A stretch of 64,000 nt of DNA, taken from Asaia lannensis NBRC 102526 (GTDB lineage: Bacteria > Pseudomonadota > Alphaproteobacteria > Acetobacterales > Acetobacteraceae). Shown here one piece after another: positions 1-64,000 of the stretch (position 1 is its first letter; each line of letters opens with the position of its first letter). Under the pieces are notes generated by a model that was not told where the DNA came from, did no database searches, and was given only the letters and a program-made list of their open reading frames with translations. The stretch covers positions 1 through 64,000 of the forward strand of contig NZ_JAMXQU010000001.1 in the NCBI RefSeq assembly GCF_024054035.1. The letters run 5' to 3'. A program made the translations under genes and the position numbers.

Positions 1-454
1 ATCAGGCTGCCTTCCTGAGTGAAAGAGAGGCGATTGCCGGTATCCAGATAGGTTTCGGACAGAGCGCCATTGGCCATGATGATGGCATGGTATTCGGTCT
101 CGATATGATAGACCTCAAAGACATCCTGCTCATCGATCACGATGCTGCTGCCGTTGACGAGCATGCGTGCGGGGATGAGATGATCGGCGAGGAAGAGGCA
201 ATGCTCTGGTGTGATCAGCAGATCCTGAGAGGGGGAATTGTCTGCCAGGGCGTTGGCACGTACGCGGACGGGGCGTTCTTCTGCTGAGGTGGCGGTAACG
301 GTTTTTTTGCCGATCCAGCAGAGGGGGACGGCCTCGATCCCTGTTGCCTGATAGGTGAGGACCTCATCGCCGACAGACAGTGCCTCGACAGCGACCGGAC
401 CGGAAGGCGTGGCAACAAGCGTGCCAGGCAGATAACACGGCGTCGTCGTAAGGG
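1..454. repeat. Direct repeat copy A (Hint-domain coding DNA)
   Basis: Aligned base by base with 3130-3583 (constant offset 3129) I find only three mismatches in 454 bases. The identity stops abruptly just upstream of the Hint cysteine codon (around 454) and continues past the window edge on the other side. The flanking N-terminal coding halves do not align. This looks like recent duplication or gene conversion confined to the Hint module. Confidence 0.95.
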
Positions 455-911
455 GCAGATAAGCCATCACACTGCCACTGACTTGGTGGATAAGTTTCGG
501 CTTATTATAATCTAGAGCATACGGGTTACCGTCGAGTACGAGATTCAGATAGGTTGTTTTCGTACCGTATGTAATCTTGAATGTTATGGTTGTGGTTGGT
601 CCTGTATAGATTCCGCTAACGGCAATCGAGCCAAAGCTGGCAGATATTGAATAGTTGATAAGAAAATCTGCAGTAACCTCACCATGAATTCTGACCGTGC
701 GCACACTACCGCCTGCCGTTGCAGGGGTATAGCCATTGAGAGATATATCGATCGACTGGGTCGCGCTGGTGCAACCAGGCATGATGTAGACATCAGCTGA
801 GTCTGTCATAGACGGAGAGGGCGGCGCGCCCAGTTTCAGCGTACCGCCACTGAGATTGTAAATTCCACCGTCGACGAAAGATGCCGTTTTTCCTGGAGTA
901 AGGTCGGTCAT
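1..911 (-). CDS. Hint_2-domain protein, C-terminus cut by window edge
   Basis: Reading from the ATG at 911 gives an uninterrupted frame to the window edge (303 residues visible). Residues 1-158 are a Ser/Thr/Gly-rich beta-type region with no motif I recognise. Cys159 in CYLPGTLVATPSG starts a Hint domain (splicing/autoprocessing fold), followed by TPEHCLF and SETYLDTGNR, the hallmarks of Hint_2 proteins that are abundant in acetic acid bacteria. No signal peptide is visible. The Hint half is nearly identical to the neighbouring gene at 2532-4052 while the N-terminal half is different. Family membership is clear; biological role (secreted or surface protein that self-processes) is inference. 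Confidence 0.85.
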   Translation of the reverse strand, partial: MTDLTPGKTASFVDGGIYNLSGGTLKLGAPPSPSMTDSADVYIMPGCTSATQSIDISLNGYTPATAGGSVRTVRIHGEVTADFLINYSISASFGSIAVSGIYTGPTTTITFKITYGTKTTYLNLVLDGNPYALDYNKPKLIHQVSGSVMAYLPLTTTPCYLPGTLVATPSGPVAVEALSVGDEVLTYQATGIEAVPLCWIGKKTVTATSAEERPVRVRANALADNSPSQDLLITPEHCLFLADHLIPARMLVNGSSIVIDEQDVFEVYHIETEYHAIIMANGALSETYLDTGNRLSFTQEGSL

Positions 912-1457
912 GAGACAACATATCCATTATTGGATGGTTCTTGTTGTCTTCTCGATAACACGTTCCAACAAAAGATTTTACAATAAATATTTCGAATTTA
1001 ATACTAAATATTTCTTTACCATCGGGTAAAACATCAGATTTTTATTATATAAAGTTATTGACCGTAAATAATTTGAAATAGTGGGTTATGAGTATAATGC
1101 AGGGCTGGTGCGGTCGCCGGGGCGGGGCGTCCGCTTTGCCGCGCAGGTTAGGTGGGTCGTGCCCTGCAAGGGTCGGCTGCGCAGGTGAGACGCCCCGATT
1201 CTCCTTCGTTTGCACGAGTGGCGGTTGTATGGCGGCGTCCATACGCGACAGGGAAGAGATCCTTCTTTTTGTGGACGTGCTCGGCTGCAATGCAGGACAG
1301 TGTAGCAGGACGGTGTAAAGGACACGCAGATGTCCATTGGGCAGGCTTTGAAAGGCTGACTGTTGTGTTGACGGCAGACCCTGACCGACCATCTTTCCTA
1401 TGCGAAAATGCTTGACGAGACCGCGATAACCAACGAAAAGCGAGCCAATCCCTCTAT
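912..1457. other. No gene seen; AT-rich upstream region of the Hint gene
   Basis: Positions 912-1085 are strongly AT-rich and would carry the promoter of the minus-strand Hint gene. From 1085 the base composition returns to the high-GC norm up to the tRNA. The open frames here on both strands have no recognisable product. Eight-base complementary segments GGGGCGTC (about 1124) and GACGCCCC (about 1189) are the only structure noticed. Confidence 0.5.
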
Positions 1458-1532
1458 GCCGGGTTAGCACAGTGGTAGTGCAGCGGTTTTGTAAACCGAA
1501 GGTCGGGGGTTCAAATCCCTCACCCGGCACCA
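1458..1532 (+). tRNA. tRNA-Thr (anticodon TGT)
   Basis: Cloverleaf: acceptor GCCGGGT (1458-1464) pairs with ACCCGGC (1522-1528), discriminator A1529 and encoded CCA 1530-1532. Anticodon loop TTTGTAA puts TGT at 1490-1492. The T arm has the conserved GGTTCAAATCC. The anticodon stem is GCGGT/ACCGA, so the outermost pair 27:43 is G-A. It decodes ACA. It lies alone, between two Hint genes. Confidence 0.97.
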
Positions 1533-1784
1533 GAATTTCCCTCACCAGAAAATATGACGCTGTTTCACCCAGATGATGACGGCACATCATAGGGCCTAAC
1601 GGATAGGCGCTGTTTATGTGTCTGTGGGTGGTCCCGTGACTGGCAGCCGTGCGAAGGTCCGGGACGATTTACAGCATAATGACAGCACAAAGGGTGTGCT
1701 TTTCGGCGCGTGCTGAAACGCCCGCGCCGGTTTATTGGTCAGGCTTCCGGGAAGGTTTCCCGGACGAGGCTTTCGGGCAGGCTC

Positions 1785-1830
1785 TTCAGGCAGTATCGGC
1801 AATCAGTCATTCCTGACGGTACTGCCTGAA
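1785..1830. repeat. 11-bp perfect inverted repeat
   Basis: TTCAGGCAGTA (1785-1795) and TACTGCCTGAA (1820-1830) are exact complements around a 24-base loop that has its own short TCAG/CTGA stem. It lies just past the stop of the minus-strand unknown gene at 1854 and could act as a transcript end or protective hairpin. No T-run follows on either strand, so a classical Rho-independent terminator is unlikely. Confidence 0.6.
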
Positions 1831-1853
1831 TACTCAGGAGGCGGCAGGAAGTG

Positions 1854-2237
1854 TCATGTTTCCTTCCCATCTCCCGAGCGACGGGATTCAATGATACTGC
1901 GCGAGATTTCATGCCAGACCCGACTGGGCCGTGCCGCTGCGCCCCCGAATGCTGCAGTGGTCTCCGCTGAGGACATGCGTTGGGAAATATCCTCCAGAAC
2001 AGCATCGGGCGCGTGTTTCATCAACGGTATGATGACCTCCATCAAGACGGCCATCTGTGCATCGACAACCCTGGCCGCAGCTTGCGACACTACGCCATCC
2101 AGTCGCGTGATCTCTCGCTGAGTGGTCTTGATAATTCCCTCTGGCGAGAAGTCATCGCCGGTAGATGGGTGCTCATTCCCACTACGATCCTTGCGCTCCC
2201 TGAATGCAATGATCTGCGGTTCATCTGAGCCGTCCAT
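1854..2237 (-). CDS. Small hypothetical protein, 127 aa
   Basis: I do not recognise a family. The frame starts at ATG 2237 with AAGGGGG about 11 bases upstream on the minus strand, a good ribosome site, which is why this frame is preferred over the overlapping plus-strand frames. The product is soluble and charged, with a central predicted helical stretch (about residues 38-85, rich in Val, Ala, Met, Ile) and no cysteines, signal peptide or membrane segment. It lies between the tRNA and the full-length Hint gene, on the same strand as both Hint genes. Whether it is expressed is uncertain. Confidence 0.5.
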   Translation of the reverse strand: MDGSDEPQIIAFRERKDRSGNEHPSTGDDFSPEGIIKTTQREITRLDGVVSQAAARVVDAQMAVLMEVIIPLMKHAPDAVLEDISQRMSSAETTAAFGGAAARPSRVWHEISRSIIESRRSGDGKET

Positions 2238-2440
2238 ATCGACATCGCCCCCTTGTGATTTTTGGAAGCACAGAATGGACGATTACTGTCGGCAGGGCGA
2301 GCCCTCCGCGACATATAACAAAAAAGAAACCCTCGTTAGTTTCGGCGTTGGGATCTCTCTATCCTGTTGGCCGATGCATTGCCGAAACCCGATGGACGGT
2401 GGGTAGGTCTGTGGCTGGGGGATTGGGGGGTATTGGCATG

Positions 2441-2475
2441 AAAAAGGGCGATCCATGGATAGGACCGCCCTTTTT
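2441..2475 (-). terminator. Rho-independent terminator after the Hint gene
   Basis: AAAAAGGGCG (2441-2450) pairs with CGCCCTTTTT (2466-2475). Reading the minus strand the stem ends in a T-run 57-90 bases past the stop of the Hint gene at 2532. The symmetry means it could also stop plus-strand transcripts. Confidence 0.8.
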
Positions 2476-2531
2476 ATGTGTTGCCGGGAGGATCGTCCTT
2501 GTTGCGTCCGGACGACCCTTTGGCGTGCGGT

Positions 2532-4052
2532 TTATGCGATGGCCCTGAGTTCGTCTGTCAGCGCGAACCCGGTTGAGGGTTCTGTGTGGTAAGGACCTGC
2601 GGCGACGATATCGATCATGACGAGAGATGGTGAGGTTGCGGCGGTTTCGGCGAACTGCACGAGCGCGCGTCCGTCGGTCCATCGGCAGGTATCGTTTTCG
2701 TATGACTGCCATCCTTCGATGGTCCTGTCTTCGAGATGAGCTGCGATGTGCTGGGTGCTTCTGCTTTCGAAAACCATAATGGTTCCGACGAGGACACCGA
2801 GATTGCGCCGGTCGTTGACGAAAGGCCCGATGGTGTCACTGGGACGGCTGGCCCGTGAGCAGAGCCATGCCCGATCGATGCCGGCGGGGAGTTCGAACAC
2901 ATAGCCCTGCAAAGTACGACGGATGGGTCGGATTTTTGCGCCCTGGCTTGTCAGCAGGTGCAGATCGGGGTCGTCGGTCAGGGGGGTGGAGGGGCCTTCG
3001 CTGACGTAGCCGAGCTGAGCGGCGCGTTCCTGAAGGCTGGTGAAGACTGGCTCGACAAGGGAACGTGCGACGCCCAGCGGTGCGGCTGCGTCGGTTTCCC
3101 AGCTTTTCACGGGGGTGAATACCCCGTTGATCAGGCTGCCTTCCTGAGTGAAAGAGAGGCGATTGCCGGTATCCAGATAGGTTTCGGACAGAGCGCCATT
3201 GGCCATGATGATGGCATGGTGTTCGGTCTCGATATGATAGACCTCAAAGACATCCTGCTCATCGATCACGATGCTGCTGCCGTTGACGAGCATGCGTGCG
3301 GGGATGAGATGATCGGCGAGGAAGAGGCAATGCTCTGGTGTGATCAGCAGATCCTGAGAGGGGGAATTGTCTGCCTGGGCGTTGGCACGTACGCGGACGG
3401 GGCGTTCTTCTGCTAAGGTGGCGGTAACGGTTTTTTTGCCGATCCAGCAGAGGGGGACGGCCTCGATCCCTGTTGCCTGATAGGTGAGGACCTCATCGCC
3501 GACAGACAGTGCCTCGACAGCGACCGGACCGGAAGGCGTGGCAACAAGCGTGCCAGGCAGATAACACGGCGTCGTCGTAAGGGTGCCGAGGACGAACTCA
3601 TTCATCCCGCCGGTATAATCAGCCATGGTTATCTGCTCACCATAGGGTAGTCGGTATGGGTTGCCATCGAATACAAGATTGATGACTGTCTTTGCTCCGG
3701 TAAACTTATAAGTCGCGGTAAACGAGATTGTCGTCGTGGCGCCGTCGAAAAAGGCATTTACAGCGATATCGCCACCATATGGCCATAGGTTGAAAGTAAC
3801 AATCATATCTTTTGTTACTGTACCATAGATTCGAAGCGTTCGAGTGCAGTTCGGGGAGGATAAGGCTGATGAGGACTTGAAATCTATATCTATTGAACTT
3901 GTATTTTTTGTGCACCCAGAACCGATATACGCTTCTGCATATTGTGTTACGGACTTGCCTTCTGCGGCCGACATGGTGAGAGAGCCGCCGTCCAGATTAT
4001 AAACCTTACCATTGGAGTACGGAGTTTTGGTTCCGGATGTCAGATCGTACAT
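2532..4052 (-). CDS. Hint_2-domain protein, full length, 506 aa
   Basis: Residues 1-162 form a Ser/Thr/Gly-rich beta-type N-terminal region with two cysteines (47 and 69) and no signal peptide I can see. Cys163 (CYLPGT) opens the Hint domain: GDEVLT at about 185-190, TPEH at 238-241, SETYLDTGNR at 289-298. Residues 310-506 are a C-terminal extension that ends in a region of Trp/Asp-rich beta character. Hint domains carry out autoproteolysis or splicing; the Cys and the TPEH His are present, so the domain may be active. The family is common in acetic acid bacteria, with unknown targets. The gene is followed by a terminator and preceded by an AT-rich leader, so it is monocistronic. Its Hint DNA is a near copy of the partial gene at 1-911. 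Confidence 0.88.
   Translation of the reverse strand: MYDLTSGTKTPYSNGKVYNLDGGSLTMSAAEGKSVTQYAEAYIGSGCTKNTSSIDIDFKSSSALSSPNCTRTLRIYGTVTKDMIVTFNLWPYGGDIAVNAFFDGATTTISFTATYKFTGAKTVINLVFDGNPYRLPYGEQITMADYTGGMNEFVLGTLTTTPCYLPGTLVATPSGPVAVEALSVGDEVLTYQATGIEAVPLCWIGKKTVTATLAEERPVRVRANAQADNSPSQDLLITPEHCLFLADHLIPARMLVNGSSIVIDEQDVFEVYHIETEHHAIIMANGALSETYLDTGNRLSFTQEGSLINGVFTPVKSWETDAAAPLGVARSLVEPVFTSLQERAAQLGYVSEGPSTPLTDDPDLHLLTSQGAKIRPIRRTLQGYVFELPAGIDRAWLCSRASRPSDTIGPFVNDRRNLGVLVGTIMVFESRSTQHIAAHLEDRTIEGWQSYENDTCRWTDGRALVQFAETAATSPSLVMIDIVAAGPYHTEPSTGFALTDELRAIA
3130..3583. repeat. Direct repeat copy B (Hint-domain coding DNA)
   Basis: Partner of 1-454 with three substitutions. Translated they give Tyr/His, Leu/Gln and Ser/Leu differences; all three are amino-acid changing. 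The right-hand boundary at 3583 coincides with the start of the Hint domain. Confidence 0.95.
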
Positions 4053-4474
4053 TGAGAGAATCCATTCAGGAAATTTTTCTCAATTAATCATGAATAAAAA
4101 GATCACGCTATAGTAACAAATGTTAATAATTTAGCTTTTAGTTATGTAAAATGCACGATGATTTGTAAAAATTGGATATTTGAAATCAACATACCATTAT
4201 TTTATCATAAAAACTATATATGTGCTTGATCTGTAGATGCGGTACTGGAGTAGAAAATCATTATCCAGCCATGAAGTCGGATCGATCGAGTGATGAGGGA
4301 TCATGATATACAGGGGTCGGTTATCCTGCCGATTTATCTGCTATTATAAGAAATAACCCTATATAAAATGTTAACTATAAATTGTTTTATAAGAAAAAGT
4401 CATAATTTTGGATTTTGTACTGAGTTCGCGATGTATGGATAGAAGTTTTATTTTTGTAGATGTTGTCCGGTAGG
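4053..4474. other. No gene seen; AT-rich gap
   Basis: This 422-base stretch is far richer in A and T than the window average and has no open frame with a recognisable product or good ribosome site. It must contain the promoter of the Hint gene at 4052. The composition suggests acquired DNA. Confidence 0.5.
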
Positions 4475-5239
4475 TCAATGTACCACGGGCAGGGTGGCCA
4501 GAGCCGGCCGGGCATAGATGTAGCCTTGCTGTAACGAGATGCCGATCTCCGAGAGGATGCTGGCCTCTTCGGCTGTTTCAATTCCTTCGCATATTGGCGT
4601 TACGCCCAGATTGTCGAGCATGGCGATGGTGTGGCGCATCATGACCTGCTTGACCGGTGTTGTATCGATATTGCGCACCAGCTCCATATCGAGTTTGACG
4701 TAATCAGGCTGAAAACGCGACAGCAGGCTCAGACCTGCGTAGCCAGCACCGAAATCGTCTATGGCCGTCTTGAACCCCATACTGTCATAGGTACGCAGAA
4801 TATGCAGAAGATGCTCGGTATCGAGTGCTTCGTTTTCGCAGAATTCGAACAGGATATTCCCGGTCGGAAAATTGACGCGCTCAGCCGCTTCGAGCGTGGT
4901 GCCGATACACGCACTCGGTTCATAAACGGCATTGGGCAGGAAATTGATCGAAAGCAGAGCTCCGCGCTCGGCGAGTCCGAGTTCGGCTGCCATCGTGATT
5001 GCGGTCACACGGCATTTCTGGTCGAAAGCATAGCGGTTTTCAGGCGTTACACGCGATAAAATCTGCTGCGCCCCTGTTCCATCCGCGCCGCGCACCAGGG
5101 CTTCATACGCGAAGATCCGGCGTGTGGAGAGATCGACGATCGGCTGGAACGCCATAGTGATGGGAAAATCGAAACCCGCATCGGCGCTGCAACCCGCGCA
5201 GGCCTTGCGCTTACTCCGCCCCCAGAAAGAAGCCATCAT
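4475..5239 (-). CDS. EAL-domain cyclic-di-GMP phosphodiesterase, 254 aa
   Basis: A stand-alone EAL domain that would hydrolyse c-di-GMP to pGpG in the cytoplasm. Signature residues are present: E46-A47-L48, Asn99 (INF), Glu132 and Glu135 (FEFCE), Asp161-Asp162 in DDFGAGY, Lys182 (VKLD), Glu218 and Glu221 (CEGIET), Gln238-Gly239. The catalytic set looks complete, so an active enzyme is likely. There is no GGDEF, PAS, REC or membrane segment; the first 25 residues hold two cysteines (14, 17). The frame is open further upstream but that part overlaps pitA in another frame, so the Met-Met at 5239/5236 with GGGGTGA upstream is taken as start. Confidence 0.88.
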   Translation of the reverse strand: MMASFWGRSKRKACAGCSADAGFDFPITMAFQPIVDLSTRRIFAYEALVRGADGTGAQQILSRVTPENRYAFDQKCRVTAITMAAELGLAERGALLSINFLPNAVYEPSACIGTTLEAAERVNFPTGNILFEFCENEALDTEHLLHILRTYDSMGFKTAIDDFGAGYAGLSLLSRFQPDYVKLDMELVRNIDTTPVKQVMMRHTIAMLDNLGVTPICEGIETAEEASILSEIGISLQQGYIYARPALATLPVVH

Positions 5240-5367
5240 CGCGTCACCCCTTCGCGCATTGATCGTGCGCCTTGCCGAACGCCTCGCCGGCTCACGAGTT
5301 GGTGAAAAATTTGTAACAGGATGAAGAAACGTGATTCCGGGGGACGAAGCCTGTCCAAAAGGCCGGT

Positions 5368-6717
5368 TCAGCTCAGAACATAGAAGGCGCACGCTGAAAC
5401 GGTGATGGTTACCGGCAGGGTTATCAGCCAGGCCAGAGCGATCTTGGCCAGCATGCGCATATTGATCCCCGATCCTGCGGCAACCATCGTGCCGGCTACG
5501 CCGGAGGTAATGATATGCGTGGTCGAGACAGGCAGTCCCGTATAGCCTGCCGAGGCGATCAGTCCGGCGCCGACCAGTTCGGAAGCTGCGCCCTGTGCCG
5601 GAGTAAGGTGCTGTTTGCCGATCCCTTCGCCGAGGGTTTTCACGATACGCCGGTAACCGACCATCGTCCCGATCCCGAGGCAAAGAGCGCTCAGGATACG
5701 CACCCAGTAGGGAGCATACTCCACTGTGGGTCTGAGTGCCTTGGCCAGACCGGTGCTCGTATGCTTTTCCTCGGCAGAAGATGCGGGATTGGCGCTGACA
5801 TCGCGCAGGCCCGACAGGATTTCATACACATCCCCGCGTATCTGCGCTGGCGTGGCTGGCCTGGAGACGTCACTGAGCCGGTTTATCGAGGCAAGGGCAT
5901 CAGGTTTGAAGCTGTAGCGGTCGTATTGCGCGATCAGGGGCTTTGCTTCCTGAGCCATCCGGGCCAGCGCAATGCGGTCTGTCGGATGATCCGGGTTCAT
6001 TGCAAAGGTCGCAGGCATAAGGCCTATGATGGTGAGCATGATGAGACCGATGCTCTTCTGTCCGTCATTGCTGCCGTGAGAAAAGCTGACCGATGTGCAG
6101 GTCAGGATCAGCAGGACACGCACAACCGGGTTGGGGCTTTCCCCCGGTTTCGGTGGTGTGAACAGGGCGGGCAGCTTCACCGCAAAGCGGATCAGCAGAT
6201 AGAGCAGCCCCGCCAGAAAGAAGCCCAGCAATGGCGAGATGGCAAGCGCACGCAGAACTTTCCAGATCTGCCCCCAGTCCACGCTATGGCCGAGATCGCG
6301 CGCATGAAGAAATGAATCGCCTATCGCAATGCCGATCAGGGCACCGATGGTGCAATGCGAGGAGGAATTGGGAATACCGAACCACCAGGTGCAGAGATTC
6401 CAAGCCAGCGCCGTGCCGAAAAGCGCAATCAGCATTGGCACCGCAGGATTGCCATTGGGGGGCGTAAGCACATCGGGCGGAAGCAGTTCCACCAGGGCAT
6501 AGGCAACTGCGATGCCTCCCAGCAGAACGCCCAGCAGGTTCATCAGCCCCGACCAGATCACGGCGACACGCGGTTTGAGCGAGTTGGTATAGATGACGGT
6601 TGCGACGGCATTGGCGGTGTCATGAAAGCCATTGGCGAATTCAAACACACATACAAGCACGAAGCAGATCGCCAGCATGATGAGCGATCCGGTAGAAGAG
6701 GGGGCGAAATGGAGCAT
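5368..6717 (-). CDS. pitA: Low-affinity inorganic phosphate transporter, PitA family
   Basis: PHO4/Pit family secondary transporter importing metal-phosphate with protons across the inner membrane. 449 aa, about ten hydrophobic segments. The two family signatures are visible: FANGFHDTANAVATVIYT near residues 27-44 and SHGSNDGQKSIGL around 213-225, the inverted-repeat GxxNDxxK/T motifs. A hydrophilic central loop (roughly residues 235-330) separates the halves, as in E. coli PitA. The stop is 128 bases upstream of the EAL gene start, so co-transcription is possible. Confidence 0.93.
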   Translation of the reverse strand: MLHFAPSSTGSLIMLAICFVLVCVFEFANGFHDTANAVATVIYTNSLKPRVAVIWSGLMNLLGVLLGGIAVAYALVELLPPDVLTPPNGNPAVPMLIALFGTALAWNLCTWWFGIPNSSSHCTIGALIGIAIGDSFLHARDLGHSVDWGQIWKVLRALAISPLLGFFLAGLLYLLIRFAVKLPALFTPPKPGESPNPVVRVLLILTCTSVSFSHGSNDGQKSIGLIMLTIIGLMPATFAMNPDHPTDRIALARMAQEAKPLIAQYDRYSFKPDALASINRLSDVSRPATPAQIRGDVYEILSGLRDVSANPASSAEEKHTSTGLAKALRPTVEYAPYWVRILSALCLGIGTMVGYRRIVKTLGEGIGKQHLTPAQGAASELVGAGLIASAGYTGLPVSTTHIITSGVAGTMVAAGSGINMRMLAKIALAWLITLPVTITVSACAFYVLS

Positions 6718-6920
6718 GGATCCGGCAGCCTTCGCATGAGGAAGTCCTCAATCTCGGCTACCGTTTACATTTCGGAAAGACTTTGACGCAGGGTTTCGCA
6801 GAAACTTCACGAAAGCCCGGATAGGGAGAAGGGGAGCGTTCTCCCGGATTCCACGCCGCAGCGTGGGGGCAGATGGTAGGGCTGTGCTCGTGCCCTACCA
6901 AGACAAAAGGCAGTCGGCCT

Positions 6921-6963
6921 TCTGAAACCCGTTTTTCAGACCGGGAGAGGGGGACTCTCCCGG
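6921..6963 (-). terminator. Tandem hairpins downstream of the sugar porter
   Basis: CCGGGAGAG (6941-6949) and CTCTCCCGG (6955-6963) form a perfect 9-bp stem with a 5-base loop. Next to it CTGAAA and TTTCAG (6922-6939) make a second smaller stem. They follow the porter stop (6997) at 34 bases. A weak T tract only, so termination is plausible but not certain. Confidence 0.6.
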
Positions 6964-6996
6964 GAGCTGGGCCAGATTATGTGCCCTGTGATGGGC

Positions 6997-8412
6997 TCAG
7001 CGGCCGAGCTTGCGCAGCTTCTCGCCGCTCATCAGGCGCTTTTCGATCACTTCGAGCGACATGCCCTTCGTTTCAGGCACGAAGGCGAAAGTCAGGACAA
7101 TGAAGAAGGCGTTCAGACCGGCGAACAGCCAGAAGGTGCCAGCTGTGCCGAAGGTATTCATCAGGGTCAGGAAGCTTGCTCCCACGACCATATTGGTAAT
7201 CCAGTTGGTAAGGGTCGAAAGCGAAATACCCAGATTGCGGCCTTGCATGGGCTGGATCTCGGAGCAGAGCACCCACATCAGTGGTCCCGCCGACATTGCA
7301 AAACCTGTGCAGAACAACATCAGCAGGAAGATTGCGATGAATTTCGAGGTTTCGCCCGACATATCTGTTCCGAGCAGGATGGCGAGTGCCCCCATGCCGA
7401 TCGCCATAACCGAGAAACCGATATAGAGAATGGGCTTGCGGCCCCATTTATCGACAAGGCCAACCGCGATGAAGGTCGCGAGCATGTTCACCAGACCGAT
7501 AATGGCCGTGCACCACATCTGCGACGTGGCATCGAACCCGGCGTTGGAGAGGATTTTCGGCGCGTAATACATGATGATGTTGATGCCGGCGAGCTGCTGC
7601 ATGGCCTGAAGCATGATGCCCAGCGCAATCGAGCGTCGGAAATTCGAGTTGGTTTTCAGCAGCTCGAAGCCATGCTGCTTGACCTCAAGCTGTTCGCGGA
7701 TAGCCTTGATTTCCTTTGCGGCTTCAAGCGGGTCTTCACGCAGGGAAAGCAGAACCTCGCGGGCCTCCTTGTGTCGTCCCTGCATGATCAGCCAGCGCGG
7801 GCTGTAAGGCAGGAAAAGCACGCCGATCAGGAACAGGCCGGCAGGAATGGCGGCAACGCCGAACATCCAGCGCCAGTCGCCGCTATAGGAGAAGTAGGTA
7901 TTGGACAGGAAGGCGAGGAAAATGCCGACCGTCACCATGAGCTGATAGGTCGAGACCATGGCGCCGCGTGTGGCTTCGCTCGCGATTTCCGACAGATAGA
8001 GCGGTGCTGTGAAAGCCGAGATACCGACGGCCAGACCCATCACCACACGAAAGGTGATCATGGATGGAATGGACCAGCTGAGTGCGCAGCCGATCGAGCC
8101 GATCACGAAAATCGAGGCGCCTGCAATCAGCGAGCGCTTGCGCCCCAGAGTATGCGCCATCCAGCCCGCGGCAAGGGCGCCGACGGCCGCACCGGCCATC
8201 ATGGAGCTGACCACCCATTCCTGGGCGAAGGTCGAGGCGTTGTACTGCTTGGCGAAGAAATCGAGTGCGCCTGCAACGACACCGATATCCAGACCGGACA
8301 TCAGGCCGGCAAGAGCCGCCAGTACGCCGATGACGATGATCTTGAATTTTGTCGCATCGAAAACCGATGCCAATACGCCTTCTGTATTACCGGCATCTGT
8401 GTCTGTCGCCAT
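6997..8412 (-). CDS. MFS sugar:proton symporter (GalP/XylE-like)
   Basis: 471 aa, 12 membrane segments of the sugar porter family. Visible signatures: GLDIGVVAGAL in TM1, LGRKRS after TM2, PYSPRWL at the end of TM6, QQLAGINIIMYYAP in TM7 (sugar-binding QQxxGxN), VDKWGRKP between TM8 and TM9 and PETKG at the end of TM12. Uptake of a hexose or pentose is expected; the exact sugar cannot be read from sequence. Nine bases separate it from the upstream asparaginase, so they share a transcript. Confidence 0.9.
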   Translation of the reverse strand: MATDTDAGNTEGVLASVFDATKFKIIVIGVLAALAGLMSGLDIGVVAGALDFFAKQYNASTFAQEWVVSSMMAGAAVGALAAGWMAHTLGRKRSLIAGASIFVIGSIGCALSWSIPSMITFRVVMGLAVGISAFTAPLYLSEIASEATRGAMVSTYQLMVTVGIFLAFLSNTYFSYSGDWRWMFGVAAIPAGLFLIGVLFLPYSPRWLIMQGRHKEAREVLLSLREDPLEAAKEIKAIREQLEVKQHGFELLKTNSNFRRSIALGIMLQAMQQLAGINIIMYYAPKILSNAGFDATSQMWCTAIIGLVNMLATFIAVGLVDKWGRKPILYIGFSVMAIGMGALAILLGTDMSGETSKFIAIFLLMLFCTGFAMSAGPLMWVLCSEIQPMQGRNLGISLSTLTNWITNMVVGASFLTLMNTFGTAGTFWLFAGLNAFFIVLTFAFVPETKGMSLEVIEKRLMSGEKLRKLGR

Positions 8413-8421
8413 TGTCGGGTC

Positions 8422-9429
8422 TTATCCTTTACCGGCGGCACGCAATGTGCCGACTTCTCGTCCGTTCCAGTTCTTCATCGTCTGATGCGACAATCCGGCC
8501 AGCACCGCGCGGTCGGCGTCGGACCAGCACGCCCCCTGCAGATCGAGCAGAAGCGAGGCCAGAGCCACTTCTGCTGCCCGGTTCGCGCCATCATCGGTCT
8601 TGATCGCTATTCCCAGCCCGAGTTCGGGCAGGGAGGCGACCATCACCCCTTCTGCACCCATTTTGCAGAAGATTCGGTTACCGAAATGCGCCATCAATGT
8701 CGTATCGAAACGTCCGCTCCCCGCCACCATGAAGGGGTTGGACGCGACTGCTGAACGCAGACGCGCGGCGGCAGACGCATAGCCGGATGAAAAATTTCTG
8801 CCCGTACCGAAACGGGCAAAACCCGTGGCCAGCGCTGAAAGCGGTATGGCATAGGTCGGCATCGAACAGCCATCCAAGCCACGATTGCTCTCATTATGTG
8901 GGACTGAGGTCGCCATGACAAGCGCGTCGGTGACCTGGCGCTGTGCCGCGTGGGCAGGGTCGATATAACCGTGCGGGTCGAGCGACTGGTCTATGGACAG
9001 GCAGATCAGACCGGCATGTTTGCCAGAACAGTTGTTATGCAGGGCGGAAGGGCGGGCACCTGACGCTGCCAGTTCCTGGGCGGCCCTGTCATAAGTCGGC
9101 CAATGCGCACCGCATTCCAGACAGACAACGTCCTGCCCGGCTTTGGCAAGCATCGAGGCGGCCGTTTCGGCATGGCGTGGCTCGCCATTGTGAGAAGCGC
9201 AGGCCAGAGCCAGTTCGGCATCGTTCAGGCCCATACGCTCTGCTGCACCCGTCTCGACGAGAGGAAGCGCCAGAAGCGCCTTGACGGTCGAGCGTGGAAA
9301 GACCGGCCTGTCTATGGCGCCATGCGCCTGCACGACGTGCCCTCGATCGTCCATGACGGCAATGCGGCCGAGATGAAGGGATTCGACGCGCCCGCCGCGC
9401 GTGACTTCTGCAAGGGCGATATCGTCCAT
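8422..9429 (-). CDS. L-asparaginase, Rhizobium etli type (class 3, Asparaginase_II family)
   Basis: 335 aa, the usual length for this family, which hydrolyses L-asparagine to aspartate and ammonia and is unrelated to the E. coli AnsA/AnsB enzymes. Characteristic motifs: RSTVK (Ser47, Lys50), CASHNGE (76-82), CLECGAHWP (103-111), NNCSGKHAG (132-140; Cys134, Ser135, Lys137) and TSVPHNESNRGLDGCSMP further on. Ser-x-x-Lys and the zinc-associated cysteines are retained. The gene sits in a minus-strand run zur - unknown - asparaginase - sugar porter with short gaps. Confidence 0.9.
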   Translation of the reverse strand: MDDIALAEVTRGGRVESLHLGRIAVMDDRGHVVQAHGAIDRPVFPRSTVKALLALPLVETGAAERMGLNDAELALACASHNGEPRHAETAASMLAKAGQDVVCLECGAHWPTYDRAAQELAASGARPSALHNNCSGKHAGLICLSIDQSLDPHGYIDPAHAAQRQVTDALVMATSVPHNESNRGLDGCSMPTYAIPLSALATGFARFGTGRNFSSGYASAAARLRSAVASNPFMVAGSGRFDTTLMAHFGNRIFCKMGAEGVMVASLPELGLGIAIKTDDGANRAAEVALASLLLDLQGACWSDADRAVLAGLSHQTMKNWNGREVGTLRAAGKG

Positions 9430-9477
9430 GGCGTGATCCTCGATGAAAGAAACCGGAAGGGGTGAGCGCAGCCCGGA

Positions 9478-9978
9478 CTAGCCGGACGCAACCTGTCGCG
9501 ACAGCAGATAGCAGGAAGCCCCTAGCTGCGCACTCATATCGGGGTCGGTCTCGAGCCACGGGGCGATATGGGGGTGACGCACCCGCAGCAGCACCCTCTC
9601 GACATGGGCGTTCTCCTCGTCCTGCGAGGAAAGCAGGGCCATCACGGCGGGGCGGGTACAGAATGAGAGCGGATGACGCGCATCGAGCGTCAGTCCGTTC
9701 TGCATAAGGGTTTCACCCTCATGACGACCCACCAGGCAGTACAGCCATCCGTCCTCCCTGTCCCGATCGGTGAAGGCGCGTGTCGTTACGACAAGCAGGG
9801 GGGCTTCTTCAGGCGAGAGGCTGGTGCGTGGAATGGGGGGATCATAATCGAACAGATCCGGCTGCCGGTCCTCCTGCCCCTCGGGCTGGCGCACGGGGCG
9901 CGCCATACGCTCGGGACGTGAGCGAAGCGATCCGCCGGAAATCGGCAAAGAACTGGGGCGCTTGTTCGGGGGAGCCAT
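9478..9978 (-). CDS. Hypothetical protein, 166 aa
   Basis: I do not recognise a domain. The first 55 residues are rich in Pro, Arg and Ser and probably disordered. Residues 60-166 look like a compact alpha/beta domain (LLVVTTRAF, WLYCLVGRHEGE, two cysteines at about 107 and 156). No signal or membrane segment. It begins 24 bases after the zur stop and ends 48 bases before the asparaginase, so co-expression with both is likely. Length and codon use match the neighbours, so I regard it as a real gene. Confidence 0.7.
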   Translation of the reverse strand: MAPPNKRPSSLPISGGSLRSRPERMARPVRQPEGQEDRQPDLFDYDPPIPRTSLSPEEAPLLVVTTRAFTDRDREDGWLYCLVGRHEGETLMQNGLTLDARHPLSFCTRPAVMALLSSQDEENAHVERVLLRVRHPHIAPWLETDPDMSAQLGASCYLLSRQVASG

Positions 9979-10002
9979 GGGCCGGGTATCGGCTGTGCCT
10001 TG

Positions 10003-10503
10003 TCAGCCTTGCTGGCAGGACGCGCAAAGCCCTTCGACCTCGACGGTGGCCTGATGGGGTTTGAAGCCGATCCGGCTGGCGGCAGTGGCGATGGCGAGAG
10101 CGATCTCCTTGTCCTCGACTTCGCTGACTGCGCCGCATCCGCTGCAGATCATGAATTGCGCACGGTGACCGCAGCCATGACCGTGGTGACAGTCCAGACG
10201 ATGGGCACAGCCGATGAAGGCGCTCATACGCTCGATACGGTGGATCAGGCCCTGAGACAGAAGGAAATCGAGCGCGCGATAAACGGTAGGCGGCGCGGCA
10301 TTGCGCTGATAGCGCCTGAGATGATCGAGAATGTCATAAGCCCCGACGGGTTTGGGGCTTTCCAGGATCAGGCCGAGCACGAGCCGTCTTGTGTCGGTCA
10401 GCCGGCTGGCGCGTGTGGCACAGAAGGCAGCCGCGCGGTCGAGCAGCGTCAGCGTCTCGGCAGAGAACGGATCCTGTTCGGTCGTCGCCTCAAGGGTAAC
10501 CAT
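10003..10503 (-). CDS. zur: Fur-family zinc uptake regulator Zur
   Basis: 166 aa Fur superfamily repressor. An N-terminal winged helix (about residues 30-95, with PPTVYRALDFLLSQGLIHRI) is followed by a dimerisation domain with the metal site HRLDCHHGHGCGH and the structural-zinc cysteine pairs CSGCG and CASC. It is divergent from a ZnuABC-type importer and a palindrome typical of Zur boxes lies between, so Zur rather than Fur/Mur is the best assignment. AAAGGA lies 9 bases upstream of the ATG. Downstream genes on the same strand may be read through from it. Confidence 0.88.
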   Translation of the reverse strand: MVTLEATTEQDPFSAETLTLLDRAAAFCATRASRLTDTRRLVLGLILESPKPVGAYDILDHLRRYQRNAAPPTVYRALDFLLSQGLIHRIERMSAFIGCAHRLDCHHGHGCGHRAQFMICSGCGAVSEVEDKEIALAIATAASRIGFKPHQATVEVEGLCASCQQG

Positions 10504-10566
10504 CGGGAATTTCCTTTTCCGGCTTGTCCTGACCAGAGATCCGCCTCTATATCGCGTATCTCAGTC

Positions 10567-10579
10567 GTTATAATATAAC
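10567..10579. promoter_or_regulatory. Zur box in the zur/znuA intergenic region
   Basis: GTTATAATATAAC is a perfect 13-base palindrome in the 90-base gap between zur and znuA, matching the core of known Zur operators (GTTATAnTATAAC). It ends 14 bases before the znuA start codon, so a bound repressor would block both promoter and translation start region. Autoregulation of zur is also possible. Confidence 0.8.
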
Positions 10580-10593
10580 TAAAGGCGACTTTT

Positions 10594-11457
10594 TTGCGCC
10601 AGTTTCTGCTCTTCCTGCTTTGTGTGGTGACCTTGCCCGGATTGGCCCGGGCCGAGGGGATACGCGTATTCTGTGCCGAAGCGCTCTGGTGCGAGCTTGC
10701 ATCCGGGCTCGGTGGTGCAGTCGTGGAGACCCGGAGTATCCTGACTTCCCCGCGTGTCGATCCGCATGATTTTCAGGTGACACCGGATATGGCGCGTGCG
10801 CTTGCAAACTCCAATATCGTGGTGCTGACCGGCGGACATTACGATGACTGGGTTGCGCCTCTCCTTGCCGCACAGCCCGATAAAGCGCGTCATGTCATCG
10901 ATGCCGTTTCGCTTGTCGGACTGAAGGATGGAGACAATCCCCACCTCTTCGACGACCCTGCGGCCATTCGTGACGTCGTGGATGCTCTCGCAGCCGAGCT
11001 TGTGCACCGTCTGCCCGGTGAAGCCGGGGCCATCGCGGCCAGGCAGGCGCAGTATCGACAGGCAATCGATGGCATCGAGCATCGTCTGTCGGCTTTGCGC
11101 CCTGTGACGAACGGGATGAAGATTGCAGTGGCCGAGCCTGTGGGCGGCCCTGTTTTCAGGGCGCTCGGGCTCGATGTGATCGATCCTGATTTTGCCCTGG
11201 CCATGATGACGCATAGCGATCCGGCCCCTCAGGAAGTGGCCCGGCTGGAGGATGCTCTGCGACAGAAGGCAGTGAAAATTCTTGTCGTCAATCCAGCCAT
11301 GACCGGTCCATCCCTGCAGCGCCTTATTGCGATTGCACGGCAATCCGGGGTTTCAATCGTCGAGTTTGACGAATTCCCCGTGCCCGGCGTCTCGTGGCGC
11401 GACTGGATGACAGCGCGGCTCGACCGGCTGACTGCGGCCCTTGGCGTTCATGGCTGA
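10594..11457 (+). CDS. znuA: Zinc ABC transporter, periplasmic binding protein (ZnuA-like)
   Basis: Cluster A-I metal-binding protein (ZnuA/TroA fold), 287 aa. Residues 1-20 are a signal peptide ending ARA. Likely ligands: His58 (DPHDF), His117 (NPHLF) and an acidic residue near the end (FDEF). The third canonical His is replaced by Glu in AEPVGGPVF, and the His-rich loop of E. coli ZnuA is absent. The start codon must be TTG: an in-frame TAA lies at 10576-10578 and no ATG or GTG comes between; AAAGG lies 8 bases upstream. The Zur box immediately upstream supports zinc. It overlaps the ATPase gene by 8 bases. Confidence 0.85.
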   Translation: MRQFLLFLLCVVTLPGLARAEGIRVFCAEALWCELASGLGGAVVETRSILTSPRVDPHDFQVTPDMARALANSNIVVLTGGHYDDWVAPLLAAQPDKARHVIDAVSLVGLKDGDNPHLFDDPAAIRDVVDALAAELVHRLPGEAGAIAARQAQYRQAIDGIEHRLSALRPVTNGMKIAVAEPVGGPVFRALGLDVIDPDFALAMMTHSDPAPQEVARLEDALRQKAVKILVVNPAMTGPSLQRLIAIARQSGVSIVEFDEFPVPGVSWRDWMTARLDRLTAALGVHG

Positions 11458-12127
11458 GGCTGTCCCTGCAATCGCTCTTCATGACGTGACGCTTGCCCAT
11501 GGTGCGCGCCATCTGATCGAGCACGCCGATCTGACGCTTGCGCCAGGCAGTTTTACAGTGCTGGCCGGAGCGAACGGTCATGGCAAGACCACCTTGCTGC
11601 GCGCCCTGCTTGGCCTGCATAAGCCGCAGGTGGGATATATCGAGATATTCGGCAGCCCCCCGCAGAAGGCGCGAGGCAGGGTCGGATACATGCCGCAGGA
11701 CAGACGCCTGCCCGCGCCGCAGATGACCGGTCGCTCATTGATTGCCGCATCGTGGCGCGGCACATGTTTTGGCCTTCCAGCATGGGGGAGCGGTCTTAGG
11801 CATGCATTGCATGAGGCGCTCTCTCTGACCGGGGCCGAAACCCTTGCCTGCCAGCCATTGAGCCAGCTTTCGGGCGGCGAGCGGCAGAGACTGTTTCTTG
11901 CCGAAGCCCTTCTCGATTCGCCTTCGCTTCTCGTTCTGGACGAGCCGCTGAGCGGTATGGATCTCGCGTGGCAGGACCGTATTCTCACGATGCTCAGGAC
12001 GCGTTGCCGGACAACGGGTATGGCGGTTCTCATGTCCTGCCATGGTCTCGAAACTGTCAGGCCTTTCGCCGATCATGTGCTCCAGATCAGCCACACCATG
12101 CTGGAGCTGCACGATGCTGCATTATGA
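11450..12127 (+). CDS. znuC: Zinc ABC transporter ATP-binding protein (ZnuC-like)
   Basis: 225 aa ABC ATPase energising metal import. Walker A GANGHGKTT, signature LSGGERQR, Walker B LLVLDEPLSGMD and the switch His in SCHGLE are all present. The ATG at 11450 overlaps the end of znuA (stop 11457), which decides the start over the in-frame TTG nine bases upstream. Its own stop lies inside the permease gene. Confidence 0.9.
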   Translation: MAEAVPAIALHDVTLAHGARHLIEHADLTLAPGSFTVLAGANGHGKTTLLRALLGLHKPQVGYIEIFGSPPQKARGRVGYMPQDRRLPAPQMTGRSLIAASWRGTCFGLPAWGSGLRHALHEALSLTGAETLACQPLSQLSGGERQRLFLAEALLDSPSLLVLDEPLSGMDLAWQDRILTMLRTRCRTTGMAVLMSCHGLETVRPFADHVLQISHTMLELHDAAL

Positions 12128-12929
12128 GTTCATGCAGAACGCCTTTCTCGCCTCAGGGGTCGTGGCTGTTCTGAGCGGTCTCGTCGGGTGGTTTCTCGTG
12201 CTGCGCGGGCAGAGCTTTGCCGGACATGCCCTTTCCCATATCGGGTTTGCCGGTGCGACAGGTGCTACGCTGATCGGCATGACGCCCTTCTGGGGCATGA
12301 TGCTTTCCGCAGTGGCGGCCGGTCTCGTTCTGGGGTGGGAGCCGCAAGGCGATCTGCGTGGCAATGCGGCGACAGCAAGCCACAGGGATAGCGTGATCGG
12401 TCTCGTTCTGGCGGCCAGTCTCGGGTTCGGATTGCTGTTCCTGCAGATACAGCATGTGCCGGTAAGCAGCACGACGGGGCTCTTGTTCGGCAACGCTCTG
12501 GGCGTCGATCGTCACACCCTGCATCTGCTGGAGCTGCTGGGCGCCCTGTGTCTTGCAGGCCTCGGCTTTCTGGGCCGACCGCTCCTGTTTGCGAGTCTGG
12601 ATCCCGATCTTGCGGCTGCAAAGGGCGTGAAGACAAGGCTGGTTGCCTGTGCCTTCATGTGTCTTGTGGCGCTTGCGACCGTTGTCTGTTCTGCCACCAT
12701 CGGCATTCTGATGGTGTTCAGTCTGCTTGTCGGGCCGGCAGCCTGTGCCTTGCGCCTTGGGCTCTCGCCATGGCCGGGGCTTTTATGCTCTGCCGGTCTG
12801 GCCCTGATCCTGTCCTGGGGTGGGCTGGTCCTGTCATGGTTTACAGGTATGCCCGTCTCTTTCTGGATCAGCCTCGGTGCTGCCCTGAGCTATCTGGCTG
12901 CACGCGGTCTGATCGCCGTCAGACGCTGA
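12114..12929 (+). CDS. znuB: Zinc ABC transporter permease (ZnuB-like)
   Basis: 271 aa integral membrane protein of the ABC-3 family with about eight hydrophobic segments; begins MLHYEFMQNAFLASG, typical of ZnuB/MntB proteins. The ATG at 12114 overlaps znuC by 14 bases; the frame is open further upstream but those codons are inside znuC. Completes a znuABC operon controlled by the Zur box. An imperfect palindrome CCTGAGGTCAGG follows the stop. Confidence 0.88.
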   Translation: MLHYEFMQNAFLASGVVAVLSGLVGWFLVLRGQSFAGHALSHIGFAGATGATLIGMTPFWGMMLSAVAAGLVLGWEPQGDLRGNAATASHRDSVIGLVLAASLGFGLLFLQIQHVPVSSTTGLLFGNALGVDRHTLHLLELLGALCLAGLGFLGRPLLFASLDPDLAAAKGVKTRLVACAFMCLVALATVVCSATIGILMVFSLLVGPAACALRLGLSPWPGLLCSAGLALILSWGGLVLSWFTGMPVSFWISLGAALSYLAARGLIAVRR

Positions 12930-13011
12930 TTCCTGAGGTCAGGACTTCAGAGCCTTGCGCCTGCCCGAAAAGCGCGCGCGGCTGAGGAGTGAGCCGTTTA
13001 TGCGGCTCTTG

Positions 13012-13137
13012 TCAGTTCAGATGCCAGTCCAGCATCATGATACCCACGACGAAGACGGCAAGCACGATATGCATGATGATCAGCTCGCGCAGGTTGATTG
13101 TCGGCACGTCTGGTTTGGGCTTTGGCGGTTTTGCCAT
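13012..13137 (-). CDS. Small single-pass membrane protein, 41 aa
   Basis: ATG at 13137 preceded by AAGGAG seven bases upstream, a near-ideal ribosome site, and a stop at 13012-13014. The product has a Lys/Pro-rich N-terminus (MAKPPKPKPDVP) and one hydrophobic helix of about 18 residues (about 20-37) followed by DWHLN. No family recognised. It is divergent from the sugar porter at 13205 and convergent with znuB. Strong translation signals and a clean membrane topology make it a credible gene although very short. Confidence 0.75.
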   Translation of the reverse strand: MAKPPKPKPDVPTINLRELIIMHIVLAVFVVGIMMLDWHLN

Positions 13138-13204
13138 CACTGGCTCCTTCTTGATTTTTGCCAGTCGATCTTAAACCAAATTGCGGCACTCAAGTTATGT
13201 CGTC

Positions 13205-14686
13205 ATGAAAAATAATTCAGAGACAACTGAGAGCGGGGCACGGCCCCATGACGAGCACCCGATCGAGGTATCGCCCTATGCAAAATATATCCTGATTCTG
13301 GCTGCCGTCGTGGCCGCAATCTGCGGCGGTCTCTACGGCTACGATACCGGCATCATCTCCGGTGCGCTCCTGCTGATTTCCGATGATTTCCATCTGAACA
13401 GCACCATGCAGGAGATGGTGGCGTCTGCCATTCTCGCCGGTGCCATACTCGGGGCTCTGGCAGCCGGATCGTTCTCGGAGAAATACGGGCGTCGTGCCTG
13501 CGTAACGCTGGTGAGCGGTATTTTCGTGCTCGGCGCTCTGGCCTGCGCATTCTCGCCCGATGTGTGGCTTCTGATCGTCTCACGTGTGTTTCTGGGCTTT
13601 GCCGTGGGGGGCTCCACGCAGGTCGTACCGATGTATATTTCGGAACTTGCCCCGGCCGAAAAGCGCGGAACGCTGGTCACCATGTTCAATGTGGCCATCG
13701 GGCTCGGTATCCTTCTGGCCAATATCATTGGTTATACCGAGCGCGAAGCCTGGGGCTGGCGCCCGATGGTCGGCATGGCCGCCGTTCCTGCTGCCATCGT
13801 TTTCGTCTCCATGTTCTTCATGCCCAAAAGCCCGCGCTGGACGGCTGAAAACGAAGGCATGAAGCGTGCCATCATCGAACTCGGCCGTATTCGCACGTCC
13901 AGGAAGGTCATCCGCAAGGAAGTGCGCGAAATGCGTGAGAATGCCGAGGGGGTCGATCCGCGTAACCGTGGCTGGAAGGGCCTGTTCCGTGCCTGGGTTC
14001 GTCCGGCGCTCATTGCCGCTCTGGGTGTCGCATTCTTTACGCAATGCGGCGGCCTGGAGATGATGATCTATTATGCGCCGACCTTCCTGCGTGATGCAGG
14101 TTTCGGTGAGTCCTCGGCCCTGATGGCGTCACTGGGCGTGGCCATCACCTATTGCATCATGACGTTTATCGGCTGCCTGATCGTCGATCGTGTAGGTCGT
14201 CGTCGTCTCATGCTCATCATGGGGCCGGGCTCTGTCGTCAGTCTGATCGGGCTCGGTATCGTGTTTGCCATGCATCCGGCACCGCATAGCATCGGGTCCT
14301 ATCTGGTCATCGTGTTCCTGTTGTTGTTCATGGCGTTCAACTCGGGCGGTATTCAGGTATGCGGCTGGCTGCTCGGGGCCGAGATGTTTCCGCTCTCGAT
14401 GCGCGGTCAGGCTACGAGTCTTCATGCCGCCACATTGTGGGGATCCGACCTGCTGGTCACAGGCACAGCCCTGACGCTGGTGCAGCTCATCACGCTGGGC
14501 GGAACGATGTGGTTCTATGCCGCTGTCAATCTGGCATCGGTTCTGTTCATCTACTTCTTCGTGCCCGAAACCGCAGGGGCTACACTGGAAGATATCGAGC
14601 TGGCCCTGCATGAGAAGCGTTTCCGTCCGACGCGTGGCCATACACGCATCGTATCGGAGGACGCGCAGGAAGAGGCTGCTGCCTGA
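13205..14686 (+). CDS. MFS sugar porter
   Basis: 493 aa sugar porter family transporter with 12 membrane segments. Signatures: GGLYGYDTGIISGAL (TM1), EKYGRRA, PKSPRW after TM6, VDRVGRRR between TM8 and TM9, PETAG after TM12. In TM7 the usual QQxxGxN is FFTQCGGLEMMIYYAP: Gln is kept once and the Asn is Glu, so the substrate may differ from simple hexoses. The start is the ATG at 13205; an in-frame TTG at 13181 would add eight residues, and the ribosome site of either is weak. Long hydrophilic N- and C-terminal tails are present. Confidence 0.87.
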   Translation: MKNNSETTESGARPHDEHPIEVSPYAKYILILAAVVAAICGGLYGYDTGIISGALLLISDDFHLNSTMQEMVASAILAGAILGALAAGSFSEKYGRRACVTLVSGIFVLGALACAFSPDVWLLIVSRVFLGFAVGGSTQVVPMYISELAPAEKRGTLVTMFNVAIGLGILLANIIGYTEREAWGWRPMVGMAAVPAAIVFVSMFFMPKSPRWTAENEGMKRAIIELGRIRTSRKVIRKEVREMRENAEGVDPRNRGWKGLFRAWVRPALIAALGVAFFTQCGGLEMMIYYAPTFLRDAGFGESSALMASLGVAITYCIMTFIGCLIVDRVGRRRLMLIMGPGSVVSLIGLGIVFAMHPAPHSIGSYLVIVFLLLFMAFNSGGIQVCGWLLGAEMFPLSMRGQATSLHAATLWGSDLLVTGTALTLVQLITLGGTMWFYAAVNLASVLFIYFFVPETAGATLEDIELALHEKRFRPTRGHTRIVSEDAQEEAAA

Positions 14687-14693
14687 CAGAGCG

Positions 14694-14736
14694 GCTTTTA
14701 GCCGAAACAGCCCGGCCTGCGAGTTTTATCCGGGCT
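14694..14736. terminator. Bidirectional terminator region between convergent genes
   Basis: A small CGGC-TTTTA-GCCG stem is followed by AGCCCGG (14709-14715) pairing with CCGGGCT (14730-14736). The second stem reaches into the stop codon of the minus-strand VWA gene. Placed between converging transcription units. Confidence 0.55.
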
Positions 14737-15931
14737 ATCCTCCCGCGAACAGGGGGATATCCCGGGCCCCGGCCCAGACATGAAGGTCCTCGCGCTTGAG
14801 GGCGGCAGCCATCATGTCGGGAAAATGGTCTGGTGTGCAGGCGAAGACCGCACATCCCATTGCGGCAAATGCTTTGGCATGATCGGTGTCGCAAGCGGGA
14901 CGGCCGTCGTCTGAAAGTGCCAGCAGGACGATCAGGTTGACTCCGCTTTCAATCATCTCCGCAGCGCGAGCCAGCATCTGGCCTGCATCGCCGCCCTCAT
15001 AGAGATCGCTGATCAGGATGAAGTGGGTTTTGGCAGGCTGCTCGATAAGCGATGCGCCATAGGCGAGAGCGGTATCGATATCTGTGCCGCCGCCGAGTTG
15101 TATGCCGAATAGCACGCTGACAGGATCTTCAAGCTGGTCAGAGAGATCGATAATCGACGTGTCGAAGCAGATCAGGCGCATATCCAGAACGGGTAAAGAT
15201 GCCATGACGGCTGAAAAGATCGAGGCATAGACCACGGAATTCGCCATGGAGCCCGACTGATCGACACACATGATAACGCGATCCAGATCGGCACGTGTCT
15301 GTCGGCGTCTGGCGTGGCCGACCAGCTTATGGGGCACCACTGTCTGGTAATCGGGTTGCCAGTGTTGCAGATTGGCCTTGATGGTACGAGGCCAGTCGAT
15401 ATCGGCAGGGCGCGGTCTGGCTGTGCGTTGCAAGCGGTTGATCGCGCCACGGATGGCATTCTGAGTCTTGGTTGCAAGACGGGCCATAAGCGCGTCGACC
15501 ACTTTTGAGACAACGAGCCGGGCTGTCTCGACCGTCCTCGCGGGCATGATATCTTTCAGTGCGATCAGATCGGCGACCAGATGAACATCGCCTTCCAGAC
15601 TCTCGAGCAACTCGGGTTCGAGCAGCATGGCTTTCAGATTGTGCCGCTCGAGCGCATCGCGCTGGATGATCTGTACGACGGGGGCCGGAAAGAAACTGCG
15701 TATGTCGCCGAGCCAGCGCGCAATCTGCGGCGATGAGCTGCCGAGCCCTCCCTTGCGCCGTCCTTTGTCGACATTTCTGCCGTAAAGAGCGGTCAGGGCC
15801 CGGTCGAGACGCCGATCGTCCTGACAAAGTCCTTGTGTATCGTCTGTCCCAAGTGCCAGACACCAGCGACGATGTCTCTCGGCTTCTCCATCCTGGATAG
15901 CCTGTTGTGTCTTTTGCGTGGTGGCAGTCAT
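14735..15931 (-). CDS. VWA-domain protein of the SWIM/MoxR/DUF5682 cluster
   Basis: 398 aa. The C-terminal half is a von Willebrand A domain of the CoxE type with an intact metal-ion-dependent adhesion site: DQSGSM (224-229), GGGTD (280-284) and a later ISDLYEGG. The N-terminal half (about 40-200) is helical, as in VWA partners of MoxR ATPases. Start at 15931 is chosen because it gives an ATGA overlap with the preceding gene; the frame is open eight codons further. No signal peptide, so cytoplasmic. Expected to bind a MoxR-type ATPase, as VWA/MoxR pairs do in metal-centre insertion and other chaperone systems; here the target is unknown. Confidence 0.88.
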   Translation of the reverse strand: MTATTQKTQQAIQDGEAERHRRWCLALGTDDTQGLCQDDRRLDRALTALYGRNVDKGRRKGGLGSSSPQIARWLGDIRSFFPAPVVQIIQRDALERHNLKAMLLEPELLESLEGDVHLVADLIALKDIMPARTVETARLVVSKVVDALMARLATKTQNAIRGAINRLQRTARPRPADIDWPRTIKANLQHWQPDYQTVVPHKLVGHARRRQTRADLDRVIMCVDQSGSMANSVVYASIFSAVMASLPVLDMRLICFDTSIIDLSDQLEDPVSVLFGIQLGGGTDIDTALAYGASLIEQPAKTHFILISDLYEGGDAGQMLARAAEMIESGVNLIVLLALSDDGRPACDTDHAKAFAAMGCAVFACTPDHFPDMMAAALKREDLHVWAGARDIPLFAGG

Positions 15932-18261
15932 GATGCCAGTCCCAGAATACGGCATAGCAACGGGAGCGCCTCATTGCTGAAAATGGCAGAAAGGGGACCT
16001 GTCGTGTCTCCGGCGTAAACCGCTTTTGTCGGTGTAGGCTGAAGAAGGGTGTCCAGAAGGCGTTTACGGGTTGTAAGGGCGAAATCGCTGAAGCTTCTGC
16101 GCATCATGGGCAGGATCTCGATGAACTGGGTCTCATCGAGAGTCATGATCCAGTCATCCAGCGCAGCCAGGAGCGCATGATCCTGAACCAGTATTTCAGC
16201 ACCGCCCGAAAGGAAGCTCTCGATGAAGTCACCCGCATCCGCAGCTGGGACAGGCGGAAGCAACGAACGCGAGAAACCTGCCAGAACGAACGTTACAGGT
16301 TCGGCCTGTCTGTCATGGAGGAGCCGCAACGCCGTGCCTCGTATCGTGGGCGACACGGTATCATGCGCGATGGCCGAGCGCAGGGCATGATCCCACAGGC
16401 CGGTCAGATGGGCTTCGCCGAACAGGGTGACAGATTGGTCGAAACCAGCCATGACCTCTTTCGTGCTGCACGCGGCCTTTTTGTCTATTCCGCGGCATGA
16501 GAACGAAAATCCAGCACATATTTCCACACATAGCGTCCAGACGAGCGTTCTCAGTGCGGCTTCAGGCAGAGGTCTTGCGCCGCCATAGCGCAGCAGTGAA
16601 ACAAGTGTTACGACGCTTTCCATCAACGATGCCATGGACTGGGTCGTGACGGCGACATCGTGTAGTCTGGTAATGACTTGGTCCGTCGCATCGGGCAGAT
16701 CGGCAAGGAGACACTGCCGCACGAGCCCGGACAGCACGGCGATATCCGCACTGCGTCCGGCGTCGGCAATCGCCTTGTTGTTTGCAGCCTGCTCGATGGT
16801 AACCCCGTAGGGTAGGGCCTGGACCAGAGCGATTGCATAGGAGGGCGACCAGCTCATCCGCCAGATTTCGCGATAGGTACCGCGTCCGGCTGCGCCATCG
16901 ACAAGCCTCCCCCATGGAAGGTCAAGCACCGTGAGACGATGGAGCAGGGTCGAGCGCAACAGCCCGGCCTCCGTCCTCAGATCAAGGGTGATATCGCGTG
17001 GCTCGGTTTCGGGCTTGAGGCGGCATTTTTTCTGCCAGCGCTCCAGATCGCGGGCGAGGGGGATCTGAGGCACCGCAGGATCGAGTGCCCCGATTTGCTC
17101 ACCGATCAGAAGCCGAGACTGGATCAAGCTCAGAGGTGCCGTTTCGCCATGGCACAGAACGGCATGCGCGGCATCCTGCATTTCAGCCAGATCGGGCAGG
17201 GATTTGCCTCTTATCGCGGCAAGAGCCAGAGCAAGACGTGCGGCTTCAAGGGTCGAGGCCGACGAGGTAACAAGACCCTCGCTACGCAGGAGTCCCGATA
17301 CTTTTGCAAGCCATCCGGCAGTAAAACTTTCAGCGGTGAGGGGCAATTGAACGGCGCGCTCCTTCAGGTGCCAGAGATGGCGATACCAGCCCGGTGCCGT
17401 TACACCGGCGCTATAGCCCGATCCGCTGGCAAGTCTTGCGTCGCTCCAGGGCACCCAGGCTGAGTCCGTCCTGACCTTTTTCAGATCGCGTATCAGGGCC
17501 CGGTCTGCGGAGTAGCCGGTCTTTCGTTTCAGAGCCGGGACATGCCAGGCACCTGTTACGACTGCAATCTGACCCTCCTCATCTTTCAGTGCCTGACGCA
17601 GTGCAATGCGCATGAAAGCCTCGCGCAGCAGATCGCGTCTGTATCGTTGCGGGGTCAAGAGCGATCCAGTCTCGGCTGAGTCACGCAGTGCAGTCATGGC
17701 CGTGTCGATGGCTGCGAAAACAGCCGGTCCAGGAGCGGCATGCTCGACCATGGCATGCCACCAGGCCTCGCCATCCGCATATCCCGCAAGCTGCGCCAGA
17801 TCGTCGAGCGGATCGAGCTTCGTAATTGCCTGCAATTCTGCCTGATGATCGTCTGTGTATGTCTTCTGATCTTGGTCGTTGTCCGCAAAGTTGCCCGCAG
17901 CGGGAGTTTCACGGCCTGGGGGGACGGACGTATCCTCCCATGCCAGAAGACAGGCGGCAGGCCAGTCAATGAAACGTACGTTCCGGTTGTGACGTGCAGC
18001 CCATAAAAGCGCCTGCCATTCGGGAGAATAATCGGCGAACGGGGAGAATACCGCATTGGCGGGATTATCTGTCTGGTAGTGCAGCAGTGCGAGCGGGGGC
18101 GTCATACCTTCGAGCGCGGCATAGGGCACCAGCCTATCTGCCTCGGGCTGTCCCTCTATCAGAACAAGGGCCGGAGCGAGATCGTCCAGGGCCGCGATCA
18201 GACTTGCTGCCGAGCCTGGTCCGTGATGACGTATGCCAAAGAAATGCAGACGTGGATCCAT
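15928..18261 (-). CDS. DUF5682 family protein, 777 aa
   Basis: Recognised by the N-terminal signature FGIRHHGPGSA (residues 8-18) and VLIEGQPEAD (about 33-42), a pattern shared by DUF5682 and reminiscent of the ChaN/EreA/TraB-like fold (known similarity as I recall it, not verified). The remaining 700 residues are mainly helical, with FIDWPAA and VTGAWHVPALKRK as other recognisable points of the first domain. No membrane segment or signal. Biochemical function is unknown. Six bases after the MoxR gene and overlapping the VWA gene by four bases, so translation of the three is coupled. Confidence 0.82.
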   Translation of the reverse strand: MDPRLHFFGIRHHGPGSAASLIAALDDLAPALVLIEGQPEADRLVPYAALEGMTPPLALLHYQTDNPANAVFSPFADYSPEWQALLWAARHNRNVRFIDWPAACLLAWEDTSVPPGRETPAAGNFADNDQDQKTYTDDHQAELQAITKLDPLDDLAQLAGYADGEAWWHAMVEHAAPGPAVFAAIDTAMTALRDSAETGSLLTPQRYRRDLLREAFMRIALRQALKDEEGQIAVVTGAWHVPALKRKTGYSADRALIRDLKKVRTDSAWVPWSDARLASGSGYSAGVTAPGWYRHLWHLKERAVQLPLTAESFTAGWLAKVSGLLRSEGLVTSSASTLEAARLALALAAIRGKSLPDLAEMQDAAHAVLCHGETAPLSLIQSRLLIGEQIGALDPAVPQIPLARDLERWQKKCRLKPETEPRDITLDLRTEAGLLRSTLLHRLTVLDLPWGRLVDGAAGRGTYREIWRMSWSPSYAIALVQALPYGVTIEQAANNKAIADAGRSADIAVLSGLVRQCLLADLPDATDQVITRLHDVAVTTQSMASLMESVVTLVSLLRYGGARPLPEAALRTLVWTLCVEICAGFSFSCRGIDKKAACSTKEVMAGFDQSVTLFGEAHLTGLWDHALRSAIAHDTVSPTIRGTALRLLHDRQAEPVTFVLAGFSRSLLPPVPAADAGDFIESFLSGGAEILVQDHALLAALDDWIMTLDETQFIEILPMMRRSFSDFALTTRKRLLDTLLQPTPTKAVYAGDTTGPLSAIFSNEALPLLCRILGLAS

Positions 18262-18267
18262 GGGTTG

Positions 18268-19350
18268 TCAGATCACATCCCGAATGGCGCCATAAAGATC
18301 GCGCCAGTCCTCACGCTTGCGCACGACATTTTCAAGATACTCCTCAAGAGCCTGCAAATCTGCGGCAGGATCTTTTACGATGGCACCGACCAGATTCCCG
18401 GCAAGCGATTGCGCGTCGATGGCGCCGCTGCCGAAATGGGCAGCTTCGGCCCAGGCATTGATTCCGACGGAAATCGCTTCAGCGGTGGAGAGCGAGCCAC
18501 TGATGGTCTTGAGCTTCAGCTTTCCATCCTGTGTCTGCCCTGCGCGTAACTCACGAAACATCGTCACGATACGGGCAATTTCCGCCTCTGCCGGAGCAAT
18601 CGGCGGCAGAGCAAGAGAAAGCCCGATTTCACCAATACGACGGGTGACGATATCTGTTTCTTCCTCATACGTGGCAGGAGGCGGCAGAACGACGACATTG
18701 AACCGTCTTTTCAAAGCGGACGAAAGGTCGTTTACGCCTTTGTCCCGGTTATTGGCTGTCGCGATCACGTTGAAACCCGGTTTGGCATGGATGGCATCGT
18801 CGAGTTCGGGAATGGGCATCATTTTCTCTGAGAGAATGGTGATGAGCGTATCCTGAACGTCCGATCCCATACGGGTCAGTTCTTCCAGACGGACGAGTGT
18901 GCCGTCCTGCATGGCGCGCATCATAGGGGTGCGCACGAGAGCCTCGGGGTCGGGCCCCTTGGCGAGCAGCATGGCATAATTCCAGCCATAGCGTATCTGG
19001 CTTTCATCTGTGCCTGCCGTGCACTGGATAACCCGGCTTGAGGTGCCGGAGATTGCCGCCGTCAGATGCTCCGATACCCATGATTTAGCCGTGCCCGGCA
19101 TACCCAGAAGAAGCAAAGCGCGATCGGTGGCGAGGGTTGCGACCGCAGTCTCGATCAGTCGCGGATTGCCTACGTATTTCGCGCTCACAGGCGTTCCATC
19201 TTTGGCTGAGCCGCCCATTAGATAGGTTACCACCGCCCGGGGCGAGAGCGCCCAGTTTGCCGGACGGGCATGGGTGTCGCCACGTTTGAGCGCATCGAGT
19301 TCATGGGCGTAGCGTTCTTCCGCGCCTTGACGCAGACGTGTTTCCGTCAT
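18268..19350 (-). CDS. MoxR-family AAA+ ATPase
   Basis: 360 aa, one AAA+ module. Walker A GMPGTAKS (83-90), Walker B-like LVRLEELTR (152-160, with Glu-Glu in place of Asp-Glu), sensor-1 Asn in ATANNRD (198-204) and an arginine finger ALKRRF (212-217). This is the MoxR/RavA clade, which works with VWA proteins as a chaperone or remodelling machine. It overlaps the DUF5691 gene by four bases (ATGA at 19347-19350) and is followed six bases later by DUF5682. The SGTSSRVIQCTAGTDESQI stretch is typical of MoxR proteins that process a fold-back substrate loop. Confidence 0.88.
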   Translation of the reverse strand: MTETRLRQGAEERYAHELDALKRGDTHARPANWALSPRAVVTYLMGGSAKDGTPVSAKYVGNPRLIETAVATLATDRALLLLGMPGTAKSWVSEHLTAAISGTSSRVIQCTAGTDESQIRYGWNYAMLLAKGPDPEALVRTPMMRAMQDGTLVRLEELTRMGSDVQDTLITILSEKMMPIPELDDAIHAKPGFNVIATANNRDKGVNDLSSALKRRFNVVVLPPPATYEEETDIVTRRIGEIGLSLALPPIAPAEAEIARIVTMFRELRAGQTQDGKLKLKTISGSLSTAEAISVGINAWAEAAHFGSGAIDAQSLAGNLVGAIVKDPAADLQALEEYLENVVRKREDWRDLYGAIRDVI

Positions 19351-20813
19351 GATGACGTCTTTTCCTGATAAAGTCTGATGAGGGTGTCGACCAGAAAGAT
19401 AGCGCGTTCGCCTCCTCGCGGAGATCTGGCTTCAAGGTCATGACGCAGGGAGACGAGCCCCTCTGCAGGGGTCAGGGTGACACAGGCTACGAGACTACGC
19501 TCGCCGTGCGCGCCGTGATTTATGATCCCGTTCGACAGGATCTGTGCCTGAGCGCATGGCAGGGGGCCATCGCAGCGCTCTGCCAGACGTTCGATTGCAT
19601 AGTGCCATGCGGTTGTGATCGGTAGATCGGCTTGATGAGCAGGGCTTGCGATGACTGCTTCGAGACAATGGCGGCGGTCTGCCGCAGAGCGTAGACCGAG
19701 TTCGTCAAGGCCGTATGCTACGAGAAATGGCCAGAGAGGTTCCGGGGCATGGGCCGCGAGTTTCGAAAGCATGGCCCAGTTATGGTCATTCGCAGCGGCT
19801 ACACTCAAGCACTCCATCAGCCACTGGTCTTCGCTAGCCGCTGTCGCTAGATCGTCAGTGCTCATGCCCAGCATGGCGGCTATTGCCCTGCTTTCAATCA
19901 GACAATAATCCTGCCTCATCCACATGCCGATCAAGCTTTTCTCGTCCCGGTGTTTTTCGAGTGTCGCGGGTAGCTGCAGGGTGATTGTGGACTTGCGTCG
20001 CAGCAGGCCGGACCGGGTGACGATAAGCCGGGAGATGAAATCCTTAAGCTGGGACTGGGTCCGTATCGAACCGGGTAATCGGTCAAGAAAAACGGTCGCG
20101 CATCTGCGTATCTCGGCCGAGCGGTCTTTGCACAGCGCCTCAAGCAGGGGACGATCTCCAGCCGTACGATTGATCCAGAGCAGATTGACGAGCTGAAGCC
20201 TGGCTTCGGCTCTCTCTAGCGGCAGCTGTGCAGCAATGAGGTTGCGCGCCTGAATGGAGTCGCTTTCACGTAAAGCAGCAAGAAAGGCGAGACCGTCGGG
20301 GCGGGGGGCATGTGACCAGTTCGAGGCATTGATATCCTGAGCCACAGGGAAAGGCGTGCCGTCCCCATTCGTAGGTAGAAGAAAGGTAACGCGTTCATTC
20401 AGGGCGGCGTGATGACGCCGCCTGAATGCCCTGAGCTTTCCTTCATCGAAAGGGTGAAGCTGCAAGGCACAACGCGACAGGCACTGTGCGAGCGCCCGCC
20501 CGGCACTGTCCTTGCAGCTTCCCTGTTCTGTTCCGACAAGATGAAGAATCTGCCGTCTTGCTTCGTCGGAGACGATGGGGCGCGAGGCGACGAAAGGCAG
20601 AACGGTATCGAACATGTCCGGGCAGGCAGGCAGCCCGAAGGCGTGCGACTGGGTTAGCAGCGCCAAGACCGAGAGAGCGGCGGGGAGGGGAGGAATATTC
20701 TGCGATGCGCAAGAGGTAAACGCTACACCACAGAAATCAGGCAATGCCTCTGTATCGACCGGATGACGTGCCGTACCAAGCAGAAGAGATTGTGGGAGGC
20801 ATGATCGGCGCAT
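19347..20813 (-). CDS. DUF5691-like helical repeat protein
   Basis: 488 aa, mostly alpha-helical, with HEAT-like character (repeated Leu/Ala-rich helices, for example 210-300). I assign DUF5691 from position in the cluster and the start MRRSCLPQSLLLGTARHP; the family call is moderate. The ATG at 20813 is chosen because it overlaps the stop of the SWIM gene as TGATG and has GGAGG five bases upstream; a Met at 20825 and a longer open frame overlapping the SWIM gene exist but have no ribosome site. Cytoplasmic. Possibly a scaffold or adaptor of the MoxR/VWA machine (inference). Confidence 0.75.
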   Translation of the reverse strand: MRRSCLPQSLLLGTARHPVDTEALPDFCGVAFTSCASQNIPPLPAALSVLALLTQSHAFGLPACPDMFDTVLPFVASRPIVSDEARRQILHLVGTEQGSCKDSAGRALAQCLSRCALQLHPFDEGKLRAFRRRHHAALNERVTFLLPTNGDGTPFPVAQDINASNWSHAPRPDGLAFLAALRESDSIQARNLIAAQLPLERAEARLQLVNLLWINRTAGDRPLLEALCKDRSAEIRRCATVFLDRLPGSIRTQSQLKDFISRLIVTRSGLLRRKSTITLQLPATLEKHRDEKSLIGMWMRQDYCLIESRAIAAMLGMSTDDLATAASEDQWLMECLSVAAANDHNWAMLSKLAAHAPEPLWPFLVAYGLDELGLRSAADRRHCLEAVIASPAHQADLPITTAWHYAIERLAERCDGPLPCAQAQILSNGIINHGAHGERSLVACVTLTPAEGLVSLRHDLEARSPRGGERAIFLVDTLIRLYQEKTSS

Positions 20814-22228
20814 CAGAGCCTCCATATACCCAGCGAGGTACTGGCCAGCAAAGGAGTGAAAACCCTTCCGTTCCACAGACCGAACAGGCCCACTGGGCCG
20901 ACACGGCACAGGCAGCGGGCAGAGTCGACGCAGTTTTGCACCACGGGAAGGACGATATCGTCCTCGACGAGAAAGAGACTGTCTCCTGAGCTGCGTAGAA
21001 AGACCGGTGACACTGCGAGAGGAAAATCACCGAGCCAGGGTTTTGCGGCAAGGGCGTGACGCCAGTCGTTCAGGGCGGTAGCAAGCGACCGGGGCCGGCA
21101 TGACCACGGAGCAGATGCCTGTTCCGTGCCGTGGCTGGATGCAATCTGGACACGCAACGGCACAGGGGAGGGATAATAGACGCATTCTGCATCCATCGTG
21201 TCGTCGACGAGAAAAGGAAGCGACCCCGCTTGGCTTCCCGGAACGATATAATCGACCAGCAGAGCGAAAACGGTTGGCTCGTTTTCGAGCCCGAGCCATG
21301 TCTCGATACGCTTCATACGATCCGGTTGAACCGTTTCCTTGATGCCGAGAACACGCCAGGACCCGGAGCGCTTCAGTGCTGAAGATTCGCTGAGCAGCTC
21401 CTCGCGCGTCATGACCCAACCCGACGCTCTTCTGGCATCAGCGACGAGCGCGGCGGGTAGCGTGTCGGACCGGAGGCATGTCCGGCCCAGCAATAGCAAG
21501 GCAGCAAAGCATCTAGCCGCTTCGAAAGGGCGGTCGTGTGAGTCGACGGATAAAAGCATGTCGGGCAACGCCGACACACGATTGGCCAATCCCGGCGCTT
21601 TTGCATCGTAAAGGCGTTTTGCCAGGGTCACGCATGCGGTTCTGGCGCGCTGGTCGAACCCAGCCAGACCTTGATCGATCTGATCGCTGAGCCACTGTTC
21701 CATGCACTCCACCCCTTCGGTGAAGAGGGCTTCACGTTTGAGCCTGTTTCTCTCGCGCTGTGCATGTGTTTTGAGAAGGGAGGCCGCAGCGGGTCGTTCA
21801 TTGCCGGCCTCTGCATCGGGCACAGAGAATCCGGCTTTTGCGCCCGACGCGTTTTCCTCTTGACCCTTTTGCTCTCTGTCTTGCGTACGGGCCGCCCCGC
21901 GACGGCGGGACAGCCACTCCTGCACCCAGAGTGGAATGGCGGGATCCACGGTAAAGGGAATCGTTCCAAGGGCACGAAAGCCCATCAGGGCCAGACAATG
22001 CTTGCATGGAAATTTCCGGCTTGGGCAGCTGCATTTATACCCGGCATCGCTTTCAGAAAGGCATACGCGATATGGTGTTGCTCCCGAACCCTGACATTCG
22101 CCCCAGACAAGGCCCCGGCCATCCTCGCCGAGATTGACCCAATGCGAAGGCGTCATGAGTTTTTGAGCAGCTGTCAGACTCGCCTGATCCGGCGCAAGTC
22201 GGGAGATCCGGTCAAGGGCGTCAGACAA
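20813..22228 (-). CDS. SWIM zinc-finger protein
   Basis: 471 aa. The N-terminus SDALDRISRLAPDQ...WGECQGSG followed by a SWIM finger CxCx6CxH (Cys66, Cys68, Cys75, His77 in CSCPSRKFPCKH) is characteristic of the SWIM proteins that head SWIM/MoxR/VWA clusters. SWIM domains bind DNA or protein. A charged linker (about 110-165) leads to a large C-terminal domain. The start is placed at TTG 22228, with TGGAG upstream, because it gives the family-typical N-terminus; the frame stays open 70 codons further to an ATG at 22438 but that extension looks non-coding. First gene of the five-gene unit. Confidence 0.8.
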   Translation of the reverse strand: MSDALDRISRLAPDQASLTAAQKLMTPSHWVNLGEDGRGLVWGECQGSGATPYRVCLSESDAGYKCSCPSRKFPCKHCLALMGFRALGTIPFTVDPAIPLWVQEWLSRRRGAARTQDREQKGQEENASGAKAGFSVPDAEAGNERPAAASLLKTHAQRERNRLKREALFTEGVECMEQWLSDQIDQGLAGFDQRARTACVTLAKRLYDAKAPGLANRVSALPDMLLSVDSHDRPFEAARCFAALLLLGRTCLRSDTLPAALVADARRASGWVMTREELLSESSALKRSGSWRVLGIKETVQPDRMKRIETWLGLENEPTVFALLVDYIVPGSQAGSLPFLVDDTMDAECVYYPSPVPLRVQIASSHGTEQASAPWSCRPRSLATALNDWRHALAAKPWLGDFPLAVSPVFLRSSGDSLFLVEDDIVLPVVQNCVDSARCLCRVGPVGLFGLWNGRVFTPLLASTSLGIWRL

Positions 22229-22598
22229 AGGGGCTCCAGTCGATTGGGGTGGCCGGAAAGGACAAAGTGCCAGAAGTAAAACGCTCGGTCGAATTAACAG
22301 TCCGTCGTATATCGACAGGTGAATGACGGGAGTTATCTGCCATCGACGTAAACTGTATTCCAGTCCGACCGGGATCGTGGCAGCTATGGATCGGCAATAC
22401 CAGTCAGATTCGCTTGAGCAGGAAGCTGTTTTCTGCATCCTAGCTGGAAAGGGCCGACTGCAGGGAAGAGCGTGACGTCAATCTGGCGTTGCGCGTCGGA
22501 AATCGCTAAAAGCGGCCTCGGAATGACTGTTGCCCATCCGACCGCAGCGCCTTTGTGCCAGGGGAAACCATGCGGAACAGGCGAGAAGTAGGATCAAT
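22229..22598. other. Divergent promoter region, no gene seen
   Basis: The 370 bases between the SWIM gene and accD should carry both promoters. In many alphaproteobacteria trpA precedes accD; nothing like trpA is present here. No palindrome or RNA element stood out. Confidence 0.45.
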
Positions 22599-23471
22599 AT
22601 GAGCTGGCTGACCGAATACGTTCGACCGAAAATCCGTGGCCTTCTGCAGCGCGAAGTGCCGGAGAACCTGTGGACCAGCTGTGAGTCCTGCTCGCAGATG
22701 ATCCTGATCAAGGATCTCGAAAAGGCACAGCGCGTCTGCCCGCATTGCGGCCATCATGGCAAGGCCAAGGCCAGTGAGCGTCTCGACTGGACATTCGATG
22801 ACGGCAAATACACCAAGATCGAGCTTCCCAAGGTGCCGAGCGATCCGCTCGGTTTTCGCGACCAGAAGAAATATGCCGACCGTCTGAAAGATGCCAAGGC
22901 GAAGACCCATCTCGATGAGTCGCTCGCTGTAGCGCATGGCAAGATCGGCGGTCACGATGCGGTCGTCGCCGTCATGGCCTATGAGTTCATGGCCGGTACC
23001 ATGGGCACTGCGCTGGGTGAGGCCTTTATCGCGGCATGCCGTCTGGCTGTACTGCAGAAAGCCGCACTGGTCATTTATACCGCATCGGGCGGTGCGCGCA
23101 TGCAGGAAGGCGTTCTTTCGCTTATGCAGATGCCGCGCACGACCATTGGCGTCGAGATGCTCAAGGATGCGGGTCTGCCCTATATCGTCGTGCTGACCAA
23201 CCCGACCACGGGTGGTGTGTCGGCTTCGTTCGCGATGCTGGGCGACGTGCAGATTGCCGAGCCCGAGGCTCTGATTGCCTTTACCGGCCCGCGTGTGATT
23301 CAGGATACGGTGCGCGAGAAGCTCCCGGAGGGCTTCCAGCGTTCCGAATATCTGCGTGACCACGGCATGGTCGATATGGTCGTGGCCCGTCCCGATCTGC
23401 ATGCCATGCTTGGCCGACTGATCGGTATGATGATGAACAAGCCGGTCGAGTCCTCCGTCGAAGCGGCCTGA
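22599..23471 (+). CDS. accD: Acetyl-CoA carboxylase carboxyltransferase subunit beta
   Basis: 290 aa, first committed step of fatty acid synthesis: transfers carboxyl from carboxybiotin to acetyl-CoA together with AccA. Starts MSWLTEYVRPKIRG. A four-cysteine zinc ribbon (CESC ... CPHCGHH) covers about residues 27-52, then the crotonase-like carboxyltransferase core with TASGGARMQEG and NPTTGGVSASFAMLGD. The ATG at 22599 is family-consistent; the frame is open 23 codons upstream without support. folC follows after 68 bases, the usual accD-folC pair. Confidence 0.96.
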   Translation: MSWLTEYVRPKIRGLLQREVPENLWTSCESCSQMILIKDLEKAQRVCPHCGHHGKAKASERLDWTFDDGKYTKIELPKVPSDPLGFRDQKKYADRLKDAKAKTHLDESLAVAHGKIGGHDAVVAVMAYEFMAGTMGTALGEAFIAACRLAVLQKAALVIYTASGGARMQEGVLSLMQMPRTTIGVEMLKDAGLPYIVVLTNPTTGGVSASFAMLGDVQIAEPEALIAFTGPRVIQDTVREKLPEGFQRSEYLRDHGMVDMVVARPDLHAMLGRLIGMMMNKPVESSVEAA

Positions 23472-23487
23472 CACCTCCGGTTTTCCT

Positions 23488-23510
23488 CCCGCCCTGCGTG
23501 ACAGGGCGGG
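23488..23510. terminator. Hairpin between accD and folC
   Basis: CCCGCCCTG (23488-23496) and CAGGGCGGG (23502-23510) form a 9-bp GC-rich stem with a 5-base loop. Only TTCT follows, so it may attenuate rather than end the accD transcript, or stabilise its 3' end. Confidence 0.5.
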
Positions 23511-23539
23511 TTCTGACCTGCCTTCTCCCGAAGTGACCC

Positions 23540-24898
23540 ATGACGACAAAAGCCGCTCCGGCCAAGCTCAGCGATGAATATGAGGGCCGGACCGGTGTCG
23601 TTCTGGCTCGCGTGCAGGCGCTCTACCCTAAACTGATCGATCTTTCCCTGTCCCGGCTCCATACCCTGCTGGACAAGCTGGGTAACCCTGAGCGCGCATT
23701 GCCGCCCGTCATTCATGTGGCAGGCACGAACGGCAAGGGCAGCACCTGCGCCAATCTGCGCGCTATTGCCGAGCAGGCCGGTATGGCCGTGCATGTCATG
23801 ACCAGCCCGCATCTTGTGGATGTGACAGAGCGCTTTCGTCTGGCCGGGAAGCTGGTCAGTGAAGAAGAACTCGTCGACACGCTCGAGGAGATCGAGCGGG
23901 TCAATGACGGGGCGCCGATCACAGTGTTCGAGGTTCTGACGGCGGCCGGTCTGCTTCTGTTTTCGCGTCATCCTGCCGATCTGGTCATTCTGGAAGTCGG
24001 TCTCGGCGGTCGTCTGGATGCGACCAATGTCGTCGCGCGCCCGGTCGCCTGCGTGATCACCCCCGTCGACCTCGATCATCAGGCGTTTCTGGGAGAGACG
24101 CTCGCCCTGATCGCCTCTGAAAAAGCCGGGATCATCAAGCCGGGCGTGCCGGTGGTCTGCGCAATGCAGCATGATGAAGTGCGTAACGTCATTGCGGCCA
24201 AGGCGTCGTCCTGCGCTGCGCCGCTCTGGCTGGTCGGGCGCGATATCGACTATGCCTGGCATGAGGATGACAGCCCGGCTGACGGGATGTCTCCCGCTGC
24301 TGACGTAGGCGACGGGACGCTGGCGTATCGCGATCCCCTGGGTGAACTGACGCTCCCGGCACCGGGATTGAAAGGCGTGCATCAGGCGGCCAACGCTGTG
24401 CTTGCGGTCTCCGCGTTACGGGCAAGCGGTCTGTCTCTGCCAGAGACTGCCTGGGCAGGCATAGCCCATACCCGATGGCCTGCAAGACTGCAGCGTCTTG
24501 AGGGAAAGCTTGCAGCTCTTCTGCCCGAAGGGTGGGAGCTGTGGCTCGATGGCGGCCATAACCCGAATGCCGGCGAAGCGCTTGCTGCGACACTCGCGAG
24601 CTGGTCGGACCGCCCGCTTCATGTGATTGTCGGGATGAAACAGAGCAAGGATGCTGCGGGTTTTCTGACCCCCATCCAGCGTCATGCGACAACCCTCCAT
24701 GCGGTGGCCGAAGAAGGGCAGCATCTGGCTTTGCCTGTCGATGATATCATCGCCGCATCGGGGGGCGTTGCTGTTGCCGGTCCGACCCTTGCTGCGATCC
24801 TGCCCCGTTTGCAGGGTCCCCCTGCCCGAGTGCTGATCTGTGGCAGTCTCTATCTGGCGGGTGTGGTTCTCAGGCAGGATGGAACGATACCCTGCTGA
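23540..24898 (+). CDS. folC: Bifunctional dihydrofolate synthase / folylpolyglutamate synthase
   Basis: 452 aa Mur-ligase-like enzyme adding glutamate to dihydropteroate and folates in the cytoplasm. The ATP-binding loop HVAGTNGKGST (about 56-66), TSPHLVDVTERF (about 89-100), EVGLGGRLDATN (about 152-163) and DLDHQAFLG are all present, as is the C-terminal LDGGHNPNA. Partner of accD in a conserved order. The stop codon lies in a strong hairpin. Confidence 0.95.
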   Translation: MTTKAAPAKLSDEYEGRTGVVLARVQALYPKLIDLSLSRLHTLLDKLGNPERALPPVIHVAGTNGKGSTCANLRAIAEQAGMAVHVMTSPHLVDVTERFRLAGKLVSEEELVDTLEEIERVNDGAPITVFEVLTAAGLLLFSRHPADLVILEVGLGGRLDATNVVARPVACVITPVDLDHQAFLGETLALIASEKAGIIKPGVPVVCAMQHDEVRNVIAAKASSCAAPLWLVGRDIDYAWHEDDSPADGMSPAADVGDGTLAYRDPLGELTLPAPGLKGVHQAANAVLAVSALRASGLSLPETAWAGIAHTRWPARLQRLEGKLAALLPEGWELWLDGGHNPNAGEALAATLASWSDRPLHVIVGMKQSKDAAGFLTPIQRHATTLHAVAEEGQHLALPVDDIIAASGGVAVAGPTLAAILPRLQGPPARVLICGSLYLAGVVLRQDGTIPC

Positions 24899-24910
24899 GG
24901 CAGGGTATCG
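24885..24910. terminator. Perfect hairpin over the folC stop codon
   Basis: CGATACCCTG (24885-24894) pairs with CAGGGTATCG (24901-24910) around a 6-base loop. It lies between convergent folC and galE and can serve both directions. No T-run on either side. Confidence 0.55.
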
Positions 24911-24927
24911 TCTCGCAAAAGGTTTTC

Positions 24928-25917
24928 TCAGCCTTTGTGATACCCATCCGGATGAGCAATGCGCCAGTTCATCGCGGTTGAAACGATCGTATCGAGGTCT
25001 GCGAAAGCAGGTGTCCAGCCGGTCTCTTCTCTGATTCTTGTGGAATCTGCAACAAGAATGGCGGGATCGCCCTCACGGCGTGGGGCATAATCCCATGGGA
25101 CATTCTTGCCAGAGACACGCTCGACGCTTCTGATGACTTCGAGAATGCTGAAGCCGGTGCCATTGCCGAGATTATAGGTAACCGAGCCCTGATCCATGCG
25201 GCTAATCGACCGGATATGAGCATCGGCGAGATCGGCAACGTGGATATAATCGCGAATGCAGGTTCCATCCGGCGTCGCATAGTCATTGCCGAACAGTTTG
25301 AGGCTCGGGCGCCGCCCCAGCATGGCATCGATCGTCAGAGGAATAAGATGTGTCTCGGGTCGATGATCTTCCCCAAGACGGCCTTTCTGATCTGCACCCG
25401 CGGCATTGAAATAACGAAGGCAGGCATAACGCATCCCGTGAATGTGGTCTGCCCAGAGCAGGGCACGCTCGATGAAGAATTTGCTTTCTCCATAAGGTGA
25501 CCCCGGATCGATGGGAGCGGTATCGTCGATCGGCAAAGAGCGCTCTTCCCCTCCGAACAGGGCGGCGGTCGAGGAAAACACGAATTTCCGGACGCCGTGT
25601 TTCGCGCAGGCTTCAATCAGGTTGAGGGAAGTAAGGGTATTCTGACGCAGATAATGGTAAGGTTCGACCATTGAAGCGCCTACCAGGGACAGGGCTGCAA
25701 AATGCAGAACCGCATCCCAAGGTCCTTCCGCAACGAGACGTTCCGTTGCCTCCCGGTCGGCCAGATCGATTTCCTCGAAACGTGCACCTTCAGGGATGGC
25801 GCCCCGATGCCCTGTACTGAGATTATCCAGAATGACGACCTCATGTCCGGCATCGAGCAGGCTCAATGCAACATGACTGCCTACGAAACCGGCACCACCT
25901 ACAACTAGAAGACGCAT
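24928..25917 (-). CDS. galE: UDP-glucose 4-epimerase
   Basis: 329 aa extended short-chain dehydrogenase interconverting UDP-glucose and UDP-galactose, for Leloir metabolism or polysaccharide precursors. NAD-binding GGAGFVGSH at residues 7-15, DNLSTGH, HFAALSLVGAS, SST (about 124-126) and the catalytic YxxxK in SPYGESK (about 148-153), RYFNAAGAD, and YNLGNGTGFS. Monocistronic, with an AT-rich upstream region. Confidence 0.93.
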   Translation of the reverse strand: MRLLVVGGAGFVGSHVALSLLDAGHEVVILDNLSTGHRGAIPEGARFEEIDLADREATERLVAEGPWDAVLHFAALSLVGASMVEPYHYLRQNTLTSLNLIEACAKHGVRKFVFSSTAALFGGEERSLPIDDTAPIDPGSPYGESKFFIERALLWADHIHGMRYACLRYFNAAGADQKGRLGEDHRPETHLIPLTIDAMLGRRPSLKLFGNDYATPDGTCIRDYIHVADLADAHIRSISRMDQGSVTYNLGNGTGFSILEVIRSVERVSGKNVPWDYAPRREGDPAILVADSTRIREETGWTPAFADLDTIVSTAMNWRIAHPDGYHKG

Positions 25918-26228
25918 GACAATAGCCCCAATGATTTCAGGCAGCGAATAACAAATTAAAAAGAAAAGTCAAACACAGGATCATGCCGGCATAATTTATG
26001 GCAAGACAAGATAATAATTATATTTCCAAACTAAATCGATTTAATAATGATTATTTGCAGATAAAAATTATGCTACTTACATAAAAAATCGGTAAACATG
26101 AGAGAATCATTTGTATTCATATATTCCAGATTAAAAATTAGTATATTCTATACTATCGATATCCTCTGCAGATGAAGTTGACTGGCAAATATGAGCGAGG
26201 AGGCCCGCTCAAACAGCGTCCTGGTTTA
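25918..26228. other. AT-rich gap, no gene seen
   Basis: About 310 bases, very AT-rich from 25945 to 26165. Holds the galE promoter and the 3' region of hydA. The plus-strand open frame starting here runs antisense through hydA and is not supported. Confidence 0.5.
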
Positions 26229-27680
<1,452 letters not shown>

Positions 27681-27694
27681 TCATAGAGCTAGCC

Positions 27695-27708
27695 TGACCA
27701 GATGGTCA
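27695..27708. promoter_or_regulatory. RutR-type operator between hydA and NCS1 transporter
   Basis: TGACCAGATGGTCA is a perfect TGACCA-N2-TGGTCA palindrome, matching the known RutR consensus TTGACCAnnTGGTCAA except for the first base. It lies 81 bases from hydA and 149 bases from the transporter start. The TetR regulator encoded at 29256-29978 is the probable ligand-responsive binder (uracil or thymine). Confidence 0.8.
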
Positions 27709-27856
27709 ATCTGTTGCTGGGAGCCTGGGCTTTCGGCATCGAACGAGCAGGATGGTTCTGCCGCAACGATCCTGACAAAGTTGTCGGGACAGGGCCGTTG
27801 GAACTGGGCGGTTGGAACATGGCAATCGTGCCGGGGCGATCGGGGAAAGGATGGCG

Positions 27857-29311
27857 ATGACGCAGGCACACATGAACATGCTCTCTGGACCGTTATCGAA
27901 TGAGGATCTCGCCCCCGTGGCAGAGCGACACTGGGGGTGGAGGGACTATCTGTTCCTCTGGATGTCCAATGTGCACAGCGTCGCCGGCTATATGACCATA
28001 GGCAGTTTTTTCATGATGGGCCTGCCTGTAGGGACCGTTCTGTCAGGACTGCTTGCTGCTGTTATCATCGTACATGTGCTGTGCAATCTCGTGGCTCTTC
28101 CCAGCCAGCGTGCCGGCGCACCGTTTCCCGTGATTATCCGTGGGGCTTTTGGCGTCTATGGCGCAGTCATTCCCGCTCTGGTGCGTGGGATTATCGCTGT
28201 GGGATGGTACGGCATACAGACCTGGCTGGCCTCGAATGCCATCGTGCTGCTCATCCTGCATATGGTCCCGGACGCGATGAACTATGCCGATTTCCATCAT
28301 CATGGGGCGCTGGGCCTTTCCATGATCGGATGGGGGGCGTTTGTGTTCGTCTGGCTGTTTCAGATTGCAGTATTCTGGCGCGGCATGGAGGCAATACGGC
28401 ATTTTATCGACTGGGCAGGGCCTGCGATCTATGTGGTCATTCTCGGCCTCGACATCGCCCTTCTGTTCAGAACGCATGGGAGCATTCATTTCGAGGTTCT
28501 GCCGCAGGGCAATGTTTCCTGGTCAGTCGCTCTTGCGGGTGCGATGAGCGTTACCTCACTGACCTTGGCCTATTTTTCTCCGATCATTCTTAATTTCGGT
28601 GATTTTGCGCGTTATGGCACAGGCATGGGCGCTGTACGTCGGGGTAATTTCTGGGGGCTGCCTGTCAATTTCATGGCCTTCGTCCTGCTTGTTCTGACCA
28701 CTATCGTGCTGGCCCGTTCGGCACTCGGAAAACTGATTCTCGATCCGGCCGAAACCATCATGCTTTTCGATAGTCAGACGATCATGCTGGTTGGGACAGT
28801 CACGCTGGTCGCTGCAACCATCGGCATCAACATCTCAGCCAATTTCGTCTCGGCGGCTTTCGATTTCTCGAATATCGCGCCATCCGCCATTTCGTGGCGC
28901 AAGGGTGGATTGATTGCCTCGATCGGTGCCGTTCTGCTGACGCCCTGGAACCTCTATGCGCATCCGGAACTGATTCACCTGACCCTTGATATTCTTGGCC
29001 TGTTTATCGCCCCTGTAACCGGTATCCTTCTGATCGATTACTATCATGTGCAGAAAACACGGCTCGATCTCGATGCGCTTTATTCCATAGATCCCAAGGG
29101 GCCGTACTGGTACAGAAAAGGTATCAATCCTCGTGCCGTTTGTGCACTGTGCCTATCCGTCGCACTCGGCCTGATCGTGGTTTTTCTGCCTGCGTTGCGC
29201 TGGGCTCAGAATTACGCCTGGATCATCGGTTTCCTGTCAGGCGGATTTTTCCACTTTATGCTTTCGAGCCTGTCGGTGAGGGCTGGAAAAGCGGTCTCAC
29301 AAGGATCATGA
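27857..29311 (+). CDS. NCS1-family nucleobase/hydantoin:cation symporter
   Basis: 484 aa with about 12 membrane segments (CodB/PucI/Mhp1 family). Motifs: HWGWRDYLFLWMSNVHSVAGY in TM1, PFPVIIRGAFGVYG, GWYGIQTWLAS in TM3-4 region, and SANFVSAAFDFSNI around TM8-9. Substrate is probably uracil, thymine, dihydropyrimidine or hydantoin, judging by the pyrimidine degradation neighbours. Start at 27857 is preferred (AAAGG six bases upstream); ATG at 27851 and TTG at 27812 are alternatives. The 3' end overlaps the convergent regulator gene by 56 bases. Confidence 0.88.
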   Translation: MTQAHMNMLSGPLSNEDLAPVAERHWGWRDYLFLWMSNVHSVAGYMTIGSFFMMGLPVGTVLSGLLAAVIIVHVLCNLVALPSQRAGAPFPVIIRGAFGVYGAVIPALVRGIIAVGWYGIQTWLASNAIVLLILHMVPDAMNYADFHHHGALGLSMIGWGAFVFVWLFQIAVFWRGMEAIRHFIDWAGPAIYVVILGLDIALLFRTHGSIHFEVLPQGNVSWSVALAGAMSVTSLTLAYFSPIILNFGDFARYGTGMGAVRRGNFWGLPVNFMAFVLLVLTTIVLARSALGKLILDPAETIMLFDSQTIMLVGTVTLVAATIGINISANFVSAAFDFSNIAPSAISWRKGGLIASIGAVLLTPWNLYAHPELIHLTLDILGLFIAPVTGILLIDYYHVQKTRLDLDALYSIDPKGPYWYRKGINPRAVCALCLSVALGLIVVFLPALRWAQNYAWIIGFLSGGFFHFMLSSLSVRAGKAVSQGS

Positions 29312-29978
29312 ATGTATCGAGTGCGGTATCGTAATCGCGCATATCGAGCGGTGCATTTTCCAGGAGTGCCTCGAACTGCACCTGCATATCGGCATAGGCC
29401 TGCGTGCCCGACCAGAGCAGACAGAGAAAATGCGTGGGATCGATCGGTGTCATGAGCCCGCGTGACTGCCAGTCGAGAAAGAGTGCGGCATGTCGGGCCA
29501 CATGGGCACGCAGCACGTCTCTCAGAAAACTGCCGAGATTATGCCCACCCGAAAGAAGCTCCTGAGCGAAGAGCCGTGAACCCTCCGGACGCGTACGGGA
29601 AAAGCCTATTTTCGCGCGAAGATATCCCTCCATACCCTCCAGCGGGGGGCGATCCGGATTAAGCCAGCGGTCGGCATCGCCCAGCCATACCTCAAGAAGG
29701 CGGTTGAGCGTGACATTGTAGAGTTCTTCCTTGGAACCGAAATAATAGAGGATATTGGCTTTGGGGATGTCGCACAGGGTGGCGATTTCTTCGAGCCGCG
29801 TACCTTTGAGGCCGCGCCTGCCGAAAACCGTTTCCGCAGCGTTGAGGATCTGGGGCAGGACGGCCTGTCGCGGGGCGCTCGGCTTTCTGGGTCTGGGACG
29901 ATCTGTCGTGATATCTCCCCGTCTGCGCCCTCCGATGGCATCGATCCGGTCTGCAAGAGGTGCCGTCATGTCGTTCAT
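29256..29978 (-). CDS. rutR: TetR-family regulator, RutR-like
   Basis: 240 aa. A long Arg-rich N-terminal arm precedes the TetR helix-turn-helix (about residues 42-88: GTRLEEIATLCDIPKANILYYFGSKEELY), followed by a YcdC/RutR-type C-terminal domain (FAQELLSGGHNL, FLCLLWSGTQAYADMQVQ). RutR represses pyrimidine catabolism and is released by uracil. A matching operator stands in front of the hydA/transporter pair. ATG 29978 has AGGAGAG about six bases upstream; the 19-codon upstream extension is ignored. Its 3' end overlaps the transporter gene. Confidence 0.85.
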   Translation of the reverse strand: MNDMTAPLADRIDAIGGRRRGDITTDRPRPRKPSAPRQAVLPQILNAAETVFGRRGLKGTRLEEIATLCDIPKANILYYFGSKEELYNVTLNRLLEVWLGDADRWLNPDRPPLEGMEGYLRAKIGFSRTRPEGSRLFAQELLSGGHNLGSFLRDVLRAHVARHAALFLDWQSRGLMTPIDPTHFLCLLWSGTQAYADMQVQFEALLENAPLDMRDYDTALDTFMILVRPLFQPSPTGSKA

Positions 29979-30047
29979 TCCGCTCTCTCCTGCCTGATGT
30001 CTGCCGCATTCCGACCGGGCGGTATCCCGGAGCAACGCGGATATGGA

Positions 30048-31283
30048 TCAGAAAACCCTGTCTGCACGCAAAATAGCTCCCAGAAGCACGTTGGCGCCCG
30101 CTTCGGCCTCTGCCTCGGTGATGCTTTCGGCTTCGTTATGGCTCAGCCCGTCACGACATGGCACGAAAATCATGGCCGTTGGCGTAACACGTGCGAGATA
30201 GGCTGCGTCATGACCGGGGCCCGACACGATTTCCATAGGGGTGAATCCGGCCTCGTTTGCGGCTTCGGCAACCATATCGATACAGCGCCGGTCGAAGGGG
30301 ACGGCAGGGGCATCCCAGATACGGGTCATCTGCAGGGTTACCCCGGCTTCTTCGGCAATGGCAGCCAGTCTGGCTTTCATCATCTCTTCCATTCCCGCCA
30401 GAGCGGTATCGTCGGGATGGCGCAGATCGATGGTGAAAAAGGTCTCTCCGGGAACGACGTTATGACTGTTGGGCCGGTTTTCGATCAGCCCGACCGTGCC
30501 GAGACCCTCGGACGCAAAAGCCTTTGCCACATCGGATACTGCCACGATCATGGACGAGGCTGCGAGAAGTGTATCGGCACGCATGGTCATGGGGGTCGAG
30601 CCCGCATGGGCATCGCGTCCGGTGAGCGTTACCTCATACCAGCGCATGCCCTGCACGCCTGTCACTGCGCCAATCACCCGGTTTTCAGCCTCAAGAATCG
30701 GACCCTGTTCGATATGCAGCTCGAAATAGGCTGCGACCGGATGATCGCCGCAGGGTTGCGTGCCGCGATAGCCGATAGCATCCAGCGCATCGCCAAAGCG
30801 GTCACCCGCACGGTCGCGCTTGTCGAGCACCTCGCTCTCGCTGAAGGCGCCAGCAAAGGCGCCCGAACACATCATGGGAGGCGAAAAGCGTGAGCCCTCC
30901 TCGTTGGTCCAGTTGATCAGCTCGATCGGATGGTGTGTCACATGACCTGCCTCGCGCAGGGCGCGGAGTACGGCCAATCCACCTAGCACGCCAAGAATAC
31001 CGTCGAATTTCCCGCCCGTAGGCTGGGTATCCAGATGACTGCCCATGGTGATGGGGGGCAGATCGGCATTCTGCCCTTCCAGACGGGCAAACATATTGCC
31101 CAGACGGTCTACCGTCATGGTGCATCCCAGTGACATGCAGGCAGAAGCGAACCAGTCACGAACCTGACGGTCCTCGTTCGTCAGGGTCAGGCGCCTGATG
31201 CCGCCTTTTTCCGTGCCGCCGAAACGGGCCGTTTCCATCAGATCGGCCCACAGGGCCTGTCCATCGATACGGATATTGCTCAT
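30048..31283 (-). CDS. Zn-dependent N-carbamoyl amino acid / beta-ureidopropionate hydrolase (M20 family)
   Basis: 411 aa hydantoinase/carbamoylase family amidohydrolase. Metal ligands: MGSHLDTQPTGGKFDG (His and Asp), NEEGSRF (Glu-Glu), ELHIEQGP and SGPGHDAAYLA plus SHNEAE near the end. In this context it should convert N-carbamoyl-beta-alanine to beta-alanine, CO2 and ammonia, the third reductive step. Allantoate amidohydrolase is the main alternative in the family but no ureide genes are nearby. Start ATG 31283 lies 16 bases after the preA stop; the in-frame GTG at 31313 overlaps preA. Confidence 0.86.
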   Translation of the reverse strand: MSNIRIDGQALWADLMETARFGGTEKGGIRRLTLTNEDRQVRDWFASACMSLGCTMTVDRLGNMFARLEGQNADLPPITMGSHLDTQPTGGKFDGILGVLGGLAVLRALREAGHVTHHPIELINWTNEEGSRFSPPMMCSGAFAGAFSESEVLDKRDRAGDRFGDALDAIGYRGTQPCGDHPVAAYFELHIEQGPILEAENRVIGAVTGVQGMRWYEVTLTGRDAHAGSTPMTMRADTLLAASSMIVAVSDVAKAFASEGLGTVGLIENRPNSHNVVPGETFFTIDLRHPDDTALAGMEEMMKARLAAIAEEAGVTLQMTRIWDAPAVPFDRRCIDMVAEAANEAGFTPMEIVSGPGHDAAYLARVTPTAMIFVPCRDGLSHNEAESITEAEAEAGANVLLGAILRADRVF

Positions 31284-31299
31284 GGGGCAGGCGGTCCTT

Positions 31300-32568
31300 T
31301 CAGGCGGAAACACGATGGGGATTGGAGGGATGGTCGAGCCATGTCATTTCACCCTCCGTCGGTTGAGGGGCCATGGTGATGCAGTCATCCACCGGGCAGA
31401 CATGGGCGCAAAGATTGCAGCCCACGCATTCCGCCTCGATCACACTGTATTCGCGCCGGTCCGGCCCGATGCTTCTGGCAATGGCCTGATGCGACGTGTC
31501 CTCGCAGGCGATATGGCACAGCCCGCATCCCACGCAGCTCTCCTGGTCGATCTGCGCGATGGTGTGGAACTTCATGTTGAGCTGGTTCCACGGCACAAAG
31601 CGCGATACGGCCCGTCCACTCAGATCGGGCAGCGTCGCATAGTCCTTGCTGTCCATCCAGTTCGAAAGCCCGTCGATCATGTCCTCGACGATACGAAACC
31701 CGTAATGCATGGCAGCTGTGCAGACCTGTAGCGTGCTCGATCCCATGGCGAGGAACTCGGCCGAGTCCCGCCAGGTGCTGATGCCCCCCATGCCCGAAAT
31801 GGGCATTCCCGCCATTTCGGGGTCGCGGGCAATCTCGCCGATCATGCGCAGGGCAATAGGCTTGACTGCTGGGCCGCAATAGCCGCCATGCGTACCCTTG
31901 CCACCGACGACCGGCATGGGGGCCATGGCGTCCAGGTCAACCCCGATGACCGACTGGATAGTGTTGATGAGCGATACCGCATCGGCTCCACCACGACGGG
32001 CAGCGCGCGCGGGCATGAGAATATTGGTGACATTGGGGGTGAGCTTGACGATGACCGGCATGCGCGTGTTCTGCTTGCACCAGCGCGTGACCATCTCGAC
32101 ATATTCAGGCACCTGCCCCACAGCGGAGCCCATATTGCGCTCGGACATGCCATGCGGGCAGCCGAAATTCAGCTCGATTCCGTCCGCTCCCGTCTCCTCA
32201 ATGAGCGGCAGGATGGCTTTCCAGCGATGTTCCTCGCAAGGCACCATGAGGCTGACGACGAGTGCCCGATCCGGGAAATCGCGTTTCACGCTCTTGATCT
32301 CGGCAATATTGGTGGCAAGCGGCCGGTCGGAAATAAGCTCGATATTATTGAGCCCCATAAGGCGCTTGCCTTCGAACTGGAGCGCGCCGTAGCGCGAGCT
32401 GAGATTGACCACAGGCGGGTCTTCTCCCAGCGTTTTCCAGACCACGCCGCCCCAACCGGCTTCGTATGCACGGCGTACGTTATATTCCTTGTCGGTCGGT
32501 GGGGCAGAAGCCAGCCAGAACGGATTGGGGGAGGTGATGCCAGCAAAATTGCTAAGCAGATCGGCCAT
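31300..32568 (-). CDS. preA: NAD-dependent dihydropyrimidine dehydrogenase subunit PreA
   Basis: 422 aa. FMN-binding dihydroorotate-dehydrogenase-like barrel (about 1-310) that reduces uracil/thymine, then two 4Fe-4S clusters CVGCGLCHIAC and CVGCNLCAHVC (about 337-390). Barrel motifs include NFGCPHGMSERNMGSAVGQ and MGGISTWRD. Two bases separate it from preT, matching the preTA order; the PreT subunit feeds electrons from NADH. Confidence 0.95.
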   Translation of the reverse strand: MADLLSNFAGITSPNPFWLASAPPTDKEYNVRRAYEAGWGGVVWKTLGEDPPVVNLSSRYGALQFEGKRLMGLNNIELISDRPLATNIAEIKSVKRDFPDRALVVSLMVPCEEHRWKAILPLIEETGADGIELNFGCPHGMSERNMGSAVGQVPEYVEMVTRWCKQNTRMPVIVKLTPNVTNILMPARAARRGGADAVSLINTIQSVIGVDLDAMAPMPVVGGKGTHGGYCGPAVKPIALRMIGEIARDPEMAGMPISGMGGISTWRDSAEFLAMGSSTLQVCTAAMHYGFRIVEDMIDGLSNWMDSKDYATLPDLSGRAVSRFVPWNQLNMKFHTIAQIDQESCVGCGLCHIACEDTSHQAIARSIGPDRREYSVIEAECVGCNLCAHVCPVDDCITMAPQPTEGEMTWLDHPSNPHRVSA

Positions 32569-32570
32569 GA

Positions 32571-33941
32571 TCAGGGGGCTCCTGTGCCGGAGAGAGAAAG
32601 ACCGGAAAGGGTCAGGTCACCATGAATGGCCTGTGCTGCCTCACGCCCGTCGCGCACGGCGGCCACAGTGAGGTCTTCCCCCGCTGTGCAATCACCTCCG
32701 GCATAGACGCCAGCCAGCGAGGTACGCCCTTTTTCATCCACTACGAGGCGGCCGTTTTCGATCAGGATCTGATCCTGAGAGAGTGGATCGGGAACGAAAA
32801 CCTGCCCGATAGCCTTGAGCACCATATCGGCGGCAATCGTAAACTCGGCAGGGGGCATGCCGGGCCCGCCCAGGGTCTCCGGGGGCGTGTCAGTGCGTCT
32901 GAACGTCACGCCGGTCAGGGCGCCATTGTCGAATTCCAGCCGGGTCGGCGCTGCCCAGAGCCGAAGCGTCACGCCATTGGTCTGCGCCCAGTCGCGCTCG
33001 ATCTCTGTGGCCGACATGGTGAGCTCACCCCGGCGATACACCAGCGTCACCTCCTCGGCACCGAGGCGTTTTGCCTGTACGGCGGCATCGATGGCTGTGT
33101 TGCCACCACCGATCACGACCACACGACGCCCGATCTGCACCGAGGCGAGCGGGTGGGAGCGCAGATGCTCGATAAATGCCACGGCATCCCTGACGCCGGG
33201 CATGGTCTCACCCGGCAGGCCGAGCGCCCGTACACCTGACAGGCCAATGGCCAGAAAAACGGCGTCGTAATCCTGACGCAGCGCTGCAAGGCGGATTGTT
33301 TCGCCCAGAACGGTTTTGCCCTGATAGTGAATACCGCCGATGGCCATCAGGAAATCGATTTCCTTCCGGGCGAAATCATTGGCCAGCTTATAAGCCGCAA
33401 CGCCGTATTCGTTCAGCCCGCCCGGTTTCTCGTGCTTGTCGAAAATCGTTACCTCATGGCCGTGCATGGCCAGACGGTGCGCACAGGCGAGACCGGCAGG
33501 GCCGGCACCCACGATAGCGATATGACGCCCTGTCGGCGCGGCGCGTGTGAAAGGATAGGAGCCCTGTGCCATCTGCCAGTCTGTAGCGTAGCGCTGCAGG
33601 GCGCCGATGCGAACGGGCTTATGGGCTTCTATGGCCGTATGTACGCATTTCTGCTCACACAGGATCTCGGTTGGGCAGACCCGGGCGCATGAACCGCCGA
33701 GAATATTCGACTGAAGGATGGTTCTGGCCGCCCCGGCCGTATTTTTCGTGGCGATCGCCTTGATGAAGCGGGGGATGTCGATATCGGTCGGACACGCCTC
33801 GATACAGGGAGCATCGTAGCAATAAAAACAGCGATCGGCTTCGAGTGCAGCCTGCTCGGGGGTCAGCCCCGGATGCGCATCGGCAAAATTTTGCGCCAGA
33901 ATATCTTGGGGCAAACGTCCACAGGCAATATCGGGGCGCAT
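32571..33941 (-). CDS. preT: NAD-dependent dihydropyrimidine dehydrogenase subunit PreT
   Basis: 456 aa flavoprotein related to the glutamate synthase small subunit. N-terminal cysteines for Fe-S clusters (CFYCYDAPCIEACP about 37-50; CARVCP and CEQKC about 84-100), FAD-binding GAGPAGLACAH, second dinucleotide motif GGGNTAIDAA and the closing GDCTAG. Transfers electrons from NADH to PreA. First gene of preT-preA-carbamoylase. A 20-base inverted repeat lies 24 bases upstream. Confidence 0.94.
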   Translation of the reverse strand: MRPDIACGRLPQDILAQNFADAHPGLTPEQAALEADRCFYCYDAPCIEACPTDIDIPRFIKAIATKNTAGAARTILQSNILGGSCARVCPTEILCEQKCVHTAIEAHKPVRIGALQRYATDWQMAQGSYPFTRAAPTGRHIAIVGAGPAGLACAHRLAMHGHEVTIFDKHEKPGGLNEYGVAAYKLANDFARKEIDFLMAIGGIHYQGKTVLGETIRLAALRQDYDAVFLAIGLSGVRALGLPGETMPGVRDAVAFIEHLRSHPLASVQIGRRVVVIGGGNTAIDAAVQAKRLGAEEVTLVYRRGELTMSATEIERDWAQTNGVTLRLWAAPTRLEFDNGALTGVTFRRTDTPPETLGGPGMPPAEFTIAADMVLKAIGQVFVPDPLSQDQILIENGRLVVDEKGRTSLAGVYAGGDCTAGEDLTVAAVRDGREAAQAIHGDLTLSGLSLSGTGAP

Positions 33942-34289
33942 GGGAGAATCCGGTTCTGTTTGTTCCGTAAAACGAACGTTACGGCTGCTCCAATGCGTCC
34001 TGCAAGGAAAAACTGACTGAATGTTCAGATATTATCGGCTGGGCCGCGATTTCCGGTCCGGAAGGGAAATAGGGCGGTTTTGCTAGAATGATGGGGTTCG
34101 ATTGAAAACCTACAACACAGGCCCCGTTCAGCCGGTCATAAAAAAGATTTCGCGCATCTCATACGTGAGAAACAGGCATGTCCCCACGTAAATATGATTC
34201 GTCCGTTGAGGATAGAGGATCGATCTTCGTTCGTGCAGGGATGAATGAGCGTGGACCTGGCAGCGACAGGACACTGAAGGGGGTATGGC
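33942..34289. promoter_or_regulatory. Divergent promoter region with inverted repeat CCGTAA-N8-TTACGG
   Basis: The 348-base gap between preT and the racemase has no gene. CCGTAA (33965-33970) and TTACGG (33979-33984) form an operator-like inverted repeat just in front of preT. It does not resemble the RutR palindrome, so another regulator may bind. CTGAA-TG-TTCAG at about 34020 is a second small palindrome. Confidence 0.5.
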
Positions 34290-34985
34290 ATGAGAATGAT
34301 CGGGCTTCTGGGCGGTATGAGCTGGGAGAGCTCGGCCATGTATTACCGGCTGCTCAACGAAGGCGTGCGTGACAGGTTGGGGCCAGCCTCATCGGCCAGA
34401 TGTCTGCTGTGGTCGTTCGATTTTGCCGAGATCAAGACGCTGCAGCATTGCGATGCGTGGGATGTGCTGACCGAAAAGCTGATTGAGGCCGCGCGTCATC
34501 TGGAAAAGGCCGGCGCCGACGATCTGGTGATCTGCACGAACACCATGCATCGCGTGGCCGAGGCCATCGAGGCTGAACTCTCGATACCTGTTCTGCATAT
34601 TGCTGACGCGACTGGAGAACGGATCAGGCAGTGCGGGGTGCGTCGGGTTGGATTGCTCGGAACGATTTTTACGATGGAGCAGGATTTCTACAAGAACCGG
34701 CTGACCGAGCGTTTCGGCCTTGAGGTCATCGTTCCCGACAAGCCGGATCGGAAGGAAGTTCATCGTATCATCTACGATGAGCTTGTGGCCGGGCAGATCG
34801 TGGAGTCATCGCGGGATCTCTATCGTGCCATCATGGCCCGTCTCGTTGCCTCAGGGGCAGAGGCGATCATTCTCGGTTGTACGGAAATCATGCTGCTCGT
34901 CAGGGATGGCGATTGCGATGTCCCGCTTTTCGATACTACGGCCATTCATGTTCAGGCAGCACTGGAAAGAGCCCTGGCCGACTAG
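34290..34985 (+). CDS. Asp/Glu-type amino acid racemase
   Basis: 231 aa PLP-independent two-cysteine racemase (aspartate racemase / YgeA family). IGLLGGMSWESSAMYY at the N-terminus, first catalytic Cys in CTNTMH (about 84) and second in GCTEI (about 196). YgeA-type enzymes interconvert L- and D-homoserine, Asp or other amino acids; the substrate here is open. AAGGGGG precedes the ATG by about 7 bases. Confidence 0.9.
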   Translation: MRMIGLLGGMSWESSAMYYRLLNEGVRDRLGPASSARCLLWSFDFAEIKTLQHCDAWDVLTEKLIEAARHLEKAGADDLVICTNTMHRVAEAIEAELSIPVLHIADATGERIRQCGVRRVGLLGTIFTMEQDFYKNRLTERFGLEVIVPDKPDRKEVHRIIYDELVAGQIVESSRDLYRAIMARLVASGAEAIILGCTEIMLLVRDGDCDVPLFDTTAIHVQAALERALAD

Positions 34986-35446
34986 CCTCATAGCGGAACG
35001 ACAGCGTCAGACGCGTTAATGTCCCACAGGGCATGCCTGAACCATTAACGAATCGCTTTCACGTTTTACCGGTCACGACCCGGGGGATTCACTATGATGC
35101 TTCTGCTTGTACACTGAGGCTGCAGTCCATAACGTTTCGATAATGGATCGTTGTGGTATTCCGGATCTAACAAGGCTTTCAGGCCAATGCTGTTGTTTCA
35201 CCGAAATGCTTCCTGAGGTTTCGAAAGGCTGTGCAGGATTGTGGTGGATGATCGTCACCAGGTCATTCGTCAGAATCCGATGAACGTGTTCTGCCACATG
35301 CGAGACATGCCGTCTCGAGTGAAGGCCATGCTGTCCGTTTCTGTCACCGTTCCTGTCACCGCCACCGTTACTGGGGCTCTTGCAAAAAACCGCACCCTTG
35401 CCAGAGCGTTGCCTGTTACGGCCTCATTTCCAGGATTACCCGTCTC
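34986..35446. other. 461-base gap with small repeats, no gene supported
   Basis: CGTTAATG (35014-35021) and CATTAACG (35043-35050) form an inverted repeat around a second near-palindrome (CAGGGCATGCCTG), a possible terminator or operator after the racemase. Around 35339-35372 the 12-base unit GTTTCTGTCACC / GTTCCTGTCACC is tandemly repeated. Open frames over this part encode a low-complexity Val/Thr stretch and look spurious. Confidence 0.45.
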
Positions 35447-36562
35447 TTGCGCCCATTCATTTTCGGTACGTTGTTTGTCGTTGTCATTCTGAACTGGCTC
35501 TGGCCGCTTCCTTTGGCACTTCCCGTCAAACTCGCCGCGGTCGTGCTGATCGTCATGGCTGCGCTCTATCATCAATGGTGCCGCCTTTCTTCCGGTTCCG
35601 TTTTTACCCCGGAGATGCCGCGCCCGCTGATCATTCTGTTCAACTGGGCCTTCGGGGCCCTGATGTTCGTCACCCTCGGGCAATTGCTCGTCGATATCGT
35701 GGCTGCCCTGATTGCGCTGGTACAGTGGCATGGCATCGTGATCGGCACCGCCCCGCGCGTTGGGGTCGGCGTAGTGGCTGCTTTTCTTTCGGCGCTGGGT
35801 GTCTGGAATGCCATACGCGTGCCACCGGTCCGGCATGAGACCGTTTTCATTCCCGGGCTCGCACCTGTTTTTGACGGCTATCGCATAACCCAGTTGACGG
35901 ATCTGCATATCACGCGGCTTTTTCCCCGTCGCTGGGCCGAAGAGGTGGTGGCGCGCACCAATGCCATCGGAGCGGATCTGATTGTGGTGACCGGCGATTT
36001 CATCGATGGATCGGTGGCCATGCGTCGCGACGACGTGGCCCCGCTTTCACAGCTCAAAGCCCCCGATGGTGTGATAGCCTGTCCGGGCAATCATGAGTAT
36101 TTCTTCGATTATCGTGAATGGATGCAGCATCTCGCAACGCTCGGCTTTCACATGCTGCTCAATACGCATTGCGTCATCACCCGCGCAGGCGCGTCGCTTG
36201 TGGTTGCAGGCGTGACGGATCGCTCAGCAGGGCGACACGGCGAAGCCAGACCCGATCTGGCGGCTGCTCTCGCCGGGCGGCCTGCTGACGCGCCGGTCAT
36301 TCTGCTCGATCACCAGCCCGGTGAAGCGCGTCAGGCTGCCGAACGCGGCGTATCGCTCCAGCTGTCAGGACATACGCATGGCGGTATGCTCTATGGTCTG
36401 GATCGCATGGTAGCGCGGGGAAATAACGGTTTTGTCTCGCGGCGCTATGAGATCGGCGCCATGACGCTCTATGTCGGTAACGGTACCGGCATCTGGCCCG
36501 GCTTCGCTTTGCGCCTTGGAAGACCCTCAGAGATTACCTGCTTTCATCTCAAGTCGGCCTGA
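35447..36562 (+). CDS. Membrane-anchored metallophosphoesterase (YkuE-like)
   Basis: 371 aa. Residues 1-125 hold about four hydrophobic segments; the catalytic calcineurin-like domain follows with QLTDLHITRLF (DxH), VVTGDFIDG (GDxxD), CPGNHEY (GNHE), LLDHQP and SGHTHGGM (GHxH). The domain probably faces the periplasm side and hydrolyses phosphodiester or pyrophosphate bonds of an envelope substrate (family knowledge: YkuE is Tat-linked or membrane bound; substrate unclear). The start is TTG at 35447; no ATG is available in frame nearby, so the true N-terminus may differ. Confidence 0.82.
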   Translation: MRPFIFGTLFVVVILNWLWPLPLALPVKLAAVVLIVMAALYHQWCRLSSGSVFTPEMPRPLIILFNWAFGALMFVTLGQLLVDIVAALIALVQWHGIVIGTAPRVGVGVVAAFLSALGVWNAIRVPPVRHETVFIPGLAPVFDGYRITQLTDLHITRLFPRRWAEEVVARTNAIGADLIVVTGDFIDGSVAMRRDDVAPLSQLKAPDGVIACPGNHEYFFDYREWMQHLATLGFHMLLNTHCVITRAGASLVVAGVTDRSAGRHGEARPDLAAALAGRPADAPVILLDHQPGEARQAAERGVSLQLSGHTHGGMLYGLDRMVARGNNGFVSRRYEIGAMTLYVGNGTGIWPGFALRLGRPSEITCFHLKSA

Positions 36563-36766
36563 GCACAAGGGGGAGGTGGCTCGGTCTGACCGATGGGGTC
36601 CTGATGTAGGCATGACTGTATGAAGCTGCTACGTCCGGCAGGCGCGATGGCTGCGGTGAAAAATGTGCCATCGGTCAGGGCATGACTCTGGCGCTTCGTT
36701 GATACCGGGGAGCCCTGTCATCGAGAGCTGGCGCGGCAACGGGTTTTGTATGGACGGGGGAAGAAA

Positions 36767-37651
36767 ATGGGCCGGTATTGCGTGACAGTGACATGTGAGG
36801 CGCGTCGCGGCATTGTCGCTGTGATCTCTGGTTATCTTGCCGGGAAAGAATGCAATATCCGCGATAGTTCGCAATTCGACGATATCGAATCGAACCGCTT
36901 TTTCATGCGCACGAGTTTTCTTGCCGAGGCCGATACCAGCCTTGAGGAATTGCAGCGTGATTTTGCACCGATCGCCCGACAATACGGGATGACGGCTACT
37001 TTCCATGACGAGAACGAGCGCCTGAAGGTCGTGATTATGGTGTCACGCTTCGGTCATTGCCTGAACGATCTTCTTTACCGCACCCGCATTGGCGCCCTGC
37101 CGATCGATATTGTCGCAGTGATTTCCAATCATCTGGATTTCCAGAAGCTTGTCGTCAATCACGATATTGCATTCCACTACGTCAAGGTGACGAAAGAGAA
37201 CAAACCCGAGGCCGAGGCGCAGCAGCTGGCCATCATACGCGAAAGCGGAGCGCAACTGGTGGTTCTGGCGCGCTATATGCAGGTGCTGTCCGATGAGATG
37301 TGTCAGGCGCTTTCGGGGCGTACCATCAACATCCATCATTCTTTCCTGCCCAGCTTCAAGGGAGCCCATCCCTACCACCAGGCCCATGCGCGTGGCGTCA
37401 AGCTGATTGGGGCCACCGCCCATTATGTGACGGCCGCGCTCGATGAGGGGCCGATCATCGAGCAGGACATCATTCGCGTTTCGCACAACCAGTCAGCCGA
37501 TGACTACGTCACGCTGGGGCGCGATGTGGAAAGTCAGGTTCTGGCGCGGGCAATCCATGCCCATGCCCATCGTCGTGTCTTTATCAACGGCAAGAGCACG
37601 GTCGTTTTCCCGGCAAGCCCCGGTTCATTTGCGTCCTCCCGTAACGGTTGA
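36767..37651 (+). CDS. purU: Formyltetrahydrofolate deformylase
   Basis: 294 aa, releases formate from 10-formyl-THF to balance one-carbon pools. N-terminal ACT domain (RYCVTVTCEARRGIVAVISGYL, 3-80), then a formyltransferase-type catalytic domain with VISNH, HHSFLPSFKGAHPYHQA and GATAHYVTAALDEGPIIEQD; the active-site Asn/His/Asp are present (INIHHS, LDEGPI). ATG 36767 has GGGGGAAG upstream, better than the in-frame TTG at 36746. Next to the MesD methionine synthase, consistent with a methyl/one-carbon context. Confidence 0.95.
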   Translation: MGRYCVTVTCEARRGIVAVISGYLAGKECNIRDSSQFDDIESNRFFMRTSFLAEADTSLEELQRDFAPIARQYGMTATFHDENERLKVVIMVSRFGHCLNDLLYRTRIGALPIDIVAVISNHLDFQKLVVNHDIAFHYVKVTKENKPEAEAQQLAIIRESGAQLVVLARYMQVLSDEMCQALSGRTINIHHSFLPSFKGAHPYHQAHARGVKLIGATAHYVTAALDEGPIIEQDIIRVSHNQSADDYVTLGRDVESQVLARAIHAHAHRRVFINGKSTVVFPASPGSFASSRNG

Positions 37652-37656
37652 GAGGG

Positions 37657-37671
37657 GGCGCAGAATGCGCC
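37657..37671. terminator. Short hairpin between purU and mesD
   Basis: GGCGCA-GAA-TGCGCC, six-base stem, between convergent genes. No T-run, weak call. Confidence 0.35.
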
Positions 37672-37725
37672 GGGGTGAGGGTGATGCGCTACCGGACGTG
37701 ACCCGGATTAAGCCTGTGACCGCTC

Positions 37726-38757
37726 TCAGGCGCAGGTCAGTTCGCGCCTGACGATTTCGGCGCCTCCCGCCAGCGCCTTGAGCTTGCCTCTGGCGACGCT
37801 GCGCGAGAGCGGTGCCATGCCGCAATTGGTGCAGGGGCAGAGGTTTTCGGCATCGACGAATTGCAACGCCTTGCGCAGGGTATCGGCCACTTCCTCAGGC
37901 GTTTCGATGCGGTTGCTTGCCACATCTATGGCCCCGACCATCACCTTCTTGCCGCGCAGCAGTTCGATCAGCTCCATCGGTACGTGGGAGTTCTGGCATT
38001 CCAGCGAAACGAGATCGATGCTTGAGGCCTGAAGTCTGGGGAAGGTTCGCTCATACTGCCGCCATTCGTGACCGAGGGTCTTTTTCCAGTCCGTATTGGC
38101 CTTGATGCCGTAGCCGTAGCAGATATGGACGGCAGTCTGGCATTTCAGTCCTTCGATAGCGCGCTCGAGCGTGGCGATGCCCCAGTCATTGACCTCATCG
38201 AAAAACACATTGAAAGCGGGCTCATCGAACTGGATAATATCGACCCCGGCCTGTTCCAGTTCTCTGGCCTCGGCATTGAGAATGGCGGCAAATTCCCAGG
38301 CCAGTTTCTCGCGGCTCTTGTAGTGCGCGTCATAGAGCGTATCGATCATGGTCATGGGGCCGGGCAGCGCCCATTTGATGGGGGCTTTTGTCTGCTGGCG
38401 CAGAAATCGGGCGTCTTCCACAAAAACGGGTTTTTCGCGCGCGACAGCGCTCACTACCGTCGGCACACTGGCCTCATAGCGATTGCGTATGGTGACGGTC
38501 TCGCGCTTTTCGAAATCGACACCGGCCAGATGCTCGATAAAGGTGGTGACGAAATGCTGGCGCGTCTGTTCGCCATCACTGACGATATCGATCCCTGCGA
38601 CCTGCTGTTCGAGCAGCGAGACGCGCAATGCATCCTGCTTGGCCTCGGTCAGGGCCTCGCCTTCCATTTTCCAGGGAGACCAGAGTTTTTCGGGTTCTGC
38701 CAGCCATGAGGGTTTGGGCAGGCTGCCAGCCGTGGCAGTCGGGAGAAGCTTTTTCAT
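37726..38757 (-). CDS. mesD: Core methionine synthase MesD
   Basis: 343 aa, equivalent to only the C-terminal catalytic barrel of MetE, ending in the zinc site: His211 and Cys213 (HICYGYG), Glu253 (LECQNSHVP) and Cys312 (CTNCGMAP). The folate-binding N-terminal half of MetE is absent. This short MetE homologue paired with a DUF1852 gene is the MesD/MesX family described as a folate-independent methionine synthase needing MesX and oxygen. The start at 38757 gives MKKLLPTATAGSLP; upstream codons overlap the spacer to mesX and look non-coding. Confidence 0.92.
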   Translation of the reverse strand: MKKLLPTATAGSLPKPSWLAEPEKLWSPWKMEGEALTEAKQDALRVSLLEQQVAGIDIVSDGEQTRQHFVTTFIEHLAGVDFEKRETVTIRNRYEASVPTVVSAVAREKPVFVEDARFLRQQTKAPIKWALPGPMTMIDTLYDAHYKSREKLAWEFAAILNAEARELEQAGVDIIQFDEPAFNVFFDEVNDWGIATLERAIEGLKCQTAVHICYGYGIKANTDWKKTLGHEWRQYERTFPRLQASSIDLVSLECQNSHVPMELIELLRGKKVMVGAIDVASNRIETPEEVADTLRKALQFVDAENLCPCTNCGMAPLSRSVARGKLKALAGGAEIVRRELTCA

Positions 38758-38791
38758 AGGGTAGGACTTTCCGGGAGTTCCGTCTGGGCAA

Positions 38792-39769
38792 TCAGGCCGC
38801 ATTCTGGCTCGACCACCGGTCGAGAAAGGATTTATGCGGCGCGATAAAATGTTCGCCTGCAAACTGCCCCTGCTCGATGGCCAGACGTGTGCGTTCATCG
38901 CGGTCGTAGACGATACGCGTATTCGAATAATCGCTGTGTTTGAGGCTCGGCTTGAAGTGCGCCGAGGCAGCGGCGTTCGCATTGTAGATTTCGGGGCGAT
39001 AAATGCGCTGGAATGTTTCCATCGTGCTGATCGTGCCGATCAGTTCGAGGGGGGTATACTCGTTGAGAAGATCGCCGAAAAAATAAAAGGCGAGCGGGGC
39101 TTTTGCACCGGGCGGCATGAAATAGCGCACCCGCATACCCATTTTTGCGAAATAGCTTTCGGTCAGGGAGGCTGCATCGGGTGTATATTCGACACCCAGA
39201 ACCGGGTGATGGTTATCGGTGCGGGTATAAACCCTGTTTTCTGAAACGCTCAGGCAGATCACAGGATATTTCGTGAAATGCGTTTTGTAGATCTCAGAGG
39301 CGATAAAGGCCTGAAAAATCCTCCCATGCAGAACACCGAATTTATCGGGCACGGAAAAACCGGATTTTCCACGATTATGTTCGGGCAACAGCACGCTGAA
39401 ATCGTAATCTCTTACATAGGATGAGAAATTATTGCCGACGAGGCCGTCGAGATGTCTGCCTGTCACACGGTCCAGAATACTGGTTTTCAGCAGTTCGATT
39501 GCTGGAAAGCTTCTGTCCGATTCGCCGAGAGAAAGCGCGATGGAAACAATATCGAGTACGATACCGTAACGGTTTCCCTCGGCATTATCCCAGTGTGCAA
39601 GATCGTTGAAACGACGCTCGATCATCGTCAGCGCCGCACGCAGGTTCTCCTGACGGGAGGTGCCTCTTGCGAGATTGGCAAAATTGGTTGTCAGCCGTGT
39701 GCCAGGTGCCGGCGCATAATTTTCATCGAAGCGAAGGCTTTTGATCGTGAACCTAAAATCGCTGGTCAT
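38792..39769 (-). CDS. mesX: DUF1852 protein MesX, partner of MesD
   Basis: 325 aa, DUF1852 family, begins MTSDFRFTIKSLRFDENY. In characterised bacteria MesX is required for MesD function, probably in providing the methyl group in an oxygen-dependent way; the donor is not firmly established. No signal peptide or transmembrane helix. 34 bases upstream of mesD on the same strand, so an operon. The upstream gap carries a 47-base dyad. Confidence 0.9.
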   Translation of the reverse strand: MTSDFRFTIKSLRFDENYAPAPGTRLTTNFANLARGTSRQENLRAALTMIERRFNDLAHWDNAEGNRYGIVLDIVSIALSLGESDRSFPAIELLKTSILDRVTGRHLDGLVGNNFSSYVRDYDFSVLLPEHNRGKSGFSVPDKFGVLHGRIFQAFIASEIYKTHFTKYPVICLSVSENRVYTRTDNHHPVLGVEYTPDAASLTESYFAKMGMRVRYFMPPGAKAPLAFYFFGDLLNEYTPLELIGTISTMETFQRIYRPEIYNANAAASAHFKPSLKHSDYSNTRIVYDRDERTRLAIEQGQFAGEHFIAPHKSFLDRWSSQNAA

Positions 39770-39881
39770 GTCGGGCGGATATCCTTTGCTGGATGATCGA
39801 TCCGCGCCACGTTATGCCTGCCGCCGCGCGGTGCGAGCGAGGCCACTTATCCGGCAGCATGTATCATGAAGACAAATGATT

Positions 39882-39928
39882 ATAAGTCGCTTTAACATGA
39901 CTCGTTGTCATGGTTTATCGCGACTTAT
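39882..39928. promoter_or_regulatory. 47-bp nested dyad upstream of mesX
   Basis: ATAAGTCGC (39882-39890) and GCGACTTAT (39920-39928) are exact inverted repeats, and inside them CATGAC (39896-39901) and GTCATG (39907-39912) form a second pair around TCGTT. The element lies 113 bases upstream of mesX and 34 bases after the LysR gene. It may be the operator for the neighbouring LysR regulator, an RNA structure in the mesX leader, or the lysR transcript end. Confidence 0.6.
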
Positions 39929-39961
39929 GCCGGGCAGGAAGGCCGGCGGAGCGTAAAGCCG

Positions 39962-40834
39962 CTAGACCTCGACGCTGGCCGCGAGATTTATGAAGCCGTC
40001 GAGGTAGGAAGGAGCCTTGCCGGTGCGATGACCGAGATGGATGGATTTGAGAATACCCTCTCCGATCCTGATCCCCTTTACGCCTTTGACCTTGCGAAGC
40101 AGCCAGTCCGGCGTTGCGCTGACTGCACGCCCCGAGGCCACGAGACGCAACATGAGATCGGTCGTTTCCACCGTGCGGTGCCGGCGTGGCTGAGCGTGAC
40201 CGGGGACGAGAAACCTTGTGTAGATGTCGAGCCGCTCGCGTGAGACGGGATAGGTGATCAGCGTCTCGGTTGCCAGATCTTCCGGCTCGACATGATGCTT
40301 CTGTGCAAGCGGATGGGTGTCGGCTACGGCAAGCACCAGTTCGTAATCGAAAACGGGAGTAAAATTGAGCTCGGGGCGCGCACTGGGGTCGGGCGTAACC
40401 AGAATGTCGATTTCATGCCCCAGAAGGGCAGTCAGGCCGCCGAACTGGAAGGCTGTGGTTACGTCGAGTTCGACGTCCGGCCATGCTGCCAGAAACGGGT
40501 CGACCACCTGCATCAGCCAGTCCTGACACGGGTGACATTCCATACCAATACGGATCGATCCGCGCCGGCCGCGTGCATAATCCTCCAGGACTGTTTTGCC
40601 GTGTTCGAGCTGGGGCAGGACGCGCTGGGCGAGCTCCAGCAGGTATTCTCCTGCCAGCGTAAAACGCAGCTTATGCCCTTCGCGCTCGAAAAGCCTGACA
40701 TTGTAGCGCTCCTCGAACCGACGAATGGCGTGGCTGACCGCCGATTGTGTCAGGCAAAGCTGCTCGGCTGCCTGTGTCAGGCTGCCCGACCGGTGAATCT
40801 CCCGCATGATGGCCAAAGGCTGGATTTCGATCAC
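39962..40834 (-). CDS. LysR-family regulator, MetR-like
   Basis: 290 aa. N-terminal winged helix-turn-helix (about 1-60: MREIHRSGSLTQAAEQLCLTQSAVSHAIRRFEERYNVRLFER) and a periplasmic-binding-like effector domain. The N-terminus VIEIQPLAI... resembles MetR, which responds to homocysteine. The GTG at 40834 (GGGAG nine bases upstream) is taken as start for this similarity; the frame is open 35 codons further. Upstream of and co-directional with mesX-mesD, so control of methionine synthesis is likely. Confidence 0.85.
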   Translation of the reverse strand: MIEIQPLAIMREIHRSGSLTQAAEQLCLTQSAVSHAIRRFEERYNVRLFEREGHKLRFTLAGEYLLELAQRVLPQLEHGKTVLEDYARGRRGSIRIGMECHPCQDWLMQVVDPFLAAWPDVELDVTTAFQFGGLTALLGHEIDILVTPDPSARPELNFTPVFDYELVLAVADTHPLAQKHHVEPEDLATETLITYPVSRERLDIYTRFLVPGHAQPRRHRTVETTDLMLRLVASGRAVSATPDWLLRKVKGVKGIRIGEGILKSIHLGHRTGKAPSYLDGFINLAASVEV

Positions 40835-41077
40835 TACACATGAACTCCCGTCAGCTAACCCTATCTGGAACGGATCGGGCGTCATGCGCAAGCGATGCTG
40901 GGTGTTGGGTTGGGAGAGCGAGAAGAGGAGCGGCGACATGTCTGTGCTGGAAATAACGTTCTGGTCTCTATCGCCAGACTATAGAAAACCGAACGTCCCC
41001 CCTGCGCGCATTTTCAGGCAGGTGCCTGATTGCGCACCGGTTATTTATGACCCGGTCTCCTGTCACGCTGCGCCTCA

Positions 41078-41130
41078 GGCACAAGGCGGGTTGTGCCCGA
41101 GGACAGGGTCATAGGCGTGTCCTGACCCTG
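41078..41130 (-). terminator. Two hairpins after poxB
   Basis: CAGGGTCA (41104-41111) with TGACCCTG (41123-41130), and GGCACAA (41078-41084) with TTGTGCC (41091-41097). They follow the poxB stop directly. No T-run, but tandem stems at a gene end suggest a transcript terminator or stabiliser. Confidence 0.55.
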
Positions 41131-41132
41131 TT

Positions 41133-42848
41133 CTAACGACGCAGCGCCCCTCCGATAAGGTGCGCAACATCGCCTGCCCGTCCTGACAGAAGCCCCTTCG
41201 CAGCATAAAGGGCCATTCCTGCGACTTCTTTTGCATGAATATCGGGAGGCATGACCAGTTCGAATTCATTGGTCACCACATCCAGCAGGGCTGGTCCCGG
41301 TACGGCAAGGAATTCCTGTACAGCGGCATCGAGATCGACCGGATTTTCCACCTGGCGGCTCCACAGCCCGATGGCCGAGGCCACATGGCTGAAATCCGGA
41401 TTGATCAGATTTGTGTAGTGATCGAGCAGACCCTCGACCTTCTGTTCGAGCTCGACGAAATTCAGGGAGCTGTTGTTGAAGACAACCACCTTGATCGGCA
41501 GATTTTCCTGTATCGAGGTCAGCAGATCGCCAAGCAGCATGGCAATGCCACCATCTCCTGAAAAGGAGATGACCTGACGATCGGGAAACGCCTTCTGTGC
41601 CCCCAGCGCCTGTGGCATTGCATTGGCCATGGTGCCGTGGCTCAGGCTCACCAGTGTGCGGTTCTGTCCGGTTGAGGGAACATGCCGGAGAACCCAGACC
41701 ATAGGAGAGCCGCCATCAGCCGTAAAAACGGCATTGGGGGCAGCATGGCGTGCAACTGTTGCGGCCAGATATTGTGGGTGGATTGTGCCTTTCCCGCCAG
41801 TCACAGCCCTTTCGTCCAGCTTGTGCTGCGCCTCATGGGCAACTTTAAGCGAGGCATCCAGAAAAGCCCTGTCGGTACGCGGCGTGATATGCGGCAGCAA
41901 GGCGTCGAGTGTTGCACCGACATCGCCCGCAACGCCCAGATCGACAGGATGACGCCGACCCAGATGGACGGGATCGATATCGAGCTGAATGATCCTTGCC
42001 TTGTCGGGATAATACTGCGACCAGGCAAAATTGCAGCCCAGCAAAAGCAGCGTATCGCAGGAGGTAACGGCATGCAGGCCGCCTTCCGCTCCGATCATGC
42101 CGGTCATCCCGACATCGAAGGGATTATCGTGCTCCAGAAAGTCTTTGGCTCTCGATGTCCGGGCAACGGGCGCCTTCAGCGCATCGGCCAGACGCACGAT
42201 CTGGTCGTGGGCGTCCTCACATCCTGAACCGCCGAAAATGGTAATGCGCTTACCAGCATTGAGCATATCCGCCATCAGGGCGATTTCGCTGGCATTAGGC
42301 GTTACGACGGGACGTGCGAAATGCGGACGATAGCCGGATGTATTTTCGGCTTTGGCGGCGAAAATATCGGCAGGCACGATCAGAACGGCGACACCGCGTC
42401 GTGCCATGGCGGCCTGAGCCGCCATAACCGTCATGCGGACCGCCTGTTCGGGGGTGCGTATCTCTTCACAGAAGACGGTCCCTGCCGCATAGACGGCGCG
42501 AAAATCGACCTCTTGCGGAAATTCGAACCCGAGCTGGTCACGTACGATCTGGCTTGCAATCAGGACCACAGGCGCGCGATTGCGGTTGCTCTCCCAGATG
42601 CCGTTAATGAAATGCAGACTGCCGGGACCGCACGACCCTGCGCAGAGGGTCAGTCGGTCGGCAAGCAGCGCCTCTGCTCCCGCTGCGAAAGCACCAGCTT
42701 CCTCGTGTCGCATATGAACGAAGGAAATCGCACTTCTGGAAAGTGCATCCGTGAAGTGATTCAGCGTATCTCCGGGAATGCCATAGCAGTGTTGTGCCCC
42801 GGTCTTTTCCAGAACGCTCACCATGGCTTCAGCAACGTTGCGGCTCAT
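41133..42848 (-). CDS. poxB: Pyruvate dehydrogenase (quinone) / pyruvate oxidase
   Basis: 571 aa ThDP- and FAD-dependent peripheral membrane enzyme oxidising pyruvate to acetate and CO2, passing electrons to ubiquinone. ThDP activation Glu in HMRHEEAGAFAAGAEA, ThDP/Mg motif GDGG...NNSSLN (about 435-462), central FAD domain (190-330), and a C-terminal tail KGLLSGRAGDVAHLIGGALRR like the lipid-activated tail of E. coli PoxB. GGAGA precedes the ATG by eight bases. In acetic acid bacteria it contributes to acetate formation. Confidence 0.93.
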   Translation of the reverse strand: MSRNVAEAMVSVLEKTGAQHCYGIPGDTLNHFTDALSRSAISFVHMRHEEAGAFAAGAEALLADRLTLCAGSCGPGSLHFINGIWESNRNRAPVVLIASQIVRDQLGFEFPQEVDFRAVYAAGTVFCEEIRTPEQAVRMTVMAAQAAMARRGVAVLIVPADIFAAKAENTSGYRPHFARPVVTPNASEIALMADMLNAGKRITIFGGSGCEDAHDQIVRLADALKAPVARTSRAKDFLEHDNPFDVGMTGMIGAEGGLHAVTSCDTLLLLGCNFAWSQYYPDKARIIQLDIDPVHLGRRHPVDLGVAGDVGATLDALLPHITPRTDRAFLDASLKVAHEAQHKLDERAVTGGKGTIHPQYLAATVARHAAPNAVFTADGGSPMVWVLRHVPSTGQNRTLVSLSHGTMANAMPQALGAQKAFPDRQVISFSGDGGIAMLLGDLLTSIQENLPIKVVVFNNSSLNFVELEQKVEGLLDHYTNLINPDFSHVASAIGLWSRQVENPVDLDAAVQEFLAVPGPALLDVVTNEFELVMPPDIHAKEVAGMALYAAKGLLSGRAGDVAHLIGGALRR

Positions 42849-43092
42849 CTAGAAATCTCCACAGTCGACATCTGGTATGACAACGTGGAAAGCCGAAAAC
42901 AGGTTCTGTTTTCGTACAAAACCTCACAATAAAGATATAATATGACGGGTTGTCGACTGGGATTTATCGTTAGATAATTCAATGAATAAACATGATTATT
43001 CCGTAATAAACTTGTTTTTCAGTGATCTCGCAGGGGGCATCGGCCATGAGAGTAAGTGGCTGTCGTGAGATGGTATGGCGAAAACGGGCCCG

Positions 43093-43545
43093 CTATCGCG
43101 ATCCGGTCCTGCCAGAAGTGCTTCGGTCGATTTCCCGTTCAAGCCAGCCAGCAATAACGGCCAGAACGTAATTCTGCTGCTCTGGTGGCAGGGCAGTATT
43201 TTTCTCAAAACCATGCCACTTCATCAGGCATGACCGGCAACATGTGGCTGTAGCGTGCTGAGCGACAAAGACCGGATGGCCTCGCCATGGTGTCTGTCGA
43301 CCGTCATTTTCAGGGCGGGCAGGAGCCAGCCTGCGGGCGATGAAAGCTGCGCCATGGTCGAGAACCTGTGGCAAGCCTGTCCGTTCGAGATAGGCAATCT
43401 CGTCCTGCGAAAGGTGGAATTTGCTGCGGAAACGCGATCTGGCGAGTTTCTCCCACAGCATATTGGCGACGGTCGGTAAATTGCGTTCCTGTGCGAAGAG
43501 ATCGCCTTGTCCGCCCGATGGCGCATTGTCATGCGCTTTTGTCAC
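43093..43545 (-). CDS. DUF4186 family protein
   Basis: 150 aa. Matches the DUF4186 pattern: SRFRSKFHLSQDEIAYL, HGAAFIARRLAPARPENDGRQTPWRGHPVFVAQHATATCCRSCLMKWH. The conserved CCRxCLxKWH and HATATCC suggest a metal site. Function is unknown. It stands alone at the border of the accessory region; the ribosome site is not obvious. Confidence 0.85.
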   Translation of the reverse strand: MTKAHDNAPSGGQGDLFAQERNLPTVANMLWEKLARSRFRSKFHLSQDEIAYLERTGLPQVLDHGAAFIARRLAPARPENDGRQTPWRGHPVFVAQHATATCCRSCLMKWHGFEKNTALPPEQQNYVLAVIAGWLEREIDRSTSGRTGSR

Positions 43546-43619
43546 CCGCCTACTCCTGAGAAGCTGTTTATGCGTGCCGTATCGACATGTCTTGCACCCG
43601 TGTCAGTACACGCGCTGCC

Positions 43620-43981
43620 ACAGCATAACAGATCCTCTCTTGGATTCTCCCGGGCATACGATTTTCGGGATCAGCACCGGAATAGCTGGGAGTAAGCCCA
43701 AAACGGTCATATCGCTCGACGTTTCCATCGGTATTGAAGCGCCTTGCGCGGACCGTAATCCCCAAGCGTATCACGCCGTGACAGACCGTTGCGGTTTACA
43801 AAAATGATGCTGTGCAGTACGCGGCGGTCGTCAATGCGAGGCCGACCGGTGACTTCCGGGAGAGAACGGTCGCATACGCTCCTTTTGTCCAGCCCATCAG
43901 CCAAGACAGGTCGCTCATCTTCAGTCTCCTCAAGAAGCCTAAATCAGATTTACCCACCTCAAGCAATGGGTCCTGAGCCTA
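43620..43981 (-). pseudogene. IS5-like transposase remnant A (N-terminal part with terminal repeat)
   Basis: On the minus strand the start MSDLSWLMGW (ATG 43918) passes by frameshift into RPRIDDRRVLHSIIFVNRNGL...DYGPRKALQYRW, the N-terminal domain of IS5-family transposases; a second frameshift leads to GADPENRM, like the family's ADPKTVMID, and then it breaks off. Upstream at 43968-43981 lies GGGTCCTGAGCCTA, the complement of the end found at 44467, so this is the terminal repeat on the 5' side. Catalytic DDE residues are missing. Confidence 0.75.
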
Positions 43982-44061
43982 CGCAAAAACGCTCATCTGT
44001 GATTATCCAAACGGGCTCTTGGAAGAGATCTGTCTATTCAAGAACTTGCAAGAGAGCTGAA

Positions 44062-44232
44062 TTATTTATTTTTCTTGAGAAATACAAATGCCATAAACAC
44101 TACAAAATATGCCAGCATTGCGATCTTTTTAATCCCGAATGTGCTGGAGCTTTCCGGAAACAGGAGTAGCGTAACAATCAACGCCAATATAAACACCGCA
44201 AAACCTACGGTGTAATTTTTTCTAATATTCAA
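44062..44232 (-). CDS. Small membrane protein, 56 aa
   Basis: TTG at 44232 preceded by AAGGA eight bases upstream, ending at TAA 44062-44064. Two hydrophobic helices (about residues 8-26 and 35-52) separated by PESSSTFGIKK, ending LKKNK. AT-rich codons, unlike the chromosome average. No family recognised. It lies between two IS5-like remnants, so it is cargo DNA. Expression is not certain. Confidence 0.6.
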   Translation of the reverse strand: MNIRKNYTVGFAVFILALIVTLLLFPESSSTFGIKKIAMLAYFVVFMAFVFLKKNK

Positions 44233-44466
44233 TTTTTAATCCTTCAATATAAGTTCTTATAATTGAGAAAATAAAAATAAATACATGGAAAACGACTCAA
44301 TCTATCCTGAATTTGATAAATTTTTCGATCACGCCTGCAATTCCGCAGTCCCCCACCATGGGGTGATTCAACAAAACAGGATTTCAGCTCGTAAATATCC
44401 CAGCCTGCCATGGTACCCACCGCTTCGCCCCGATTGCGCGGCTCTCCATCCAATACTCCACTGCGC

Positions 44467-44600
44467 TAGGCTCAGGACCCCTAGCCGGAACATGACGGTT
44501 GCGGCGAGGCAGATAGCTAAAAAGAAGACTGTCGGGCATCTGTCATAGCGGGTCGTGCCTCTCAGTGAGCCAGCGACAAGCCAGTGCTGAGGATGCAAAG
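44467..44600 (-). pseudogene. IS5-like transposase remnant B (C-terminal end with terminal repeat)
   Basis: The minus strand encodes TRYDRCPTVFFLAICLAATVMF, the common C-terminal end of IS5-family transposases, immediately followed by the end TAGGCTCAGGACCC (44467-44480). This end matches the terminal repeat of remnant A in inverse orientation. Everything upstream of TTRYDR is lost. Confidence 0.7.
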
Positions 44601-45092
44601 ATCTTTCTCAGGCATTTGCCATCGACCATCCTGGGAGCTTGATACTGACCCGCGCCACGCTGATCAAAGTGCTCAATTGGCTGAATGGCTGTAACCGGGC
44701 CGATCTTGAATGCGCCAACGAGCAGTACTTTCTCCTTCACCCTACGTCGCCCGTTACGTGGCGTCGGGAGCAGTTCGAGACCTTTTTGACAGCATTGATT
44801 AATTTCTGGAACGACGGAGGCTGAGCAACTCGGGTGTCCCCTGCAGAGGTGTTTTCATCGAGTTCAAGGGGCGCCAGAGAGAACGGCAGAAATGCCCCAA
44901 TCGTAGTCTATCACTGCTCCCCTAACAGTTTGTCTGCTTCATTTTCCTTGAGCGGACAGGTGCTACAGGGGCCCAGCTGTGTTGGTCATGTGATCTGCAA
45001 CGGCTGTCCTTCCTAGATTTGCCATTCCTTTTTTACGAATGACTCGAATTCTCTTTTTGCGCGCATGTTTCATCGAATATTTTGGTCTTCAG
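44601..45092. other. Degenerate DNA, no gene supported
   Basis: A 61-residue plus-strand frame at 44639-44824 (begins MILTRATLIKVLNWLNG) has no family or clear ribosome site. The rest shows no coding pattern. Probably IS-derived debris. Confidence 0.4.
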
Positions 45093-45383
45093 CTAGGGGC
45101 ACACCAAAGCTAAACAAATCATCAAGATAAGAAGCACTCCGAAAAGATGGAAGGAATTGTCGACATACATGAGAATAGATCCGAAAAGATCCCAATTGTT
45201 TGATATATAAACACAATCATGGCATGAATCAATTGTAGGAAATGCTTTTATATACTGACTGTGAGTATCTACAGAAATTAATCCGCTCGCTGCACCGACC
45301 GTAACCGCCATGGCGGTGAGAGGAAACTTACTTTCGCCTCCGGGATGTCGCGCGCCGGCAAATCCGAGTATCACCGCCAGCAC
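45093..45383 (-). CDS. Hypothetical membrane protein, 96 aa
   Basis: Frame starting at GTG 45383. Three hydrophobic segments: LAVILGFAGA, LTAMAVTVGAASGLISV and FHLFGVLLILMICLALVC. No family recognised. It is in the same frame as the gene at 45423-45716, separated only by a TAG and 13 codons without an ATG/GTG/TTG start, so it may be the distal half of one interrupted gene. AT-rich composition. Confidence 0.45.
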   Translation of the reverse strand: MLAVILGFAGARHPGGESKFPLTAMAVTVGAASGLISVDTHSQYIKAFPTIDSCHDCVYISNNWDLFGSILMYVDNSFHLFGVLLILMICLALVCP

Positions 45384-45422
45384 GATGCCTACAACAGCGA
45401 CTATTTTACATGTTAGGTAGAG

Positions 45423-45716
45423 CTATTGATGCTCTGAGGAAAAGAATGTTTCAATGCCCTCTCCTGTCAGATCGCTTTCCCAACCCGCCCTGTGAAAGCA
45501 ATATGTACCGCATGCATAGATCGATATCATTATAACAAACGCAAGAAGTGGCATGAACTTACCGAAATATATCGAAGGTCCTTTGATATTTTTAAGCGCT
45601 ATGCAGATTAGTTCGCGTATTAGTGTAAGTTTCTTACTTAATACTTGTATAAGTAAAATAATAACTCCTCGGTTTAACAGTGTTTTGGATTTCACAGTCG
45701 CGCGACCATCCGCCAC
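45423..45716 (-). CDS. Hypothetical membrane protein, 97 aa
   Basis: Two hydrophobic parts: GVIILLIQVL (about 17-26) and FMPLLAFVIMISIYACGTY (about 53-71); the end TGEGIETFFSSEHQ is polar. No family recognised. Ends in TAG (45423-45425), after which the same frame continues as the next hydrophobic protein. Low GC and location beside the IS630 element point to acquired DNA. Confidence 0.45.
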   Translation of the reverse strand: MADGRATVKSKTLLNRGVIILLIQVLSKKLTLIRELICIALKNIKGPSIYFGKFMPLLAFVIMISIYACGTYCFHRAGWESDLTGEGIETFFSSEHQ

Positions 45717-45779
45717 TATCGTTTTCCGATAAAGATGAATGGGAAGACTGAAATTGTACTACAGCAGTGTTTTTTGCTA

Positions 45780-46837
45780 GAGTGTTTTCCCCTCAATCTG
45801 GCTCGTATCCAGCGGCGGTGAAGAAGTTGGCGCATTCTGCGGGCGCGACCTGATCGATGAGCTTGCCGATCATGTCCCAAAGCCCGTCGCTGGTGTGCTC
45901 GGCGGCGCGGCGGAGATGAGCCTTGAGTTTGGAAAACGCCATCTCGATCGGGTTGAAGTCCGGGCTGTAGGGTGGCAGGAACCGTAGGCTGGCTCCGGCG
46001 GCCTCGATCGCCGCCTGCACGCCCGGCCCCTTGTGCGAGCTGAGATTGTCCATGACGACGATGTCGCCGGGGCGCAGATCCGGCACGAGGACACGTTCGA
46101 CATAGGTCAGGAAAGCTCTGCGGCCGTTGATCGGTCCGTCCAGCACCATGGGGGCCACGATGCCGATCAGCCGCAGTCCCGCGATGAACGTTGTGGTCTT
46201 CCAGTGCCCGTGCGGCACGGCGGATCGTAATCTCTGCCCCGGCCGACAGCGACTATGACGTCACGCCATGTTGGTCGAGGCCTAGGTTTCATCAATGAAA
46301 ACCAGTCGCTTGGGGTCGAGATCGGGCTGGGTATCAAACCAGTCCCGCCGTCGCGTCAGGACATCCGGACGGTCCTGCTCCGCCGCATGGGCAGACTTTT
46401 GTTCCATGTGATCTGGTGGCGCGCGAAGACGCCCCACAGCGTGCCAATCGCGAAATGGTAGCCACCCTCAGCCAGCCGGATACGGATTTCGGCAAGGGTC
46501 AAGTCGTCCTGCGCCGCGATCAGGGCATGGATCCAGTCGGCCTGTGCTTCGATCCTGTGTAACAGTCGATCCCCACCGCGTGGCTTTGCTGCGGGGCTGC
46601 CAGTCGACGCGGTCAGGACACACCAGCGAACGGCACTCGCCGGACTAACGCCGAAGCGCTCGGCAACCTGCCGGCGGGACAGGCCCTTTGAAACCGCCGC
46701 AACAACGCGGGCGCAAAAATTTAGAGACAGGGTGTGTGACGACATCCAGCGCCGACCTCCATCCCGGCCGTCATCTTGAATCAGATCACACCCAGATTGA
46801 GGATCCCCAATGCTTCAATCAGCAAAGAAAAGTGCTC
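45780..46837 (-). mobile_element. IS630-family insertion sequence, decayed
   Basis: Ends GAGTGTTTTCC (from 45780) and GAAAAGTGCTC (to 46837) are imperfect inverted repeats, flanked on both sides by TA inside CTAG, the expected TA target duplication of IS630/Tc1 elements. Length about 1058 bases. The single transposase gene on the minus strand is inactivated. Confidence 0.8.
45793..46745 (-). pseudogene. IS630-family transposase, inactivated
   Basis: The N-terminal helix-turn-helix part is at 46356-46745 (SLNFCARVVAAVSKGLSRRQVAERFGVS...). A one-base deletion in the ITWNKSLP region shifts the frame; the correct frame continues SAHAAEQDRPDVLTRRRDWFDTQ. Then FIDET is followed by TAG in place of the family Trp and, after ASTNMA, TGA in place of Arg. 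The rest (45793-46218) is intact, with [10 protein letters not shown] and [20 protein letters not shown] carrying the second Asp and Glu of the DDE triad. Confidence 0.88.
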
Positions 46838-47178
46838 TAGCCTGCAAATCGTTGATTAGAGGGTAGAGCGGTGGCGGTACGTGGGACATCGCGTACCGGC
46901 CTTTCGGCATCGAAAGCGCCGATCAAATCTACGCCTAGCCGCCGTTGACGAATAGCTCGTCGAGCCCGGTCAGACCAAGGCTCACGATGTTCGAGTAGAT
47001 GCGGCGATCCTTAGGTATCATTCACAGCCCGCTTCGATGGGTGAAAATCTTCTCGGTAACGTCGCAGCGATAGTGGCCTACACGGGAACCGCGTCATACT
47101 TCACCTGATTGCTCAGCGCATTCGGCCCTGGGCGGCTTCACACGGTGTAAGCTCAAGCGTTCCTTTGCCGTCAACGTT
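46838..47178. other. 341-base gap, no gene supported
   Basis: The minus strand can be read as ...RRIYSNIVSLGLTGLDELFVNGG and stop around 46937-47010, which looks like the tail of a lost gene, but nothing upstream continues it. No other structure seen. Confidence 0.4.
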
Positions 47179-48201
47179 TTACCATACGCGTTGCTGTGAG
47201 GTCGTTTGCGCTACGTCGGGCGGTGTGACACACCAGAAATGGTGCAGTTTCTGGCTGCCGCGCTCGCCTAGTGCATCGGTGACGATGCAGATTCGATAGC
47301 TCCCGTCGAGGAACTTCCCGCGTTGCTCGAGACGTATCTTGTCAAACTCGTTGAAGGTGAAGTCTGCCACCACCGCGCTCCCGGATCGGCCCTTCACCTC
47401 GATGCAAAGCGTAGCATCGCCTTGAACGGCGACGAGGTCATATCCTCGATTCTCTATCGAGACGTCGTCAACGTTGTAGCCAAGCACTTTGAAGTGCTCG
47501 GTCACGATCCGCATCGCGGCATCTTCGATCTCCTTGCGCTTTTCCGGATCTGGTTGGAAGCGATGACCCTTGCTTCCGGACTTTGGCGAGACGGCCTCCG
47601 CAAGCGGCAATGCTTTCCCGGTCTCAATGAAATGACGGATGCGACGTGCGATCTCGGGCCCGACCTCCGTCTGCAGCTCAGGAAAGTAGACTGGGCTCTG
47701 GCCGGGTATTCCCTTGTCGCCTTTCTTGCGCGGTGGGATCCAGAGAACCCGCTCCTCTGGCGCGAGCAGTTTGCAATCCTTTTCATCCGCCTCGACCTGA
47801 AACGACAGCGTGTGCGACTCATGAGAGTACGGATCGTGATAGGTCCTCGCCTGCCTCAGCGCGCCCTTGGGTTGCTGGCGATCACGATAGACCGTGGCGT
47901 TGTAGTACCACCCGACGACGATCCTCCCTCGACGAGGCGACGGATCCGGCGCGGTCCAGACGACCAAAACATTGTCGATGGAATCGCTCGTGGGCGTGGT
48001 CCCGAGCTTTTCGATATGGAGCGACTTTTCAAGTACTTCGACATGCCCAAAGCAGCGACCAAAGGTCGGCTTGAAATTCAGGACCTCCCCGCCCCATCCA
48101 TTCTCTGCCGCCCATTTGAAGCCGCCCGCATAGAATCCTTCCAGGCTGCCGTCATAGTTATTAAGATGGATACCGTGCAGCACAATCAACGGACGGTTCA
48201 T
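47179..48201 (-). CDS. DUF3883 nuclease-like protein
   Basis: 340 aa. C-terminal DUF3883 domain (about 222-325) with a PD-(D/E)xK-like core: Asp255 in GYDLVA and Glu268-x-Lys270 in CIEVKG. N-terminal part (1-200) starts IVLHGIHLNNYDG and is unassigned, perhaps a recognition domain (GWYYNATVYR, LWIPPRKKGDKG). DUF3883 domains often occur in restriction and other defence proteins; that role here is inference. The start ATG 48201 has GGAGGTGA eight bases upstream, a perfect ribosome site. It is single, next to IS debris, consistent with horizontal acquisition. Confidence 0.8.
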   Translation of the reverse strand: MNRPLIVLHGIHLNNYDGSLEGFYAGGFKWAAENGWGGEVLNFKPTFGRCFGHVEVLEKSLHIEKLGTTPTSDSIDNVLVVWTAPDPSPRRGRIVVGWYYNATVYRDRQQPKGALRQARTYHDPYSHESHTLSFQVEADEKDCKLLAPEERVLWIPPRKKGDKGIPGQSPVYFPELQTEVGPEIARRIRHFIETGKALPLAEAVSPKSGSKGHRFQPDPEKRKEIEDAAMRIVTEHFKVLGYNVDDVSIENRGYDLVAVQGDATLCIEVKGRSGSAVVADFTFNEFDKIRLEQRGKFLDGSYRICIVTDALGERGSQKLHHFWCVTPPDVAQTTSQQRVW

Positions 48202-49088
48202 TGGGGTCACCTCCATATTACGATTAGACAAACCGGTATCTTGGCTAGATTTGCCCTTCAACAAGCCACGACGGAATGACAGAAAAGCACCAAAGCTAAG
48301 TCTATCACGCTTGGCTTAGCGATGTCCGCTTTCGCGGCATTACCATCAGCGCTCGAATGTCCGACATGAGGGCGGAAGCTGACATCCATGCTTGAACGCA
48401 GCCGCACAGGCAGACAGATGATCTGCGCTGCATCGAAACCATACCTCTGGGACAGAGATTTTGGGCCATCCCCTGCCGTTTCGCGTCCATTCCATCTACT
48501 TCCGATCATTAAGGCCATCTGAAGTAGGTTGGTATACGGGAAGCTCGCCCCGGAGCTCTCTGCGCATAGTAGGAGGCTATGGAATCCTGACTGTGGAACA
48601 TAGAGAATTAGAAGTGGACTGTTTATTTCGAAGTCGAGAAACCGGAAAGCGGATTTTTCTATGAATACAAGCGGAGTTCATTTTAAAAGCCGGGACGTCT
48701 TCGTTTCGAGAAATATTGCCATCCTGCTGCATATGACACGCGTCTACTATTAAAGATCCCGGAGAAAGTCAGGGTTGCAACATGCTCACGCCGGTCGAGA
48801 CGCATCCGCCCCATCTCTACCTCTGTTGCGCACGTCGCAGGATTATTGTCAGGCAAGAACGGAGACGCGGCCCTCAGCCGAACATAGAAACGAGTTCTCG
48901 GTCTTTTTTCTGGGGAGGCCTTGCCCATGATTGAAGACCAAAAGGCAAGCTATAACTTCTCTGCTGAGAGGTCGGGAAACGCGACGCTATCAACCATGCG
49001 TACCGGCCGGAGCTGCATTTACCCGCCCTGTTGCGGAGGAGGGACGCAACAGAGGCTGATTGATGGCTCGCACGCCGCGGGAGGCGTC
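48202..49088. other. 887-base stretch without a supportable gene
   Basis: Several frames of 60-90 codons exist on both strands but none has a recognisable family. One at 48683-48928 on the minus strand (81 aa, Arg-rich) cannot be excluded. The part from about 48500 to 48760 is AT-richer. It separates the accessory region from the hut genes. Confidence 0.45.
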
Positions 49089-49898
49089 TCAGCCCGGAAA
49101 GGGGCGCCATGTGGTGACATAACGCATGAGTGTGAGAAGCACGGTCTGGGTCTCTCCAAGTCTGCTCTCATCGATTGTCCACGGGGGCTGTTCCTGCGCC
49201 ATATAGGTGCTTTGGGCCATTTCCATCTGGATGGCATGGATATTGCGTGAGGGCTGACCGTAATGACGGGTTGTGTAGCCGCCCTTGAACCGCCCGTTAA
49301 CGATGGTGGTAAGGCGGCTTTGGCCAGCAAGGAGCGTGCTCAGCGCGTTCGTCAGGTGGACATCGCAAGATGCCCCGTCATTGGTCCCAAGGTTGAGGTC
49401 AGGCAATTGCCCCTCAAAAAGCCGGGGCACGAGCGAGCGTATGGAATGCCCGTCCCAGAGTAAGGCCCAACCCCATATGTTGCGCAGTCTCTCGAGTTCT
49501 GCCTCCAGGGCTGCGTGATAGGGTTTCCAGTATGTTTCGAGACGATGGGCGATCTCATCCTCTCCCGGAATTTCACCGGGGCGATAGAGATCTTCGCCGT
49601 CAAAGCTGAATTCTGGCACCAGCCCGGTTTTCGGTCGGCCGGGATACAGCGTGGCATCATCAGGCCCACGATTGAGATCGATGACATAGCGGGAATATCT
49701 CGCTGCAATGACGCCCATACCCAGATCAGGGGCAAAGTCATAAATACGCTCCATATGCCAGTCCGTATCGGGTCGGGCCAGGCCAGTAGCGCTCATGCGC
49801 GCCTCCATGCCCGGGGCCAGAAGCGTGCCATTATGCGGTAGCGCGATCAGGACCGGGGACTCGCCGCGTGTCAGGGTAAAAACGCTCGTTTCGCTCAT
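49089..49898 (-). CDS. hutG: N-formylglutamate deformylase
   Basis: 269 aa zinc-dependent amidohydrolase of the N-formylglutamate amidohydrolase family. Converts N-formyl-L-glutamate to glutamate and formate, last step of the HutF branch. Motifs: LIALPHNGT (about 17-25), DLNRGPDD, WDGHSIRS and GRFKGGYTTRHYG. Follows hutF by 46 bases on the same strand, so hutF-hutG form an operon. No strong ribosome site precedes the ATG. Confidence 0.92.
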   Translation of the reverse strand: MSETSVFTLTRGESPVLIALPHNGTLLAPGMEARMSATGLARPDTDWHMERIYDFAPDLGMGVIAARYSRYVIDLNRGPDDATLYPGRPKTGLVPEFSFDGEDLYRPGEIPGEDEIAHRLETYWKPYHAALEAELERLRNIWGWALLWDGHSIRSLVPRLFEGQLPDLNLGTNDGASCDVHLTNALSTLLAGQSRLTTIVNGRFKGGYTTRHYGQPSRNIHAIQMEMAQSTYMAQEQPPWTIDESRLGETQTVLLTLMRYVTTWRPFPG

Positions 49899-49944
49899 GG
49901 CCCGGTTTCCTGTCTCTCTTTCTGACGTGTTCTGGGGGGAGTGC

Positions 49945-51324
49945 TCAATGATGCAGCCTTGTCACTACACGCCGGAAAGCATCAGCTATGATCCTCTCCC
50001 GGGCATGATGACCGCTTTCGATGACCCATTCTCCCGCGACCAGCATATGCTGCACCGGCAGGCTCGGACGGGCAAAGAGTGCGCCATCGAAAATCGCGTC
50101 CTGCTCAAGCCCGGGCAGGGCCATGGCTTCAGGGTCGAGAACGCAGAGATCGGCTCTCATGCCGGGGGCCAGCCTGCCGCCATTCTGCTGGCAGGCCTGT
50201 GTCCCGCCTTTGAGAGCCGCTTCGTAGAGATAACGTCCGACCGATCCGAGCATGTCGTCCGGCAGGGCGCAGCAGCGTTTTCGGCTCACAAGACGGCGGC
50301 CGTATTCGAGAAGGCGTAGTTCTTCCGACACCGATGGCAGGATATTGCTGTCCGTTCCTATTCCGAAACGACCGCCTTGGGTAATATAGGATTCCAGGGG
50401 GAACAGCCCGTCTCCAAGATTGGCTTCCGTGATAGGGCACAACCCAGCAACCGCCCCAGACGCCGCAAGCCGGCGCGTTTCATCCTGATCTAGATGGGTG
50501 GCATGGACCAGGCACCAGTGCCGGTCGATCGGTACCTCATCGAGGAGCCATGCCACAGGACGTCTGCCAAGGTAATCCAGGCAGTCGGCAACTTCTTTCT
50601 GCTGTTCAGCGACATGAATATGGATCGGCATGTTTTTGCCGATCATTCCGAGCATGCGGTTCAGACTCTCCCTGTCGACGGCGCGCAGGGAATGTAGCCC
50701 CAGGCCTGCCTTGACAAGGGGATTACCCTTGTGCCGCGTCTCGAGGGTCTCAAGTATGGTTGCGATGAATTCGGGCGAACTCGCAAAACGCGCCTGCTCG
50801 GGGGCCAGCGCCTTGCCGAACCCTGCGTGCCGGTAGAGCGTCGGCAACATGGTCACGCCAATGCCCGTATCCTGTGCAGCCTGAACGACAGCGAGGGCCA
50901 TCTCCGCCTTGTCGTCGTAGGCGTTTCCGTCGGGCCCACGATGCAGGTAATGGAACTCGCCCACTTGGGAAAAACCGGCCTTCAGCATCTCGAGATAAAG
51001 CTGGGCTGCGATGATGCGCATATCTTCCGGCGTGATGCGCGATGCGAGCGCATACATCTGCTTGCGCCATGTCCAGAATGAGTCGACGGGATGGCGGCGT
51101 GTCTCCGCCAGTCCTGCCATGGCGCGCTGGAACGCGTGAGAATGCAGGCTGGCCAGCGGCGGTACAACAATGTCGACGACCCGATCGCTTGCACGGGGTG
51201 TTTCATAGACGTCGATATGAGTGAAATGCCCCCCCTCCCATTGCAGGCGCACGTCATGACGCCAGCCACCGGGCAGGAAAGCCTGCTTGGCGAAAACCGC
51301 GCAGGGAGACGACATTTCAGACAT
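49945..51324 (-). CDS. hutF: Formimidoylglutamate deiminase
   Basis: 459 aa amidohydrolase releasing ammonia from N-formimino-glutamate to give N-formylglutamate, so the five-step hut route applies. Metal ligands: LHSHAFQRAMAG (about 59-70), GEFHYLHRG, IHIHVAEQ, VHATHLD and GIGTDSN. ATG 51324 has GGAG nine bases upstream. Divergent from hutI; a HutC-like site lies between. Confidence 0.93.
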   Translation of the reverse strand: MSEMSSPCAVFAKQAFLPGGWRHDVRLQWEGGHFTHIDVYETPRASDRVVDIVVPPLASLHSHAFQRAMAGLAETRRHPVDSFWTWRKQMYALASRITPEDMRIIAAQLYLEMLKAGFSQVGEFHYLHRGPDGNAYDDKAEMALAVVQAAQDTGIGVTMLPTLYRHAGFGKALAPEQARFASSPEFIATILETLETRHKGNPLVKAGLGLHSLRAVDRESLNRMLGMIGKNMPIHIHVAEQQKEVADCLDYLGRRPVAWLLDEVPIDRHWCLVHATHLDQDETRRLAASGAVAGLCPITEANLGDGLFPLESYITQGGRFGIGTDSNILPSVSEELRLLEYGRRLVSRKRCCALPDDMLGSVGRYLYEAALKGGTQACQQNGGRLAPGMRADLCVLDPEAMALPGLEQDAIFDGALFARPSLPVQHMLVAGEWVIESGHHARERIIADAFRRVVTRLHH

Positions 51325-51424
51325 CAGGAACTCCGCAGGATGAGATCAGAGGGAAGGTTCCGGAGCCGGATGCTCCGGCATGGAACGTGTTACGACTACC
51401 GTTGCGCGTTAACGTTATCATAAC

Positions 51425-51444
51425 TAGACATGTATAGATAAGTC
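51425..51444. promoter_or_regulatory. HutC-like site between hutF and hutI
   Basis: AGACATGTATAGATAAGTCA shares ACATGTATA with the perfect palindrome in front of hutU and the core spacing of known HutC operators (CTTGTATnTACAAG type). Its right half is degenerate. It is centred in the 149-base divergent promoter region. Confidence 0.55.
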
Positions 51445-51473
51445 AGGTCAAGCGGGCTAGGAGTTGAGCAACG

Positions 51474-52718
51474 ATGTGGGACAGGCTCTGGATCAATGCG
51501 CATCTTGCGACGCTAGCGCCCCATGTGGATCATCACGATATCGAGACGGAATCCGGCTTGTTGCGCGATGGTGCGATTGCGGTCGAACAAGGCAGGATTG
51601 CCTGGATAGGATCACGTTGCGACCTGCCCGGCGCACCCGAGACCCTGTCGAACGAGGTAATCGATTGCCGGGGAGCATGGATTACGCCGGGGCTGATCGA
51701 TCCGCATACCCACCTCGTCTATGCCGGCGACAGAAGCGAGGAGTTCTCCGAACGACTCTGCGGTGTGTCCTATCAGGAGATCGCCCGACGCGGCGGGGGA
51801 ATACTCTCCACTGTGAGAGCCACGAGGGCTGCGAGCGAGGACGAGCTTTTCGCGCTCTCCGAAAAACGAGCCAAGCGGCTCATGGCGAATGGTGTGACGA
51901 CACTGGAGATCAAATCCGGCTACGGACTGACGCTTGAGGATGAACTCAAGCAATTGCGCGTGGCGCGTCGTCTGGGTTCCGAACTCAGGCTGCGCGTGCA
52001 TGTGAGCTTTCTTGGTGCTCATGCCTTGCCGCCTGAATTCGTCGGTCGTCGTGAAGCCTATCTGGGGCATCTTTGCACCGACCTCCTGCCTCAAATCGCA
52101 GCTGGAGGACTCGCAGATAGCGTGGATGGTTTCTGCGAAGGCATTGCTTTTCAGCCTCATGAAATCGAGCGTCTGTTCATCACAGCGCGGGATCTCGGTT
52201 TCACACTGCGTCTTCATGCTGATCAGCTTTCCGATCTGGGCGGTGCCTCGCTTGCTGCGCGGCTGGGAGCACTCTCTGCCGATCACGTGGAATACGCCCA
52301 TGAGGAAGGTATCAGGGCCATGGCGGCGCAGGGTACGGTGGCTGTTCTTCTGCCGGGGGCCTTTTATTTCGTCCGCGAAGACAAGCTGCCCCCTGTGGAG
52401 GCTTTCCGTGCGCATGGTGTGCGCATGGCGCTTGCGACGGATTGCAACCCCGGCACTTCGCCTTTGCTGTCACCCACGGCCGTGATGAACATGGCCTGTA
52501 CCCTGTTCCGGCTGACACCGCGCGAAGCGCTGGACGGCCATACGCGCCACGCGGCCGCTGCGCTCGGACTCTCGGCAACCTGCGGTATGCTGGCGCCTGG
52601 AATGGCTGCCGATATGGCGCTCTGGGACATCACCGCCCCTCACGAGCTCGCATACTGGATCGGCGGGGTGATGCCTGTGGGACGTGTTTTCGCCGGCGTT
52701 CCGGATCAGGTTCTCTGA
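51474..52718 (+). CDS. hutI: Imidazolonepropionase
   Basis: 414 aa amidohydrolase hydrolysing imidazolone-5-propionate to formimino-glutamate. Zn/Fe site DPHTHLVYAGDR (about 77-88), HVSFLGAH, LRLHADQL and ATDCNPGTSPL. Starts ATG 51474 with AGGAG ten bases upstream. First gene of the plus-strand series hutI-hutC-hutU-hutH. Confidence 0.95.
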   Translation: MWDRLWINAHLATLAPHVDHHDIETESGLLRDGAIAVEQGRIAWIGSRCDLPGAPETLSNEVIDCRGAWITPGLIDPHTHLVYAGDRSEEFSERLCGVSYQEIARRGGGILSTVRATRAASEDELFALSEKRAKRLMANGVTTLEIKSGYGLTLEDELKQLRVARRLGSELRLRVHVSFLGAHALPPEFVGRREAYLGHLCTDLLPQIAAGGLADSVDGFCEGIAFQPHEIERLFITARDLGFTLRLHADQLSDLGGASLAARLGALSADHVEYAHEEGIRAMAAQGTVAVLLPGAFYFVREDKLPPVEAFRAHGVRMALATDCNPGTSPLLSPTAVMNMACTLFRLTPREALDGHTRHAAAALGLSATCGMLAPGMAADMALWDITAPHELAYWIGGVMPVGRVFAGVPDQVL

Positions 52719-52829
52719 TAGGGGGCAGCGCGGCCGGGAGTAGGAAGGTTATGATCCCGTGCTAAAGACTGGCGAGCCGGGTATGACCGGTATAGACATC
52801 TGGCCTGGGCAGAAAGGGGATGCAAGAGG

Positions 52830-53555
52830 GTGACCATATTGCTGGGCAAGGACAAGCCGGCCGCACGTTACGAGCAGGTCAAATCATACATCCTCTCCCG
52901 TATAGAGACGGGAGAATGGGAGGTCGGGCACAGGCTTCCTTCCGAGAGTGAACTCGTCGACCTTCTCGGTGTGTCACGCATGACTGTGCATCGTGCCCTG
53001 CGCGAACTGACCGTCGATGGCGTGGTTACTCGTGCACAGGGTGTGGGCACCTTTGTGGCCGAGCCGCTCAAGCGTGTCGAGTTGCTTGAATTGCGCGATA
53101 TCGCAGAGGATATCGTTTCGAACGGCCACACCCACACCACGCGCGTCATCACGCTGGGCTCCATCCGGGCCGATAGCGACCTAGCCATGGCTTTCGGTCA
53201 GCGCCCCGGCGCACGGCTCTTCCATTCGATCATCGTTCATCTCGAAGACGGTACGCCGCTTCAGGTTGAGGAACGCTTCGTTTCGCCCCATTTTGCCCCC
53301 GATTATCTGGAGCAGGATTTCAGCCTGTCCCACCCGCACCGGCATCTTTCCTCGATCTCGCATCCCGAGGAAATCGAGCATGTCGTCTTTGCTGTCACGC
53401 CCAGTCAGGAAACATGCGATCTGCTCGACCTCGAGGCGCCCGAGGCCTGCCTGCAACTCATGCGTCGCACCTGGGTTGATGAGCGCGTGGTGATGAAAGG
53501 CATCTTCACCTATCCCGGGAGCCGCTACAGCTTCGTCGGGCGCTATCGCCCCTGA
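52830..53555 (+). CDS. hutC: Histidine utilisation repressor HutC (GntR family)
   Basis: 241 aa. GntR winged helix (about 10-78: RLPSESELVDLLGVSRMTVHRALRELTVDGVVTRAQGVGTFVAE) and a UTRA effector domain that binds urocanate. Typical HutC sequence HHxxGxP replaced by HLEDGTPLQVEERFV. Start codon is GTG 52830 with AAGAGG directly before it; TTG 52839 is an alternative. Sits inside the hut locus and probably represses all four operons that carry the palindromes listed here. Confidence 0.9.
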   Translation: MTILLGKDKPAARYEQVKSYILSRIETGEWEVGHRLPSESELVDLLGVSRMTVHRALRELTVDGVVTRAQGVGTFVAEPLKRVELLELRDIAEDIVSNGHTHTTRVITLGSIRADSDLAMAFGQRPGARLFHSIIVHLEDGTPLQVEERFVSPHFAPDYLEQDFSLSHPHRHLSSISHPEEIEHVVFAVTPSQETCDLLDLEAPEACLQLMRRTWVDERVVMKGIFTYPGSRYSFVGRYRP

Positions 53556-53767
53556 ACGGGGGCGATATCTAGCGAGCCTCGTCGTACACGTCCCAGATTT
53601 CCGTTTTCTTCTGTCTGTACCCGGATCGCCATCCCGCCCATGTGCATGTTCGCTCTCACGGCATCTGGGACTCACGAAAGACACGCCGAGCCGGGCGATG
53701 CATTGGGATGTCATTCTCAAATCGTGACGATTTTTGATTGACAGAAACAGTTCTTATGACACACCTT

Positions 53768-53785
53768 AACATGTATATACATGTT
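53768..53785. promoter_or_regulatory. Perfect HutC operator upstream of hutU
   Basis: AACATGTATATACATGTT is an exact 18-base palindrome, 17 bases upstream of the GTG start of hutU. It covers the upstream ATG at 53781, which argues against that ATG being the start. It is the best of the four HutC-like sites and fixes the motif. Confidence 0.8.
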
Positions 53786-53801
53786 TGGGTCAGGAGATGT
53801 C

Positions 53802-55493
53802 GTGAGCGCCCAGGATTCCTTGCCAGCTAGGCTGGCCAATGACAGGATTATTCGCGCGGCCCATGGGCCGGAACTGACAGCGCGGTCATGGCAGACCGAG
53901 GCGGCGCTGCGCATGCTGATGAATAATCTTGATCCCGATGTGGCCGAGAAGCCCTCAGAACTGGTAGTTTATGGCGGTATCGGTCGCGCGGCCCGCAACT
54001 GGGCCTGCTATGACGGGATTGTGCGTGCCCTGACCGATCTGGACGCCGACCAGACGCTGCTCGTCCAGTCGGGCAAGCCGGTCGGGGTGTTTCGTACCCA
54101 TCCCGATGCTCCCCGTGTTCTAATCGCCAATTCCAACCTGGTACCGCACTGGGCGAATTGGGATCGGTTTAATGAACTCGACCGGGCCGGGTTGATGATG
54201 TACGGCCAGATGACTGCAGGGTCGTGGATCTATATCGGCAGTCAGGGCATCGTGCAGGGGACATACGAGACCTTTGTCGAAATGGGGCGGCAATACTATG
54301 GGGGCTCGTTGCGCGGCCGCTGGATCCTGACGGGAGGTCTGGGCGGGATGAGCGGTGCACAGCCTCTCGCCGCGGTAATGGCAGGCGCCTCGATGCTGGC
54401 CGTCGAATGTGAGCCGAGCCGTATCGAGAAGCGCCTCGAAACGGGCTATCTCGACCGAAAGACGGACTCGCTCGACCAGGCGCTCGAATGGATCGATGCA
54501 GCCTGCAAGGCTGATATGCCGATCTCGGTCGGGTTGCTGGGTAACGCTGCGGAGATTTTCCCCGAGCTTTTGCGTCGTGGCGTCCGTCCCGATGCCGTGA
54601 CCGACCAGACATCGGCCCATGATCCACTGAACGGCTATCTGCCCGCAGGGTGGTCGCTCGATCAGGCAGCTCATAAGCGCGTGACAGATCCTGCTGCCGT
54701 AGAACGCGCCGCCAAGGACTCCATGCGCCTTCAGGTCGAGGCCATGGTGGCATTTCATCGTATGGGTGTCCCGACATTCGATTACGGCAATAATATCCGG
54801 CAGATGGCCTTCGAGGTCGGATGCGAGGACGCTTTCGCTTTCCCGGGTTTTGTCCCGGCCTATATAAGGCCGCTCTTCTGCCGCGGCATCGGCCCCTTTC
54901 GCTGGGCTGCCCTCTCTGGCGATCCCGAGGATATCTACAAGACGGACGCCAAGGTCAGGGAACTGCTCCCGCATGACACGCATCTGCACAACTGGCTCGA
55001 TATGGCGCGCGAGAAGATCCAGTTCCAGGGTCTACCCGCACGCATCTGCTGGGTCGGACTCGGCGATCGCCACCGGCTCGGTCTTGCCTTCAACGAGATG
55101 GTCGCAAGCGGTGAGCTCAAGGCCCCTGTCGTGATCGGTCGAGATCATCTCGACAGCGGTTCTGTCGCCAGCCCGAACCGCGAGACCGAGGCAATGAAGG
55201 ATGGGTCGGATGCCGTTTCCGATTGGCCCTTGCTCAATGCCCTGCTCAACACGGCGTCTGGCGCCACCTGGGTTTCGCTGCATCATGGCGGCGGCGTGGG
55301 AATGGGTTTCTCACAGCACGCGGGCATGGTTATCGTTGCCGACGGAACAGCGGAGGCAGCAAGCCGTCTGGAACGTGTGTTGTGGAACGACCCCGCGACC
55401 GGTGTCATGCGTCATGCCGATGCGGGCTACGATATCGCCAGAGACTGTGCCCGGGAACAGGGTCTCACCCTGCCTATGATCGACGGAGCCTGA
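53802..55493 (+). CDS. hutU: Urocanate hydratase
   Basis: 563 aa NAD-containing enzyme converting urocanate to imidazolone propionate. Family features: [42 protein letters not shown] (NAD binding), [23 protein letters not shown], and [14 protein letters not shown] with [13 protein letters not shown] near the end. GTG 53802 is chosen because AGGAGA lies six bases upstream and because the ATG at 53781 is inside the operator; family length is about 556. Stop is 6 bases before hutH. Confidence 0.95.
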
Positions 55494-55499
55494 TCCATC

Positions 55500-57047
55500 A
55501 TGAAACCTGTTTTCACTCTCGTTCCCGGCGCTCTCGATCTGGCATCCCTGCGCAGCTTTATTCTCGACAAGCCCGAAATCGTCCTCGAGGCCGGCACCGA
55601 ACCCTGCCTGCGCGAGGCCGCGCGTTCGGTCGAGCGCATCGTGGCGGGCGGTGCAGCCGTCTATGGCGTGAATACCGGCTTTGGCAAGCTGGCCAAGACG
55701 CGTATCCCTGATGAGAAGCTGCGTGATCTGCAACGCAACCTTGTGCTCAGCCATGCCGCAGGGATCGGCAAGCCTCTGGCGGAGCCGGTCGTGCGACTTA
55801 TTCTGCTGCTGAAGGCTAATGGGCTGGCGCGAGGCTATTCGGGTGTGCGGTACGAGATCGTCCGTCTGCTGCTCGACATGCTCAATCGCGGGGTTATTCC
55901 CGTGATTCCGGAAAAAGGGTCGGTTGGGGCATCGGGTGATCTCGCGCCTCTAGCTCATATGTCGGCAGTTGTTATCGGCGAGGGAGAGGCCTTTTTCGCC
56001 GGTGAGCGTCTGCCGGGCGCCGTAGCTCTGGAGCGCGCCGGGCTGAGGCCTATCGAACTCGGGCCGAAGGAGGGGCTCGCTCTTCTCAATGGCACGCAAA
56101 CCTCGACGGCTCTGGCTCTGATCGCCCTTTTCGAAGCGGAAACCCTTCACCAGACCGCGCTTGTGACTGGCGCGCTGACCCTCGATGCCGCACGGGGAAC
56201 GGATGCTCCCTTCGATCCGAGGCTTCATGCTCTGCGCGGCCAGAAGGGCCAGATCGAATGTGCTGCCATCTATCGGGCACTCATGGCCGGCTCTGCCATA
56301 CGTGCGTCACATGAGGTGGACGATGAGCGCGTGCAGGATCCTTATTGCCTGCGTTGCCAGCCTCAGGTCATGGGGGCAGCGCTGGACTCATTGCGCCATG
56401 CGGCTCACGTCCTGCTGATCGAGGCCAATGCGGTGTCAGACAACCCCATCCATTTCCCCGATACGGACGAAATGATCTCTGGCGGTAATTTCCATGCCGA
56501 ACCTGTAGCCATTGCGGCCGATCTGATGGCGATTGCCGTATCAGAAATCGGAGCGATTGCGGAGCGCCGTCTCGCCCTGCTGGTGGACCCTGGCATGAGC
56601 GGATTACCGCCCTTTCTGGTCAATGACAGTGGCGTCAATTCCGGCTTCATGATTGCCCAGGTCACGGCAGCAGCCCTTGCTTCTGAAAACAAGACGCTCG
56701 CCCATCCTGCAAGCGTAGACAGCCTGCCTACTTCAGCCAATCAGGAAGACCACGTGTCGATGGCGACATTCGCGGCGCGCCGTGTCGGTGATATCAACGA
56801 GAATGTACGTACTATTCTCGGCATCGAATATCTTTCTGCCGTGCAGGGGCTCGATTTCCTGGCCCCACTGCGTTCCTCCGAGCCGCTGGTCGCGGCGGCC
56901 GCCCTGCTGCGTGAGACCGTGCCGTTTTTCGCGCAGGACCGGCTTTTCACGCCCGACATGGAGGCTGCCAATGCGCTCATTGCCTCAGGCGCGCTTGTCA
57001 AGGCAGCGAGCCAATCGCTGAAACTACCCACACTCGACGCCGCATGA
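55500..57047 (+). CDS. hutH: Histidine ammonia-lyase
   Basis: 515 aa. Converts L-histidine to urocanate and ammonia. The MIO cofactor tripeptide Ala144-Ser145-Gly146 lies in [12 protein letters not shown]; Tyr55 (VYGVNTGFG) is the conserved catalytic tyrosine. Other family motifs: [29 protein letters not shown]. Co-translated with the next gene through ATGA at 57044-57047. Confidence 0.96.
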
Positions 57048-58204
57048 AGGGGGTGATCGCGCCGGATGACGGCGCTTTCAAGATCGAGGCAGCGCGAGCG
57101 CGCCGTCGTTTGCCTCGCCTGTTTGCAGATTATCTCGATGGTGGCGCCCATGGTGAGAAGACAATTCTCGCCAATCGGGCCGCTTTCACGCGCTGGTCCC
57201 TTCTGCCTCGCGGGTTGCGCGATGTATCCTGTATCGATCAGAAGACCACCTGTTTCGGCATGGCTCTGAACGCGCCTGTCCTGCTCTCGCCGGTTGGTTT
57301 TGCCGGGCTGTTTCATAGCGACGGGGAGATTGGCGCGGCGCGGGCCGCGGAAAGATGCGGGATTGCCTCGGCGCTTTCGAGCTTCTCCATCCATTCTCTG
57401 GAGGAGGTGGCGACGGTAAAGGCGCCTCTCATGGCCCAGCTTTATATCCTGCGTGACCGTGGCGTGACACAGGATATGCTCGACCGGGCCGCGGCAAGCG
57501 GGGTCGGGACGCTTGTTCTGACCATCGATACCGCTATCACGCCCCTGCGCCCGCGCGACATTCGGAACGGGTTTCGTAACCGTGTGCGCCCCAGTCTCGG
57601 CCAGAGTATGGGTCTGGCGCGGCACCCGGCCTGGCTCCTCGACCGGTTGCGGGCGACACGCAACGATCTGGGGACGATGGGGCGTTATACTGGCGCGCGC
57701 GGTATCATGGCGCAGGCCCGTGACATTGCATCCCGGATCGATCCCGCTCTCTCATGGGCCGATCTGGAGACGTTACGGGCATGCTGGAAGGGCCGCCTCG
57801 TTCTCAAGGGTGTGCTCCATCCTGATGATGCCCGGCAGGCGGTTTCCTGTGGCGTGGACGGGCTGATCCTGTCCAATCACGGCGGTCGACAACTGGACCC
57901 TGCACCATCGCCTCTCACCATGCTGCCCGAGATACTGGACGTCACGCAGGACCGGCTCGAAGTTGTGCTGGATGGCGGGGTGCGTCATGGCGGTGATGTC
58001 GTCACGGCGCTTGCGCTGGGTGCGCGGGCCGTTTCGCTGGGCCGGCCATGGGCTTGGGCTCTGGCTGCGGCCGGAACGAAAGGTATCGAGACCGCCCTGC
58101 AGCGTTTGATTCGCGAGACGGCGGATTGCATGGCGCTCACCGGGCTGTGCACAATCCGGGCGCTACGCGAGGCAGGCCGGACTGCGCTTCATTCTGCAGG
58201 ATGA
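57044..58204 (+). CDS. FMN-dependent alpha-hydroxyacid dehydrogenase (LldD/glycolate oxidase family)
   Basis: 386 aa TIM-barrel enzyme oxidising L-2-hydroxy acids to 2-oxo acids. FMN and substrate residues: [11 protein letters not shown], Lys255 (LVLKG), catalytic His279 in SNHGGRQ (277-283) and [10 protein letters not shown]. Tyr of the usual N-terminal substrate site appears as [12 protein letters not shown]. It overlaps hutH by four bases, so it belongs to the hut operon. This suggests a histidine-derived hydroxy acid such as imidazole-L-lactate as substrate (inference); a general L-lactate dehydrogenase is the alternative. Confidence 0.85.
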
Positions 58205-58208
58205 GTGT

Positions 58209-59159
58209 TCAGCCCTGCCGGGGTTTTTGCGAGTCTCGTATGCGTCCCATGATGTAATCCCCGGCGGAGACGGGTAGATAAAGGGCGTCTGTCCCGGCTG
58301 GCAGGTTGAGATCGTGCGGATCGATCCGGGCGTCGTAATCCGGGTCGTAGAATGTGGCGAAAGACACACGCTCGCGCCCGGAGCGATTGGTGACGCGATG
58401 CATGTTCGAGACATAGCGCCGGTTCGACCACCGGCACAGAAGGTCGCCGATATTGATAACGAGCGTTCCCGGAATCGGCGGCGCGGGCATCCAGGCGCCA
58501 TCCGGGCCCTGCACATCCAGCCCTCCGGTGTCATCCTGCCAGAGCAGGGTAATGCAGCCGTAATCCGTATGAGGAGCCACGCCGAACTGATCCGCCTCGC
58601 GTTCCGGCGGGTGGGGCGGGTACCAGATGGCCTGACTGCGCTGCAACGGTCTGACATAGCGGGTGACAAAGAAATCGGGCGAGACCCCGAGCGAACAGGC
58701 GACAGCGCGAAGAAGCACCTGCCCGCACACGCCTACGGCCCCGAAATAGGCCTCCATGGCGGCGCGGAAATCTGGCCGTCCCTCAGGCCAGAGATTGGGG
58801 CCGCGCAAGGGCTGGCCCGCGAGGACGAGGGGATGATCCTGCGGCAGATCGAGCCCGATCTGGAAGAATTCCTTATAATCCGGGTTGGCCGCACCATACA
58901 TGGTGGTGCGGTTGAGCGCGTTGAAACCCCTCACGGCCTGATGGGGCTTGCAAAGAAGCTTTTCTTCCACGGGGGCATGGAAAAAATCGAGCGCCTCGCG
59001 ATGGATCCGTTCAAGCAGGCTTTCCGGAATGCCGTGGTTTCGTACGTAGCAAAACCCCGATTGCGAAAAGGCGGCATTGATGGCGCGCCCTGTCGCCTCA
59101 AGATCGCCGGCACGAGCCGGGGCAAGATCGATGACTGGAAGATAGCCAATATCGTTCAT
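58209..59159 (-). CDS. Isopenicillin-N-synthase-like 2OG/Fe(II) oxygenase
   Basis: 316 aa. N-terminal DIOX_N region (INAAFSQSGFCYVRNHGIP) and a C-terminal double-stranded beta-helix with the iron triad HTD (in APHTDYG, about 197) and His of MHRVTNRSGRERVSFA, where RxS binds the oxo-acid. Last gene of a minus-strand operon (aminotransferase - FAD oxidase - HutD - this), 24 bases after hutD. Substrate unknown; in this setting perhaps a histidine-derived compound. Confidence 0.87.
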   Translation of the reverse strand: MNDIGYLPVIDLAPARAGDLEATGRAINAAFSQSGFCYVRNHGIPESLLERIHREALDFFHAPVEEKLLCKPHQAVRGFNALNRTTMYGAANPDYKEFFQIGLDLPQDHPLVLAGQPLRGPNLWPEGRPDFRAAMEAYFGAVGVCGQVLLRAVACSLGVSPDFFVTRYVRPLQRSQAIWYPPHPPEREADQFGVAPHTDYGCITLLWQDDTGGLDVQGPDGAWMPAPPIPGTLVINIGDLLCRWSNRRYVSNMHRVTNRSGRERVSFATFYDPDYDARIDPHDLNLPAGTDALYLPVSAGDYIMGRIRDSQKPRQG

Positions 59160-59183
59160 GAAAAGGCTCCGTCGGATTGAGGG

Positions 59184-59756
59184 TCAGGAAGGTGGGATCA
59201 AGGCGGCGAGGCAGAGCGGGGCCTGTGGCCCGGAAGATGCCATCGGGGAAATGTGCAGGGGCGTATCGCCTGCGACAATCTTCCCCTGAAGGACGCTGCC
59301 CGGGCCGAATGCTGGTCCCCGTCCGGCGACATGCCATGGGCCTCTCAGGGGAAGCAGGGTGAAATGCACGGTATGGGGCAGTGGGAAAGGCGTCTCATGG
59401 GCGCGCAGAAGGGCAGGCTGTCCGTGCGAAGCCATCAGATTGAATGCCATGACCGGGCCGGAGGGGCAGGCCGCTGTCACGACCATGGCTCCGTCGAAGC
59501 TCAGAATGGCTCCGGCACTGTTGAGATGATGAGGGCAGTCGCCTTCGGTGTTCAGGATCAGATTGCCAGGCGAGGCAAGGGCGAGATGGCGCACGAGGCC
59601 CGGAAAGGACGAGAACGGACCATCCCCCTCGATCGAGGCAAGGCTGACCCGCCATGTCCCGCCCTGTGTATCACCCCGAGCCAGTTCGCGGGTACGACCC
59701 TGACCGTTCTTCCAGTCCGTCTCCGGGAAGGTGGTGAGGTCGTGGAGCGCGATCAT
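59184..59756 (-). CDS. hutD: HutD family protein
   Basis: 190 aa cupin-like HutD protein. The signature WKNGQGRTRELARG (usual W-N-GGGxTREL) followed by WRVSLASIEGDGPFSSFPG is clear. HutD is found in hut operons and proposed to act as a governor limiting the pathway; its biochemistry is unresolved. Overlaps the FAD oxidase by four bases (59753-59756). Confidence 0.9.
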   Translation of the reverse strand: MIALHDLTTFPETDWKNGQGRTRELARGDTQGGTWRVSLASIEGDGPFSSFPGLVRHLALASPGNLILNTEGDCPHHLNSAGAILSFDGAMVVTAACPSGPVMAFNLMASHGQPALLRAHETPFPLPHTVHFTLLPLRGPWHVAGRGPAFGPGSVLQGKIVAGDTPLHISPMASSGPQAPLCLAALIPPS

Positions 59757-61150
59757 GGTCGTGCTGCGGGGAAGATCTTGCCGGGGTTGAGGATGTTTTT
59801 TGGATCGAGCGTGGCCTTGATGCTGCGCATCACGTCGATAGAGACCGGATCATGTTCCTGCGGGAGGTAGTCACGTTTGGCCAGTCCCACCCCATGCTCG
59901 CCGCTTGCAGACCCGCCCAGAGAAAGGGCGCGGGCGATCAGTCTGGCGTCGAGATCATGGGCGCGCGCCAGAGCGTCTTCCCCCGGTGGCACGAGCATGA
60001 CCGTGTGGAAATTACCATCGCCGATATGGCCAACGATCGGCGCGGTAATGCCTGATGCCTTGATATCGCTCTTAGCGCCCAGAATCATCTCGGTCAGGGC
60101 GGATATGGGCACGATGGCATCTGTTGAAATGCCGACATGGCCGGGACGAAAGGCGAGACAGGCCCAGTAGACGGCATGGCGGGCCTTCCAGAGTGCGGCG
60201 CGCTCATCATCGCGCGTGCTCCAGGCGAAGGAAGCTCCCCCGTTATCCATACTCAGGGCCTCGATCGTGCCGATCTGCTCCGCCACGGCCTGCGGGCCGC
60301 CGGAAACCTCGAAAAACATGGTGGGCACGGGGCGATAGGAATCGAGCTTCGAGTAGTCGATGCAAGCCTGCATCTGCACGTCGTCGAGCAGTTCCATGCG
60401 CGCAACCGGCAGGCCCATCTGCATGACCTGCACTGCAGTCTCGACACACCCTGCAAGGGTTTCGAACTGGCAGATGGCCGCGGCCGTGGTTTCAGGTATT
60501 CCCTGCAGGCGGAGCTGTATTTCGGTGACGATCCCGAGTGTTCCCTCCGAACCGATCATGAGATGGGTCAGGTCATAGCCCGTGGCTGATTTGCGCACGC
60601 GCCCCCCGGTCTGCATGATGCGCCCATCGGCCAGCACGATAGTCAGGCCCAGCACGTTTTCGCGTATGGTGCCATAGCGTACAGCCCCTGTCCCCGAGGC
60701 GCGTGTGGCGCACATACCGCCTATCGTTGCCTCGCCACCCGGGTCGACCGGAAAGAAAAGTCCCAGATCACGCAGATGCAGGTTCAGGGCCTGACGGGTC
60801 ACCCCGGCCTGAACGCGACAATCGAGATCATTCTCGTGGACCGCAATAATTGCCGTCATGCGCGACAGGTCGAGCGATACGCCACCCTCGACAGCATTGA
60901 GCTGCCCTTCGAGCGATGTACCGCCGCCGAAGGCCACAACGGGCAGGTTGTGGGCGTTGCAGAATGCGAGGGCCTGCGAGACCTCCTGTGTCGACTCGAC
61001 ATAAAGAACGGCATCGGGCGCATGGGCGGCGTGATAGCCCTCGCCGTGGCTGTGCTGTTCCAGCAGGGAGGGGCTGCGCGAGACCCGCCCGGGAAAAAAG
61101 GTGTCGAGTTCGGCGACAAGTCGGATACGGTCTGGCGCAGAGGGTCTCAT
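59753..61150 (-). CDS. FAD-linked 2-hydroxyacid oxidase (GlcD / D-lactate dehydrogenase family)
   Basis: 465 aa. PCMH-type FAD-binding domain (VAFGGGTSLEGQLNA about 72-86; GGMCATRASGTGAVRYG) and a C-terminal substrate domain with IVGHIGDGNFH and SGEHGVGLAKRDYL. Oxidises D-2-hydroxy acids and passes electrons to quinone or cytochrome. The ATG 61150 follows the aminotransferase stop by one base (TGA-A-ATG), so translation is coupled; a longer frame overlapping that gene is ignored. Paired with an L-specific FMN enzyme in the hut operon, suggesting both enantiomers of a histidine-derived hydroxy acid are used (inference). Confidence 0.87.
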   Translation of the reverse strand: MRPSAPDRIRLVAELDTFFPGRVSRSPSLLEQHSHGEGYHAAHAPDAVLYVESTQEVSQALAFCNAHNLPVVAFGGGTSLEGQLNAVEGGVSLDLSRMTAIIAVHENDLDCRVQAGVTRQALNLHLRDLGLFFPVDPGGEATIGGMCATRASGTGAVRYGTIRENVLGLTIVLADGRIMQTGGRVRKSATGYDLTHLMIGSEGTLGIVTEIQLRLQGIPETTAAAICQFETLAGCVETAVQVMQMGLPVARMELLDDVQMQACIDYSKLDSYRPVPTMFFEVSGGPQAVAEQIGTIEALSMDNGGASFAWSTRDDERAALWKARHAVYWACLAFRPGHVGISTDAIVPISALTEMILGAKSDIKASGITAPIVGHIGDGNFHTVMLVPPGEDALARAHDLDARLIARALSLGGSASGEHGVGLAKRDYLPQEHDPVSIDVMRSIKATLDPKNILNPGKIFPAARP

Positions 61151-61151
61151 T

Positions 61152-62303
61152 TCAGGGCACTTTCTCAAAGGCGGGTGGCTCGGCAAGGATGGCACGCAGT
61201 GCCACGGTGAAACGCCTGTTTTCCTCATCGAGGCCAATGGAGACGCGTATCCTGTCTGTGAACCCCGGCTCTTTCCAGGGTTTGACGATCACGCCGTGAC
61301 GGAGCAGCGTCTCTGCAACCGGTGCGGCTGGGCAGGGTAGTCTGACAAACAGGAAATTACCGCTCGAGGGAGCGACATCCAGGCCCATGGCTTCGATCGT
61401 GGCTTTGAGGGCATCCCGCGCCCTGACCGTGGCCGCTACGCTTTCGCGCATATGGCTCTCTCCCTCCAGTGCAGCGAGGGCAGCGAGCTGTGCCACAATA
61501 TTGGTATTGAACGGATCACGAACGGCCTCGAGCGCGTTAATCAGGTCCGGGGTGTCACTCAGGGCCCAGCCGATACGCAGCCCCGCCAGTCCCCAGGCCT
61601 TGGAAAACGTACCGAGCACGATCCAGGGGCGGGATTGGCGGCGCAGAACGCGGCGCGCATCCGGGTAATGCGCGGTATGGGCCGCATATTCCCGATAAGC
61701 CTCGTCGATCACGATCAGGCAATCATGGGGGCAGGCAGAGATCAGCGTTTCCAGCTGCGTCTCTGTCATCACGCAACCCACAGGATTGGATGGATTGGAA
61801 AAGATGAGGATACGCGTCGGTTGGGATACCGCAGCGCAGAGGGCCTGGAGATCGAAATCGCATGTTTCGGTGACCGGCACGGAATCGACGACCCCTCCCA
61901 TCGCCACTGCGTTCAGGATATGCAGGCCGAACGAGGGCAGAACGGTCACCACCCTGTCGCCAGGGGAGATTACCCCCTGCATGATCATGCGTATAAGTTG
62001 TTCCGAGCCATTCCCAAGGATGAGCGCCTGCATCCGCTCATCCAGGTAGGTGGCAAGACGCGCGCGCAGCTTCGGTTCTGCTTCGGGATAAAGGGCCAGC
62101 TTGTCGAAAAGGCCGGTAAGGGCTTCGCGCACCTGAGGCGGGGCCCCGTGGGGATTTTCATTGCTTCCGAGTTTGGCGATAGAATTGAGGCCGTATCGTT
62201 CCTTGACCGCATCTGATGCAAGGCCTGCATTATAGGCTGGCAAGGCCGCTATTTCGGGGCGGCAGCATGAGACGGATGACGGGGTTCCAAGGGGAGAATG
62301 CAC
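61152..62303 (-). CDS. HisC-like class I/II aminotransferase
   Basis: 383 aa PLP fold-type I enzyme of the histidinol-phosphate aminotransferase family. SNENPHG (start of domain), NGSEQLI, FSNPSNPVG, DEAYREY (Asp of PLP pyridine) and FSKAWGLAGLRIG with the Schiff-base Lys. The GTG at 62303 is preferred because the HutC-like operator at 62322-62336 would otherwise fall inside the coding region. Being in a HutC-linked operon, its substrate is more likely histidine/imidazole-pyruvate than biosynthetic histidinol phosphate. Confidence 0.85.
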   Translation of the reverse strand: MHSPLGTPSSVSCCRPEIAALPAYNAGLASDAVKERYGLNSIAKLGSNENPHGAPPQVREALTGLFDKLALYPEAEPKLRARLATYLDERMQALILGNGSEQLIRMIMQGVISPGDRVVTVLPSFGLHILNAVAMGGVVDSVPVTETCDFDLQALCAAVSQPTRILIFSNPSNPVGCVMTETQLETLISACPHDCLIVIDEAYREYAAHTAHYPDARRVLRRQSRPWIVLGTFSKAWGLAGLRIGWALSDTPDLINALEAVRDPFNTNIVAQLAALAALEGESHMRESVAATVRARDALKATIEAMGLDVAPSSGNFLFVRLPCPAAPVAETLLRHGVIVKPWKEPGFTDRIRVSIGLDEENRRFTVALRAILAEPPAFEKVP

Positions 62304-62321
62304 GGCCGATATCCAGTTTAT

Positions 62322-62336
62322 GGTTGTATAGACAAG
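62322..62336. promoter_or_regulatory. HutC-like site before the aminotransferase operon
   Basis: GTTGTATAGACAAG (62323-62336), complement CTTGTCTATACAAC, fits the CTTGT-N4-ACAAG pattern of HutC operators with one mismatch. Lies 19 bases upstream of the GTG start on the minus strand. Confidence 0.65.
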
Positions 62337-62443
62337 ACTAACGATATCGACTCGCATCATGCAAGCGCGAAGATTTATAGCGCCTTATATACGATATTTA
62401 TGGTGGTTATTCGCTTTTTCATTACGAAAATCGATTGACCTTT

Positions 62444-62457
62444 CTTGTACAGACAAC
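62444..62457. promoter_or_regulatory. HutC-like site before the PhyH dioxygenase
   Basis: CTTGTACAGACAAC fits the same CTTGT-N4-ACAAG pattern with one mismatch and lies 41 bases upstream of the PhyH start. Together with the site at 62322 it would place the whole divergent pair under HutC. Confidence 0.6.
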
Positions 62458-62497
62458 ATAGGCTTGCTGTCAGATTGTGTCAGGAGATCATGCCGTG

Positions 62498-63304
62498 ATG
62501 ATGTCTGCCTCCCCCTTGTCGTCCGAACTGGTTAATGCTTTTCGTGATGACGGCGTCGTCATTCTGCGTGGCGTTTTTACGCCCTGGATCGAGTCCCTGC
62601 GTGAGGGAATCGATCGGTTGATGGCATCGCCCAGCCCGCTCGAGCGATCCTATCAGCCGACCAACTCGGCACCGTTTTTCCAGGATCTCTGCAACTGGCA
62701 AAGGATCCCGGAATTCCGCGCATTCATAGAAGACTCGTCCCTTGGAGTTCTGGCTGCGTCGTTGATGGGCGCGCGAGAGGCGCGATTTTTCCATGATCAT
62801 GTTCTGGTGAAGGAGCCAGGAACATCGCTCGTGACGCCGTGGCATCAGGACCGTCCCTATTATTGCGTAAGCGGGCCGCAAAGCGTGAGTTTCTGGATTC
62901 CGCTCGACCCGGTGCCCCAGGCGAATGCGCTGCAATGTGTCGCCGGGTCTCACCGATGGGGCGTCGATCACAAGCCCATGCGTTTTGACGGAACGCCCCT
63001 GTATGCGGGCGACGACAGTACGCCCATGCCGGATATCGATGCCGACAGGAGCGCTTACCGGATCGTCTCTGCCGTTATGGAACCCGGCGATGCCGTGGCT
63101 TTCGACTTCGGTACAGTGCATGGAGCTGCTGCGACTCTGGGCGCGGTTACAAGGAGGCGGGTGTTCTCAGCGCGGCTCGTGGGAGATAACGCGTGCTTTG
63201 CCGACAGAGGCGGCAAGGGATCGCCGCCTTTCTCCCATCTGACCCTGCAAGATGGCGAGAAACTAACAGGCCCCGATTTTCCCGTTCTCGCGACGGCGGC
63301 CTGA
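62498..63304 (+). CDS. Phytanoyl-CoA dioxygenase family (PhyH) 2OG/Fe(II) oxygenase
   Basis: 268 aa. Iron triad: His and Asp in TPWHQDRPYY and a distal His in FGTVHGAA; Arg in the RRRVFSARLVGD strand binds 2-oxoglutarate. VSFWIPLDPV and LQCVAGSHRWG are typical PhyH strands. Start taken at ATG 62498 with AGGAGA ten bases upstream; GTG 62495 and ATG 62501 are near alternatives. Its stop is immediately followed by the solute-binding protein start, so they are coupled. Substrate unknown. Confidence 0.86.
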   Translation: MMSASPLSSELVNAFRDDGVVILRGVFTPWIESLREGIDRLMASPSPLERSYQPTNSAPFFQDLCNWQRIPEFRAFIEDSSLGVLAASLMGAREARFFHDHVLVKEPGTSLVTPWHQDRPYYCVSGPQSVSFWIPLDPVPQANALQCVAGSHRWGVDHKPMRFDGTPLYAGDDSTPMPDIDADRSAYRIVSAVMEPGDAVAFDFGTVHGAAATLGAVTRRRVFSARLVGDNACFADRGGKGSPPFSHLTLQDGEKLTGPDFPVLATAA

Positions 63305-64000
63305 ATGGCCGAACCGGCTCCCGTCGCGGCGCGCAGGTCCCGGACAGCCAGCACAACCCGTGCGCACCTATCTCAGTGCCGCTGGCAGGTGGCGCGTCGT
63401 TTTGCGTCCTGCTGTCTTCTCACTTTGGTGGCGTCGGTGACGGGCGTCGCACAGGCAGGGTGTCTTGACACGATACGTGCATCGGGGGTGCTGCGTGTCG
63501 GGAATGGGCTACTTGGCGCCCATCCCTCTCTCTGGCAAAGCCATGACCGGGTATATCACGGTATCGATGCCGACCTTCTGGACGTATTGACGCAACGCCT
63601 CGGCGTGGCGCGTTCAAAATTTATCATCACGGAGTGGCCGACCATGGTGCCCGGGCTCAAGGCGGAGCGCTGGGACATCGTTCTGAGCGACGTCAATATT
63701 ACCGAGGAACGGCGGATACGAGGGCATGTATTGTTCTCGACGCCTTATTTCATGCTCTATGACTATGTGATTGTGCTGGCGGATTCGCCAATCTGGTCTC
63801 TTGCCGATCTTAAGGGCAAGACGATTGCCTCTGTCATGGGGACCAGCGATTCAGCAACTGCGCACCACCTGGTGACTGATGGTGTGGCGGCCGATGTGGC
63901 CGATTTCGAGACGTTCGCCGATCCTTTCACGGCCCTGCGCAACCACCAGGTTGCGGCGGTGATCGTCGATCAGGGAACGCTTCATGCCCAGAAAGCGCAT
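63305..64000 (+). CDS. Amino-acid-type solute-binding protein (family 3), partial
   Basis: 232 codons in frame to the window end. A Tat-like or long signal region (Arg-rich residues 8-34, hydrophobic CCLLTLVASVTGVAQA about 36-51) precedes the mature domain, which has RASGVLRVGN, YHGIDADLLDVLTQRLG, WDIVLSDVNITEERR and DLKGKTIASVMGTSD, all typical of SBP_bac_3 proteins binding polar amino acids. It would supply an ABC importer encoded beyond the window. Begins directly after the PhyH stop (TGA-ATG). Confidence 0.88.
   Translation, partial: MAEPAPVAARRSRTASTTRAHLSQCRWQVARRFASCCLLTLVASVTGVAQAGCLDTIRASGVLRVGNGLLGAHPSLWQSHDRVYHGIDADLLDVLTQRLGVARSKFIITEWPTMVPGLKAERWDIVLSDVNITEERRIRGHVLFSTPYFMLYDYVIVLADSPIWSLADLKGKTIASVMGTSDSATAHHLVTDGVAADVADFETFADPFTALRNHQVAAVIVDQGTLHAQKAH

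Follow-up and report, generated by a model that had tools for sequence, protein, structure and literature searches.

What might two hydroxyacid dehydrogenases, an aminotransferase and two oxygenases be doing amidst the histidine utilization (hut) genes of Asaia lannensis NBRC 102526? The Pseudomonas hut locus with the HutF/HutG branch has the same five-step core, hutC, hutD and transport of urocanate and histidine as the locus considered here; to our knowledge, no hydroxyacid dehydrogenases, HisC-like enzyme or 2OG oxygenases have been described in it. We analyzed a 64,000-nucleotide stretch of an A. lannensis contig (the window), in which an earlier note, made from the sequence alone, had proposed an extended hut regulon for the import and conversion of imidazole-lactate.

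Gene content of the block

The extended gene block is real and larger than first described, with 17 genes spanning ~20.7 kb from position 49089 to about 69790. It begins on the minus strand with hutG (49089..49898; N-formylglutamate deformylase, TIGR02017 342.5 bits, over the cut-off) and hutF (49945..51324; formimidoylglutamate deiminase, over the cut-offs of TIGR02022 and NF006684). These are followed on the plus strand by hutI (51474..52718; imidazolonepropionase, over the TIGR01224 cut-off), hutC (52830..53555; a GntR-type repressor, TIGR02018 263.7 bits against a cut-off of 220), hutU (53781..55493; urocanate hydratase, TIGR01228) and hutH (55500..57047; histidine ammonia-lyase, over the TIGR01225 cut-off and the sole PF00221 match in the genome). 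HutH, HutU, HutI, HutF and HutG, all over curated cut-offs, make up a five-step pathway of the HutF/HutG type. HutH- and HutU-like enzymes are also used in ergothioneine catabolism, for which a Komagataeibacter-group genome has a locus (L244), and we considered whether the block might degrade ergothioneine or thiohistidine. We rejected this extremely improbable reading on the profile scores of the window HutU, which attains 953 bits on the urocanate hydratase model versus 698.1 and 715 bits on the thiourocanate hydratase models, below their cut-offs of 930 and 880; moreover, the thiourocanate hydratase of genome G060 (961 bits) sits in that different locus.

The hutH gene shares 4 bases (57044-57047) with a plus-strand gene for an FMN-dependent L-2-hydroxyacid dehydrogenase of the LldD/HAO-like type (57044..58204; PF01070, 395 bits), as the earlier note had stated. 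Its account of the opposing minus-strand group is likewise borne out in position and Pfam family: this group comprises a HisC-like class I/II aminotransferase (61152..62273, with the start uncertain between 62273 and 62303; Aminotran_1_2), an LDHD/GlcD-like FAD D-2-hydroxyacid dehydrogenase (59753..61150; PF02913/PF01565), hutD (59184..59756; PF05962, 88.6 bits), which shares 4 bases with the FAD enzyme gene (59753-59756), and a Fe(II)/2OG oxygenase of the IPNS/EFE/T7H type (58209..59159; DIOX_N/2OG-FeII_Oxy). Divergent from this group, again as claimed, are plus-strand genes for a PhyH-type Fe(II)/2OG oxygenase (62477..63304) and a family 3 ABC solute-binding protein (from 63305 to 64000 and beyond the window; PF00497, SBP_bac_3). 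The importer proposed on the strength of this last gene extends to a full ABC system with further transporters that had been missed: past the window end, open reading frames and Pfam matches reveal an ABC permease, an ATPase, an NCS1-type permease (PF02133) and a TonB receptor.

Conservation and HutC-type operator-like sites

A search with the FAD enzyme gave 71 loci, eight of which hold the block with its gene order and orientation unchanged. They come from five genera, namely three from Asaia, one each from Acetobacter garciniae, Gluconacetobacter takamatsuzukensis and Brytella, and two from Komagataeibacter, with per-gene identities of 55-99%, except for hutD (35-94%). NCS1 was not seen in L014, and HutG was not seen in L014 and L015, stretches which end near hutF. 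In same-genus genomes without a PhyH match hutU is also absent (5 of 5); as a counterpoint, G324 and G390 do carry a PhyH match elsewhere, albeit a distant one (37-39%).

We scored sites around gene starts in the eight conserved loci against the 12-base palindrome TTGTATATACAA; a HutC subfamily consensus given in the literature is GTMTAKAC (PMC4494728). Within the window, matches occur before hutU (ATGTATATACAT, 53771..53782), before the aminotransferase operon (TTGTATAGACAA, 62324..62335) and before PhyH (TTGTACAGACAA, 62445..62456), with a weak 9/12 site between hutF and hutI (51430..51441); a genome motif scan adds one before the TonB receptor (contig positions 67219-67230). Since the hutU palindrome overlaps the listed ATG, the start of that gene probably lies downstream. 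Best scores across the eight loci are 10-11/12 for hutU, 10-12/12 for the aminotransferase and PhyH divergence and 9-10/12 for TonB, as against 5-8/12 for internal genes. Sites between hutF and hutI (7-9/12) and before hutC (7-8/12) are weaker, so that the earlier statement that palindromes precede each unit is slightly too strong. A score of 9 by itself is reached in about 4-10% of shuffled promoter stretches. Thirty operators score at least 10/12 in the eight loci: 28 lie at the starts of hutU, the aminotransferase–PhyH pair or TonB (the latter in five of the eight loci), and the remaining two fall inside hutI. In the whole genome, 22 places have at most two mismatches, a count that is not enriched (31 for a reversed control pattern); it is their placing that is, with four in the ~20.7 kb block, whose length would predict about 0.14; one of the four is the genome's only one-mismatch place.

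The HutC orthologue over its cut-off, together with the GT..TA..AC palindrome before the target units across genomes, argues, at the sequence level, for one HutC-type regulon that is conserved as a unit. A scan of 28 other loci with a degenerate pattern (GT and AC fixed) gave no sites of 10/12 or better outside genes in 15 of them, including L183-L186, L188 and L189; hence, this motif does not support HutC control of the hut loci with the 2OG enzyme.

The hydroxyacid dehydrogenases and the aminotransferase

Building on the observed gene families, conserved order, operator-like sites and modular recurrence, we infer every substrate and the mode of induction as follows. The block would be an extended HutC regulon for the uptake and degradation of histidine and its 2-hydroxy analogue. 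The TonB receptor, ABC importer and NCS1 permease would mediate uptake; the FMN enzyme would convert L-imidazole-lactate, and the LDHD-like FAD enzyme D-imidazole-lactate, to imidazole-pyruvate; and the HisC-like aminotransferase would convert the latter to L-histidine, which HutH, HutU, HutI, HutF and HutG would degrade to glutamate, formate and ammonia. As urocanate releases HutC elsewhere, it may similarly switch on these units. We give this oxidation of both enantiomers, amination and degradation through hut a probability of roughly 0.6.

Both kinds of hydroxyacid enzyme, FMN and FAD, belong to broad families, and lactate or glycolate is the substrate of their best known representatives. 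The window FMN enzyme has the FMN_dh domain, and its alignment to HAO1 reveals conserved H279, R282, K255, Y134 and R169, which we take to be the catalytic residues; with the active-site His, Arg, Lys and Tyr it belongs to the FMN L-2-hydroxyacid oxidase/dehydrogenase superfamily, and at 285.2 bits it scores below the cut-off of 550 for the L-lactate dehydrogenase LldD. The FAD enzyme, with FAD_binding_4 and FAD-oxidase_C domains, is of the LDHD/GlcD type: it lies under the GlcD equivalog cut-off, and its best solved relative is a "probable D-lactate dehydrogenase, mitochondrial" (E 4e-136). The two predicted flavoenzymes are bacterial and set in a hut block, unlike mitochondrial LDHD and HAO1, which rank among their nearest relatives of solved structure.

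The aminotransferase lies under the biosynthetic HisC cut-offs (TIGR01141, 270.0 bits against 276.55; NF003496, 476.2 against 540); the C2 gene (272 bits) is also narrowly under the hisC cut-off, and failing a cut-off is by itself a weak criterion. It is distinct from the genome's other HisC-like genes, one of which has a near-equal hisC score, and we judged a role in histidine biosynthesis unlikely. Such a role is also disfavored by its grouping with hut- or HutC-linked genes, though the branches are long and the deeper tree unsure. Seventeen aminotransferases of this kind fall into a single group (83/93; 86% of bootstrap trees). Its members often stand next to hutC, a hutU remnant or hutH and next to hydroxyacid enzymes of the FMN or FAD type, plasmids included; among the neighbors are HutC, HutH and a GlcD-like enzyme in Aureimonas, HutC in Sinorhizobium and Shinella, and a hutU 3′ remnant with an FMN oxidase on an Escherichia coli plasmid. 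The FMN enzyme of that plasmid falls outside those of the Acetobacteraceae, on weak branches. Of eight plasmid loci inspected, four instead place the aminotransferase with an SDR, an alcohol dehydrogenase and a HisD-like dehydrogenase, an FMN oxidase being added in one; no hutC or hut gene occurs within the stretch fetched for L249 and L251.

The tie between the dehydrogenase–aminotransferase module and hut, claimed from the window, is upheld by its recurrence. In two related genomes (L215 and L216), hutU-hutH-FMN enzyme and aminotransferase-FAD enzyme-hutD-hutC lie together at one locus with NCS1 and operator-like sites, and there is no PhyH or 2OG match at that locus. In L190 and L210, from another alphaproteobacterial family, no more than about 29 kb separates PhyH, the FAD enzyme and the aminotransferase from one another and from hutH, hutD, hutU, hutG, hutI and hutF, with operator-like sites before the PhyH and hutC-like genes, the FAD enzyme and aminotransferase genes, and hutH; their aminotransferase is also the best hit of the window aminotransferase, outside the latter's own genome, among 385 genomes of the class. 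This recurrence, with hut but without these oxygenases in the first case and in other lineages elsewhere, fits the conversion of imidazole-lactate via imidazole-pyruvate to histidine. On the FAD-enzyme tree the hut label requires at least three gains or losses, with the labeled L190 on a long branch; these changes fit repeated recruitment, and losses could be among them.

The same recurrence bears on a rather unlikely scenario of general aromatic 2-hydroxyacid salvage, wherein the flavoenzymes and aminotransferase would act on phenyllactate, indolelactate or lactate and the hut placing would only link them to nitrogen supply. The broad specificity usual in these families and the aminotransferase's best solved match, a putative phenylalanine aminotransferase, are consistent with it, as is the lack of a close FAD paralogue in this genome, on account of which the FAD enzyme may also serve D-lactate. 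However, the HutC-type sites and hut neighbors recur in separate lineages, and the genome has three other FMN paralogues.

The oxygenases and the wider context

The block is modular, and the two oxygenases, whose families Pfam confirms as proposed, are separable modules, an aspect that the earlier note missed. The PhyH enzyme displays the domain, fold and HxD...H facial triad of Fe(II)/2OG oxygenases, while the 2OG enzyme is related to the ethylene-forming enzyme by fold and sequence only. Each recurs in other hut loci. PhyH-hut loci without the dehydrogenases also occur; in two inspected of 22 plasmid records with PhyH relatives (42-49% identity), no hut gene is annotated nearby, one of them beginning at the record start. 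As separate add-ons, the PhyH and EFE/T7H-type enzymes would probably oxidize or dealkylate other histidine relatives and thereby deliver them into the hut route. We also asked whether the 2OG enzyme might stand in for HutG, given that no HutG over the cut-off is present in some genomes with 2OG-hut loci, G003 and G330 among them. The idea was dropped: every one of the 30 genomes searched yields a HutG-model match of some kind (five over its cut-off), and the window block carries both genes.

It is possible, though unlikely, that the oxygenases are themselves the entry point. PhyH and/or the 2OG enzyme would then N-dealkylate or N-demethylate modified histidines, be they methylhistidines, betaines or N-carboxyalkyl forms, yielding histidine or imidazole-pyruvate, and the task of the hydroxyacid enzymes would be confined to recovering imidazole-lactate that arises on the side. 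Against this, L215 and L216 pair the dehydrogenases and aminotransferase with hut at a locus without these oxygenases, suggesting that they are not merely side enzymes, and fold comparisons of both oxygenases yielded no substrate, several rows being tied or nearly so. More doubtfully, PhyH and/or the 2OG enzyme might hydroxylate imidazole propionate at C2 to imidazole-lactate, either enantiomer of which the flavoenzymes would oxidize for the aminotransferase to return histidine; a variant, direct desaturation of imidazole propionate to urocanate, would also fit the PhyH-hut loci devoid of dehydrogenases.

The proposed salvage of imidazole-lactate has an older biochemical counterpart. Coote and Hassall, in 1973, reportedly treated imidazole-lactate degradation in another bacterium together with histidine degradation, and that study shares with our block a substrate, here a predicted one, alongside histidine degradation; we know of no gene cluster for it. 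The earlier note, whose author knew of no described pathway of this composition, had missed this older work; none came up in the literature searched either, a library with few subscription papers. The HutC regulons of Proteobacteria (Leyn et al. 2016, PMC5343134) resemble the block in the HutC repressor, the hut enzymes (HutD and the two types of HutG among them), the TonB receptors (in Caulobacterales and Sphingomonadales), the COG1457 permeases and the ABC importers; they differ in that, in the main text, aminotransferase and dioxygenase never occur and lactate features only in other regulons.

The block provides a candidate gene set and regulon with which imidazole-lactate salvage can be tested. 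Acetic acid bacteria and lactic acid bacteria share niches. Lactobacillus crispatus is reported to accumulate imidazole lactate (2.7-3.6-fold, q 0.1-0.3; PMC8669023), and this accumulation by one Lactobacillus species offers a possible context for salvage by niche-sharing acetic acid bacteria. Genes of the aminotransferase group carry hisC annotations on rhizobial and enterobacterial plasmids; for HisC-like genes that neighbor hutC, we predict a catabolic role as imidazole-pyruvate aminotransferases rather than one in histidine biosynthesis. Two groups of Fe/2OG oxygenases are repeatedly tied to histidine catabolism, and they may act on histidines that are methylated, alkylated or reduced. If true, C2 hydroxylation would constitute an oxygen-dependent route bringing imidazole propionate, a microbial metabolite reportedly linked to type 2 diabetes (PMC10882135), back into the hut pathway.

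The extended hut block and its borders

The window opens one contig of a 3.22-Mb genome in 27 contigs, and the genes and families that the earlier note listed around hut were borne out. The gene order is: from 49089, hutG and hutF (minus strand); hutI-hutC-hutU-hutH and the gene for an FMN L-2-hydroxyacid dehydrogenase (the FMN enzyme; plus); those for an EFE/T7H-type 2OG oxygenase, HutD, an LDHD/GlcD-like D-2-hydroxyacid dehydrogenase (the FAD enzyme) and a HisC-like aminotransferase, in genome order (minus); PhyH and a solute-binding protein (plus); and, past the window end to about 69790, an ABC permease, an ATPase, an NCS1-type permease and a TonB-dependent receptor, identified by Pfam. 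HutH is the sole PF00221 match in the host genome. A DDE_3 transposase piece recognized by Pfam lies beside the block (45793-46218, minus), and an ORF upstream of it (46356-46745, minus), with no Pfam match, looks by eye like its helix-turn-helix part. Beyond the TonB gene, the same contig (fetched as L002) encodes a phage-type integrase (L002 9027-10175), a 653-residue ORF that is relaxase-like by eye and has no Pfam match, and a resolvase (L002 16797-17540); given these genes at L002 9027-17540, the block may adjoin a mobile region.

The block is real and conserved. A search with the FAD enzyme, taking one genome per species, yielded 71 loci, eight of which carry the block in identical order and orientation: three of Asaia, and those of Acetobacter garciniae, Gluconacetobacter takamatsuzukensis, Komagataeibacter nataicola, Komagataeibacter xylinus and Brytella acorum. 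The closest named locus is that of Asaia bogorensis GD-01 (94-99% identity per protein). No NCS1 gene was seen in the Asaia sp. W19 locus, and no hutG in two of the eight, both of whose stretches end near hutF. Of the remaining 63 loci, 46 match none of the 17 block proteins other than the FAD enzyme; the other 17 loci add mostly ABC ATPase or distant HutG matches. One of these 17, from a betaproteobacterial MAG (L056), has matches to hutU, hutC, hutI, hutG and hutF some kb from three GlcD-like genes. Within the window's genus, every sampled genome lacking a PhyH match (five in all) lacks hutU too, suggesting that the block is gained and lost there as a whole.

Operator-like sites of the HutC type

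The earlier note had palindromes preceding each unit, a slight overstatement. We scored the best match to the 12-base palindrome TTGTATATACAA within 230 bases around each gene start in the eight block loci: hutU reaches 10-11 matches, the aminotransferase-PhyH divergon 10-12 and the TonB gene 9-10 (10 in five of the eight loci); hutI reaches 7-9 and hutC 7-8. Internal genes score 5-8, the level of dinucleotide shuffles (means of 6.3-7.6 over all genes). Of the 30 sites with at least 10 matches, 28 lie at the hutU, aminotransferase-PhyH or TonB starts and two within hutI. The motif agrees with the HutC-subfamily consensus GTMTAKAC as given in PMC4494728. Judged by these sites, the block is probably co-regulated; and since the site overlaps the listed hutU start codon, the true start is probably downstream.

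Oxygenases as separable modules

PhyH matches occur in 63 of 397 family genomes (1e-40) and 87 of 385 class genomes (1e-50). Six of 18 non-block PhyH loci at 59-66% identity (L118-L135) have hutU in the stretch; L123, the single locus of these examined with profiles, encodes a TRAP importer. Among 20 class loci inspected (L190-L209), several hut genes fall within the stretch in five (L191, L193, L194, L195, L198) and farther along the contig in L190, with HutC-type sites before PhyH in L190, L191, L193 and L198; none of the 11 loci of lowest identity (L199-L209) has a hut set, L206 showing one distant HutH match. The 2OG enzyme matches in 69 of 397 family genomes (1e-80), and of 20 such loci (L170-L189) the stretch includes hutU in nine, hutC in a further four and amino-acid-type ABC genes in 17. 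In a 299-genome sample (G000-G298), hutU is present in 150 genomes, including all 34 whose 2OG match reaches 5.8e-100 and 20 of the 21 whose PhyH match reaches 1.4e-119; Fisher tests of this association ignore relatedness, and their p values are too small. Two loci (L145, L150) combine a distant PhyH (38-42%) and a 2OG enzyme (51-52%) with hut and importer genes, their stretches giving no matches to the dehydrogenases or the aminotransferase.

Two genomes (G324, G390) of a genus that also has full-block members carry the gene runs hutU-hutH-FMN enzyme and aminotransferase-FAD enzyme-hutD-hutC. Both also have an NCS1 gene, and an operator-like site precedes the aminotransferase. Neither PhyH nor 2OG matches were found in these stretches (L215, L216); a distant PhyH match (37-39%) lies at another locus, and no 2OG match was found genome-wide at 1e-80. 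In G272 (L117, L242) the block is re-ordered with both oxygenases kept, and hutD was not seen in these loci. G437, from another alphaproteobacterial family, has PhyH (65% identity), the FAD enzyme (48%) and the aminotransferase (42%; among 385 class genomes, the top match outside the window's own genome) with hutH, hutD, hutU, hutG, hutI and hutF across about 29 kb, and HutC-type sites before PhyH and a hutC-like gene, before the FAD enzyme and aminotransferase, and before hutH. Right after its hutH (L210:2726-3844) lies a Rieske oxygenase weakly related to the glycine betaine monooxygenase GbcA, a possible candidate for a histidine betaine demethylase. At a second, separate locus in one genome of the Komagataeibacter group (G060 C1:2962000-2978000), a thiourocanate hydratase above cut-off beside a distant HutH match suggests ergothioneine catabolism.

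Hydroxyacid enzymes, aminotransferase and a predicted route to histidine

A plasmid search with the aminotransferase returned 164 records at 1e-40, and we inspected eight loci. In Escherichia coli pYUSHP31-2, at about 11.6-14.3 kb of the locus, an unannotated hutU 3′ remnant (81% across a short segment, 138 bits) lies between a Tn3-type transposase gene (TnAs1) and a HisC-like gene that in turn overlaps one for an FMN hydroxyacid oxidase. The aminotransferase query matches plasmids of Klebsiella (31 records), Escherichia (18) and Enterobacter (13), at 49% identity among the matches listed. Aureimonas combines a VanA-type Rieske pair, the aminotransferase, a GlcD-like enzyme, an annotated HutC, an amino-acid ABC importer and HutH; a Rhizobium leguminosarum locus is similar but without nearby hut genes, and a Paracoccus plasmid encodes a GlcD-like enzyme with 51% identity to the window's FAD enzyme. 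In Sinorhizobium and two Shinella, which have an annotated HutC (above the HutC cut-off in Sinorhizobium) and HutC-type sites before the aminotransferase, its partners are HisD-like, SDR and alcohol dehydrogenase proteins; Pacificitalea has the same set plus an FMN oxidase and a UTRA regulator. These four rhizobial and rhodobacterial plasmid loci also have a PotD-type importer, with HutC and HutC-type sites in L247, L248 and L252 and the UTRA regulator in L250; the set possibly allows histidinol, or a compound related to it, to be used.

In a tree that also held six other HisC-like proteins, seventeen aminotransferases of this kind cluster apart from those six (83/93, 86% of bootstrap trees). 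Among the FMN enzymes, those from Acetobacteraceae loci group with the Pacificitalea one (98/98), with that of the E. coli plasmid outside on weak branches; on the FAD-enzyme tree the hut label needs four gains or losses, at least three forced by supported branches. Thus, an FMN or FAD hydroxyacid enzyme seems, from these trees and neighborhoods, to have been placed beside this aminotransferase more than once.

Degradation of imidazole-lactate and imidazole-propionate was reportedly studied in Pseudomonas testosteroni in 1973. Literature searches, as far as text was accessible, turned up no account of this gene set, in line with the earlier note, which knew of no described pathway of this composition. 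The reconstructed HutC regulons of PMC5343134 contain hut enzymes and HutD along with histidine importers, TonB receptors and COG1457 permeases; neither aminotransferase nor dioxygenase occurs as a term in its main text. Imidazole lactate is accumulated by L. crispatus (PMC8669023). In Drosophila work involving Acetobacter and Lactobacillus it comes up just as a host metabolite whose level drops under histidine deprivation (PMC7447780).

Imidazole propionate as an oxygenase substrate is the boldest option and an unlikely one. The main argument for a sequential conversion of a 2-hydroxyacid to a 2-oxoacid and an amino acid is the repeated pairing of the FMN or FAD enzyme with the aminotransferase, and the hut context makes imidazole-lactate, imidazole-pyruvate and histidine its simplest filling. 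The hydroxyacid enzymes would oxidize imidazole-lactate to imidazole-pyruvate, which the HisC-like aminotransferase would convert to histidine. This conversion, proposed in the earlier note, gains from the recurrent pairing in hut context, its substrates being predicted ones; with a probability of roughly 0.6, imidazole-lactate use is the best supported reading of the block.
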